A program made the position numbers and the translations under genes. A stretch of DNA of 64,000 nucleotides. It comes from Cenococcum geophilum 1.58. Taxonomy: Eukaryota; Ascomycota; Dothideomycetes; Gloniales; Gloniaceae. The notes under the pieces were generated by a model. It searched no databases. It was given only the letters and a program-made list of their open reading frames with translations, and had not been told where the DNA came from. Location: contig KV748248.1 of the NCBI GenBank assembly GCA_001692895.1, forward strand, positions 733,602-797,601, written 5' to 3'. This document shows, piece after piece, positions 1 to 64,000 of this stretch (its first letter is position 1; the number at the start of each line of letters is the position of its first letter).

Positions 1-465
1 AACCTTAAGTTAATTTATAAAAAAATATTTTAAAAAATATCTTTATACGCTTATTTATTAACCAAAAAAGAAAATAGCCTATTTTATATAGTAATTTACC
101 CCCTTATAAAAACATACTATACTATTTTAATAATATTTTTTTAATAATATTTTTTAAAAATATATAGTTATGCGATCTTAGTTTTTAAAAGTATATAGTA
201 TATATATAAAANNNTTTANANNNNAGCNNTTTNAAANNGCTNNNNTNTAAANNNTTTTATATATATACTATATACTTTTAAAAACTAAGATCGCATAACT
301 ATATATTTTTAAAAAATATTATTAAAAAAATATTATTAAAATAGTATAGTATGTTTTTATAAGGGGGTAAATTACTATATAAAATAGGCTATTTTCTTTT
401 TTGGTTAATAAATAAGCGTATAAAGATATTTTTTAAAATATTTTTTTATAAATTAACTTAAGGTT
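1..465. repeat. Large AT-rich inverted repeat around an assembly gap
   Basis: Bases 1-211 are the reverse complement of 255-465, with a centre of about 43 bases containing many Ns. The arms match essentially base for base. The left arm starts at the window edge, so the palindrome may be longer. It may be a real long palindrome or a scaffolding artefact, because the gap lies exactly at the centre of symmetry. I see no gene in it. Confidence 0.9.
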
Positions 466-1321
466 ATATAAGCTTTTACTTTAAAACTTTATATTATTAA
501 TAATATATTCCTAATACTATTTTTATAGAGGTTAAAAACCGGCGTTTTATATAGGAAATATAATTGAGTTTAGGGGGTAACCGAGTTTTAGGGGTCTGAG
601 CTTATATCTTATATAGTACTTAGTTTAGGTATAAATCTATATAAATCTAAGTTAAGTATATACTAAATGATAACTAATTCCTTAGGCTGTATAAGCTTCT
701 TTAAATTAGACTTATAATCGCGTTATAAAGCCTTACTAGTATATTAGTCTTAAAGTATAGCTTGGGAGACATTATACACTATTATAGTATATTATATACT
801 TTAGAGTTAACTTTTTTTAAATAGCTAATATAGCTAGAGATATCTTCCCTTCACTATAGCCTAATTAACGTTTACGTAATTAATCTATAATAGTTAAAAC
901 TTAATAGAACTATTCTCTTAGTAAGGTGCCGACTCGTTTATAGAGTATATTAGTTTAATAAATACTAAATATATAATATATATATACTATATAAGTTAAA
1001 AGTAAATAATTTTTAAATTATACATAAAGATACTAAAAGGTATTAATATTATAGATTTTATTAAGAAATCCTTTAATAAAAGCTTATATTTTGAAGTCTT
1101 TTAACTTTTTTTATATATAAACTTAGTATTATTTAATTTTAATTTATATAGTTGATATATATTTAGCATTTAGCATTTATTAAGTTATATACTAATTTTA
1201 AATTATTTTATTAATGTTATAGTAGGTAAAGGTTTTATAGAACAGAGTGACTTTTCGCTAATTTTAATAGAGTTTTAAAGTTTATATATAAACCAATATC
1301 CTAGTACTATATTTTTATTCT
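466..1321. other. AT-rich RIP-degraded DNA, unassigned
   Basis: The sequence is very AT-rich with TA-dominated dinucleotides and no open frame of interest. I recognise no element family here. It is probably old repeat DNA. Confidence 0.4.
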
Positions 1322-1338
1322 TAGGTAATTTAATATAA

Positions 1339-2358
1339 TAATAATAATAATAATTCTTTAATTAACGTCTAATACGGATACTATCTAGCCCCACGCAGAC
1401 TACTCCGTATATAAGGGAAAAGTAATATTAACGGGAAAAAACCCTTGCTGCTAGGGGGGAGGAAAAACCCTATAAGCCACCTCAGAAGAAAAAAAAACCC
1501 CAATTTGCCATATCCGTCCGTAGCGGCAGCCCTATAGGTCTACGGCTACGTCCTATTCTTCTTAAATATTCAAACTCCTTAAGAACTACTACTTCCTTTT
1601 CTAGCTTACCCTAGCTAGGGTTTACTACGTCCTAGCTAGGCCTTGCCAATTAATTACCGTACTGCTGTTTCCTATATCTTAGCTATCCCCTATATACTAT
1701 TTCTTGTTTAACTATTACTATATACGCCATGCCTTTCCCCCCCTAGGGCCTATTAAAGGCGTAAGGGGGATTTGTCCGTTCTAACTACCGTAATACTAAT
1801 AAGCGAGCGGGATATTATGTTATATTTAGGTATCTTTTATGCCTAAGCCCCAGCTAGGCCCTTTCTAAGGGTCACCACTCCATTAAAAAAAGATAGGAAA
1901 AACCGTGGGTTGTAATCTAGGCTGCTAGGTAATATTTAGCAGAAAAAACGGCGAGTGACCGTATACTCCGCGGGCGATCGCCCTAGGGGTTAGAAGGGGC
2001 CGTATATTTGCTTATTCATCTACTTATTTATTCGCGATCGCTCGTTCGTTAATATAAGAGGTCGTTAATGCTTTCTATTAGGGGTTAGGGGATGCTATTA
2101 AATACCGTATATCCACGTTGGATTATATAGGTGCCTTAATAGGAGAATAGCGTAGCTAAATTGTAGAGGGCCACAGTAGTAGTTTTCGAGATCTCACCAT
2201 CTAAAAAATTTTCACCACCGCCCATAACGCTCATAACCACGACCACTAGGTCCTATCGCACGCTATACAACATCTCTGCGTTAGCTCTAAGTCTGAACTT
2301 CGAAGACCTAGGTTCGTAGCCATCACCACGTACAGGTGCAGAGTCCGTTTTCGACGGC
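1339..2358 (-). mobile_element. Retroposon R1 (about 1.02 kb) with TAA-repeat tail and 17-bp target duplication
   Basis: The insert is bracketed by a perfect 17-bp direct repeat, TAGGTAATTTAATATAA, at 1322-1338 and 2359-2375. Its left end is a (TAA)n run followed by a segment near 1355-1410 that matches, with RIP-type changes, the 3' tail of R2, R3 and R4. Read on the minus strand it therefore ends in an (ATT)n tail. Long target duplications plus a simple-repeat tail are the hallmark of LINE-type target-primed reverse transcription. The body is fairly GC-rich at 1930-2358 and only partly RIP-mutated. I find no reverse transcriptase in it, so it is either a SINE-like element or a 5'-truncated LINE. 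Confidence 0.8.
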
Positions 2359-2375
2359 TAGGTAATTTAATATAA

Positions 2376-3028
2376 AAGAGCTAGTTAAAGATATTAAGCT
2401 TAATATAATTACTAATAACGTAGAGCGTCTTACTTTTATATTATAGAACTCTTTTCTACCCCTAGTTTAGTAGAGGACGTACACTAATTCCCGCGATATT
2501 ACCTCTTACTATAGTAATATCTTTATACTCTACACGATGCCTAAAAATATATAGACTCTTTAATTATATCTTAAGCTCTATACAGCTCTAAGTATCTATT
2601 ATATTATTTTACGTATAATACTATATAATAAAGTTAAGACATTATATAAGGAAAGAAGGTAAGGAAATAGGAAGGTAGGGTATATATTATTAACTTAGTT
2701 GCTTAGTTAATATATATACAAAGTAGAATAGGATTTAGGTAGCAGTCTTAGCAGAACTTAGTAAAATTTAGTAAACTTAGTAGAATATAGTAGAATATAG
2801 CAGATTGCTATCTTATAGTTAGTCTTCTAATTACTAAGTTAGTAGAAATAGGTAGATGTATATAAGGTGTTATGGGGATATCCTATAATAGTACCCCCCC
2901 TTTAAACTTAAGCTTCTATTAGATAGGGTTATAGTAGTTTTAGGTAGATTTTATAAAAGTCTTTTATAGCTTATATAAGTCCTATAGGGTTAGTGGGTTC
3001 CTATAAGGGCTTAGTAAAGCCTCTTTAT
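2376..3028. other. AT-rich DNA with a C-run next to the Gypsy nest; possible LTR-element end
   Basis: No gene is seen. A run of seven to eight Cs at about 2897-2905 preceded by TATAATAGTA resembles the polypurine tract and LTR junction of minus-strand element F (33670-33690). It could mark the 3' end of an older minus-strand LTR element whose remains continue after element B at 20989. This is an inference from one short motif. Confidence 0.3.
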
Positions 3029-3448
3029 TATTACAAACGCTTTAAGTACAATGTTATAACTACTTAGAGAAGAGTTAGAAGAAGCTAGTTGGTTAATATA
3101 AGCACGGTCTAGGATATAGCCAATAGAACTATATAACGAGGAATAGTAAGCAGAGTTACGTAACGTAATCTATATAATCTAGGTAATCTATAAGATTTAC
3201 TATAGAGCGAATAGAGTAGATAGAGTAGATAGAGCAACGACTTCTATAGAAGTACGGTTATGTATTTAAGGACCCTTAGTCCCTACCTAGATAGTTCTTT
3301 TCTTTATAGTAATTCTTAGAATATAATTAGAGTTAATCTGTTAGGTAACCACTCTACTAGTTATTATTACGTTGTTAACTTTGGCAGCACCTATATACCT
3401 AGCCTATTAATAAATCTACCGTAGTTTCTACTATAAGGTTCCGTTATA
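3029..3448 (+). repeat. 5' LTR of fossil B
   Basis: It is homologous to 20564-20983 along its whole length, including the B-specific middle part near 3165-3240. It starts with a TGTTAC-type end and closes with a CCGTTATA-type end, which are RIP-altered TG...CA termini. Confidence 0.88.
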
Positions 3449-4031
3449 TAATTACTACCATAGTTACAGTCTTAGAAGTTAAATAATATGCTACTAAAAG
3501 TAGCCACTATAACGCCGTTAACGGCAGCAACCACTTTAAGGTTAAGTGGAGATATAAGTATATAAGATACTAACTTACAACTAGTTACGGTTAGGCAGTT
3601 ATAGGAAATTGTTAATAGGTTAAACAAAAACAACTAAACACTTAAAGAAAGACTTAATAGAATTAGAGTAGTAAAGGTTAAGTTACCTTTAATTAAACGA
3701 TTTTTAGGAGATAAATTAAAGCTTAAAGGATTTCTTACATAAATGCATTTTAAAGTTATATAAGAAGGGGCTAAGTTAGCTACGTTAATAGATTAAATAG
3801 CCTACGCAGGATTGTTCTTAATAGGAAGGGCACTTAAATAGTTTAAACCCTACTTAATGGAAATATAGACTAATGGAATAACTACTACCAATTAAAAGGT
3901 ACGATTTGTGTTTTTTAGTTAGGTAGGATTTGCGGAACAATTAATATAGATATTTAGGGACCTAGAGGTAATAGTTATAGTAAAAAAAACTTTAGGACCT
4001 AATACAGCGAACCTTAGCAATTAAGTATATA

Positions 4032-4452
4032 TGTTACGGACGCTTTAAGCACAATGTTACGACTACTTGGAGAAGAGTCGGAAGAAGCTAGTTAGTTAAT
4101 ACAAGCACGGTCCAGAATAGAACCCGTGGAGCTATATAACGAGGAATGGTAACTAAGGTTATATAAGGTGCTACGAGAGAAACGCGAGAAACAAAAGGAA
4201 CTTACGTACCTTATATATAAGACGTACATTATATACAAGAAGGATTTTATAGGAGTACGGTTGTGTATTTAAGGACCCTTAGTTCCTACCTAGATAGTTC
4301 CTTCCTTATAGTGATTTTTAGAATACAATTAGAGTTAATCTATTAGGCAACTACTCCACTAGTTATTATTACGTTGTTAACTTACTTATAATATCTATAT
4401 ACCTCGCCTATTAACAAGTCTACCGTAGTTCCTACTATAAGGCTTTATTATA
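4032..4452 (+). repeat. 5' LTR of fossil A
   Basis: It pairs with 11632-12052, both 421 bp. It begins TGTTACGGACGC and its middle section, near 4150-4240, differs from the B-type LTR while both outer parts are alike. Confidence 0.93.
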
Positions 4453-7400
4453 CAATCACTACTAGGGTTACGGTTTTAATAAGTTGAACAATATGCTACT
4501 AAAAGCAGCCACTATAACGCTATTAACGGCGGCAACTACGTTAAGATTAGGTAACGACACTAGTATAGCAGATACTAACTTATAATAACCTATAACAGTA
4601 GGACAGTTATAAACAATAGTTAATCAGCTAATAGGAGATAATGCGGCACTTAAAAATAGAATTAATAGGATAGGAGTAGTAAAGGTTAAGTTACCATTAA
4701 TTAAAAGATTCTTAGGAGAGAGATTAAAGCTTAAAGGATTCCTTACGCAAATATACTTTAAAGTTGCGCAGGAAGGAGTAAAGCTAGTAATAACCATAGA
4801 TTAAGTAGTATATGCAGGATTGTTCTTATTAGGAAGAGCACTTAAATGGTTTAAGCCTTACCTCATAGAGATATAAGTAAATGGAATAATAATAACGAAC
4901 TAGGAAGTACGGTTTATATTTTTAAGCTAGAATAGATTTGTAGAGCGACTTATATAAATATTTAGGGACCTAGAAGCAACAACTATAGTAAAAAGAAAGC
5001 TTTAGGACCTAACATAACGGACTTTAGCAATTAAGTATATAACATAATTCTAAACGCTAGCGATATAACTCAAGTAGAATAATAAGGTGCTTATGGCATA
5101 GTACAAATAGGGACTTAAGGCTAAAGTCTAAGACGTAATTATTCTAATGGAAGATGTGGACACCCTAAGGGAATTAATAGATTAAGTAATTAAGATCAAC
5201 AATAGGATCTTCTAAAGGGAACAGGCTAAGAAGGGCTAGGACAGAGTTCTATAGTCGTATAAGGCGCAGAGTACGCAATAACCAAAGCCAAATTAAAAAC
5301 CATGGTATAGCGCAGAGCTAATAAACCTAAGTAGTACTAAAGAAGCCTATAAGAGATGGAGTAAGAAACTATAAAAACCTAGAGGTTAAGGATCTAGTAA
5401 TTATAGGACTAAGGAGCATAGGCTAAACTAGAAATCTTAGCAGCAGAAGACGTTTAGGCGGACTTTATAATAAAGTTAATAGTTTAGAGACGGAGCTTAC
5501 ATAAATTGCGGAAAATAGGGTTACTTCGCAAGAGATTATAAAGATAGTTAGAGTTACTATATAATAAAGGGAACTAGACTAGTAGTATATAACACATACG
5601 TATAGAGGGATAATAGTGTACTGCAAGGAACAAAAGAATATTTAATTAGAAGTTTTGCGTTTTGTTATAATAACATATACCGAATTTATAAAGACGCTAA
5701 GTATAGTATAAGCTATTAGCTATAAGAGCCAGAGTTAAAAGGACTTTAAGGAACCAAAGAGTTAGACGAAGAATAAGATCGACTCTATAAGCTAGATTAA
5801 GATATTATAATAACGTGCGGATAAAGATTAGTAACAATAATAATGGAGTTAGAGTACTTATTAATTAACAGTAACAAGGACAGTAAAGGAACTAACTAGG
5901 GGTATTTAGACCTCAACAGCGTAATAGAAGTAGAGACTAAGACCGCCATAGAGCAAGGTTTAGTAACGGGTATTATAACACCATTAGATACGGTATCTAT
6001 CGCTTTATAAGACGGAAGGAGTAATATCTAGAAACGATTAAGCAAGTAGACAACTGCTAGTACTAGCTTACTACTTAATAAAGGTAAAAGGCCAAAGGCT
6101 TGAGATTCTTAAGACGAGATAAGAGACGACCAAGATTCTTAAGACAAGATAAGGTAAGCTTAAAGACCCATAACAGATAGAAACCGATAGAGTAGAGTAG
6201 TAGCTTAGTTTAAAGACATATAAATAAGCTTAGGATAAGAATTCCCAACAGCATAAGACTCTTAAGATAAAATAAGTAAGATTTAGAACTCTTAAGAAGA
6301 GATGAGGACACTAGTTAAGCCTAGTTAGACTAAGGCGGGAGCTAAGCTTAAATTAGAAGTAAGCTTAGGATTAAAGAATCCAAGGGATTAAGAATTCGGA
6401 GTATAAATCAGGACACCTATAAGTAAGAAGTAAGAGGCTTCTTTATAGATTAGAAAATCTATAGCGCAAACAGTAATTAGACTAGGAGACAGATATATAG
6501 ACCTAGAAGACTTACTAGGGGAATATAGTGTTCGGCCTAAAGATTAAAAAGTTAATACTAAGATTAAGAAGCACGAAGACTTTAAGGATTTACTTATAAG
6601 ATGTGATATAAAGGAAACTATAGAGGAATTTAGGGCAAGAATTACCTTATAGCAAGAACAGAAACTAAACAAGAGATCTAGCATATTGGGATATACAAAG
6701 GACAGAGCACTAGTACGAAGAATTACTAATAGGCCTAGAATAGGCACACTAAGAGCTAAGTAGCTTACCAAACTGGAATAAGAAGAGGATTTAGGGATTC
6801 CTACTAGGTTCAAGGAACAATATACTAAAGGCTATTACGACGCAGTAATAAAGAAATATTTCCTTATAGACGAGCCGTATACACTTAAGTAGCTGTACTA
6901 AAAGTAGTATAGGCAACGACACAACAATAAGTAGGAAGATTTCTATATGTAGTTAAACAAAAAAGTTGTCTAAGACTACCCAATTATAAAAAAGGCTATA
7001 ACTTATATTAAGGGGGCCTTAATTATAACATTAAAAGATCTAAAGAAGTAATTAGAGGACTGGAGAAGCGAAAAATAAATCTTAGTACCCGCGAATAAAG
7101 TTACAACGCTTAAATTAACACGAGAGAGGTTTAAACTCTAGGACGAGGATGAGCTAAGAGTTAACCTAAGACATTAAGCATATTATACACTATCGTGGAT
7201 AGTATGCGTGGATAATGCGTGTAACATATATAAAGCACTAAAGGATAAAAATTAAAAGTATCTAATAAGGATGTATTGGATGACAAATAAGGCAAAATAT
7301 TAAAACGTTAAGTATATATATAATTGGTACCTAGTAGAAGTTTAAGAATAAAGGGACTTAACACTTTAACTAGGAAGATTCCTTACGGAAGAATGCCTAG

Positions 7401-7599
7401 ATGGACGACAATGGTAAAAATGTCTAGAAAACACCTATCTATAGCACATTAAAGACAAAAAGCAAACTAAGTATTAGCCTAAGTTGGATTAAGTACAAAC
7501 AGGATCTAGCAGCTAATAGTTAGGAAAAGTAGAGGCCTATAGGACCAGAGGGAGCTAGTAGTAGAGCCTTAGACCCTTAAAGGAATTTAAGGACAACAC

Positions 7600-10500
7600 T
7601 TAAATTTATAAGTTAAGTGGCAAGATTAACAGTTCGAGGCATTAATAGATAGTAGAGTAATAAGGAACCATATCTTGCTAGTAGCAGTTAGAAGAATAGG
7701 GTTACCATATAGATAGAAGGAATATCCTTACCTATTAGTGATAATTTTAGGAGATCCGATAGCCTATAGAGGAGGTATTATTAATCTTAAAATAGAACCT
7801 ATTTAGTTAACTATTAAAGGAAGACTAGTTAAGATATCTTTTAATATATTACCATTAGGGAATAATAAGGCAGTATTAGGAATGCCTTAGTTACAGGAAT
7901 ATAATCTAAAGATTAATTAGGTTATAGGTTAGGTTAATATTAGGGATACTTAACGCCGTAAGATATAACAATAAGCCAAGATAGTATAGTACTAAATAGG
8001 AGCGACCTACGAAGAAACGGAAAAAGGGCTAAGCCATATACCAAAAAGATACTATAAGTATGGCAAGAAACTATGGTCACCTAAAAGTAAAAAGCTATTA
8101 GAGTATGCAGCATAGGACTATAAGATAGAATTAAAACTAGAAATAAGTTTAAGGTTCTTTCCAATCTATAAGCTTACTAAAGAAGAAGGTAGAGTATTAA
8201 AAGAGTTTATCTAAGAGAACTTACGAAAAGGATACATTAGACCATTATAGTTATTAGCAGGATATCCAGTACTATTCGTACTAAAAAAGAATGGCAAACT
8301 AAGGCTATATATTGACTATAGACAGTTAAACAGCATTACTAGGAAAGATAAGTATCCTTTACCCTTAATTAGCGAAATCTAAGATAGGATAGGCAATACG
8401 CAAATCTTTATAAAGATAGATCTAAGATAGGCGTACCATTAAATTAGGATTAAGGAAGGCGATAAATAGAAGGCAGCCTTTAGGTTAAAGGAAGGACTAT
8501 ACAAACCATTAGTTATACAATTTGGGCTTATAAACGCACTAGTAATGTTCCAAAAACGTATTAATAATATATTAGGAGAACACTTAGATAAATTTGTTAT
8601 AGTATACCTTAATAATATTATCATTTACTTAATAAATAAGGAAGAACACGGAGAATACATTAAATAGGTTTTAAAGAGACTATAGGAAGAACAGATGCTA
8701 GTAGCAATTAAGAAATACGAGTTCTTTACTAAGAAGACCGATTTTATTAGATTTATTATTAAACTAGGCCAACTTAGCATATATCTAAAGAAGATTAAGG
8801 CTATAGTGAATTGATAGGAACCAGAGAATGTTACGTAGTTAAGATTATTTCTAGGGTTTTGTAATTACTGCAGAAGGTTTATAGCGCAATAGTTAAAGGA
8901 TATTGAACTATTTACATAATTAACGAAGAAAGAAGAACTATAGGCATAGGGAGAGGAATAGTAAGAACTCTTTAAAAAAGTTAAAGAGTTATTTACCTAA
9001 GAGCTAGTTCTTAAGATCTATTAACTAGGACTAGAGACGGTTATGGAAATAAATATATTAGACTTTATACTAGGAGTATATTTTATGCAAAAGTATCCAG
9101 ATAGATGGCATCTAGTGGTATACTACAGTTAAAAGATGACACTACTAGAGTTAAACTATAACATCTATAATAAGGAGTTATTAGGTATAGTTATAGTACT
9201 AAAGAAATAGAGAGCATTCTTACAAGGTATAGAAAAACCATTTATAGTTAAAACGGATTATAAGAACCTAACAGGATTCCTAATAATAAAGGAGCTTAAC
9301 CGAAGACAGGTTAGATGGGCAAAGATGCTTATAAAATACTATTTTAAGATTTAGTATACCAAGGGTATAGACAACACGCGAGCCAATACGTTAAATTAAA
9401 AGGCTGAACTATAAAACGACAACAAGCCATTAGGGGCTTTACTGCGAAAAGATATAGATAGACTGATTAGGTACAATTATCTAAAGATTACAGCAACATA
9501 AGAGAATGAAGTAGAAAAGAAAGTCTATAAGATACTAGAAAGCTTTTAGGCATAAAGGATTCTAGAAGCATAGCTAGAAGATCTATAGTCGGATATATAC
9601 GAAAATTAAGAGGTAAAGTACATCCTAAGAAGTATAGTAGAGTAGTTTATAGAGGACTTCTATAAAGGACTAACTTAAGGACATAACGGAGCCATAGGCT
9701 TAGTGTTAAGACTCTAAGAGGAGTATATTATTAACGGAATCTAAAGAATAGCTAGAAAGGTCACTAAAGAGTGTTTAAATTGCTAAAGGAATAAACTAAT
9801 AAGGTATAAGCCGTATAGAGGGCTACAACCTATTAAAATACCAAAGAGACTATAGGAGGTCATATTATGGGACTTTATTATTAAGTTGCCAAAATTAAAA
9901 GACCCTATTACTAGATAAGATTACGACGTAATCTTAGTAATAGTAGATAAGCTTATAAAGTGGGGATACTTTATAGCATATACGGAAGAAATCTCAGCGG
10001 AAGATGTCGCTAAAATCTATATTAAAGAAGTGTTTGCAAGACATAGAGCACTAAGTAAAATCATATTGGATAGAGATCTAAGATTTATAACAGCATTTTA
10101 GGAAGTATTCTTAGCGGAATAAGGAGTTTAAGCAGTAACTTCTACTGCATATTATCCGCAGACAGACGGTTAAACAGAAAGATTAAACTAGACACTAGAG
10201 CAGTATCTAAGGCACTATATTAATTACGTACAGAATAATTGGGTATCGCTATTACTAGTTATATAGTTTGTATATAATATAACACCACAAGAAGGAATGG
10301 GTACATTACTATTTAGGGCGAATTATGGATATAAGCTAAGAACATTATTATTGCTACATTAAGTAAAGAAAACGAGTAGTAAAGCTAAGCAAAGAATGGA
10401 GACTTTAATAAATCTTTATGCAAACCTTATGGAAATAGCTAAAGTGGTACAGTAAAGAATAAAAAGATACTATAATGCTAAGAGATCTAAGGGACCAGAT

Positions 10501-10930
10501 CTTAAGGAGGGAGATAAAGTATAGCTACTACACAAAAATTTTAAGAGTTAACGACTAAGCAAGAAGTTGGACTATATTAGACTAGGACCTTTTAAAATTA
10601 CGTAAAAGATTTTATTAGTTACGTTTAAGCTAAACCTACTAGCCAAAATAAAGATCTACCCTATATAGTATATTGTAATGCTAGAGCCAGTATATAGGAA
10701 TATTAAGCTATTAGTTTACGAAGCAGACACGTATAGAGGACAGGAAGAAGATAAATAGCAAGTTTTAAAAAATTGTTAGTTACGAGGATATTAATAATAA
10801 AACATAGTATAAGGTTAAGTGGATAGGCTATAACGAGACTACCTAGGAGCCACTAGAGAATCTAAAGAATGCTATAAGAAAGGTACAGGAGTATCAGAAG
10901 AAAATAGGTTAGGCAATATTAATAAAGAAG
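7600..10930 (+). pseudogene. Fossil pol region of element A (protease, RT, RNase H, integrase, chromodomain)
   Basis: Family-level motifs of Ty3/Gypsy pol can be recognised in the expected order: the protease patch, the reverse-transcriptase core, the RNase H region, the zinc-binding start of integrase near 9770, its catalytic core and a C-terminal chromodomain. The chromodomain places the element among chromoviruses, which in fungi often insert into heterochromatin; the nest found here fits that habit. The region is broken many times and cannot be expressed as such. Confidence 0.9.
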
Positions 10931-11631
10931 GATTGTTAAAGAATAAGTTACCTAAAGGGGACCTAGGAAGAGCGACTGCCGAACTACTTAGAGTTGTTCC
11001 CCTTACTATAGGAGGAGAGTTAGTTTTCTTATTACCTAGTTCCTATAGACCTTATTTTATAAGTTTCCACTCCTTAAAACGAACCTTCTCACATACCTTC
11101 TTAAGACGAAGTAGATAAGTAGACGCCACGATGCGAGTATCTAGGGCCTTCTGTTCCGTATCCTAAGAACGCTTAAGCTTAGCAAGGGCCTACGCCAGGT
11201 CACTATTAAGCTTCGCAGCAGCAGATTAAACACGAGACCCTATAACAAATTACTTAGGGAACTCGAAGACTATTAAGAGTCATAGGATGCGTATACTTAG
11301 CGTTAGAAGTAAAATGAATATCGCAAGACGATTAAATGTTTGCTTTAGTGCACTCTAAATAAGAGGAGGGTTGCTAAGATAAAGGACTCGCCAGCGCGAT
11401 ATATACTAACCCTTCCCTTAAGCAACGAGAATATAGAGATGGTATTATTTTACTAAGTAATAATATTGCAGCAATAGTACGAGTACGACGTTGCGCGTAT
11501 AAGGAAGAAGAAGCTTTAGGCATTATAAGTAATAATATTAACTAAATTAATTAAACGGACATTACACCTTTAGTAAATGACTTAGAGATACTAGGTATCT
11601 TTAAGGACAAAGATAAAGAGGAGGGAGATAG

Positions 11632-12052
11632 TATTACGGACGCTTTAAGCATAATATTATAACTACTTAGAGAAAAGTTAAAAAAAGCTAGTTAGTTAAT
11701 ATAAGTACGGTCTAGGATGGAACCCGTAGAGCTATATAATAAGGAATAGTAACTAAGGTTATATAAGGTGCTACGAGAGGAACGCGAGGGACGAAAGGAA
11801 CTTACGTACCTTATGTATAAGACATACATTACGTATAAGAAGGATTTCATAGGAGTACGGTTATGTATTTAAGGACCCTCAGTCCCTACCTAGATAGTTC
11901 CTTCCTTATAGTAATTCTTAGAATATAATTGGAGTTAATCTATTGGGCAACCACTCCACCAGTTGTTATTATATTGTTGACTTACTTGCAATACCTATAT
12001 ACCTCGCCCATTAACAAGTCCACCATAGTTCCTACTACAAGGCTTCATTACA
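11632..12052 (+). repeat. 3' LTR of fossil A
   Basis: It is 421 bp and homologous to 4032-4452. It ends in ...TTACA and is followed directly by the ATATA target duplication. After it the gag region of element B resumes. Confidence 0.93.
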
Positions 12053-14299
12053 ATATAACACAATTTTAAATATTTGCTATATAGGTTAAATGGAATAATA
12101 GAGCGCTTATAGCATAGTATAAATAGGGACTTAAGGCTAAAGTCTAGGACGTAATTATTCTAATAGAAGATATAGATACCCTTAGGGAATTAATAGATTA
12201 AGCGATTAAGATTAACAATAGGATCTTCTAAAGGGAATAGGCTAAGAAAGGCTAGGATAGAGTTCTATAGTTATATAAAATGTAGAGCATATAGCGACTA
12301 AAGCTAAATTAAAAACTATAGTATAGCGCAGAGCTAATAGACCTAAGTAGTACTAAAGAAACCCATAAAAGATAGGGAAAACAACTATAAAAACCTAGAA
12401 GTTAAGGATTAAGTAATTATAGGACTAAGGAGTATAGGCTAAACTAAGGATCTTATTAGCAGAAGACGTTTAAGCGAACTCTATAGTAAAAGTAATAGTT
12501 TAAAAACAGAGCTTATATAAATTACGGAAAATAGGGTTATTTTACTAAAGACTATAAAAGTGGTTAGAGTTACTATATAGTAAAGGAAACTAGACTAATA
12601 GTATACTGCAAGGAATAAAAGAGTGTTTAATTAAGAGCTTTGTGTTTTATTATAATAATATATACCAAATTTATAAAGACGCTAAGTATAGCGCAAGCTA
12701 TTGGCTATAAGAGCTAGAGTTAAAAGGGCTTAAAGGAACTAAAGAGTTAGACGAAGAATAAGATCGACTCTATAAGCTAGATTAAGATATTATAATAACG
12801 TGCGGATAAAGATTAGTAATAATAATAATGGAGTTAGAGTACTTATTAATTAATAGTAATAAGGATAAAAAAGAAACTAACTAGGGGTATCTAAACCTTA
12901 ATAACGTAATAGAAGTAGAGACTAAAACCACTATAGAGCAAGGTTTAGTAACGGGTATTATAATACCGTTAAATACGGCATCTATTTCTTTATAAGATAG
13001 AAGGAGTAATATTTAGAGACAATTAAGTAAGTAGACAACTGCTAGTGCTAGCTTACTACTTAAAAAAGGTAAAAGGCTAAAGGCTTAAGATTCTTAAGAT
13101 AAGATAAGAGATAACTAAGATTCTTAAGACAAGATAAGGTATGCTTAAGAACCTATAATAAATAATAACTAATAGAGCAGAGTAATAGCTTAATTTAGTA
13201 ATATACAAATAAGTTTAGGACAAAGTTTCCTAAAGGCATAAGATTCTTAAGACGAGATAAGTAAGATTTAAGACTTTTAAGATAAGATAAGAACACTAAT
13301 AAAGCCTAGTTAGACTAAGGCTAGAGCGCAGCTTAAGAAAGAAGTAAGCTTAGGATTAAAGAATCTAAGGGACTAAGAATTTGGAGTATAAATAAGGACA
13401 CCTATAAATAAGAAGTAAATGGCTTCGCTATAGATTAGAGAATCTATAGCGTAAATAGTAACTAGACTAGGAGACAGATATATAGACCTAGAGGACTTAC
13501 TAGTAGAACACGTTATTTAGACTAAAGATCGGAAAGTTAATACTATAATTAAGAAGTAAGAAGGCTTTAAGGATTTACTTATAAGGTAAGTACCTAAAGA
13601 AACTATAACCAAATTTAGAATAAGAATCTTAGTATAGTAGAAACTAGACAGAGAATCTAGTATACTAGGTTGTATATAAGATAAAGCACTAGTATAAAGA
13701 ATTACTAATAGACTAAGAGTAGGTATATTAAGAGCTAAGTAGCTTACTAAACTGGAAAATAAAGAGGATTTAGGAATCTTAACTAGGTTTAAAGAACGAT
13801 ATATAAAGGGCTGTTATAATATAGTAATAAAAAGATACTTTCTTATGGATAAGCCGTATATACTTTAATAGCTGTACTAAAAGTAGTATAGACAAAGATA
13901 TAATAATAAATAGGAAGATTTCTATATATAGTTAGACAAGAGAGTTATTTAGGACTACCCTATTATAGAAAAAGTAATGAATTATATTAAGGAAGCCTTA
14001 ATTATAATATTAAAGGATCTAGAGGAACAATTAGAGGACTAAAGAAGTAAAAGGCGCATCTTAGTACCTATAAATAAAGNTATAACGTTTAGATTAGCGC
14101 GATAAAGGTTTAAACTTAAGGATAAAGATAAGTTAAGAGTTAACCTAAAGCACCTAGCGCACCATACGCTATTATAGATCGTATATATAGACAATATATG
14201 CGAAATGCACAAAAACCCAAAAGAAAATAATTAGAACATCGGGAAAATATTCGCAGGATAAGATTTAAGTAGACTTTAATTTTCGCGTTTCGCGTAATT

Positions 14300-14600
14300 A
14301 ACATGCAATTTGACCAACTCGACACGCAATTAACCAACTTGACACGCGATTAACCAACTTAACACATTCAAAAGTTAAGCGACACGCAGTTAACCTATTT
14401 AACAACTTTAAAAGCTAACTGCATATTCCTTAACACGCAGTTAACCTACTTAATAACTTTAAAAGCTAACTATATATTCCTTAACACGCAGTTAACCTAC
14501 TTAACATATTTAAAAGTTAAATAACACACAGTTAACCTACTTGACAACTTTAAAAGCTAACTACATATTTCTTAACATGCGATTAAGGTAAAGTTATATG
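14300..14600 (+). repeat. Array a of S1: AT-rich GTTAACCTACTTAAC-type unit
   Basis: Tandem copies of a roughly 20-bp motif, partly combined into longer units with AACTTTAAAAGCTAAC. The reverse-complement array in S2 (27440-27890) has a cleaner 41-bp dimer built of a 20-bp and a 21-bp half. Confidence 0.8.
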
Positions 14601-14689
14601 CTATATATTTAACTATTATATATAATCTTATATAATCTTATATAATCTTATACAATCTTATACAATCTTATAGTCTTATTACTTAAAGG

Positions 14690-15090
14690 CTCTGCACGAA
14701 GCTCTGCATAAAGCTCTACACAAAGCTCTACACGAAGCTCTACACGAAGCTCTACACGAAGCTCTACACGAAGCTCTACACGAAGCTCTACACGAAGCTC
14801 TACACGAAGCTCTACACGAAGCTCTATACGAAGCTCTACACGAAGCTCTACACGAAGCTCTACACGAAGCTCTACACGAAGCTCTACACGAAGCTCTACA
14901 CGAAGCTCTACACGAAGCTCTACACGAAGCTCTATACGAAGCTCTACACGAAGCTCTACACAAAGCTCTACACGAAGCTCTACACGAAGCTCTACACGAA
15001 GCTCTACACGAAGCTCTATACGAAGCTCTACGTACAGAGGCTCTGCACAAGGCCTCTGCGCGAAGCTCTGCGTACGGAGGCTCTACACGA
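14690..15090 (+). repeat. Array c of S1: 12-bp minisatellite GCTCTACACGAA
   Basis: About 30 head-to-tail copies of a 12-bp unit, many identical, with C/T variants. The homologous array is at 26960-27355 in S2 and 22700-24110 in S3. Because 12 is a multiple of three, it creates long apparent reading frames on both strands, which are artefacts. Confidence 0.95.
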
Positions 15091-15184
15091 AGCTCTGCAT
15101 CGGGTCCCGCTATATTCCCGATAGCCTCTACACGTGTCTCTGCCTATGTAGCCGCCTTATTTTTTACTTCCTTCTTCCTTACAT

Positions 15185-15202
15185 CCTCCCTACCTAGGGA
15201 GG
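15185..15202. repeat. Hairpin palindrome at the c-d array junction of S1
   Basis: CCTCCCTACCTAGGGAGG has an 8-bp perfect stem and a 2-nt centre. The same palindrome, with GG at its centre, sits at the matching place in S2 (26870-26887), and a decayed form is in S3 near 22577-22590. Conservation in the spacer suggests a common ancestor and perhaps a function in DNA or RNA folding. Confidence 0.8.
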
Positions 15203-15224
15203 CACTAGAACGGCAGCCAGCAGA

Positions 15225-15575
15225 GGACCGTTGCTAGAACTAGATGACTATCGCTAAAACCAGACGACCGTCGCCAGAACTGGACGACCGTTACCAGAAC
15301 CAGACGACCGTCGCCAGAGCCAGACGACCGTCGCTAGAGCCAGACGACCGTCGCTAGAGCCAGACGACCGTCGCCAGAACCAGACGACCGTCTCCAGAGT
15401 CAGACGACTGTCGCTAAAACCAGACGACCGTTGCCAGAGCCAGACAACCGTCGCCAGAACCAGACGACCGTTACTAGAGCCAGACGACCGTTACCAGAAC
15501 TAGATAACCGTCGCCAGAACCAGACGACCGTCGCCAGAACCAGACAACTGTTGCCAGAGCCAGACGACAACGACT
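15225..15575 (+). repeat. Array d of S1: 20-bp minisatellite CAGACGACCGTCGCCAGAAC
   Basis: About 17-19 tandem units with C/T and G/A variants between copies. The core GACGACCGTC is nearly self-complementary. Homologous arrays lie at 26010-26860 (S2, about 850 bp) and 22376-22510 (S3), so copy number differs greatly. Confidence 0.93.
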
Positions 15576-15639
15576 AGCCAGCGAACACTATAAACGATTC
15601 GATCGATTGATCGAATCAAGGTAGCATAGACAGGTAGGC

Positions 15640-15840
15640 ACAAACAGGGAGATGCTGACGGGTAGGTAGATGTAGATAGGTAGGTAGATATAGACAGGTA
15701 AGCAGATGCAGACAGGCAAGCAGATGCAGACAGGTAGGTAAATGCTGACGGGTAGGTAGATATAGATAGGTAGGCAGATGTAAATAGGTAGGCGATGCAG
15801 ACAGGTAGGCAATGCAGACAGGTAGGCGATGCAGGCAGGT
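15640..15840 (+). repeat. Array e of S1: about 18-bp unit rich in TAGG/CAGG tetramers
   Basis: Tandem units of the form TAGGTAGATATAGACAGG. Homologues on the other strand are at 25540-25950 (S2), 22012-22262 (S3) and in the unmutated fragment at 43225-43330. Confidence 0.9.
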
Positions 15841-18800
15841 AGGTAAGTTAATAGGTAAATAGGTAGAAGAGAACCATTGCTATATTATATTAAATTATCT
15901 AAAATAATATTTATTTTACTAGCCTTTTAAATAGCTTTAAAGTAGCTTTTATTTATTTAAAATATGCTATTAGTATAAAAGAGGTAAATATAATTGTGGT
16001 TGCCAAATGCGCAAATTGCTGGCAGGTTACGCGCAGGTTGCGCGCAGGCTGCGCGCAGGCTGCGTGTCAAAAAAACACGACATAGGCTAGTCGGTCGAGT
16101 TGCTAAATGACCTCAACTGCGCGCCAATTGCGTCAACCACCAACCATTAAGGCCATTGAAAGGGTACTATATTTTGCCGATGAAATACCCTATAAGGATA
16201 TATTAGGCGCTAGATAAGCAATAGTATAGAAATGCTAAGTATATACACGGCTAGTATTTAGTAGAAGTTTAGGAGTTAGGAGACTTAATACTTTAACTAA
16301 AAAGATTCCTTATGGAAAAATGCTTAGATGGAAGACAGTGGTGGGAATGCCTAGAAAATATATATCTATAGTATATTAAGGATAAAAAGCAAACTAGGTA
16401 TTAGTTAAAGGATAAACTAAGCGCATAAGGATTTAGTAGCTAATAGTTAGGAAAAGTAGAGGCCTATAAAACTAGAGGGAGCTAGTAGTAGAGCCTTAAA
16501 CCCTTAAAGGAATTTAAGGACGACACCTAAATCTATAAGTTAAATGGTAAGATTAGCAGTTTAAAGTATTAGTAGATAGTAGAGTAATAAGAAACCATAT
16601 CTTACCAATAGTAGTTAAAAGGATAGGGCTACCACATAGATAAAAGAAGCACCCTTATCTATTAGTAATAATTTTAGGAGATCCAATAGCCTATAGAGGA
16701 GGCATTATTAATCTTAAAATAGGACCTATTTAGATAACCATTAAAGGAAGATAAGTTAAGATGTCTTTTAATATATTACCATTAGGGAACGATAAGGCAG
16801 TACTAGAAATGCCTTAGTTATAGGAATATAATCTAAAGATCGATTGGATTATAGGTTAGGTTAATATTAGAAATACTTAACGCCGTAAGACGCGATAATA
16901 AACTAAGATAGTATAGTACTAAGTAGGGGCAACCTACGAAAAAATAAATAAAGGACTAAGTTATGTACTAAAGAGATACTATAAGTATAGCAAAAGACTA
17001 TGGTTACCAGAAAGTGAAAAGCTGTTAGTATATACAGTATGGGACTATAAGATAGAATTAGAACTAGGAATAAGTTTAAGGTTTTTTCTAATTTATAAGC
17101 TTACTAAAGAAGAAGGGAGAGCACTAAAAGAGTTTATCTAGGAGAACTTACAAAAGGGATATATTAGACTATTACAGTTATTAGTAGGATATCTAGTACT
17201 GTTCGTACTAAAGAAAAATAGAAAACTTAGACTATGCATTAACTATAAATAGTTAAATAGCATTACTAGAAAGGATAGGTATTCTTTACCCTTAATTAGC
17301 AAGATTTAGAATAGAATTGGTAATACGTAAATCTTTACGAAGATAGATTTAAGATAGGCGTACTATTAGATTAAGATTAAGAAAGGCGATAAATAGAAGG
17401 CAGCCTTTAGGTTAAAGGAAGGACTATATAAACTATTAGTTATGCAGTTCGGACTTATAAATGTACTAGCAACGTTTTAGAAACGTATTAACAATATATT
17501 AAGAGAATATTTAGATAAATTTGTTATAGTATATCTTAATAACATTATTATCTACTTAATAAGTAAGGAAGAGTATAGAAAATACGTTAAATGGGTTTTA
17601 AAGAGACTATACGAAGAATAGATGCTAGTAGTAATTAAGAAATGCGAATTCTTTACTAAGAAGATAGATTTTATAGGATTTATTATTAAACTAGGCTAAC
17701 TTAGTATAGATCTAAAAAAGATTAAGGCTATAGTAAATTGGCAGGAACTAGAGAATGTTATATAGTTAAGGTTATTTCTAGGGGTTTGTAATTACTATAA
17801 AAGGTTTATAACTTAATAGTTAAAGAATATCAAGCTATTTATAAGGTTAATAAAGAAAGAAGAACCTTAGGTATAGGGAGAAGAATAAAGGAAACTATTT
17901 AAGGAGGTTAAGGAGTTGTTTACTTAGAACCTAATCCTTAAAATCTACCAACTAAAACTAGAGATAGTGGTCGAAATAGATATATTAGACTTTGCACTAG
18001 GGGTGTGCTTCCTATAGAAATATAAAGATGGATAGCACCTAGTAGCATACTATAGTTGGAAGATAATACTACTAGAATTAAACTATGACATCTACAACAA
18101 GGAGTTATTAGGTATAGTTATAGCACTTTAGGAGTAAAGAGCATTCTTATAAGGTATAGAGAAACTATTTATGGTTAAAACGGATTATAAGAACCTAATA
18201 GGGTTCCTAATAATAAAAGAACTTAATTAAAGATAAGTTAGATAGGTAGAAATGCTTACGGAATACTACTTTAAGATTTAGTATACTAAAGGTATAGATA
18301 ATACGCGAGTAAACGCTCTAAGTAGAAAGGCTAAACTATAGAACAATAAAAAGCCATTAGGGGCTTTACTGCGAAAAGACATAAATGGATTAATTAGATA
18401 TAATTATCTAAAAATTGTAGTAATAGGAGAAATTAGTTAAACCTATAAGTTACTAGAGAGCAAATAGTTATAAAAAATCTAAGACGTATAGGCAGAGGAT
18501 CTAAGCTTAGAGTAGTATAAGAACTAAAAAGTAATATACGTGCTAAGGAGCATTATAAGAGAATTTATTAAGTTATTCTATAAGGGACTAACTTAAGGAC
18601 ATAATAGAGCTATAGGCTTAGTGTTAAGACTCTAGGAAGAATATATTATTAATAAAATCTAGGGACTAGTAAGATAAGTTACTAAGGAATATCTAGATTG
18701 CTAAAGAAATAAACTAATAAGGTATAGGCCGTATAGAGGGCTACAACCTATTAAAATACTAGAAAGACTATAGGAAGTTATATTATAGGACTTTATTATA

Positions 18801-20563
18801 AAATTACTAAAGTTAAGAGATCCTATTACCGGACAAGATTATAACGCGATTTTAGTAATAGTAGATAAGCTAATAAAGTGGGGATACTTTATAGCATATA
18901 CAGAAGAAATCTTAGCGGAAGATGTCGCTAAAATTTATATTAAAGAAGTATTTATAAAACACGGAGCACTAAGCAAGATTATATTAGATAGGGATTTAAG
19001 ATTTATAATAGTATTTTAAAAGGTATTTTTAGTAGAATAAGGAGTTTGAGTAGCAACTTCTATTATATATTATCCGTAAATAGACGGTTAAATGGAAAGA
19101 TTAAATTAAACACTAGAGCAGTACCTAAACCATTATATTAATTATACATAAAATAATTAAGTATTATTATTACTAGTTATATAGTTTGCATATAATATAA
19201 CACCCTAAGAAGGAATAGGTATATTACTATTTAAGGCAAATTACGGCTATAAGCTAAGAACATTATTATCGCTACGTTAAGTAAAAAAGATAAGTAGTAT
19301 AGCTAAGTAAAGAATAGAGACGTTAATAAATCTTTATATAAACTTTATGGAAATAGCTAAGGTGGTACAATAAAGGATAAAAAGGTACTATAACGCTAAG
19401 AGATCTAAGGGACTAGATCTTAAGGAGGGAGATAAAGTATAGCTACTATATAAAAACTTTAAAAGTTAACAACTAAGTAAGAAGTTAGACTATATTAGAC
19501 TAGGACCTTTCGAAATTATAAAGAAAATTTTACCGGTTATATTTAAGTTAAATCTACTAGCTAAAATAAAGATCTATCCTATATAGTATATTGCAATGCT
19601 AGAGCTAGTATATAGGAATATTAAGCCACTAGTTTATAAAGCAGATACGTATAGAGGATAAGAGGAAGATAAATGGTAAGTTTTAAAGATTATTAGTTAC
19701 AAGGATATAGACAATAAAATATAATACGAAGTAAAGTGGATAGGCTATAACGAGACTACCTAGGAGCTACTAGAAAATTTAAAGAATATTATAGGAAAAG
19801 TATAGGAGTATCGGAAGAGAAAAGGTTAGGTAATATTAATGGAGGGTTGCTAAAGAACGAGCCACCTAAGGGGAACTTAGGAGGACTAGTTACTAAGGTA
19901 CTCGGAATTATTTTCTTCTTTATTAGAAGAGAATCCGTTCTTTTATCGCCAAGTTCCTATAAATCTTATTCTATAAGTTTCTACTCCTTAGAACGAACCT
20001 TTTTACGAACCTTTTTAAGATGGATTAACTAAGTAGACGCAGCAAGACGAGAGTTTAGAGCACGCTGTTAAGCATTAGCAGCCTCTTTCTTAGCGTTATA
20101 AGAATAATAAAGTTTAGCAAGCGCTACCAAAAGCTTATTATTAAGCTTTATAGTAGTAGATTAAACCTAAGACCCTAATAGCAATTAACAAAGGAACTTA
20201 AAGACTATTAAGAGTAATAGGACGCGTATATTTAGCGTTAAAAACGGAGCGAATATTATAGGATGATTAAACGTTCGCCCTAGTACACTTTAAACAGGAA
20301 GAGGGTTGCTAAGTAGAAGGACTTGCTAGTGTAATATAAACTAACCCCTCTTTCGCGTAATAAGAATATAGAGATGGTATTATCTTACTAAGAGACAATA
20401 TCGTAGTAATGGTACGAGACCAACGAGCTGTAGAAGAAGAAGATGCTTTAGGTATAATAAGTAAGGATATTAACCAAATTAATTAGACGGATATTATACC
20501 TCTAGTAAACGACTTAGAGATACTAGTAATCTTTAAGGACGAAGATAAGGAGGAGGGAGATAG

Positions 20564-20983
20564 TGTTACGAACGCTTTAAGTACAATATTATAACTACTT
20601 AGAGAAGAGTTAGAAGAAGCTAGTTAGTTAATATAAATATAGTCTAGGATGGAGCCGATAGAACTATATAATAAGGAATAATAAGTAGAGTTACGTAACG
20701 TAATCTGTATAATCTAGGTGATTTATAAGATCTGCTATAGAGTGAATAGAGCAGATAGAGTAGATAGAGTAACGACTTCTATAGGAGTACGGTTGTGTAT
20801 TTAAGGACCCTTAGTCCCTACCTAAATAGTTCCTTTTCTTATAGTAATTCTTAGAATATAATTGGAGTTAATCTGTTAGGCAACCACTCCACCAGTTATT
20901 ATTACGTTATTGACTTTGGCAGCACCTACACACCTAGCCTATTAACGAATTTACCGTAGTTTCTGCTATAAGGTTCCGTTATA
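20564..20983 (+). repeat. 3' LTR of fossil B
   Basis: It is 420 bp and homologous to 3029-3448, including the B-specific middle part near 20690-20780 with its short GAGTAGATAGA-type repeats. Confidence 0.88.
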
Positions 20984-22011
20984 TCTATCCTATAAAGTAT
21001 ATATATAAGTATTTCTATTTATTATACTTAATATTATTAATTCTTTTAATAAAGTACTTATTCTTACTATCTACTTTAACTAGTAGGGGCGGGTCCTATA
21101 TTTATTTAGGCAAGGCGTTTAATATAGGTGTAGTAGGGTAGAAAACTAACGTAGAGAATATAGGGTAGAGAACTAACGTATAGAATATAGGGTAGATTTT
21201 AACCGTATTAGGGAGCTTTAGTTAATAGGCGTAAGAGAAGACAACCTTCTCGGCCTTATAAGGGCTAGTGTTCTTCTAATTAAGCTTCTTAATAGGTTGT
21301 TTTATATTTATATTTCTTATATCTAGCTAATAAAATTACTAATTTAATAGGCTAGTACTAGGGTTTAGTCCTTATTTGCTACGGCTTTATATATAGATTA
21401 AGCCTATATTATTTTATTAGTAAGGAGCTATTATAGTTCCTCTATCTATTTAATTGGCTCTCTTATATTACTTAGATTACCTATTAGTAGTATTATTTTT
21501 TAAACTTTAGCTTTTAGTCCCCTTCCATTCTGCGCTATTAATACCCCTTAGTTTTACTTAGTCTACGCTACTACATCAGGAAATTTTTTTTCGGGCTCGT
21601 TGTTGCAGTTTACGGCAATTTGCGGCAAACTGTACGGTCGCGGCAGTCGTATATGGTCTTGTGCGGTTTGCGCATTTTGCGGCAAACTGCACAGAGCCTA
21701 TGTATTTTGCAGCAACTTGCAGCAAACTACACAGAGCCTACGCATTTTATAGCAACTCGCAGCAAACGCGCAGAGCCTGTATATTTTACACGTTTTATAT
21801 ATTTTATATATTTTATATATTTTGCACATTTTACACATTTTATACATTTTATATTTTGCATATTTTATATTCCTATATAACTATATAAAATGTAGAGCTA
21901 TTTATTAAGCAATTAAGATAAGGGGGATACCCTTTACAAAGGCTCCAAATCATTAATTAGCGGTATTCCTAACGATCTGCTGGCTGTGTACCGATTTCCT
22001 AACTAGGCCTA

Positions 22012-22262
22012 GTGCCTGCCTGCCTGCCTGCCTGCCTACCTGTCTGTCTGTCTGTCTGTACCTGCCTATGCCTACCTATCCTATGCCTACTGTCTATGCC
22101 CTACTATCTGTGCCTACCCTGTCTATGCCTACTGTCTGTGCCTACCTGTCTGTACCTACCTATCTGTGCTACCTGTCTATTGCCTACCTGTCTATACCTA
22201 ACGTCTGTGCCTACCATCTGTGCCTCCATATCTGTGCTACTGTCTATGCCTACCTGTCTGTA
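22012..22262 (+). repeat. Array e of S3: CTGCCTGCCTACCTGTCTG-type repeats
   Basis: Tandem tetramer-based units of CCTGCCTACCTGTCTGTG type. The 80 bp before it (21930-22010) match the unmutated fragment at 43150-43227 with C-to-T and G-to-A changes. Confidence 0.9.
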
Positions 22263-22375
22263 ATTTGGGAAAGGTTCGGCCCGATCGAAGGCTCCGCCTG
22301 ATTTAATTAATCGATTAATCGTATTAATTCGAATCGTTCTCTACGGCCGTTCGCTGGCTGTATATTCGAACGGGT

Positions 22376-22510
22376 TGGTCGTCTGGCTCTGGCGCGACGG
22401 TCAACAGTCGTCTGGTTCTGGCGACGGTCGACGGTCGTCTGGTTCTGGCGACGACGTCGTCGACGGTCGACGTCTGGTCTTGCGCTGGCGGCCGACGGTC
22501 GCCTACGGTC
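22376..22510 (+). repeat. Array d of S3: GACGGTCGTCTGGTTCTGGC-type repeats
   Basis: A short array of the 20-bp unit on the opposite strand to S1. It is less regular and much shorter than in S2. Confidence 0.85.
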
Positions 22511-22699
22511 GTCTAGGAAGGTCTAACTTTATGGCTGACCTGCATTCTCGTCCTCTCCGCTCTACCGTTCTGCAGCTCCCTAGGTAGAGCGTAGGAAGTG
22601 GGTAAGGATCAGAGGAGAGGGTGGAGATCTCGGAAGAAGATAAGGTGGACCATAGCTCTAGGCTTAGGTGCTTATCAGATACGAATTAAGCGGGGACAC

Positions 22700-24110
22700 C
22701 TTGGTGCAGAGGCACGTGTAGAGGCTAGCGAGGAATGTAGCGGCGACCGTGCAAGAGCCTTCGTGCAGAGCCTCCGTATGTAGCGCAAAGGCCTTCGTGC
22801 AAGAGCTTCAGTACGTAGAGCTTCGTGATGAGAGCTTACGTGACTGGCAGAGCTTTGCGTGTGAGCCTCCGTATGTAGAGAGTCGCCTGCTAGACCTTGC
22901 AGAGCTTCTGTAGTGAGCTTCGTGTAGAGCGGTAGAGCTTCGTGCAGAGCTTCGTGTAGAGCCTCATGCAGAGCCTTGTGCAAAGCTTCGTGTAGAAGCT
23001 TCGTGTAGAGCCCTCGCGCAAAGCTTCGTGCAGAGCATTTGTGTAGAGCTTCGTGTAGAGCTTCGTGCAGAGCTTCGTGTAGAGCTTCGTGCAGAGGCCT
23101 CGTGTAGAGCTTCTTGCAGAGCCTCGTACAGAGCCTCTGTACGCAAGAGCTTCTGTATAGAGCCTCGTGTAGAGCCTCGTGCAAAGCTTTGTGCAGAGCT
23201 TCGTGTAGAGCTTCGTGCAGAGCTTCGTGTAGAGCTTCGCGTGCAGAGCTTCGTGTAGAGCTTCGTGTAGAGCTTTCGTGGTAGAGCTTCGTGCAGAGCC
23301 TCGTGTAGAGCTTCGTGCAGAGCCTCGTACAGAGCCTCTATACGCAGAGCTTCGTATAGAGCTTCGTGCAGAGCCTTCGTGCAGAGCTTCGTGTAGAGCG
23401 CACTCATGCAGAGCCTTGTGGCAAAAGCTTCGTGTAGAGCTTCGTGTAGAGCCCTCGCGCAAAGCTTCGTGCAGAGCTTTGTGTAGAGCTTCGTGTAGAG
23501 CTTCGTGTAGAGCTTTCGTGTAGAGCTTTATGCAAAGCTTCGTGGCAGAGCTTCGTGTAAGAGCTTCGTTGCAGAGAGCCTCGTGTAGAGCTTCGTGTAG
23601 AGCTTTATGCAGAGCTTCGTGTAGAGCCTTCGTGTAGAGAGCTTCGCGTAGGGGAGCTTCGTGTAGAGCTTCGTGTAGAGCTTCTTCGTGTAGAGGCTTC
23701 GTGTAGAGCTTCGTGTTAGAGAGCCTCGTGTATAGAGCTTCGCGGCACAAAGCTTCGTGTAGAGGTTGTAGAAAAGCGCTCCTGCTGATAGAGCTTCGTG
23801 CAGAAGCCTTCGTTGCTAAAGCTTTCGTGTAGAAAGCTTCGTGCAAAGCTTCGTGTAGAGCTTCCGTGCAAAGCTTCGTGTAAGAGCTTCGTGCAGAGCC
23901 TCGTGTAGAGCTTCGTGCAAAGCTTCGTGTAGAGCTTCGTGCAGAGCTCGTGTAGAGCTTCGTGCAGAGCCTCGTCGTGCAGAGCTTCGTGCAGAGCTTC
24001 GTGTAGAGCTTTGTGCAGAGCCTCGTGCAGAGCTTCGTGCAGAGCTTCGTGTAGAGCTTTGTGCAGAGCTTCGTGCAGAGCTTTGTGTAGAGCTTCGTGT
24101 AGAGCTTTAT
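22700..24110 (+). repeat. Array c of S3: 12-bp unit AGAGCTTCGTGT, about 1.4 kb
   Basis: More than 100 tandem copies with small insertions and C/T variants such as TGCAG versus TGTAG. It is the longest of the three c arrays. The apparent proteins of 147-318 aa on both strands, with repeating HEAL, TKLC or ELRV motifs, come from the repeat itself. Confidence 0.95.
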
Positions 24111-25539
24111 AGTATTTTTGTTGCGTTTTTATTGCAGCCGAAAAATTAGGGTCTACTTAAGTCGCAATTTGCGGCGATTTATATGGGTAGCCTATGTATT
24201 TGTAGCAAATCGCCGCAAGTTGCCGCAAATCGCTAAAATCGCGACTTACGCAGGTTTTGCAGACCCCGATTTTCGCTTGCGACAACGTGCCCAAAAAAAA
24301 ATTTCCTGATGTAGTATCTAAAACTATGTTATATAGTCTATTACTAACCCTTTTTATATAAGTTAATATAGCTTTTCTTTAGCTATTGCTATTAATTCTA
24401 GATCTCTATATATTTATATTAGTCTACTAGTAAATCCTTCCTAGCTTAAGAATATATACTATACTTCTAAATTAGTAGTTACTAACCTATTAGCTTATAT
24501 CTCTATAAGATAGGGTTTAAACTACTCTAGTACCTAACCTGTTAAGAATAGTTCTCTATACGCTCCTAAATCTAATAAGTTTGCTAGCTTAGTTCCTTTA
24601 TATTAAATCTTTGGCTTTATTTATATAAGGAATCCCTTTAGCTTATACTTTTCTTCTATAAACCTCTTAATTAATAGCATCTTTATTACGGACCTTATAT
24701 TAGTAGTAGTATAACTACTAAGAAGAGATATAAATAGGTTGGTTAAAATAGTATATGGGGCGCTAGAACCGATTAAGCTATAGGATAAAAGGTAGCTAGG
24801 TTATATAACAAGTTATAAGGAACTTAGTATGTAAGCATATAAGAGTATAAGTACGCGTAATATACTAATATACTAACGTATTAATGTACCTAACGAATCT
24901 TTTAGGAGTTAGATTGTGTATTTAAAGGACTATAGTCCCTACATTAGATAGTTCTCTTCTTTATAGTAAATTTTTAGAATATAATTAGGGTTAACTAATT
25001 AGGCAACTTACTCCACTTATTATAGCTATTAATTATTCTATTCTATCTATCTACCTAGCCTATTAATAAGCCTATTATAGTATTAACCTTAGGGTTAGGA
25101 GATACTAGTATATAGGATAATAACTTATAAATAGTTATAATAGTATAACTTAAGAGCTTTATAGAATAAGTAGATAATAACTAAGTGTATTGGCAAAATA
25201 TGGTACCCTTTCAATGGCCTTAATGGTTGGTAGTTGACGCAATTAGCGCGTAGTTGAGGTCATTTGGCAACTTGACCGACTAGCCTATGTCGTGTTTTTT
25301 TGACACGCAGCCTGCGCGCAGCCTGCGCGCAACCTATACGTAACCTACGCGCAACCTACCAGCAATCTGCGCATTTAGCAACCATAATTATATTTACCTC
25401 TTTTATACTAATAGCATATTTTAAATAAATAAAAGCTATTTTAAAGCTATTTATAAGGCTAGCAAAATAAATATTATTATTTTAGATAATTTAATATAAT
25501 ATAGCGATGGTTCTCTTCTACCTATTTACTATACCTATT

Positions 25540-25950
25540 AACTTACCTACCTACCTATATTGCCTACCTATCTGTATCTACCTACCTATTTACATTGCCT
25601 ACCTATCTACATCTACCTATCTGCATTTACTTACCTATCTGCATTTACCTACTTATCTATATTTACCTACCTATTAATATCTACCTACCTATCTATATCT
25701 GCTTACCTGTCTATATCTACTTACCTATCTATATCTACCTACCTATCTATATTTACTTATTTATATCTACCTACCTATTTATATTTACCTACCTATTAGC
25801 ATCTACCTACCTATTCTATATCTGCTTGCCTATCTATATCTACTTACCTATCTATATCTACCTACCTATCTATATTTACCTTACCTGTCTATATCTACCT
25901 ACCTATCTATATCTACCTACCTATTAGCATTTACCTATTTATGCCTACCT
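25540..25950 (+). repeat. Array e of S2: about 18-bp unit CTACCTACCTATCTATAT
   Basis: About 20 tandem units, AT-shifted relative to S3 and to the unmutated copy at 43225-43330, as expected from RIP-type change. Confidence 0.9.
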
Positions 25951-26009
25951 ATCTATACTACCTTAATTCAATTAAATTGATTAAATCGTTTATAGTGTTA
26001 GCTGGCTAG

Positions 26010-26860
26010 TCGTTATCGTTTTGGCTCTAGCGACGGTCGTCCTAGTTCTAGTAACGGTTGTTTAGCTCTAGTAACCGGTTATCTAGTAATGGTCGTCTAG
26101 CTAGTAACGATCGTCTGGTTCTAGCGACGGTTGTCTAGTTCTAGCAACGGTCGTCTAGTTCTAGCGACGGTCGTCTAGCTTTAGCAATAGTTATTTATTC
26201 TGGTAACGGTCGTCTAGCTAGCGACGGTTATCTAGTTCTGGTAATGGTTGTCTAGCGCTAGCAACGGTTGTCTATTCTGGCGACGGTTGTCTAGCTCTAG
26301 TAATAGTTGTCTAGCGCTGGTAACAATCGTCTGGTTCTGGCGACGGTCGTCTAGGCTCTAGTAATGGTTTATTCTAGTTCTAGTAACGGTCGTCTAGCTG
26401 GCGACGGTCGTCTGGTTCTAGCGACGATCGTCTAGTTCTGGCGACGGTTGTCTAGTTCTGGCAACGGTCGTCTGGCTCTAGCAACGGTCGTCTAGTTCTA
26501 GTAACGGTCGTCTAGCTGGCGACGGTTGTCTAGTTCTTGGCGACGGTCGTCTGGGGCTAGGCAAACGGTCGTCTAGTTCTGGGCGACGGTCGTCTGGCTC
26601 TGGCAACGGTCGTCCTAGTTCTAGTACGGTGCGTCTAGCTAGCGACGGTCGTCTAGTTCTAGTAACGGTCGTCTAGCTAGCAACGGTCGTCTGGTTTTGG
26701 CGACAGTCGTCTGGTTCTGGTGATAGTCGTCTAGTTCTGGCGACAGTTGTCTGGTTTTGGCGACGGTTGTCTAGCTGGCAATGGTTGTCTAGTTCTGGTA
26801 ACGGTTATCTGGTTCTAGCGACGGTCGTCTAGTTCTAGTAATGGTCCTCTACTAGCTGCC
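26010..26860 (+). repeat. Array d of S2: 20-bp unit CGACGGTCGTCTGGTTCTGG
   Basis: About 40 tandem units with many C/T and G/A variants. It is more than twice as long as the S1 array and six times the S3 array. Confidence 0.93.
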
Positions 26861-26959
26861 GTTTTGGTGCCTCCCTAGGTAGGGAGGATATAAAGAAGGA
26901 AGAAAGGGTAAAAAATAAGGTGGTTATATAGGGTAGAGGCACGTGTAGAGGCTATTAGG

Positions 26960-27355
26960 AATATAGCGGGGACCTGATGCAGAGCTTCGTGTAGAGCCTC
27001 TGTACGCAGAGCTTCGCGCAGAGCCTCGTGCAGAGCCTCTGTACGCAGAGCTTCTCGTAGAGCCTCGTGCAGAGCCTCTGTACGTAGAGCTTCGCGTAGA
27101 GCCTCGCGTAGAGCCTCGTGTAGAGCCTTGTGTAGAGCTTCGTGCAGAGCTTCGTGCAGAGCTTCGTGCAGAGCTTCGTGCAGAGCTTTGTGCAGAGCNT
27201 CGTGCAGAGCCTCTGTACGTAGAGCTTCGTGTAGAGCCTCGTGAAGAGCCTTATGCGAAGCTTCGTGCAGAGCTTTGTGTAGAGCCTTTATGCGCAGAGC
27301 TTCGTGCAGAGCCTCTGTATGTAGAGCTTCGTGTAGAGCCTTATGCAGAGCCTCC
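26960..27355 (+). repeat. Array c of S2: 12-bp unit AGAGCTTCGTGC
   Basis: About 30 tandem units, with CTCTGTACGCAG variants interspersed. One N lies at 27199. Confidence 0.93.
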
Positions 27356-27439
27356 AAGTAATAAGACTATAAGATTGTATGAGATTGTATNAGATTNTAT
27401 AAGATTGTATAGGATTATATATAATAGTTAAATATATAG

Positions 27440-27890
27440 TATATAACTTTACCTTAATCGCACGTTAAGAAATATACAGTTAGCTTTTAAAGTTGTTAAG
27501 TAGGTTAACTACATATTAAGTTAGTTAAATTATATATTAAGTAGGTTAATTGCGTGTTAAGTTAGTTAAATTATATATTAAGTAGGTCAACTACATATCG
27601 AGTTAGTTAAATTATATGTTAAGTAGGTTAACTGCGTATTGAGTTAATTAAATTATATATTAAGTAGGTTAACTGCGTATTAAGTTAGTTAAATTATATG
27701 TTAAGTAGGTTAACTGCGTGTTAAGTTAGTTAAATTATATATTAAGTAGGTCAACTGCGTATTAAGTTGGTTAAATTATATGTTAAGTAGGTTAACTGCG
27801 TATTAAGTTAGTCAAATTGTATATTAAGTTGGTTAATTGCGTGTTAAGTTAGTCAATTACGTGTCGAGTTGGTTAAATTGCATGTTAATT
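27440..27890 (+). repeat. Array a of S2: 41-bp dimeric unit
   Basis: Alternating 20-bp TTAAGTAGGTTAACTGCGTG and 21-bp TTAAGTTAGTTAAATTATAT(G) halves give a 41-bp higher-order repeat of about ten copies. Confidence 0.88.
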
Positions 27891-28275
27891 ACGCGAAACG
27901 CGAAAACCAAAGTCTACTTAAATCTTATCCTGCGAATATTTTCCCGATGTGGCATTAATTAAATAGTTATAAGATATAAAAAGAGAAAAGATAAAGATGC
28001 TATTAATTAAAAGGTTTATAGGTAAGAAGTATAAACTTAAGGGATTCCTAATATAGATAGATTTAAAGATTTAATATAATGGAACTAAGTTAGCGTAATT
28101 AAGTAATTAAGTAGCATAAATAGGACTGTTCTCAATAGGTTAGGCGCTAGAGTGGTTTAAACCCTATCTTATAGAGATATAAGTAAATAGGTTAGTAACT
28201 ACTAATTTAGAAGCACGGTATATATTCTTAAGCTAGGAAGGATTTACTAGTAGACTAATATAGATATAGTAAACT

Positions 28276-28872
28276 CCCCTTATAACGATATGGGGTCTAT
28301 AATATTATTATCTATATTATAATATAACTCCTTAATTAAGCCTCTTTTAGTGTAATATTATAATAATCTAACTTTTAACGATATTATTAAGCACCTACCA
28401 CCAATATTAGCATAAGCAGTTTTTAATTCACTAGATTTATCCTTTACTTACTATAAGTTTAGCTATTAAATACATTATATAATAACTGAAATTTATTAAA
28501 ACTACTCTTAGATCTTACCCTCTATACTTAGTTCTATTATATTTATTATAGTAAGATACTAAAATTCTAATAGAAAACGCTATTACGGCTTCTCTAATTA
28601 TAAGCGTTAAAAAATTCATGTTTACTACTAAAAATACCCTAGCCTACTATAATAAAAGCTTACTTACTAGGCAAGCAACTTCCTCTATTATAAGATTAAT
28701 TAATACTTAATATTAGAAATACTAAGTAATAAATTTTAATAGCTTAATATAGCTATATTACTATAGAGGTAAGGTATATAAGAGTGAAAAAGAGCTGCTA
28801 AATATCCTCTTTTAGAAGAGGCTCTCTTTAAGTAGTACTAACGCCTCTAGAACTCTCGCATTCCTATTACTA
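28276..28872. other. AT-rich RIP-degraded DNA, unassigned
   Basis: No gene and no recognised family. It may be the 5' flank of the piggyBac-like copy PB2, because R2 interrupts a continuous region here. Confidence 0.35.
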
Positions 28873-28887
28873 GCAACCTTATATATA

Positions 28888-29167
28888 ATAATAATTTATT
28901 ACTTAACGTCTAATTTAGATCCCTATTAGGCCTACGCGGACTACTCCTTATATATATATAGGGAGAAAACTCTATTTAAGAAACCCCTATAATCTATCTC
29001 CCTACCTTTTAGGACTCGCCTACAAGTTACCTATAGTACTCTACTACCTTACTTTTTAACCTTCTTAGGAACTACTACTGCCGTAACAAGCCTATGGACG
29101 CGCTAGTATTGCAAACTTTACTCTACTACTGTAGAGCCATTAGGGGGCGCCTATTGCTCGCCTATTT
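28888..29167 (-). mobile_element. SINE-like retroposon R2 (280 bp) with 15-bp target duplication
   Basis: It is flanked by GCAACCTTATATATA (28873-28887) and GCAATCTTATATATA (29168-29182), which differ by one C/T change. On the minus strand it ends in (ATT)n. Its body is the reverse complement of R3 at 40567-40843, with about 33 more bases at its 5' end and one internal stretch of about 23 bp missing. There is no open frame. The shared tail with R1, R3 and R4 points to mobilisation by one LINE machinery. Confidence 0.85.
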
Positions 29168-29623
29168 GCAATCTTATATATACTACCGCTACTTAGCTAT
29201 AGTATTAAATACCTATATTTATATAAATAACTAAGCTAAAGTAGTTATAAGGCTAGATAGAAGGCTTTAAATCTTATAATAGTATTTATAAGAGAAAGTA
29301 GTATCCTTATAACGTCAGAGTTCTTAAAGTAGGTAATCTATATAAGAATACTATTTTTAAATCTGCACGTGTATCTATATAGAATTCAATTATCAATTAC
29401 ATTACTACTATACCTTCTAATTGTACTAGAATTAATATAGACTTTGTTTAGAAGACTTAATATAATATCCCCCTAAATAAGACTGCGAAAACAGCTCCTC
29501 CTACGCCCTGGCCTTTACCTAAATTCAAACCTCTCCATATTAATTGGGACCACTATAACTTACTAAACCTACCTCCGAACGTTAATATACACAATCCTTT
29601 TAGGCTATTTAGTCTCTTCTTTA

Positions 29624-29774
29624 TCCCTTGCAACGCTGAGATAGGCACGACGGTATCGATAAGGCTTAGCCAATAGGAAGCCCTGAGTTCTGATTCCCTC
29701 GCGCACAGCTAAGCGGTGTTCCTCGCATGGGCTCATAATGTGGCCTGAGCGTCGGACCTCAGCGTTGCAAGGGA
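29624..29774. mobile_element. 151-bp MITE with 17-bp perfect TIRs
   Basis: TCCCTTGCAACGCTGAG at 29624-29640 is repeated inverted at 29758-29774, flanked by TA on both sides. It interrupts PB2, and PB1 (41268-41290) shows the uninterrupted sequence. Inside it is GC-balanced and not RIP-mutated, in contrast to its surroundings. It has no coding capacity. TA flanks point to a Tc1/mariner/pogo-type transposase elsewhere in the genome. Confidence 0.9.
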
Positions 29775-30374
29775 TAGATAAGATTGTAGATAATCTTGTA
29801 AAGTGGACAAATAAGTATATAAAGCTCTATCCTCTAGATAAGGAAAAGGAGATTACGCGTATAGCAACCAATATACAGGCAGGAGCTATACTTATACTTT
29901 AGGGTGCTTATTTATATAGGACTTACTATAAAACTAGTTATTAAAGACTACTAGAAGGATTTAAACACATATAGCACTAAGTATATTGTTAAACAATATA
30001 TAGGAGTTATTTGATTTTAGTAGCTTAATTATTACTTTTAAGCCTTACTACTATAGCCGAACTCTAATAAAATACCTAAAACTATATTTAACCAAATCGG
30101 TAAGCTTACTAAGTATATCCGGTTTGCTAATAGGAAGCTCTACACGCCTAAAACTTACCTTGCCGTTAATGAGATGGTTTAATGCTTTATAGGCCATACG
30201 CCTAAAATTATTAACATTCTATCTAAGCTTATACTTAAAGGCTTTAAAATATAGGTGTTAGCGAATAAGGGCTATATGCTAGACTTTATATAGCACGCTA
30301 AAGGCGCTAAGAAGGGCTTAGTTAATTTAGATAAGTCTTTTATTAATAAAGGCTTTTCAAAGACATAGGTAGTA

Positions 30375-30816
30375 ACGTAACAGCCACCCCAACGAGCCAG
30401 CCACCCGATCGAGCCACCTAAAATTACACTAAAATCAACTATATCTTTATATATTAATAACTCTACCACCACTTAATAAATAATTTTGAAATTTTAAAAA
30501 CAAATACTTATATACTTTTACTACTAATATAATAACCCTTTTAAATATTATTATTATTATTTCTATTAAAGCTATGCTTTTACTATTAAAATTTTTAAAA
30601 TTTAATCTTTTTTTAAAAAAAAAATTGAACTAAAAGTTAAATAATTAAGTTTTTAATATTAAAAACTTATAAATTATAAACTTAAATACTTAAATACTTA
30701 ATTTTATAATTATTTATTAAGTAGTGGTAGAGTTATTAATATATAAAGATAGCTGATTTTGGTGTAATTTTGGGTGGCTCAATCGGGTAGCTGGCTCGTT
30801 AAGGTGGCTGTTATGT
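30375..30816. mobile_element. 442-bp MITE with TIRs of about 100 bp
   Basis: The first roughly 105 bp, starting ACGTAACAGCCACC, are nearly the inverse of the last 105 bp, which on the other strand start ACATAACAGCCACC. TA flanks both ends (30373-30374, 30817-30818). The centre is very AT-rich. It interrupts PB2 in the middle of the transposase, at a site that is continuous in PB1 (about 41870-41895). The long TIRs could fold into a near-complete hairpin. No coding capacity. Confidence 0.9.
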
Positions 30817-31599
30817 TAATGCTTAACTTACTTCTCCAAAAAGACGCCAAAATAGGAGAACGCCTCTACCTACCCAAAAAGCACGTTGTTTAGCTTAATA
30901 ATCTATTTATAAGCGTTAAGCTTCTTATATAATTACGAGGCCTTAGTATTAGAGCTGTAGGAACTATTTAAACGACTAAAACATAACGTGAGGAATAGGG
31001 GGACCTTAAAGGTAATATTAAGGTAGCTATAACTACAAAAGGAAAGAAGAAGAAGGTTCTGGCCGAGTAAATTAACTAGACGCTTATAGAGCTTAAATTG
31101 ACTTATGCGGCTTATATACTATAGGGAGAATTATATGCGGAGGTCTCTAAGGACGGCTAGGTAATAGATTTTGCTTAAAAAACGCTAATATTATGCTTTT
31201 TATAAGTACTATTAATAACGGTAAGTTCTTTAATTTAACTTTAAGGCTTAAAATCTAATAACGTTACATATTACTAGGTCGCCAAACTAGAATTACTATA
31301 CAGAAATATCCTCCCCTTACTACTAGCGGCGCTAGATAGACTTAGAAGGTCTTTAGCGATAATTTCAAAAGGCTACTATCTATTCCTACCTTTATATTTT
31401 AGTATAGATATTATAGATTAATTATACTTATATTTTATAATATAGAGGATTTATAGGCAAACCTAGAAGCCTCTATGGCACTTCCTTCTTAATATAGTAA
31501 TTGTTAATTACTTCTTACTGTCTTCCTACCAACCCACCGATCAATACAAATATCGCAAGAATAGCTATAAGTAATTTCGAATTAACCTCCGTAAAGCCT

Positions 31600-32340
31600 T
31601 ATTTAAACTCTTAATTTAAAAGTAAAAGAATTATATATTTAAATACCCACCTTAACGTTCTATAGATAATATAATATGGGTCCCTATAGCGTAGTATTAG
31701 CTAATTAAGCTGTCTCTAAGAGAGGTTTATTGCTTAGCTTGTATAGAGGCAATTAGGCATACTTAGGAGCAGTGTATTAAGCGTTAAAAGGCTCTATCGG
31801 AGCTTTCACCTAATACTATAAGGAAACCTCGTAATAGTAAGGAATAGAAGAGGCGTGCGCGTCCTTCAAGGACTTGTTTTAGCTGTAGTATATATAAAAT
31901 ACTGTTCTGCAAGAAGGACGACCACTAGATACCTTATATTAAGCGACTTAATTCTAGAGATTAAGCCTATATATTAATTTTATATAGCATATTATAAATA
32001 TTACTAGCTTGGTTTTCTAAGCATAGGCACTAAATTCTGCTAATCTAATTGGTTAGTTCTTAGCGATACCTTAAGGACCCATTTTAACATTGTAAGGGAT
32101 AGCCTTATAAAAGCTTTAACTTTATAAGGAGCAGTAAAGTAACTCTAAGAGAGATGTAATTACGGCTCTATTAAGGCGCGAGTATTAAATCTAAGGGCAA
32201 TAATCTTAAAACACTAAGTAGTAATTAATTATAATATATTTTAGTATAGCTAATTAATTAATTACGGCTTTATAGGTGTAGATATAATATTATTACCTAA
32301 TTTTAATTTTAGGTATATTTAATATAAGTATTAAATATAA
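31600..32340. other. RIP-degraded repeat DNA, unassigned
   Basis: No family recognised with confidence and no open frame. At 32084-32101 a TAACATTGTAAGGGATA stretch resembles a C-to-T/G-to-A form of the right TIR of the 151-bp MITE, but no partner end was found. Confidence 0.3.
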
Positions 32341-33485
32341 TAATACTCCTTTTATAACAATACGCCTAGCTATAAAGCCTATATCGTTATAAGGTATTTT
32401 AGGAGATTACTAATAGGGCAGTCTTATTATCTTCCTATCCCTTTATATTATATTCTTCCCTTTCTACTACTTTTATAGCTTTATTAAATATTATAGCTAC
32501 TTTTATAACCTTATTCTTTTTATCTTATTCTAGTAAAAGGCAGTGTTTTAGTAGAAAGAGATTAGAAATATATTGTAGTCTAGGCCGAGTCCCGTTAGGA
32601 ATTTACTAACTAGGGAGATTTTACTAATTATGCAGCTGGGGTTAAGCTCTATAATCTCTATTTATACTTCTTATAGCTTTTCTATATAGTTTATTGCCCC
32701 TTTATAGGTATCTAGGGTAACCTCCTAGTAACGTCTTTTAAGGTATTAGTAGACTACGCTTCCTATTAGGCGAAAACGTTTTTATAGCTTAGTAAGGATC
32801 TTATCTATATTTTTAATTTCTTTAACTTCCTTTATAGTATTATAACTAAGTCTATTTCGGATAATACTATATATTTATTTCTATTTATTAAGCTAGGTAT
32901 CTAACTTAGTTTTATAGGCTATCTCTAATAGGGTCCCTTATTCTAGTCTTTTAGCGTTTTATTTTAGTAGATCTCTATATCTATTTATTAATAAGTAGAG
33001 GCGTATCTGCTTCGTAAATTCTATCTATCCTATAGTAGATTCTAGTTTCCTTATCTTATCTAGCCCTTTAGTCCCTTTCTCAGTTATAAAGCTTATCTTT
33101 ACTTTAACTATAGGTGTCTCTAATATAACTAAAAGAGAGTTCTTAGGCTTGTTAAAGATAGGTTTAATTATTAAGGTTTAGGACGTTTAGGACGTTTAGG
33201 GAAAGGTAAGTAAGGCGTTTATAATATCGGGTTTAGAGTCTTTAACGGTAGTAGAGCTTTAAGGTTCTGGCGTCTCTACTCCTTTAATAGATTTGTATAT
33301 GGTTTTAGAGGCCTCTAGAGTATCTAAGAGTATAGGTATAATTAAGGTTTTATAAGGTAATTAAAGAGGAGTTCAGACTTTAAGACTAAAGAGTTTAGTT
33401 AAGCTAGCTATAGAGAGGGTACTATTAGAGGCTAAAGAGCGGTCTAAATTACTAGAGTAGTTAGGTATAGTATTAGGGTTAAAGT
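32340..33485 (-). mobile_element. Possible Copia-type gag remnant on the minus strand
   Basis: The reverse complement of about 32500-33000 has the general look of the UBN2-type gag of fungal Copia elements (a helical gag segment with an IxKIxLxSKFLTGL-like patch). The match is by eye only. It continues past element F, which is inserted in it at 33486, into 39858 onward. It is broken throughout. Confidence 0.3.
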
Positions 33486-33678
33486 TGTTACGGGACGGGG
33501 GTAGTGGCTACAAAGCGTATATATTGGAGGAGTCTACAAGACGTTACGCGATCGATCATAAGGGTCGAGAGCGTAAGGAGGTGATATACCTACGCGTATC
33601 TGACGTAAGCTATACGTAAGGTGTACGCGAGAGCACGGGGCTCTCCTATAGAGGCCCCTACGGTGGGGTTCTATAATA
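33486..33678 (-). repeat. 3' LTR of fossil F (left side)
   Basis: It is homologous to 39661-39853 with only C/T and G/A differences noticed. It starts TGTTACGGGACGGGGG. Confidence 0.93.
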
Positions 33679-36600
33679 CTACCCCCCCTCTTATAGAGGC
33701 GGAGCTCCGGCGACGCTGTGGTTACTATATATATATAGAAGGAACGCTTAGGGTATAGAGAAGAAAAAGGGGGTATTGCTAAAGGCTTAAAATAACGTTA
33801 TGTAATAAGGCTTGGCACCTAGAAATCTAACTAATTAGACAACTTTAACCGCCGGTTAAAGTTCCTAGATATCTTAACAATATTCCGGTTATATGATCGT
33901 ACTTTACCGTTACATAATAGCAACTTGCGGTAATTTAACGGCAATTTACCCTTATATAGCAATATATAACAGTTTAACTCTATAAGGGCTCCTATAGAGG
34001 ATTAGATATAAAATCTCTGCTTAAGCCCGGTTTCTGTAGGTTCGCATAATAGAAGTTACTAATTAGGTCCTTTGCATTTTTAAAGTCTTCCTATAGTTAC
34101 TATTCTAGCTAATCTATGTCGAATCCTATATAGATAGCTCTATAGTAAAGCCGTTATCCTCTACCTTTACTAAAGTATTTAGAGTTAATAATTTATTTAA
34201 CAGTCCACTCCTTATAGTTCTTATCTTCGTTCTTATCTTAGATTAGTACTAATAGGGGTTTAGGCTATATCTGTCCTAGTAAGGGGTTAGGCTAGTAAAG
34301 GTATAGTAGCTATAGATAAAATACAGGCTATATCCTATAGGTAGCTAGGGCAGGCGAGAGCTCTAACTTATATATGGCTCCCCTATTAATAACTTATTTA
34401 ATTAAATAGGGGCTGAGGTTCTTATAATCGAGTGACTTTATAGGCCTCTATGTAAAGATATTGCGTATATCTAGCTATACCTAATTGCCAATACGCATTT
34501 CTAGTGGCGGCGTTCTATAACGGTCGGCGAAGTAGGCCTGCTTTACTTAAGCCTAGGCCATTTCTCCCTTGCAGTAGTTAAGTAGATTTTTTATACGGTC
34601 TATATACTAGTCGGTAAGTAGCATCTTAAGGCGTTTTCCATATGGCAGTTTCTTATTAATAAGTTCTAGTGGTTTTATGCTAGATTAGGGGTAATATTCC
34701 TTATTTATAAAGAACAGGGTAAGTCCTGTAGTAGTTAAGACATAATTATTTGCTGCGAATTTACCTAGTAGGAGGTAATCCACCCAGTTATCTTAACTAT
34801 AGGCAACTACTTGTTGTAGGTACGCTTTTATACTAGTATTAGCGTTTTCTAGTTACCTAGTAGTTTTATAGTAGAAGGATATAAATATCTTAATAGAGAT
34901 GCCAAGGCGTTAACAGATTTGTCTCTATATATTAGAGCCGAACTATATGCCTTAGTCAGACGTAATTAAGTTAGGTAACCTATATAGTCAGTAAATTTTA
35001 TAAAAGAAGGTATTAGTAACGTTACTAACAGCTATGCCTTTAGTTAGGACGTAGTGGCGCTCTTTTATAAGTCGGTATATTATTATAAAAATGTTCTTAT
35101 AGGTACGGCCGTATCGTTTATAGGGTAGTAGGTCAATAACGAAATCTATAGCGATATCTACCTATCGTTATATAGGTACTAGTAGAGGGTATAGTAATCC
35201 TTAGTACTTTATATTAAAGGCTTTAGCGCGCTTATAACTATAGTAGGCGCCTATAAAGCGTTTAACTAAGTCTATTATTTTAGGCCAGAAGTAGTATTGG
35301 CTAAGAAGCTTATAGGTTCCTCTTTTACCTAAGTAGCCGCTTAATCAGAGGTCGTGGGCTATTTAGATTAGTTACTGTTATAAATTTTCTAAGTTAGGGA
35401 CAAATAGACGGCCTCTATAATAGAGCCTATTTTCTTTTACTTCTAAGGCTGCTATATTAATCTAGCCTAAGCTTTAGAGGTTAGTTAGCAGCGTATAGGC
35501 GCTGGCGGTCTTTATAGTAATAAGTTAATATAGTAATAGGTTAACAAAGGTGTTATATACCGTAGTAATAAGCTTATTAATTTCGGAAGGTAATTCTAGT
35601 TCTATAGTATAGAGCTAAGGTATAATTAGCTCTATTATAGGTAATATACCTAGGGCTAAATTTCATACTTTTAGAATTATTTATTATTAGAACTAGTTAT
35701 AGGGGTTATCTTTAAACTAAGGAAGGTCTTATAAGCGGCGTATTAAGCTATTAGGCTTAGTACCTTATACTCCTAGCCTATATACAATTTTAAAGTTAAA
35801 ACTAGAGAGGAACTCGTTCCAGTGTACTTAGTATTAGTTTAGCTATTTCATAGTTATAAAGTACTTAAGGTTGCAATAATCCGTAAGGACTTTAGTTAAC
35901 TAGTTAGGTTCTACTAAGGAAAGTTCTAGCCAGAATTCCTTAAACGCTTATATAATTGCGAGAAGTTCCTTATTATAGATCTTATAGTTATATTCTTATA
36001 GTATAAGCTTAGATAAGTAGAATACAACTAGGTAGAGGAGACCGTTATTACCCATCTAGAAAAAGACGCCTGCGTTAACATAGTCTAAAGAGTTAGTCTT
36101 AAGATAGAGTTATTGTCCTAGTATAAAGTAAGCTAAAATAGGTACTTTAGTAAAAGTATCTTTAAGGTCTTAGAACGCCTTCTTATATTTAGGCGTTTAG
36201 ATAAAATATAAATATATTTTTCTTCCTTTTACGGAAAGGCCCTTTGTTTGCATTATTGCTATAAATAGTGCTATAACACCCGAGAAGTTATATATAAATT
36301 TTTAATAGAAGTTGGCAAAGCTAAGAAAGGCTTATACGTCTTTAATACAGTTAGAGGTTTACTATTTAGTAATTATATATACCTTCTTAGGGTCCATACG
36401 GACACCCTTAATAGTAATAATTAGTCTAAGGTATTTTACTTCTATAACTAAGAATTCGCACTTCTTTAGATTAATATAAAGTCCTATATCCCTAAGGCGC
36501 TATAAAACCTTTTAAATATACTTAGTATACTTAGAAGGGTTATTACTATAAATAAGTATATTATCTAGGTACGCAGAGCAGAAGTTATTAAGGTAGTCCT

Positions 36601-39600
36601 ATAAGGCGTTATTAATATAGCTTTAGAAGCTGCCTAGGCTGTTATATACACCAAAGGGCATAACGGTATATTTAAATTGGCTAAAGCGCAATATAAATGC
36701 GGTTTTCCATTTATTACCCTCCTATATTTAAAGATAGTTAAAGGCGGCGATAATATTAAGCTTAGTATAGATTTTAGCTTAGCTAAGCCGCTTAAAAGTC
36801 TTATATATAAGCAGTATAGGGTATTAGTTCTTAATCGTAATAGCGTTAAATCCTCTATAGTTAATATAAAATTAAATACCTCCTCCTAGCTTCTTAATAA
36901 GGAGGATAGGGGCAGCTACTAAGAATATACTAGGATAAATAAATCCTTTATTAAGGTGCTCGTTAATATACTTTTTAATAACTAGAAGTTCGTCTTTTAA
37001 TATTAGGTAGGGTCTCTTATAGGGTAGCGTTTTTCCTTATTTAATATTAATGGTATAGTTATTAGGTTAATATAGGGGGAGTATATTTATGCCCTTTTAT
37101 AAGCATATATTAATAAAGTTATAGTACCTCTTAAAAAGGAGCTTACGGAGTTCCTTATTAGTAAATCCTTTTTTAAGCTTTATAAATTTCTTAAAGTCTA
37201 AAGGTAAAAGTCCGTAGAGTTCCGCGGGGGCATTATCTCCTAAAAGGTTAACTATATCTATCCTATTACTATAGAGGACGTAGTCCTATTCTTTATTAAG
37301 CTTATATAATCGTAATTAAAAAGCTATAGCAACGGTTTAATCTTTTCTGCGTGCTATACGGTAGAAGGCTGCGGCGCTTACGTAGTAGTAGTTAGTTATA
37401 GGTAGGGTAATAAAGGGTTTCTTAGGTTAATATCCTAGGGAGTAAATAGAGGTGGCTAGGCTGTGCCCTAGGTAAGTCTCTCTACAGTATTTAAAGTTAA
37501 AGGTTACTTCTTTTTTTTTCTAGTTAATAGTAGGGTTATATTATTTAAGCTAGTTTATTCTAAGGATAATAGGGTAGTTAGTAAATAGTATAATATAGGC
37601 CTAAAGTTCTTCCTAGTGCCCGTTTATATCTAGGTAGAGTTATACTATATAGGTAATCTTTTATACGGTATAACTACCGTTAGCGAGTTATAGGGCGCGG
37701 GCTTTAGTAAGGGGTAAAGTAAGTAGGTTATAAGTACATATAAATTAGGTATCTATAAATTTATCTATAGCTCTATAATTAATTATAGAACGGCTTTTAT
37801 ATTATTTTTTAGCAGTAGTTCCTATTACAGGTAAAACTATCTATTTCCGTCTATTTATCTTTACTAAGTTATCTATTAAGTACGCCAATATATAGATCCC
37901 TCTATCTTTAGGGCGTCCTAACCCGCGACTTAGGGCTAGGACTTAGCGTTTTCCATTTCCGTATTTAACTCTACCGCTATTACTATGTCTTTATCTTATA
38001 TAGTAGCGGTATATAGCAACATATTTAGTGTTTAGGGTATTAGGTTAGGTATTAGGCGGCGGCTACTAAACCTAGCTATTAGGCAGTTTAAGTTATCGCA
38101 ATAATAGCCTTCTTAATAGTATCTATAGCAGCGTCCTAGTCTCTAGAGTAGCTCACGCTCTCTATCTAGGAGTTTTTGCGGAAAGGTTAGTATAGAGAGG
38201 TTAATATTAGCTCTAGTAGTATTTAAGGTAGTAGGTGTTGGTAGCTTAGTATATATAGGTTTAGTAGGTCCGAAGGGCTTCTATAAAAAGGTCTTTAGGT
38301 AAGAATTAGCAGTAGTAATCTAATTTAATCGTCATTTAATCTTCTATAGGGCTGCTACTATATTATAAATATTATTATAGTTATAACTAGCGGCTGCGTA
38401 ACTAAGGCGGTAAGTAACTTTTTTAAGGAAATCTTCCTAGTCTTTAGTATCGTCTTAGGCGAGGGCTCTGGTATATTCCTGGAATTTAATATAGAACTCG
38501 TTAAATAATTTAGTAGGGCTTATCTTTAGGGCACGTAGTTTAGCTCGGTTAGTGGCCAGTAGGTTATAATCGCGGTATATTAGGTTAAAATCATTAAAGA
38601 CTTCTTAGTAGGACTACTACTTCCGGGGGCTATTAGTCTCCTATTAGGCAAAGAGTCTATTAAATAGTATACCCTTTATTCACCTAATAATATAGCCGAT
38701 CTTAGTATCTTCTATAGAAAAAAGGCAGGCGCTCTAAGTTAGTTTCTCGCGGATTTACATTTTCTAGTAGCTATATTCCTTACGATTTCCCTAAAAGATT
38801 AGGGGATCAGGGTAACATATATTAGACCCTATAGTAGCGGCTTAGGTTTAATTATTATAGCTTTTATTATTACTGCTCTAGTAGGAGTTCCCATTAGGTA
38901 GAGCTATTTAGCGCTAACCCTCTATTAAGTATTAAGTAGGTAAGGTTGCCAGGGGTATAAAAACTTAAGTAGCGTTATATACAGTAGAAAGGTATCTAGC
39001 GTTATTATAAATATACTCATTAAGCTAAGATTATAGGTATTTAATTATGCCCTCTCTTTTAGTAACCGTAGCAATAAGTATAATCTTAGCCTTCTTTAAT
39101 TGTTAGACGTCGCGTTTAAACACATAAAGGTTATCTTTAGTTTCTTAACGCGTGTTATTAGCAAGCGCCTTATAGGCTTATAGGTCTTAGATAATATCAC
39201 GATCTTAAGTAATATATATCTTAGCTCGTATAAGCTTTAGGTAGTAGTTCTATAAAAGGTAGTAGTATTTATTAGGTTTTTATGCTATTATTTTTATAAA
39301 TATCTCGGCGTCTTATATTTTGATTTTAATAGGTAGTAGCCCTTTTACTTACTTATCTATAGTTATATAGTTAATAAAAAATAAGACATTATTAGTGTCT
39401 ATTTCCTTAGGGGTTAAGGCTAAAGCTAATAAATTAAATTCTCCTAGGATTAATTGGCGTTATAGGTTAAGTATAGGTATTAAATTGTTCTTTAGGTTTA
39501 ATATAGTAGCTAGTAAGGAATATTGTCTTACTATTATAGGTTCTTTAGAAGTATAAAGTGAGGTAACTCGTAGACACGCTACTTTTAGCAGCGCCTGCAG

Positions 39601-39660
39601 TATTGCAGAGACGTAGAATTGGTCGTAGGCTAAGCGTTGGTGGTAAAAAGGCGCACGTAA

Positions 39661-39853
39661 TGTCACGGGACGGGGGCAGTGGCTATAAAGCGTATGTATT
39701 AGAGGAGTCTACAAGACGTTGCGCGATCAATCGTAAGGGTCAAGGGCGTAAGGAGGTAATATACCTACGCGTAGCTGACGTAAGCTATACGCGAGGTGTA
39801 CGCGAGAGCACGGGGCTCTCCTATAGAGGCCCCTGCGGTGGGGTTCCGTGACA
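39661..39853 (-). repeat. 5' LTR of fossil F (right side)
   Basis: Begins TGTCACGGGACGGGGG and ends GGGGTTCCGTGACA; the two ends form an 8-bp perfect inverted repeat. The GC content is far above that of the interior. Confidence 0.93.
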
Positions 39854-39857
39854 AAGT

Positions 39858-40550
39858 TGTGGTCTTTAAGGTTCTCCGTAAAGATATTACTAGTATTATC
39901 TTTCTTAAAGTCTTTAAATATATAAGGGTAGAGGAAGATGTTAAGGAAGTAGTAAAACCGTACTAGTTATAGAGGTTAAGGCCTTAGTTAGTATAGAATC
40001 GGTTTTCCGGGCCTTTGGTATAACCGTTAAGGTATTTATTTCTTTACCATTATAGTGATTTTGGATAGGATATATAACTATTTTAAAATTAGATATATAG
40101 TTGTCCTATAAATAGAAGGCTAGTATAGGGGTTTAATGGTTTATAAAGAAATTTAAAAGGTTAGGTTTTAGTGTCTTAGCGCCTAGCCTTCTTATAAAGG
40201 GTCTTTTTGGCCCCCATTTTATTATATTTTTTATATTATTAGATTTTTATAGTATATATATTATAGAGGTACGTAGCGAAAGACAGTTATAAGACTATAG
40301 GGTTTCTCTAGAATATATCTTTTTTTAGTAGATTATATATTTTAATTTAAAGGTACCCAAAGGTTTAGCTTTTAATTTTATATAATCTGGGCTTATAACC
40401 TATTAAAAGTTAATGTATTAATTGCTTAATTTATCTATCTAGGAAAGGCTAGTGGCTATATAGTACAATATTGAGGAGGCTGGCTTTACCAGCCTCCTTA
40501 CGCCACCAGAAGGCCGATTCTTAACACTTTCCCTTAAGGATTCGTCTATC
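39858..40550. other. RIP-degraded repeat DNA with one clean hairpin
   Basis: No gene is recognised. The region continues the host of element F. A perfect 9-bp stem with 5-nt loop, GGAGGCTGG-CTTTA-CCAGCCTCC, lies at about 40475-40497 in otherwise AT-rich DNA; its role is unknown. Confidence 0.45.
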
Positions 40551-40566
40551 TATATAATATACCCTA

Positions 40567-40843
40567 ACTCTACAGTAGTAGAGTAAAAGTTTGCGATACT
40601 AGCGCGTCCGTAGGCTTATTACGGCAGCAGTGGTTCTTAAGGAGGTTAAAAAGTAAGGTAGTAGAGCACTACAGGTAACTCGCAGGCGCCTCGTAGGCGC
40701 CCTATAGGCGAGTCCTAAAAGGCGGGGAGATAGATTATGGGGTTTTCTTAAATAGAGTTTTCTCCCTATATGTATATAAGGAGTAGTCCGCGTGGGCCCA
40801 ATAGGGATCCAAATCGGACGTTAAGCAATAAATTATTAATTAT
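40567..40843 (+). mobile_element. SINE-like retroposon R3 (277 bp) with 16-bp target duplication
   Basis: TATATAATATACCCTA is present perfectly at 40551-40566 and 40844-40859. The insert starts ACTCTACAGTAGTAGAG and ends GACGTTAAGCAATAAATTA plus (TTA)n. It is the plus-strand counterpart of R2. It is mostly free of RIP change and is below the length at which RIP usually acts. No open frame. Confidence 0.9.
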
Positions 40844-40913
40844 TATATAATATACCCTATTGTTCTATTAATTGGACTCCCTATTTACATCCTTACCTTA
40901 TATACTAGAATAT

Positions 40914-40975
40914 GGAGTAGTCCGCGTGGGCCCAATAGGGATCCGAATCGGACGTTAAGCAATGAATTATTATTA
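40914..40975 (+). mobile_element. Retroposon tail insertion R4 (62 bp) with 16-bp target duplication
   Basis: TTATATACTAGAATAT occurs perfectly at 40898-40913 and 40976-40991. Between them is only the last 62 nt of the R3-type 3' tail, from GGAGTAGTCCGCG to an (ATT)n end. This is an extreme 5' truncation of the kind produced by LINE reverse transcription. Confidence 0.9.
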
Positions 40976-40991
40976 TTATATACTAGAATAT

Positions 40992-42984
40992 TAAGTTAAG
41001 ATTTGTAATATCTAAAGAACCTCACCAAGCTTCTTATATAGATTTTAATACCCTAATAATAAGAAATTGTAAATTAAACGATAAAGACTTTGTTTTACCG
41101 ACTTAATATCCTAAACTATCTAAAAGAACGAAGAAAAAAGCCCTCCCGCCCCCCACTCCCTAAAAGCTCCCTAACTTTAACGCTATTGAGATTAATAACA
41201 ATAACGAATATAGACGCCTAAATATACTATAAGACGTAAATGCAAGTAATCCTTATAAGCTATTTAAGTTATTCTTTATAGATAGGCGTATAGAGTATAT
41301 AAATCGAAATATAGAGCTTAATTTAACCCCTCTAGAGTATCCGCTAAAGAAGTTCCCCTAGCTATAGAAACTAATATATAGGTAGGAGCTCTACGCGTAC
41401 TTAGCGATATTAATTTATATAAGCTTATACGGTAAACTATTATTAAAAGACCACTAAAATACCTCGCTAAGTAATAGGCTAATCTATAGCTTAAGGGACT
41501 TTATAAGCTATAACCGGTAGTAATAGATTAACTATTATTTCTACTATATAGAACTAAAAGAAAAAGATAATACGCCTTTCTAGAATACCTTATAGCAAAT
41601 AGAGGACCTTAGCGAGTATCTACGGCTTTACTGCCGGAGGTTTTACTAGCCTAGAAAGCACCTTACTATCGACGATTTAATTAAACGCTTTACTAGCTAA
41701 GCGAGTAAGATTATAAATATTTCGTTAAAACTAATACTAGAAGGCTTTAAGATATAGATATTAGGTAATTAGGGCTACGTACTAAACTAGATATTTTATT
41801 TAAAAGGCGCAGGAAAGGGCCTTTATAATTCAGATATATCCTTTATTAAGATTAATAGATTTTTAAAGACTAAGGTAGTCGTTCTTAACTTACTACTACA
41901 AGTAGATCCTACTACTAGTAAACGCCTCTATCTACTAAATAAGTATATTACCTAGCTTAATAACCTTTTTACCTCCGTTTAACTATTATAAAAGCTTTAT
42001 AAGGAAGGAATTAGAGTAGCTGGAATAGCTAGAATAGTTAGAATAAAACGTAAGGAGTAGGAGGAGAGTAATAGCAAATATAAAGAATAGATAAGAGCCA
42101 GTCTATTTAACCTTAAATTACTCTATAAGAGCTAGATATTATAGGGTATACTATATATAGAGCCCTTAGAAAACAGTAAGGTGTTAGAGATTACTTAGAA
42201 AGACGCCAAAGGGGTTCTATTTATAACTACTATTTATAATAGTAAGGTTATTTAAATATTAATACTTAATACTACGTACTAACGTTATATATTACTGGCT
42301 TCTAAATATATACGGAGGCTTTAAAGACGGTTAGCTAAAATAGTTAACGGCGCCTTATAGACTCGTAAGCTCTTCGGCGACAAGGTTAGAGCTTAGCTAC
42401 CTATTCTAGCTATTATAGACCTCTATAATTACTACGTAAATGGTATAGATAGAGCTAATTAACTAAGGTCGTATTATCCCTCGTTAGAGAAGTATAGGAA
42501 GATATAGAAGCCTCTTTTTAACTTCCTCTTTAATATAATTACTACTAACTATTATAAACTGTCATCCTTCGCGCGCCCTAGCTTTCCTTATAGAGCCGGT
42601 CGCGAAGCCTTCCTCTAGAAGCTCGTTTGTACCCTCCTTAAGCGCTCCGTTCGCGTCCTAAATTATAATAAGGGCTATATAGATAAGGTTATATGGAACC
42701 TGGCAGTATTATATGGATATAAGGTAGAAGGGATAAGCGATAAGCTGCTTATTTGCTCGGCTTGCTTAAAGGCGGGAAGGACAACTTTAATTAAAAGGAT
42801 TAACTGCAGGAAGTCTTTGGCAGATCTCTCGATTAACTTAATTGAGCGGAACTCTATTAGTAACAACCGTAAGAGGCGCCGCGAGCGCCGAGGACTCGAT
42901 ACGGCTGTAAGCTTTGTCAAATTCCGCTTTATAAGAAAGGGCAGTTTCCAGAGTCACCTAGATCAATCGAACTCCAAGAAATAA
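40992..42984 (+). pseudogene. piggyBac-like transposase remnant PB1
   Basis: A fungal piggyBac-family (DDE_Tnp_1_7 type) transposase on the plus strand. Recognisable parts are an N-terminal LFKLFFIDRRIEYI-like motif (about 41255-41300), the first-aspartate region TIDDLIKRF (about 41665-41692), a GYVLN motif (41773) and a GIDRAN-LRSYY motif (about 42435-42475) matching the family's GVDxADQxRSYY. Frequent in-frame TAG/TAA at former glutamine codons inactivate the first 1.6 kb. From 42619 to the stop at 42982-42984 the frame is open for 121 codons, ending in a basic, cysteine-containing C-terminus (CSACLKAGR) with normal GC content. That tail has no counterpart in PB2, so it probably escaped RIP because it was not duplicated. 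Confidence 0.8.
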
Positions 42985-43079
42985 GCTTGCATACACCTTG
43001 CTTCACATATTTGCAGCCTCATCTAATGACCGCGACAGTCTTATTGTTATCTCGCGCGGACCACCATCTTGAACACCTC

Positions 43080-43430
43080 ATCGGTGTAAAGGATAGGGCC
43101 CTACGATCGCTCGGGCGATCGATTAAGGAGATAGGGGGGAGCCTCTCGCGGAGGCTCCAAATCGTCGATTGGCGGTGTCCCCGACGATCCGCCGGCCGTG
43201 TGCTGATTTCCTAACTAGGCCTAATGCCTGCCTGCCTGTCCTGCCTACCTGCCCGTCCTACCTGTCCTGCCTGTCCTACCTGTCCGCGACTACCTGTCCG
43301 TGCCTACCTATCTATGCCTACCTGTCTGTATCTATCTATGGTGTCTAATTCAATTCGGGGGAGAGGTCGGCCCGATCAAAGGCTCTAATTGATACGATTC
43401 GATTCGGTGACGGACTAATATCGAGGCCCG
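43080..43430 (+). repeat. Unmutated fragment of the S-element core (module g plus array e)
   Basis: 43150-43227 matches S3 at 21935-22012, and array e (43225-43330) and the following GGTCGGCCCGATCAAAGGCT stretch match 22012-22300. All CpA/CpG sites remain, so this is the least mutated copy of these parts in the window. Two perfect hairpins precede it: CGATCGC-TCGG-GCGATCG (about 43103-43120) and GGAGCCTC-TCGCG-GAGGCTCC (43138-43158). No TIRs were found around it. It lies between PB1 and the RNA polymerase I gene. Confidence 0.75.
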
Positions 43431-43735
43431 GGTTTGAAAAAAAAGCTGGAACCATATGTACACCGTAAAATGCAGAGATGATAGAACTGGAAACGCACCC
43501 TGCGCAACGCCTGAGTACCCCTTTTTCCTCCAGTTCGTCGGTCTAGGTAGACGATGTCTGGTGTATACCCCTTTCTTTCATAGCTAACGGGCATGTTGCT
43601 ACCCTACCGGTCGTCCAAAGAAACCCTTCATTCAATCCTTCATCCAATCCCGAGTCTTTCTCTTCCTCATATCAACATGATATCTTCACTTAACCCCCGT
43701 CTTTTTCCCCCTTCCCCCCCCCTTCCCTCCTTACC

Positions 43736-46700
43736 TCATGGCTCAATCTTAAACCGCATCTTCACACCCATACTGGCCAATTCGACATCCAAATACCGCA
43801 GCACACCCGGCACCGCCACAACCGCGATATCGTCCCCGCCCGTCCACCTGACCCCCTGCCCATCCTCCCACGTCTCGCTGCGGCCCTCAAACCCCTCGGC
43901 GCGCCTCGCACAGCGGCGACACCGCGTGATCCCCGTGCCACGCTTGCTCCTTCCGTACTCGCCGACCGTCGGCGTGGTGCTTAAGAAGCTGCCACACTTG
44001 CGGCACACGCGCGCACGCGTATAGTCAGAGCAGTTCATGAGGCGGTCCTGCAGCAGGAACGCGGTGCCGTGGGCGAGCAGGGCGTCGCGCTCCATCTCGC
44101 CCACGCGGATGCCTCCGCCCTTCTTGCGCCCCTTAATGGGCTGGCCCGTCAGCGAGTTGACGGGGCCCGTGGTGCGGACCTGGAACTTGTCGTTGACCAT
44201 GTGGCGCAGGCGCTGGTAATACACGACGCCGATGTAGATGTCCGCGGCGAGTTCCTGGCCCGTGATGCCGCTGTACATGGGTTCGTTGCCGTAGTAGTTG
44301 TAGCCGGCCTTCATGAGTTGGTGGCCGAAGTAGTCGACGGCGGTGTGCTGCTCGTCGAAGCGGAAGGGCGTGCTGTCCTGCGCGAGGCCGTGCAGAGCCC
44401 CCGCCTTGCCCGCTAGGCTCTCGACGAACATGCCGATGGTCATGCGCGAGGGAAAGGCGTGCGGGTTGATGATGACGTCGGGCTGGATCCCGCTCTCGCT
44501 GAACGGCATGTCGACCGCCGGCCATTTCTGCGAGCACACGCCCTTCTGACCGTGCCGGGACGAGAACTTGTCGCCGATGACGGGCGAGCGCGGGACGCGC
44601 AGCTTGACGCTGATGCTCTGGCACGGCTCGCTGCCGCTCTCGGCGCCGAGGATGCGCACCTCCTCGACGAAGGCGACCTCGTCGTCCTTGTACTTGAAGA
44701 AGTGCGTCTGGCCGTCGCGGTTGATGTATTCGCCGGTGGCCGGGTCGAAGGACACGGTATGATACGCGGCCAGGATGTCGTCCTTGCGCACCTCCATGCC
44801 CAGCTGCGGCCAGCCGTCGTCGTCCAGCTTCTCGCGCCACTCGGCCCGCACCAGCCCTCCCGGCGCGAACCCGAACAGCTTGCCGATCTGCCGTGATGAC
44901 CGTGCGCGCCGGCTGCCCTCCTCCAGGTCGCAAAGCTTTGTCTTGTAGATCGTGCCGTGACCGAAGCCGCGCTCGTGCGCTGACTTGTTTAGGATCATGG
45001 CGTCGTCCATATCGTAGCCTGTGTACGAGATGACGGCTACGATGGCGTTCATGCCGTTCGGGAAGTTGTCGAGCCCGTATTCGTTGTGCAGCGGTGGCCG
45101 CACCACTGGGGTCTGGCCCGTCTGTAAACGGTACGTCTTGTTGTCAGTGCGGTAGCGGTGTGCTGCTCCGGGTGTTCCCATCGACTGTTTGCCCATCTGG
45201 CATTGATACATGTTTCGGGGAGATTGGTTGAAGTCTGAGAAAGGAGTCATGTTCGCGATAATGGAGAGGATGTTCGTTGGGTCGTATTCTACGTGAGTCG
45301 AGTCCCCTGAAACGATTTCAGGTTCCGTGCAAGCGATGGACATAAAAGGCTGCTCGAAGGGCCCAACAAAGTCTAGCTTGTCAAGGGGTAGATATTTCAC
45401 CGGTCTGTACATGCGTGCAGACTGTGAAAACATGTAGACACCGGGATACTGGCCGCTATTGGAGTTTGGAACGTACCCGACCTCCAGTTCCAGCGGGACG
45501 TTGTGAGTGTCTTCGACCTTCCAGTATCGCAAGGTATCCCCGATGACCCTAGCTTGTTTCGGTGAGCAGAAGCCCAGAATCCGGCCATCGAGCTGCACCA
45601 CCACACTTTCTTGGAGAGATGCCGATGCTATGCTTGTCACGCCTAGTTGAGCCACAAGGCCTGGGATTGCCGAGACATCCACGTTATGAGTAGCTATCTT
45701 ACACTTGTGCGCAAGGTGATTTAGCAATCCACAGGGACTACCATCAGGGGTGTGCACTGGACATAAAAAGCCCCAACTTTCAGGCAGCAACTTTCTCACA
45801 GTTGTCGTCTTCAATTGGGCGAAGAAGCTACCTCTGTGAACCATTCGGAAGTGACTTATAAATCGGTAGAAGTTGATTTTCTCTGCCACAACCGTGAAAC
45901 CGGAGGTTTGTTGAAGATCCAGTCCACTCGGGCTGACGAGGTTTCCAGTAGATAGGAAATATTCCAAGGCTTGTCCAATGTTCTCGTTAGTTTTACGGAG
46001 AATCTTTGGCTGGAAATCTTTCATGAATTCCGGTGATGTGAACGGGGCCCAACTACTTCTTCGACACCATTCCATTAATGGAAGTCGTAATGAGTTCAGC
46101 CATTCGTCCAGTCTCTCCTTCAGTATCATGCCGTAAAGGAATCCACCAAGCAGAATTTCTTGATTCTGGACAGCGTCAGGATTGTCAACCGCACATTCGC
46201 CTTCTACCAGAGCGTAGAGTTTCCGGGTCATGAATAATAGCATTTTGAATTTGTCGGCATTTTGGCTGTCTGAGACATTATCGACGCCTAAGTGAGGAAG
46301 CACAATTCGCCGGAGGAACTCGGTGCCTGCGTCTTCATCGCTCATATCCTCTGGAACTTGCAAGACGACCTTAAACTTGCCACCCAAGTACGCTCTTGTC
46401 TTCGCTTTCCCATGTAAGCCATATGCTTTGTAAGTCCGGAGGAGCAGTTCCACCCGATCCGTCACGAATTGCTTGTCTTCGAGTCCTTTCGAACCAGCAG
46501 CACCAACTAAACCCTCGAAAATTTCTCGGTCGTTCGTCTCCACGAGTGCTTTGAGGACCATCATAACCGGCACCAAGTATTCGTTTTTCCTCCAGGAGAA
46601 CCGGAACGTGACGTTACCGTCGTTGAGGTAGTGTAGAACATTTGTCTGCGATGTCTGATCTGGACGGACTGACCGCATCTGGACGCCGAACTTGGAGTAT

Positions 46701-47429
46701 GAGGACCCGCGGTTCACGAAAGAAGGCCGAACGATTGCCATTGGGTAATTTCGTCGTGACACAATAAGCATTCGAATTAGCTTCTCGTTGCCATTGACAA
46801 TAAAGTACCCTCCCAACTCTTCGGATTCTTCTTTAGCTTTGACGAGCTGGTCAGGTGTCATACCCTCGAGATGGCAGCGATTTGTCTGTATGAAAGAGCG
46901 TTGGTCAGCTGGCGAAGATGCAAAAGAGTATTTGGGAAGAGCAGACCCTCAGCATTATGGGCACCTGGCCCATCTCCCGCACGGATTCATGCCAGTCTCC
47001 TTGGTTCACTCTGTACTCCAACCGTATTCTCAGCCTGCCTCGGTATGTAGCGTGCCGCTCTCTGCATTCTGCCGGCAAGATGCTTCGATTCTTAAGCGCA
47101 AACTTATTCGCAATGGGCAGCGTAGACTTATCGAGGAACACATCTCGTATCCTCACACTCAACCTATTCCTCTGTGGCCGATCCTCCGGCTGTGCATTCG
47201 GGTCTCCATCGAGGAAGACTTTGGTGCCAATGTCCCTGATTGCCTGCTCGAGAAGGCCTCCTTGGTCTAGTATGGCATTGAAAGAGTGGATGTGAGGCTC
47301 GATGGCTGCGGCCAGAGAGGGGTACGCCGTGTGATCTTTGGGAGGGTTCCGGAATAGCCTCTCTCGGCGTGCAGTGTCGAACTTGGACGACCATTTGGTC
47401 TCTGTTGGTGAAAGGCTTGAGGGTGCCAT
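43736..47429 (-). CDS. RPA135: RNA polymerase I second-largest subunit (RPA135/RPA2), two exons
   Basis: The catalytic beta-like subunit of RNA polymerase I, which makes the large rRNA precursor in the nucleolus. Exon 1 is 47429-46947 (161 codons), intron 46946-46886 (61 bp, GTCTGC...TACAG, phase 0) and exon 2 46885-43736 (1049 codons plus stop), giving 1210 aa against 1203 in Saccharomyces. The start is supported by the family N-terminus (RLFRNPPKDHTAYPSL). Exon 2 resumes TNRCHLEG, completing the conserved MLxxNRCHL block. Strong family blocks follow: GGYFIVNGNEKLIRM, SVRPDQTSQTNVLHYLNDG, the hybrid-binding GYDMDDAMILNKS (residues 784-796), GDKFSSRHGQKGV, and a C4 zinc site (C1122, C1125, C1150, C1153). 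No break is seen. GC content rises sharply downstream of about 45000. It is divergent to ARL8, 617 bp away. Confidence 0.98.
46886..46946 (-). other. Intron of the RPA135 gene
   Basis: 61 bp, GT donor (minus strand GTCTGC) and CATACAG acceptor; a CTGAC branch-point-like motif lies about 25 nt before the acceptor. Removing it joins IMLR to TNRCHLEG, as the family requires. Reading through it without splicing ends in a stop. Confidence 0.92.
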
Positions 47430-48046
47430 AAGTGTGGCGGCAGCGGACCGAAGCGCAGGAAATGCGCGAATTAGGCCTTCGAAAAGGCAAAGAGGGCAGA
47501 AATTTGGCAGCTCAGGCGTCCAAGTCCGGGGAGAGCGCTAAAATAGCAGTGTCTTTGGCATGAGAGGAGCGATTCATGGGAGTTTGGCTGCGCGATCTTT
47601 GCAGTAGGCACTGCAAAGGACTGCAGAAGACTGCACAAGAGGGCTTGGGACTGGCAACGAACTGCAACGGCACCGAATGAAAAAATTGGTGCGTTATCGA
47701 TAACGCCTAGTGCGGGTTTTTGGCGAACTATGGTTGGACCTGGACCCCAGCGGGACGAGCTTGAACAGCATCAGTCTCCCAAGGCAGGGCCCGAGTTCGA
47801 CTTTCTTGCCCACCACAAGTCTCTCATCGAAAATCTACCTCCAGTCGCATTGCGAGCGCTATCTAAAAATCAACCTCTCTCGCGGTCCACATAGTCCTTC
47901 CTCTCACCACAGCCCGCCATCAGGTGCCCCGCAGCCCCAGCAAGGATTCCCACACTCTTCTTACCTCGACAACTCCTCCAGCCAATTTGCGCTGCAAACT
48001 TCACAACCACCGCTCCACAACGCCAGCGACCCACGACTCTGACAAA
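47430..48046. promoter_or_regulatory. Shared divergent promoter region of RPA135 and ARL8
   Basis: 617 bp lie between the two start codons. It holds a perfect 16-bp palindrome GCGTTATCGATAACGC (47691-47706), an inverted repeat CTTTGCAGT-AGGC-ACTGCAAAG (47597-47618) followed by further ACTGCA motifs to about 47665, an A-tract TGAAAAAATT (47678-47687) reminiscent of the yeast RRPE element, and CTCATCG (47823-47829) reminiscent of the PAC core. The last two accompany ribosome-biogenesis genes in yeasts, which would suit RPA135, but both are short and may be chance. Confidence 0.6.
47691..47706. promoter_or_regulatory. Perfect 16-bp palindrome GCGTTATCGATAACGC
   Basis: The site is identical on both strands and lies about midway between the divergent starts, nearer to RPA135. 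It contains two overlapping GATA cores and the central TATCGATA. A dimeric factor binding site is the natural reading; which factor is unknown. Confidence 0.6.
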
Positions 48047-49156
48047 ATGGCGGGCTTCTTTCGACGCATCTATGATTGGCTCCTACGCCTGTTCTGGTCC
48101 GTTGCCCCTTCCGAGCCACCTTGATATTCCTCTGATTTTCCACTCGCCTTGTGCGCCATGTGTTGCCTCGTCTCTTGCAAACTTGTACCAAAAAAAAGCA
48201 AATATTGTACCAACAGTAAGATGGAACTGACGACGACCCTTCTCAATTCGCAGGGCGACCGAGATGGACATTACCATGATCGGTTTGCAGAATGCTGGCA
48301 AGACTTCGCTGTTGCGAGTTCTGGCGGTGAGTGTCTGCCGATTTGGGACAATCCCCGTGCAACGTCGCGGGATTTCTATCGACGGCATCGTTCTAACCGA
48401 TTTGATTAGGGCGGGGAGTTCACCATCGAGTACGTCCGTGTCGCTTCGTGCCACCCAGGCCTTCCGCCCGTCCTTCTGTTCATTGATTCGTCGACTGCGC
48501 CGCACCCGGCTGCTGTCGACTTGGCTTCAGCCCAATGGCTAACCGTGCTCACAGTACGATCCCCACGGTCGGCTTCAACATGAAGCGTGTCCAGAAGGGC
48601 CACGTAACCTTGAAGTGGTAAGTTCTTTCTATGTGCGACTCCATCGTCATCATCCAGCTCTTGCAACACCGAGGTCTCCCCGAGTCAACACCGCAAGTAT
48701 CCGAGATAGATTTGACACTCCAGTCATATGCCAACTGACGTTGTGAATTCTGCAGCTGGGATCTTGGAGGCCAACCTAGGTTCAGGTCCATGTGGGAGCG
48801 GTACTGTAAGGGTGTGAACGCTATCGTGTAAAAAAGCCCGCACGTGTGTTCTGGGGTGCTGATTACTGATAAGTATTATCAGATTCATAGTCGACTCCGC
48901 CGACAGAGATGCTTTACCAGTTGCGCGGGAAGAGCTTCAATTACTGCTGGAAAAACCTGCCCTGGAAGGCATCCCTCTCTTGGTGCTCGGCAACAAGTCC
49001 GACCTTCCGGATAAGCTCTCGGTCGATCAGCTGATCGAAGCCCTGAACCTCAAGGCAGTGTCGCACCGTGAAGTGAGTTGCTACGGCATAAGCGCAAAGG
49101 AAGAAACCAATTTGGATGCCGTACTCCAATGGTTGATCGCTCGCTCAAGCAAATAA
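48047..49156 (+). CDS. ARL8: ARL8-type small GTPase, six exons
   Basis: An Arf-like GTPase of the ARL8 class, which in other eukaryotes sits on lysosomes/late endosomes and links them to motors and tethers. Exons: 48047-48096, 48254-48326, 48410-48429, 48555-48617, 48756-48827, 48883-49156 (TAA at 49154-49156); all introns are GT-AG (157, 83, 125, 138, 55 bp). The product is 183 aa (human ARL8 186). The N-terminus [17 protein letters not shown] is the class's amphipathic membrane helix, with Ala2 rather than the myristoylated Gly2 of Arfs. P-loop GLQNAGKT (27-34), switch I threonine T52, WDLGGQ (70-75), NKSD (130-133) and SAK (163-165) are intact. Exon 3 is only 20 nt. The gene appears functional. 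Confidence 0.95.
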
Positions 49157-50579
49157 GACGACTTCTTCAAGTAATTGGTGAACGTAAGCTTTGTCCGCGC
49201 CGCCCTCATCGAATTTACGGTGCTCACGAGGTTCTCGGAGTTGATGTTGGGCAGAAGAAGACGTGACGACTCCAAACGACGCCTACGTTATTATGGATAT
49301 GGCAGTCAGCTTTATACGACATAGTTAATGATCTTACGAAGTGATGGAAAGAAGAAGAAGGCAGTTTGATTCTGCAGGCTAGCGATGGCCATTTAAATTT
49401 CCCCAGCTCGTAGCACGTTCCCTCTGTTTCATCGTTCTCATTCTTATAGGCGGGCATCGATAACATCTTTTCCGACGGCTATGTTCCACGTTTTTAGTGG
49501 TGCAACGACGATTGGAGGTTTCTTTTGGTATGGAGATCAACATTGTATCATTTTGTTCTTTGGAGCGGCGATTAGGACGATAAAATCTACGGCGCTGATT
49601 TGCCTTTTTTATCGAGCAGGTCCTTCAATTTAAAGCCTGGTTTGATTGCCGCACGCTTCCTGGCTCAACGAAAAAACGCATGCTGAAGCTGCATGAATAT
49701 TGCTTGCATTGAATGATAACTGCGAGCCAAGGTTGCGGCCGTGGAGCGCAAACCCAAGGCTGAACGCCGATTGCTGACGGTGGCCTCTGCGCAATGTGAA
49801 AAGCGCTGGGAGGACGGAATTCTGGCGATCACGACGCAGCTTCCTGTCGGATTGTCCTCGCATCCAGACGGCATCGTCGTCGCAAAGGCGGAAGGGCAAA
49901 AGGTTTGGAGAGCTGGCCGGGCAGAGCACTGTATTATTTTCACCATGCTTCAATTGCCAACACATCGCGCAGCGAGCTAAAGCTGACATGGGGGTCTCGC
50001 GTCAGTGATTGGCTGCAGGGCCCATGGAGATGTGACGTTCGCCTACATGTAGCCTCGCCCAAGATGCATTCCGGACTGGCCAGATCATTCCACCCTGCGC
50101 CGGCACCCTTGGGAGGGGGAGATTGCGCATGCTGGCGGCACAGGTGAGCCGTTCTGTATGCACTCCCGATAGAAGCTCGCAAGTCAACCTTTCAGGAAGC
50201 TGTTGCGGAAGGTGCATTATCTCAGTTCTGCTTCTTCCAGGGCTTTCTGTTCGTCAAGCCAGCTACACGGTAAATCATTGCCACCTAGGCGGTGTCGATG
50301 ATCAACGCCGAACACTCCAGTCACAGTGTGTAATAAACGTATGCGACGGCGTAGAGACTTCGCAGCCTTTCTAAAGAATACAAATCAACTTCCTTAAGGC
50401 GGATGAGGCTTCTCAAAGGCCTACAAATGATCTGATCACATCTCTTTTCGGACATACGAGCACTGCCTCATGAATTACGTCCTTTCTCAACGTTCTCTCA
50501 ACTGGGAGGAATTCTCAATCTGGACTGCACCCAGCCGCTTGATGACAGATGCCGCAACTTCTGTTGGATAAGTAGTGAT
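49157..50579. other. Gene-island flank downstream of ARL8, no gene recognised
   Basis: The base composition is normal and not RIP-mutated. The first few hundred bases are probably ARL8 3' UTR. Several short frames (for example 49741-49980 plus, 49630-49989 minus, 49905-50147 plus) overlap one another, and none gives a recognisable protein. A GTGAGC...CTTCCAG pair at 50144-50240 could be an intron of an unknown transcript. A GTGTAATAAAC stretch near 50327 could be a polyadenylation region. A minus-strand frame around 50487-50579 (VAASVIKRLGAVQIE) is not recognised. Confidence 0.4.
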
Positions 50580-52989
50580 AAATTTTGCCAAGATCAGGTA
50601 TCGGAGGTCGGGGTTAGGCTTGGCATAACCTCGGGTTACGCACGACCCCCCAAGGTCCGCGACATATCGTCCAAATATCACCCCCCCCCTTTGGTGGTGG
50701 CCCCTACTTTTCGGACGCGTTTTTGAGGCCTAGGTTAGTACTGGGTTAGTATGGAGGGCCTTAGCGCGCCTTCGACCTCACCGTCGCCTCAATAATACAT
50801 TTTCCAACCCTCTCCTATCCTTATGCCTGCGCTAGCTTACGCGGGGCTTCTGATTTTATATAGAAAGGCCTACCGTAATTCTAATTGTATAATATAGAGC
50901 CCTCTTCTTCTTCTCCTTTAATATTTACGCGTTTGGTGACTTTATTTACCTATGCCGCGCTTATGCGTCTCCCCCTTACCTCTTGCGGATATAGAGTCTT
51001 TTAAGAATCTCCTTACCTTATGGTCCACTTTACGGTTAACGGAAGCCCCCTTAGCCTCCTCTCCCTATAGCCTCTAGAGCGAATTTAAGGCCTAGATAGC
51101 ATAGCTATATAATATTTATAAGGCCTAGCGCTTAAAGAATACTATAAGGGCGTATAAGCTAAAGTAGAAAGAGTAGGAAGACTAGTACGCGAGACTAGAA
51201 GGTAATATAGACGGCGCCCAGGTAATAGAAGATAAGCTTTACCTATTTTTAGAGTAGTAAGTTATTAACTAAGAATTATAGGCTACTAGCTATTAAAAAC
51301 GGAAGTTAAAACGGAAAGAGATATAGAAAGATAGCGAGTGGGTAAAGAAGAGGTAGAAGATAGTTAAGCGGGTAGGGTAGTTAGGGGGGAAGGCAGCTAT
51401 AGGGGTAGCTATAGGGGCAGCCGTAGGTATAGGGGAGGAGGCTATAAAGGAGAAAGGGGAGATATAGGACGAGGAGGCCCTAGACGCCCTATTTAATAAA
51501 ATAGTCTAATACTTAGTTGTAAATAGCTACGTCTCTACTATTACTAAGCTTTACGCGTAGCAGTTAGAAGGTAAGACCTCGCAGTCGCTATAGGGGGCAA
51601 AGCTCTCGGTAGTACTAGACAGTGTCCGCCGTAATAAGGACCGGATTTAACGCGTTAACTTTATTAATTAAGGCCTATTTATAATTACTAGCGGCTATAA
51701 TATTAAAGAGCTTAAAAAGGCAATTACTTAGTACTAAAAGATGGGCTCTAAGATACTAGGTTTAGTTAAGTCTTACCTTTAAACTATAGCTAAGCATTTA
51801 TTAGGTTTATATATACCCTATTTAGTCTATATAGCTGCCGTTTTCTAACCTATTCCTTAGGCTATACTACTATTACCCGTAATAAAAGTAGATAAGACGT
51901 TTAGCTTACTAACCTTATTCTTATTAAATTAAAGAATAAAGGGCCTAAACTGGATAAGTTAGCGCTATATATAATTATGTTAATAATATAAGGGAAGTAG
52001 AATTAGTATAGTAAGGTTAAGTATATAGGCTATATACGGAACGCTAACCCTATCCTCTACCCCCTCTCTATAGTAGCCTTTTACTTCTTTAACCGCTAGG
52101 GTAAAGATAGCGCTAAGAGCTTTTTATCCTTTTAGTAGCTAGAGGACTACTATAACCTATATGTCTTCCCTAGCAGTATTAAAGTACTATAATAGCCGCT
52201 AAGCTATTATATATAGTTTAAATAGAATAAAAAGATATTCTAGGGGGTAGGAATTTACTTAAAGGAGAAAACCTATAGCGCCTATAAGTAGAGCGTCTAA
52301 TATACTAAGCTTAGTGGCGTTAAGGAGACCTAAATTAAATAGGCCGGATGCTAGAATACGGACGCGATAACGGGAGCCTACCTTAGCTACCTACCCTATA
52401 TGTTTATATGGTTGATCGCTAGCTTCCTAAAGAAAGGAAAGAGCTACTTTCTCCCCTACGTATAGGAGGTGCTAAAGGAGGCCCTCTGTTTAAAGATATA
52501 GCCTAAGACTAACGTTTAGCTAAAATATATAGAGGCCTACTACTTAGGTAGGGCTAATAATAAGGTTATACGGCTTAACCTTATAGGCTTAGGATTTCTA
52601 CGCCTCCTTTATATACTTAGGGTAATCCTATATAAGCAGTTCCCGCTTTACCCCCTATAAAAGGACCCCCTTTTTAGCTGTGAGAAGTACTAGAGGTTCG
52701 CCGCGTGGGTAGAAAGCTCGCTAGCTAATATAGTTACGCTAGATAAGCTAATAATATGGAAATACTGGCCCACCTATAAGGCCGTAGCTAAGCTAAGATA
52801 TAAGGCCGCGATCTTTAAGATAAAGGGGGTTTAATTACGCGTATAGATAATTTTAGAACGCCTTAGCGAAATAGAAAGGTTATTAGCATTATTTATACCT
52901 ATATAGATCTAGTAAGGGAAGATAAGTATCTAGATAGGACCTATAGAGTCTATATATCTACCTTTAGGCAAGCCTACGCCGTCTACTAT

Positions 52990-53200
52990 AACGTCTACTA
53001 TATCTACGCCGCTTACTTAGCTGTCTACAATATCCATACTGCCCGCTTAGCCGCCGTCTATAATATCCGCACTATTTACTTAGCTGTCTATAATATCTGC
53101 ACCGTCCGCTTAGCTATTTACAATATCCGCACTATCTACTTAGCCGTTTATAATATCCGCACCGCCTACTTAGCCGTCTATTATATCTATATCGCCCCTA
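52990..53200 (+). repeat. 30-bp in-frame tandem repeat in Crypton copy P
   Basis: About seven units of the TAGCCGTCTACAATATCCGC type with a 30-bp period, that is 10 codons per unit (TQLSTISAPS-like). The multiple-of-three period suggests it once encoded a low-complexity linker. The same repeat begins in copy Q at about 56575 and is cut by the insertion of element D. Confidence 0.85.
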
Positions 53201-53547
53201 CTAGCGTAGGTATAAGCTAATACTTAACTATTTCTCCTATTTATCCTTAACCTATAGGCGCTGCTAAGGAAATATAAAATGCTTTAAGGCGGTAATTTAG
53301 TCTTTTAGCTCTAGACTAAGTAGACTTTAGGGCTAGCGGGTAGGCCGTTAATTAAAGCTCTTAATTACTGCTAGGGGGCACGCTAGTGGGTTAACGGCGA
53401 GGCTATATTTTATAGCCGTTGCCGTAGGATAATTAAGGATGTAAGATGGCGCGTAAAAGGCGGTATAGTAAGAGATAAGAGATAGGCTATTAACTAGCTG
53501 GAATAGCTACAAGGTCGGCGTTCTTTAGATTAGCTTTATAAGAATAT

Positions 53548-53900
53548 CTAAATAGTTATTTTACTATAGTAACTAAGACGCCTTAATATATAACTGTATT
53601 ACGGTGACTAAGACGCCTCTATATATAATTACACTGCAGTAACTAAGACGCCTTAATATACAACTGTACTGTAGTAACTAAAACGTCTTAATATAGGACT
53701 GTATTAGTGACTAAGACGTCTTAATATAGAACTGCACTGTAGTAACCGAGACGCCTTAATATATAACTATACTATAGTGACCGAAACGCCTTAATATAGG
53801 ACTGCACTGCATTAACCAAGACGCTTTAATATAGGACTATATTATAGTAACCGAGAGGTCTTAATATAGGACTATACTATAGTAATTAAAACGCCTATTA
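53548..53900 (+). repeat. 35-bp tandem repeat downstream of Crypton copy P
   Basis: About ten units of the ACTAAGACGCCTTAATATA type with a 35-bp period. The period is not a multiple of three, so it is probably non-coding and lies 3' of the recombinase. Each unit keeps GACGCC/GACGTC and a CTGCAGTAAC-like segment. Confidence 0.9.
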
Positions 53901-54140
53901 TATAGGAATAGAGCCTATTTAGGTATTATAAATTTAGAGCAACATTACGCGACTGCCTAGAAGTACCGATTTAATATAGATTATATACCTTTTCGCCCAA
54001 AATCGCGTGCGAAAGTACTTAGGGGCGGTCGCTACGCGACCTTATACGGGGTTTGGGCGCGTTATTAGTAAAAGTAGCCCTAACCTTATATTAACCCGGG
54101 TTATAACCGCGCTAAATTAGCCCCCCTAATATATGATAGG

Positions 54141-56640
54141 TATTAAAGGTTGGGGTTAGGCTTGGTATAACTTTAGGTTACGCACAACCCCCTAAGGTCC
54201 GCGACATATCGTCTAAATATTACCCCCCCCCCTTTAGTAGTGGCCCCTACTTTTTAGACGTGTTTTTAAGGCCTAGGTTAGTACTAAGTTAGTATAAAGG
54301 GCCTTAACGCGCCTTTGACCTTACTGTCGCCTTAATAATATATTTTCTAACTCTCTCTTATCCTTATGTCTGTGCTAGCTTATATAGGGCTTCTGATTTT
54401 ATATAGAAAGGCCTACTATAATTCTAATTATATAATATAGAGCCCTCTTCTTCTTCTTCTTTAATATTTACGCGTTTGGTAACTTTATTTACCTATACCG
54501 CGCTTACACGTCTCCCCTTTACCTCTTACGGATATAGAGTTTTTTAAGAATCTCCTTATCCTATAGTCCACTTTATGGTTAATAGAAGCCCCCCTAGCCT
54601 CCTTTCCCTATAGCCTCTAGAGTGAATTTAAGGCCCAGATAGCACGGCTATATAATATTTATAAGGCCTAGCGCTTAAAGAATACTATAAGGGCGTATAA
54701 GCTAAAGTAGAAAGAGTAGAAAGACTAGTATATAAGACTAAAAGGTAATACGGACGGCGCCTAGGTAATAAAAGATAAGCTTTACCTATTTTTAGAGCAG
54801 TAAGTTATTAACTAAGAATTATAGGCTACTAGCTATTAAAAATAGAAGTTAAAACGGAAAGAAATATAGAAAGATAGTGAGCGGGCAAAGAAGAGGTAGA
54901 AGATAGTTAAGCGGGTAGAATAGCTAGGGGGGAAGGTAGCTATAGGGGTAGCTATAGGGGCAGCTATAGGTATAGGGGAGGAAGCTATAAAGGAGAAAGG
55001 GGAGATATAGGACGAGGAGGCCCTAGACGCCCTATTTAATAAAATAGTCTAATACTTAGTTATAAATAGCTACGTCTCCGCTATTACTAAGCTTTACGCG
55101 TAGTAGTTAGAAGGTAAGACCTTATAGTCGCTACGGGGGGCAAAGCTCTCGGCAGTACTAGATAGTGTTTACCGTAATAAGGACCGGATTTAACGCGTTA
55201 ACTTTATTAATTAAGGCCTGTTTATAATTACTAGCGGCTATAACGTTAAAGGGCTTAAAAAGGCAATTACTTAGTACTAAAAGGTGGGCTCTAAGATACT
55301 AGGTTTAGTTAAGTCTTACCTTTAAACTATAGCTGAGTATTTATTAGGTTTATATATACCCTATTTAATTTATACAGCTACTATTTTCTAACCTATTCCT
55401 TAGGCTATACTACCGTTACCCATAATAAAAGTAAATAAAATGTTTAGCTTACTAACCTTATTCTTATTAAATTAAAGAATAAAGGGCCTAAACTGGACAA
55501 GTTAGCGCTGTATATAATTATATTAATAATATAAGGGAAGTAGAATTAGTACGGTAAGGTTAAGTATATAGGCTATATACGGAACGCTAACCCTATCCTC
55601 TACCCCCTCTCTATAGTAGCCTTCTACTTCTTTAACCGCTAGGGTAAAAATAGCGCTAAAAGCTTTCTATCCTTTTAGTAGCTAGAGGACTACTATAACC
55701 TATATATCTTTCCTAGTAGTATTAAAGTACTATAACGGCCGCTAAGCTATTATATACAGTTTAAATAGAATAAAAAGATATTTTAGGGGGTAGGAATTTA
55801 CTTAAAGAAGAAAACCTATAGCGCCTATAAGTAGAGCGTCCGGCATACTAAGCTTAGTAGCGTTAAAGAGACCTAAATTAGATAGGCCGGATGCTAAAAT
55901 ATAGACGTAATAATAAAAGCCTACCTTAGCTACCTACCTTATACATTTATACGGTCAATCGCTAGCTTTCTAAAGAAAGAAAAGGGCTACTTTCTTCCCT
56001 ACGTATAGGAGGTACTAAAGGAGGCCCTCTATTTAAAGATATAGCCTAAGACTAATATCTAACTAAAATATATAGAGGCCTACTACCTAGGTAGGGCTAA
56101 TAATAAGGTTATACGGCTTAACCTTACGGGCTTAGGATTTCTACGCCTCCTTTACGTATTTAGGGTAATCCTATTATAAGACTTAGTAATCCTATATAAG
56201 CAGTTCCCGCTCTACCCCCTATAAAAGAACCCCCTTTTTAGCTGTAAGGAGTACTAGAGGTTCGCCGCGTAGGTAAAAAGCTTACTAGCTAATATAGTTA
56301 CGCTAAATAAGCTAATAATGCGGAAATACTAGCCCGCCTATAAGGCCGTAGCTAAGCTAAGATATAAGGCCGCGATCTTTAAGATAAAGGGGGTTTAATT
56401 ACGCGTATAAATGATTTTAGAACGCCTTAGCGAAATAAAAAGGTTATTAGTATTATTCGTACCTATATAGATTTAGTAAGGGAAGACGGGTATCTAAATA
56501 GGGCCTATAGAGTCTATATATCTACCTTTAGGTAAGCCTATACCATCTACTATAACCTCTACTATATCCACGCCGCCTATTTAGCTATCTACAATATCTA
56601 TACTACCCGCTTAGCCGCTATCTACAATATCCGCACTATC
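54141..56640 (+). mobile_element. Crypton-type tyrosine-recombinase element, copy Q (partial)
   Basis: A second copy in direct head-to-tail orientation, beginning with the same AGGTAT(T/C)...GGGGTTAGG sequence as copy P and matching it nearly throughout. It includes the MPRL start region (about 54490), the Ala/Gly/Ile-rich stretch (about 54920-55000), the recombinase core (55800-55960) and the beginning of the 30-bp linker repeat. It is more RIP-mutated than the start of P. Relative to P it has a short extra stretch near 56171-56190. It is interrupted at 56641 by Gypsy element D, and its 3' part is not in the window. Confidence 0.75.
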
Positions 56641-57067
56641 TATTACGGACGCTTTAAGTACAATGTTACAACTACTTGGAGAAGAGTCGGAAGAAGCTAG
56701 TTGGTTAATATAGGCACGGACTAGGATAAAACCCATAGAACTATATAACAAGGAATAGTAAGCAAGTCACATAATAGTTAAACGTGTTAACTGCATTAAA
56801 TATAAGGGACGTTACGTTTAATACAAATAAGACATACATTACGTATAAGAAGGATTTTATAGGAGTACGGTTATGTATTTAAGGACCCTTAGTCCCTACC
56901 TAGATAGTTCCTTCCTTATAATAATTCTTAGAATATAATTAGAGTTAATCTATTAGGCAACTACTCTACTAATTATTATTACGTTGTTAACTACTATCTT
57001 TACATTTCCTATATACCTAGCCCATTAATAGAACCTATTGTAGTTCCTACTATAAGGTTCCGTTATA
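56641..57067 (+). repeat. 5' LTR of fossil D
   Basis: It is homologous at both ends to the A and B LTRs, but its middle (about 56765-56830) is different again, making a third LTR variant. Confidence 0.85.
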
Positions 57068-60000
57068 TAATTACTACCCAGTTATAGTATTAAATATAGA
57101 AAGTTAAACAACATGCCACTAAAAGCAGCCACTATAACGCTATTAACGGCGGCAACTACTTTAAGGTTAGGGGGTAATACTAGTATAGCGGATACTAACT
57201 CGCAATAACCTGTAACGGTAAAACAATTATAGGAAATAGTAGATTAATTAATAGAAAATAATACGGTACTTAAAAACAGACTTAATGAAATTAGAGCAGT
57301 AAAGGTTAAGTTACTATTAATTAAATAATTCTTAGGAGAGAGATTAAAGCTTAAAGGATTTCTAATATAAATGCATTTTAAAGTTATGTAAGAAGGGGCT
57401 AAGTTAGCCACGATAATAGACTAGATAGCCTATATAGGACTATTTCTAATAGGTTGGGCACTTAAATAGTTTAAACCCTACTTAATAAAAATATAGGCTA
57501 ATGGAATAACTACTACTAATTAAGAGGTATAATTTATATTTTTTAGCTAAGTAGGATTCGCGGAATAATTAATACAGATATTTAGGGACCTAGAAGTAAC
57601 AGTTATAGTAAAGAGAAAGCTTTAGGACCTAATATAGCGAACTTTAGCAATTAAGTATACAATATAGTTTTAAATACTTATAATATAGGTCAAATAAAAT
57701 AATAAGGCGCTTATAGCACAGTATAAACAAGGACTTAAGGCTAAAGTCTAGGATATAATTATTCTAATAGAAGATGCGGACACCCTAAGGGAATTAATAG
57801 ATTAAGCAATTAAGATTAACAATAGGATCTTTTAAAGGGAATAGGCTAAGAAGGGCTAGGATAGAGTTCTATAGTTATATAAGACGTAGAGTACGCAACA
57901 ACTAAAGCTAAGTTAGAAACTATAGTATAGCGCAGAGCTAATAGACCTAAGTGGTACTAAAGAAGCCTATAAGAGATAGAGTAAGAAATTATAAAAACCT
58001 AAAGGTTAAGGATCTAGTAATTATAGGACTAAGGAGCAGAGGCTAAACCAGGGATCTTAATAGCAGAAGATGTTTAGGCGGACTTTATAATAAAGTTAAT
58101 AGTTTAGAGACGGAGCTTATATAAATTACGGAAAATAGGGTTACTTTATAAGGAATTATAAAGATAGTTAGAGTTATTATGCAATAAAGGGAACTAGACT
58201 AATAGCACGTAATATATATATATAGAGGGATGATAGTATACTGTAAGGAATAAAAGAGTATTTAATTAAAAGTTTTGCGTTTTATTATAATAATGTATAC
58301 TAAATTTATAAAGACGCTAAGTATGGCGCAAGCTATTAGCTATAAGAGCTAGAGTTAAAAGAACTTAGAGGAACTAAAGAGTTAGATAAAAAATAAGATC
58401 AACTCTATAAGCTAGATTAAGATATTATAGTAATATATAGACAATAATTAGTAATAATAATAATAGAGTTAAAGTACTTATTAATTAACAGCGATAAGGA
58501 TAATAAAGAAACTAACTAGGGGTATCTAAACCTTAATAACGTAATAGAAGTAGAGACTAAGACCGCTATAGAGTAAGGTTTAGTAACGGGTATTATAATA
58601 CCATTAGATATGGCATCTATTACTTTATAAGACGGAAGGAGTAATATCTAAAGACAATTAAGTAAGCAGATGACTGCTAGTGCTAGCTTACCACTTAATA
58701 AAGGTAAAAAGCTAAAGGCTTAAGATTTTTATAAAGAGATAAGAGACGACTAAGATTCTTAAGATAAGATAAGGTAAGCTTAAAAACCTATAACGGATAG
58801 AAACCGATAGAGTAGAATAGTAGCTTAGTTTAAAGACATACAAATAAGCTTGGGATAAGAATTCCTAACGGCATAAGACTCTTAAGACGAGATAAGTAAG
58901 ATCTAGGACTCTTAAGACAAGACGAGGACACTAGTTAAGCCTAGTTAGACTAAGGCTAAAGCTAAGCTTAAGTTAGAAGTAAGCTTAGGATTAAGGAATC
59001 CAAAGGGTTAAGAATTTGGAGCATAAATTAGGACACCCGCAAGTAAGAGGTAAGGAGCTTCTTTATAGATTAGAGAATCTATAGTATAAACAGCGATTAG
59101 ACTAGGAGATAGATATATAGACCTAGAAGACTTACTAGGGGAACACAGTGTTTAGCCTAAAGATTAAAAAGTTAATACTAAGATTAAGAAGCATAAAGAC
59201 TTTAAGGATTTACTTATAAAACGCAATATAAAAGAAACCATAGAGGAATTTAGGGTAAGAATTACCTTATGGCAAGAACAGAAACTAAATAAAAGGTCTA
59301 GCATATTAGGACATATAAGGGACAGAGCGCTAGGATAAAGAATTACTAATAGGCCTAAAGTAGGCACACTAAGAGCTAAGTAGCTTACTAAACTAGAATA
59401 AAAAGAGGATCTAGGGATTCCTACTAGGTTTAAGGAACAATATACTAAAGGCTATTATAATATAGTAATAAAAAGATATTTCCTTACAGATAAGCTATAT
59501 ACACTTAAGCAGCTATACTAAAAGTAGTATAGGCAACAATACAATAATAAGTAGGAGGATTTCTATATATAGTTGGACGAAAAAGTTGTCTAAGACTACC
59601 TAATTATAAAGAAGGCTATAACTTATATTAAGGGAGCCTTAATTATAATATTAAAGGATCTAAAGGAGTAATTAGAGGACTAAAGAAGCGAAAGGCGAAT
59701 CTTAGTACCTATAAATAAAGTCATAACGCTTAGATTAATATAAGAAAGGTTTAAACTTAAGGATAAAGACGAGCTAAGAGTTAACCTAAGATATTAAGCA
59801 TATTATACACTATTGTAAATAGTATATATGGATAATGCGTGCAATATATATAGAGCACTAAAGGATAAAAATTGGAAGTATCTAATAAGGATATATTAGA
59901 TAACGGATAAGGCGAAATATTAAAATGCTAAGTATATGCATAGTTGGCACCTAGTAGAAGTTTAAGAATAAGGGGACTTAACACTTTAACCAGGAAAATT

Positions 60001-63000
60001 CCTTACGGAAGAATACCTAGATGGACAATAATAGTGGAAATGTCTAGAAAATACCTATCTATAGCATATTAAAGATAAAAAACGAACTAAGTATTAGCTT
60101 AAGTTAAACTAAGTATAAACAGGATCTAGTAATTAGTAGTTAGGAAAAGTAGAGGCCTACGGGACCAGAGGGAGCCAATAGTAGAGCCTTAGACCCTTAA
60201 AGGAATTTAAGGATAATACCTAAATTTATAAGTTAAATAGTAAGATTAACAGTTTAAAGCATTAGTAGATAGTAGAGTAATAAGGAACTATATCTCGCTA
60301 GCAGTAATTAAAAAAATAGGGTTACTATATAGACAGAAGGAATGTCCTTACCTATTAGTGATAATTTTAGGAGATCCAATAACCTATAGAGGAGGCATTA
60401 TCAATCTTAAAATAGGACCTATTTAGCTAACTATTAAAGGGAGATAAGTTAAGATGTCTTTTAATATATTACCATTAGGGAATAATAAGGCAGTATTAGG
60501 AATGCCTTAATTACAAAAATATAATCTAAAGATTAATTAGGTTATAGGTTAGGTCGATATTAAGGATATATAACGCCGTAAGATATAATAATAAGCCAAG
60601 TTAGTATAGTACTAAGTAGGAGCAACCTATAAAGAAACAGAAAAAGGGCTAAGCTATATACTAAAAAGATACTACAAGTATAGCAAGAAACTATAGTTAC
60701 CTAAAAGTAAAAAGCTGTTAGAGTATATAGTATAGGACTATAAAATAGAATTAGAACTAGAAATAAGTTTAAGGTTTTTTCCAATCTATAAGCTTACTAA
60801 AGAAGAAGGTAGAGCATTAAAAGAGTTTATTTAAGAGAACTTATAAAAGGGATATATTAAACCATCGCAGTTATTAGCGGGTTATCTAGTACTATTTATA
60901 CTAAAAAAAAAGGCAAACTAAGGCTATATATTAACTATAGATAGTTAAACAGTATTACTAAAAAGGATAGGTATCCTTTACCCTTAATTAGCGAAATTTA
61001 AGATAGGATAGGTAATATGCAAATCTTTATAAANANAGATCTAAGATAGGCGTACTATTAGATTAGGATTAAGGAAGGCAATAAATAAAAGGCAGCCTTT
61101 AGGTTAAAGGAAGGACTGTATAAACTATTAGTTATGCAATTTAGGCTTATAAATATACTAGCAACGTTCCAGAAGCGTATTAATAATATATTAGGAGAAT
61201 ATTTAGATGAATTTGTTATAGTATACCTTAATAATATTATTATCTACTTAATAAATAAGGAAGAGTATAGAGAACATATTAAATGGGTTTTAAAGAGATT
61301 ATAAGAGAAATAGATGCTAGTAGCAATTAAGAAATACAAGTTCTTTACTAGGAAGACCAATTTTATTAGATTTATTATTAAATTAGGCTAACTTAGTATA
61401 GATCTAAAAAAGATTAAGGCTATAGTAAATTGGCAAGAACTAGAGAACGTTATATAGTTAAAATTGTTCCTAGGGTTTTGTAATTACTGTAGAAGGTTTA
61501 TAGCGCAATAGTTAAAAGATATTAAACTATTTACACAATTAATAAAGAAAGAAGAACTATGGGTATAGGGAGAGGAATAGTAAGAACTCTTTAAGAAAGT
61601 TAAAGAGTTATTTACCTAAGAGCTAGTTCTTAAGATCTATTAACTAAGACTAAAGATGGTTATAGAAATAAATATATTAGACTTTATACTAGGAGTATAT
61701 TTTATATAAAAGCATCTAAATAAATAGTATCTAGTAGCATACTATAGTCGGAAGATAATACTACTAGAGTTAAACTATAACATCTATAACAAGGAGTTAT
61801 TAGGTATAGTTANAGTANTAAAGNAATNNAGAGNATTNTTATAAGGNANANANAAACNATTTATNGTTAANANNGATTATAAGAACCTAATAGGATTCCT
61901 AATAATAAAGGAACTTAACTAAAGATAGGTTAGATAGGTAGAGATGCTTATAGAATACTATTTTAAGATTTAGTATACTAAGGGTATAGATAACACGCGA
62001 GCTGATGCGTTAAGTTAAAAAGCTAAACTATAAAATAACAATAAGCTATTAGGGGCTTTACTGTAAAAAGATATAGATAGACTAATTAGGTATAATTATC
62101 TAAAAATTATAGCAACTTAAGAAAATAAGTTAGAAAAGGTCTATAAGACACTAGAAAGCTTTTAGGTATATAAAATTCTAAAAGTATAGCTAGAAGATCT
62201 ATAGTTAGACATATATAAAAATTAAAAAGTAAAGTATATCCTAAAAAGTATAGCAGAGTAGTTTATAAAAGACTTTTATAAGGGACTAACTTAAGAATAT
62301 AATAGAGCTATAGGCTTAGTGTTAAGACTCTAGGAGGAGTATATTATTAATAGAATCTAAAGAATAGCTAAAAAAGTTACTAAAGAGTATTTAAATTACT
62401 AAAGAAATAAACTAACAAGGCATAAGCCGTATAGAGGGCTACAACCTATTAAAACACTAGAGAGACTATAGGAGGTTATATTATAGGACTTTATTATTAA
62501 GTTACTAAAGTTAAAAGACCCTATTACTAGATAAGATTATAATATAATCTTAGTAATAATAGATAAGCTTATAAAGTAGGGATACTTTATAGCATATACA
62601 GAAGAAATATTAGCGGAAGATATTACTAGAATCTATATTAAGGAAGTGTTTATAAGATATAGAGTACTAAGTAAAATTATATTAAATAGAGATCTAAGAT
62701 TTATAGCAGCATTCTAGGAAGTGTTCTTAGCAGAGTAAGAAGTTTAAGCAGTAACTTCTACCGTATATTATCTATAGACAGACGGTTAAACGGAAAAATT
62801 AAATTAGACACTAGAATAGTATCTAAGGCATTATATTAATTATATATAGAATAATTAGATATCGCTATTACTAGTTATATAGTTTATATATAATATAATA
62901 CCATAAGGAATAGGCACGTTACTATTTAAGACGAATTATGGATATAAGCTAAGAATATTATTATTGCTATATTAAGTAAAGAAAATAAGTAGTAAAGCTA

Positions 63001-64000
63001 AGTAAAGAATAAAGACTTTAATAAATCTTTATATAAACCTTACGGAAACAGCTAAGGCAGTATAGTAAAAAATAAAAAAGTACTACGATGCTAAGAGATC
63101 TGAGGGACCAGATCTTAAGAAGGGAGATAAAGTATAGCTACTACACAAAATTTTTAAAAGTTAACAACTAAGTAAGAAGTTAGACTATATTAGACTAGGA
63201 CCTTTTAAAATTATATAAAGGATTTCACTGGTTACGTTTAAGTTAAACCTATTAGCTAAAATAAAGATCTACCCTATATAGCATATTGCGATACTAGAGT
63301 TAGCATATAGGAATATTAAACTACTAGTTTATAAAGCAGACACATATAAAGGTTAAGAAGAAGATAAATAGTAAGTTTTAAGGATTATTAGTTATAAGGA
63401 TATTAATAATAAAATATAGTATAAGGTTAAGTAAATAGGCTATACTAAGACTACTTAGGAGCTACTAGAGAATTTAAGGAATATTAGGGGAAAGGTATAG
63501 GAGTATTAGAAGAAAATAAGTTAGGTAATATTAATAAAGAAGGATTATTAAAGAATAAGTTACCTAAGGGGGACCTAGGAAGAGCAACTGCCGAATTACT
63601 TAGAGTTATTCCCCTTACTATAGAAGAAGAGTTAGTTCTCTTATTATCTAGTTCCTAAAGACCTTATTAAATAAGTTTCTACTTCTTTAAACGAACTTTT
63701 TTACGGATATATTCTAAACGCTAAAGATAAGCGTAAGCTAGACGCTAAGCTTTAAGGATATATATAGACTCTTCTAAGGCACGCTAAACCTTAAGTAGCA
63801 TAGAGGCTAGCTTACTATTAAGCTTTATAGCGGTAGATTAAATATAAGACCCTATAATAAATTACTTAAGAAACTTAGAAACTATTAAGAGTAATAGAAC
63901 GCGTATACTTAATATTAGATATAGAATAAACGTTACATAATAAACGTATATTAGCGTAAGTGTATTTAGAGTAAGAGGAAGGTTAGCAACTAGAGGGACT
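56641..64000 (+). mobile_element. Ty3/Gypsy chromodomain-type LTR retrotransposon fossil D, running off the window
   Basis: The 5' LTR is at 56641-57067 (427 bp), inserted within the linker repeat of Crypton Q. The interior parallels element A: gag-type region with a knuckle-like patch near 58120-58170, reverse transcriptase about 60850-61400, integrase about 62290-63250, chromodomain-like sequence about 63400-63500 and the 3' non-coding stretch to the window end. Ns occur near 61034 and 61813-61874. It is broken by very many RIP-type changes. The 3' LTR is outside the window. Confidence 0.9.

Follow-up and report, generated by a model that had tools for sequence, protein, structure and literature searches.

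Minisatellite-stack elements of Cenococcum geophilum share their ends with large Plavaka-type elements

S1 and S2, two gene-free elements of Cenococcum geophilum 1.58, and their relatives elsewhere in the genome are best read as non-autonomous cut-and-paste elements of the Plavaka type (CMCT clade), which were moved in trans and whose coding middle was replaced by a minisatellite core (probability roughly 0.88). The first-pass annotation had placed them outside the known families; we tie them to Plavaka because of their ends, the length of their target duplication and the presence of a transposase-bearing partner. Against this filing, the ends of S1 and S2 begin CATCGG and not CATCA. Both elements lie in the window, a 64,000-nt stretch of contig KV748248.1 (GCA_001692895.1, 733,602-797,601), in the 177 Mb genome of a Dothideomycete.

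S1, S2 and large partners with a Plavaka domain

Re-reading of the ends and flanks confirmed that S1 and S2 are insertions with terminal inverted repeats, common ends and AA and TG duplications, and TRF recovered the six arrays at the places first given, in identical order and opposite orientation (Table 1). The shared ends require one qualification, as the first end is intact in S2 and the S2 C-end is altered by two changes. Nor are the elements built only of minisatellites, as had been proposed, since S1-type elements also hold unique subterminal and linker DNA. The absence of coding sequence held: no recognisable gene was present, and six-frame Pfam scans gave no match in S2, no Plavaka match in either element, and six weak matches in S1 (DUF445 and five others). 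Each of these fell under its curated cut-off and all were within the frame of the 12-bp array, and they were set aside.

Table 1 Features of S1, S2 and S3 in the window.
Feature	Position	Strand	Basis or remark
S1 target duplication, left copy AA	14235..14236	.	flank reading
S1 whole element, G-end first	14237..16182	+
S1 G-end CATCGGGAAAATATTCGC	14237..14254	+
S1 array A, 20/40/51-bp units	14301..14577	+	TRF; also at G-end of large Plavaka elements
S1 array B, 10 bp, TATATAATCT	14619..14672	+	TRF; also at G-end of large Plavaka elements
S1 array C, 12 bp, GCTCTACACGAA, core	14689..15096	+	TRF
S1 array D, 20 bp, CAGACGACCGTCGCCAGAAC, core	15221..15568	+	TRF
S1 array F, 18 bp, AGGTAGATGCAGACAGGT, core	15646..15845	+	TRF
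S1 array H, 11 bp, GCAGGTTGCGC	16022..16064	+	TRF; also at C-end of large Plavaka elements
S1 C-end CATCGGCAAAATAT	16169..16182	-
S1 target duplication, right copy AA	16183..16184	.	flank reading
S3 whole element, ends CATCAGGAAATTTTTTTT, flanks TA/TA	21574..24311	-
S3 F-type array, 4/14 bp	22013..22261	-	TRF
S3 D-type array, 27 bp	22378..22456	-	TRF
S3 C-type array, 12 bp	22898..24107	-	TRF
S2 target duplication, left copy TG	25186..25187	.
S2 whole element, G-end at right	25188..27949	-
S2 C-end TATTGGCAAAATAT, two changes	25188..25201	+
S2 array H	25303..25359	-	TRF
S2 array F	25544..25963	-	TRF
S2 array D	26026..26851	-	TRF
S2 array C	26978..27351	-	TRF
S2 array B	27368..27421	-	TRF
S2 array A, 41-bp unit	27496..27853	-	TRF
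S2 G-end, intact	27936..27949	-
S2 target duplication, right copy TG	27950..27951	.

The Plavaka domain PF18759 gave 123 scored matches (266 candidates) in the host genome and none in 14 control genomes. Among the places listed, and as judged by eye, the matches on C111, C26, C10 and C3 each start 2.99-3.10 kb away from an intact G-end and share a single orientation. The three of these that were read (C111, C26 and C10) show 90-91% mutual identity, with homology stopping no more than 6 bp from the terminal repeat. Their final ~530-580 bp match the G-ends of S1 and S2, arrays A and B included, and the final 83-85 bp of the large-element G-ends are 96% identical to S1. For a fifth match, on C4, the G-end was predicted from this distance before reading and was then found at C4:3843051. 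Opposite it lies a C-end (3823054), the two enclosing 19,998 bp flanked by AA/AA. A search for a larger relative with the same ends had been proposed, and this copy is an example, the sole large element with both boundaries found. One position of its G-end repeat is changed, 14 kb of its interior (C4:3828540-3842699) are unread, and nested inserts could add to its length. At the other end, the interiors of three C-ends (L096, L098, L008) share 89-92% identity across 1.1-1.5 kb, and their match to the stack elements is confined to the outer ~320 bp. Sharing is therefore documented for the G-end by C26, C10 and C111, for the C-end by L096, L098 and L008, and for both ends by C4, so that S1-type elements have both ends in common with a transposase-bearing element of the same genome.

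Plavaka was the only Pfam family in the large elements scanned (six frames of L093 and L099, three forward frames of L089 and of part of L035, three reverse frames of L095), the domain in L089 scoring 5.5e-44. The domain in C111 is broken by one TGA, eight TAG and seven TAA codons, and no intact transposase copy with S1-type ends was seen. Given the many stops in these domains, no active source is seen today.

The Plavaka transposase probably acts in trans on S1 and S2. It would recognise the terminal repeat common to both kinds of element, CATCGGSAAAATAT, and probably also reads the subterminal arrays, with A and B at the G-end and H at the C-end as its predicted binding sites. The element would be excised and then inserted where the target is cut with a 2-bp stagger. 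In place of the parent's coding middle (~20 kb in the sole copy bounded on both sides) there would now be the GC-rich core of C, D and F, which we infer arose by capture followed by gain and loss of units at repair or replication.

The core arrays and their origin

The six arrays are of two kinds. Arrays A (41/20 bp), B (10 bp) and H (11 bp) belong to the Plavaka ends, and C, D and F form a separate core. The order of A, C, D, F and H was constant in 20/20 assessable S1-type elements (22 bounded elements minus the short form L077 and L078, in which 1636 bases are N); at the threshold used, array B was missing from five of the 20 and its few matches were out of place in two more. Homogenisation was assessed in elements with at least five units (L077 and L078 left out; 200 shuffles). 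For array C (19 elements) the observed within-element likeness was reached by 56/200 shuffles, and for D and F (20 elements each) by none, with a small excess. These results weaken the simple view that the arrays turn over fast.

S3 represents a second family, in which C-, D- and F-type arrays occur in the same order as in S1. Its duplications were 2 bp in three of four copies (TA, TA, AC) and 4 bp in L087 (CTAG). A search by coordinates among the matches listed gave no clear Plavaka partner for S3: one match, on C53, lay 466 bp outside an S3 copy and another, C3:5664946, 16 kb inward of one S3 end. The shared order of the arrays suggests that the core may be a cassette, inserted or exchanged into S1-type and S3-type Plavaka ends. 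The D|C linkers of S1 and S3 align with a score of 55 (at most 27 in 300 shuffles), whereas the terminal regions score 23, under the shuffle maximum of 25. However, a common ancestor whose ends diverged and whose core was kept gives an identical picture, the likeness of the F|D linkers is weak (25 versus 22), and only one D and two F units of S1 type were found in S3 at the thresholds used. We consider a cassette a serious but tentative possibility, at slightly less than even odds.

Alternatively, C, D and F could persist in the unread middle of a Plavaka parent, from which the stack would have formed by simple internal deletion. Some 5 kb of the parent middle was read in no copy. From the G-end, however, homology to the parent ends at array B, and from the C-end it reaches only ~320 bp inward. 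C-, D- and F-type arrays are missing from the 9.3-9.7 kb next to the G-end in C10 and C26 and from the 5.5 kb next to the C-end in C4, and S3, with other ends, holds a related core. In the read parts of the large elements the three core arrays are absent, save single stray unit matches in C26, and S1 and S2 are therefore not a simple internal deletion of those parts. A deletion through the unread middle appears distinctly unlikely.

The stack elements have a GC content of 0.41-0.50 and their flanks ~0.29-0.32. Escape from RIP does not follow from this difference, as TA/AT is also raised in the arrays of stack elements (2.42 in the S1 core). A more speculative reading, which we regard as unlikely, is that a GC-rich three-array cassette (12-, 20- and 18-bp units or their relatives) was taken up by two Plavaka end types and outlasted its coding parents amid RIP-type decay, short units of variable length being a poor RIP substrate; it would then be a selected filler that would keep the elements long or intact enough to move.

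Copies, target duplications and empty sites

A 31-base G-end pattern (up to three mismatches) was found at 404 genome sites and a 29-base C-end pattern at 289, against 1 and 0 in the respective backward-read controls. The 14-base end with one mismatch gave 507+513 sites versus 601+609 in its control, so copy number rests on the longer patterns only. The ends do recur as pairs: at least 25 convergent pairs up to ~8 kb apart were found on contigs C1-C5 among the first 100 places listed. S1, S2 and 20 of these pairs make up the bounded set (n=22), from which lone and broken ends are left out. Lengths ranged from 1740 to 3456 bp, leaving out L063 and L068 (recognised nested inserts) and L077 (short form); short forms were 515 bp (L077) and 564 bp (L003). 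L079, the longest in the range, may contain an insert too.

Larger convergent pairs were considered as possible autonomous elements, but nested insertion explains them better. Judging by eye, we take L063 to hold a Crypton-like insert of tyrosine-recombinase-like type, L068 one that has inverted ends of its own, L027 a pogo/Fot1-like frame and L024, at one lone end, a probable Copia insert. C4:827538-845411 is presumably, on the same footing, a stack element flanked by TA/TA, with ~16 kb extra inside.

The 2-bp duplication, described at the outset as non-TA, was exact in 22/22 bounded elements (TA 8, AA 6, CA 4, AT 2, AG 2). Another transposase with a 2-bp duplication (relaxed Tc1/mariner/pogo or PHIS-type) might move the elements, the Plavaka link reflecting only common ancestry of the ends. 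Other DNA transposons are present as nested insertions (putative labels) and TA is the commonest duplication; however, 14/22 are non-TA, and no such transposase lay between S1-type ends in the elements read, nested inserts excepted. ISL2EU (PHIS), considered for its 2-bp duplication, was dropped because of its AT target and GG ends: portions of PMC4482050 describe AT duplications, mostly GG ends and animal hosts only, and S1-type copies have AT in 2/22 and no GG ends. Overall, movement by another transposase seems very improbable.

For 23 elements the two flanks were joined and the result compared with the window and the retrieved loci, and seven gave a match across the empty-site junction. 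Gap-free matches were obtained for S1 (281 bp, 74%, and 296 bp, 71%), L066 (300 bp, 86%), L069 (295 bp, 87%), L072 (300 bp, 84%) and L061 (103 bp, 82%); that of L076 had one gap, those of L079 and one further S1 match had 9-16 gaps, and S2 and S3 had none. These empty sites argue against the duplication of S1 and S2 together with their flanks, which the first-pass annotation had named as a possible refutation; the other one named there, ends that fail to pair elsewhere, is contradicted by the convergent pairs above. Although recombination can spread array-rich DNA, the notion that S1 and S2 arose through one segmental duplication or belong to a dispersed satellite, with no transposon involved, can practically be dismissed given the 22/22 exact duplications, the empty sites and copies that stop at the identical base within differing flanks.

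Relation to known elements and wider meaning

Within the scope of the excerpted PMC12730594, PlavakaB has 2-3-bp duplications and CATCA..TGATG ends. S1 and S2 resemble it in their short inverted ends starting CATC, their 2-bp duplication (22/22 in the S1-type set) and their fungal host, and the large partners with these ends carry PF18759. They differ in having no recognisable gene, and thus no Plavaka transposase of their own, CATCGG..CCGATG ends and a minisatellite middle. S3, by contrast, has the PlavakaB-type termini CATCAGG..CCTGATG. The Plavaka families described there come from Agaricomycotina, whereas the host of S1 and S2 is a Dothideomycete. S1-type ends (CATC) lack the CAC..GTG of CACTA/EnSpm given in the same excerpt (PMC12730594), and, as partly sourced, a 2-bp duplication is within the 2-4 bp of CMC and unlike the 3 bp of EnSpm.

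Plant CACTA elements, as outlined in part of PMC8978399, are of a related clade and combine end-near repeats with an internal satellite; they have CACTA ends and a single captured array near the 3' end, whereas S1 and S2 have three core and three end arrays in fixed order. Tetris of Drosophila virilis (extracts of PMC4079207) is likewise non-autonomous, rich in tandem repeats and presumed to depend on an autonomous element for its movement, but is a Foldback with ~220-bp repeats within long inverted repeats and duplications of 8-10 bp. The S1-type inverted repeat is only ~14 bp, and the G-end arrays differ from the C-end arrays. MITEs with an internal array, miDNA4 of Xenopus tropicalis (PMC9659126) and a minisatellite MITE of Porphyromonas gingivalis (PMC4596501), share the non-coding middle between inverted repeats; in the portions seen, each has one array and belongs to another superfamily. 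MITEs are put at ~400 bp in that part of PMC9659126, below the S1-type range, and only the short forms L077 and L003 would fit.

A gene-less orphan element thus gains a likely parent, a much larger Plavaka element in one and the same genome. Plavaka appears little described in print, with a literature that, by title, is partly on basidiomycetes; a Dothideomycete genome is now added, with a ~20-kb Plavaka element and derivatives that lack genes and consist mostly of minisatellites stacked in order. Two sorts of array DNA can be told apart here, one owned by the ends and maybe read by the transposase, the other carried along as a passenger. Comparison of the stack copies makes RIP escape of arrays testable. 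More broadly, the family illustrates how a transposon can scatter composite minisatellite loci, here in the hundreds.

The S1-type family and its insertion sites

The shared ends, 2-bp target duplications and six arrays described for S1 and S2 in the first-pass annotation were all present, with the sole exception of the S2 C-end (one of two terminal inverted ends, G-end and C-end), which carries two changes. From G-end to C-end, the stack comprises minisatellites A (20/40/51-bp units), B (10 bp), C (12 bp), D (20 bp), F (18 bp) and H (11 bp). In line with the claimed absence of coding sequence, six-frame Pfam scans gave no match in S2 and only sub-threshold matches in S1, all in the frame of the 12-bp array.

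The annotation had made its reading depend on these ends recurring elsewhere as pairs. In the assembly searched (177.2 Mb, 162 contigs, the window lying within C73; published genome size 178 Mb, PMC5023957), at least 25 exact convergent pairs within ~8 kb were listed, and 20 of these, from contigs C1–C4, were fetched and analysed with S1 and S2. All 22 elements had an exact 2-bp target duplication (TA 8, AA 6, CA 4, AT 2, AG 2). The order A, C, D, F, H was kept in 20/20 assessable elements, while array B had no matches in 5/20 and out-of-place matches in 2; one shuffle of S2, used as a control, yielded zero array units. Element lengths ranged from 1740 to 3456 bp, leaving out two recognised nested inserts. 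Two much shorter copies, of 515 and 564 bp, shared the ends of stack elements and retained H units, with the stack absent; in one (L003), one end had one changed base. Nested sequences were also observed. Locus L063 holds a ~4.8-kb insert (2066–6866 of the oriented element), the frame of which we take to resemble a Crypton-like tyrosine recombinase, and at L027 a long, mostly open transposase frame, presumably pogo/Fot1-like, is nested in a stack-family end, starting 100 bp inside the C-end.

For 23 elements, the two flanks were joined, keeping one duplication copy, and aligned to the window and to the other loci retrieved; 7/23 gave a match spanning the junction. These matches were gap-free for S1, L066, L069 and L072, and for L061 over 103 bp only; that of L076 had one gap and that of L079 9–16 gaps. 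S2 and S3 (the second family) had none among these sequences. The S1 matches are old (74% and 71%), with poor conservation immediately to the left of the junction; those of L066, L069 and L072 are clear. Such junction-spanning matches argue against the elements having been duplicated together with their flanks, and hence against the alternative of one segmental duplication for S1 and S2.

Coordinates of features in the window and in other contigs of the host genome
Feature	Position	Description
S1	14237-16182	Stack element
S2	25188-27949	Stack element, opposite orientation to S1
S3	21574-24311	Second family; ends CATCAGGAAATTTTTTTT
S3-interior-like piece	43150-43385	78% over 186 bp, plus CCTGCC-type array
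RNA polymerase I frame	43736-46948	1070 aa
Split Plavaka copy, example	C53:962878-963282 and C53:963386-963790	
Best Plavaka match in genome	C30:1712561-1713541	230 bits; 1 TAG and 4 TAA within

Plavaka elements with S1-type ends

The larger transposase-bearing relative that the annotation had proposed to look for was found among Plavaka transposons (PF18759). The genome has 123 scored matches to this domain; 14 control genomes had no match. By eye, four of the matches listed (C111, C26, C10, C3) share one orientation relative to an intact G-end and begin 2.99–3.10 kb away from it. The three of these loci that were read were 90–91% identical to one another, with homology ending no more than 6 bp from the terminal repeat; the final ~530–580 bp of each aligned with stack-element G-ends, arrays A and B included. 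For a fifth match (C4), the G-end was forecast from this distance and then located, with one change in the repeat. It faces a C-end 20 kb away with AA on both sides, delimiting an element of 19,998 bp, of which the first 5.5 kb at the C-end and the final 0.35 kb were read. Three stack-less C-ends (L096, L098, L008) shared 89–92% identity over 1.1–1.5 kb, and their outer ~320 bp aligned with stack-element C-ends. In a paper on fungal transposons, PlavakaB elements are described with 2–3-bp duplications and CATCA..TGATG ends (PMC12730594).

The Plavaka domain at L089 scored 5.5e-44 when stops were read as X. Stops in the domain were mostly TAG and TAA, in agreement with RIP of CpA, which would yield these codons. 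The best match, on C30, was linked to neither S1-type nor S3-type ends.

Arrays A, B and H were present at the corresponding ends of the large elements, but C, D and F arrays were absent from 9.3–9.7 kb off the G-end (C10, C26), 4.8 kb of C111 and 5.5 kb off the C-end (C4), stretches that together span the parent except for ~5 kb in its middle. C26 held a single stray C-like and a single stray F-like unit; L008 and L098 had zero C, D or F units. On the stretches read, stack elements therefore look like two Plavaka ends enclosing a GC-rich core, either of foreign origin or newly grown.

The S3 family

The 18-base ends of S3 had 277 exact occurrences in the genome (backward-read control, 1). Among four copies, target duplications were TA, TA and AC, the fourth (L087) having CTAG on both sides rather than 2 bp. 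S3 carries C-, D- and F-type arrays ordered as in S1, with only one D and two F units passing as S1-type at the thresholds applied. Alignment of its D–C linker with the S2 counterpart scored 55, against a shuffle maximum of 27; the linker between F and D showed weak likeness (25 against 22 in shuffles), and the terminal regions were unalignable above shuffles (23 against 25). Two histories would fit: transfer of the core from one end type to the other, or divergence of the ends with the core retained between them. In a second group of Plavaka copies, a break near profile positions 168/194 leaves two pieces ~0.1 kb apart, the pattern expected of an intron or a frame change; this group is a possible partner of S3.

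A piece resembling the S3 interior, without recognised ends, adjoins the RNA polymerase I gene. In a protein search, this gene's frame matched second-largest subunits, the top match being a metagenome protein (97%) and the top named match Lepidopterella palustris (88%), a close relative of Cenococcum geophilum (PMC5023957); the other named matches near the top were mostly from Dothideomycetes.

Proposed mobilisation and likely age of the arrays

Cases on record include TIR elements with one array (PMC9659126; PMC4596501), foldback elements whose arrays lie within long inverted repeats (PMC4079207) and CACTA elements that have captured a satellite (PMC8978399). Among the published descriptions searched, which were short on subscription literature, none was of an ordered six-array stack or such a non-autonomous Plavaka element, although this is not proof of absence. 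We propose that the Plavaka transposase would bind the end repeat, and probably the adjoining arrays too, and, presumably acting in trans, would excise the element and insert it at a staggered cut that leaves the 2-bp duplications observed. Core length would shift by unit gain and loss. Likeness among units of a single element hardly exceeded that among units of different elements (0.875 versus 0.868 for C, 0.796 versus 0.789 for D and 0.758 versus 0.730 for F). Most of the array structure is therefore apparently older than the spread of the family.
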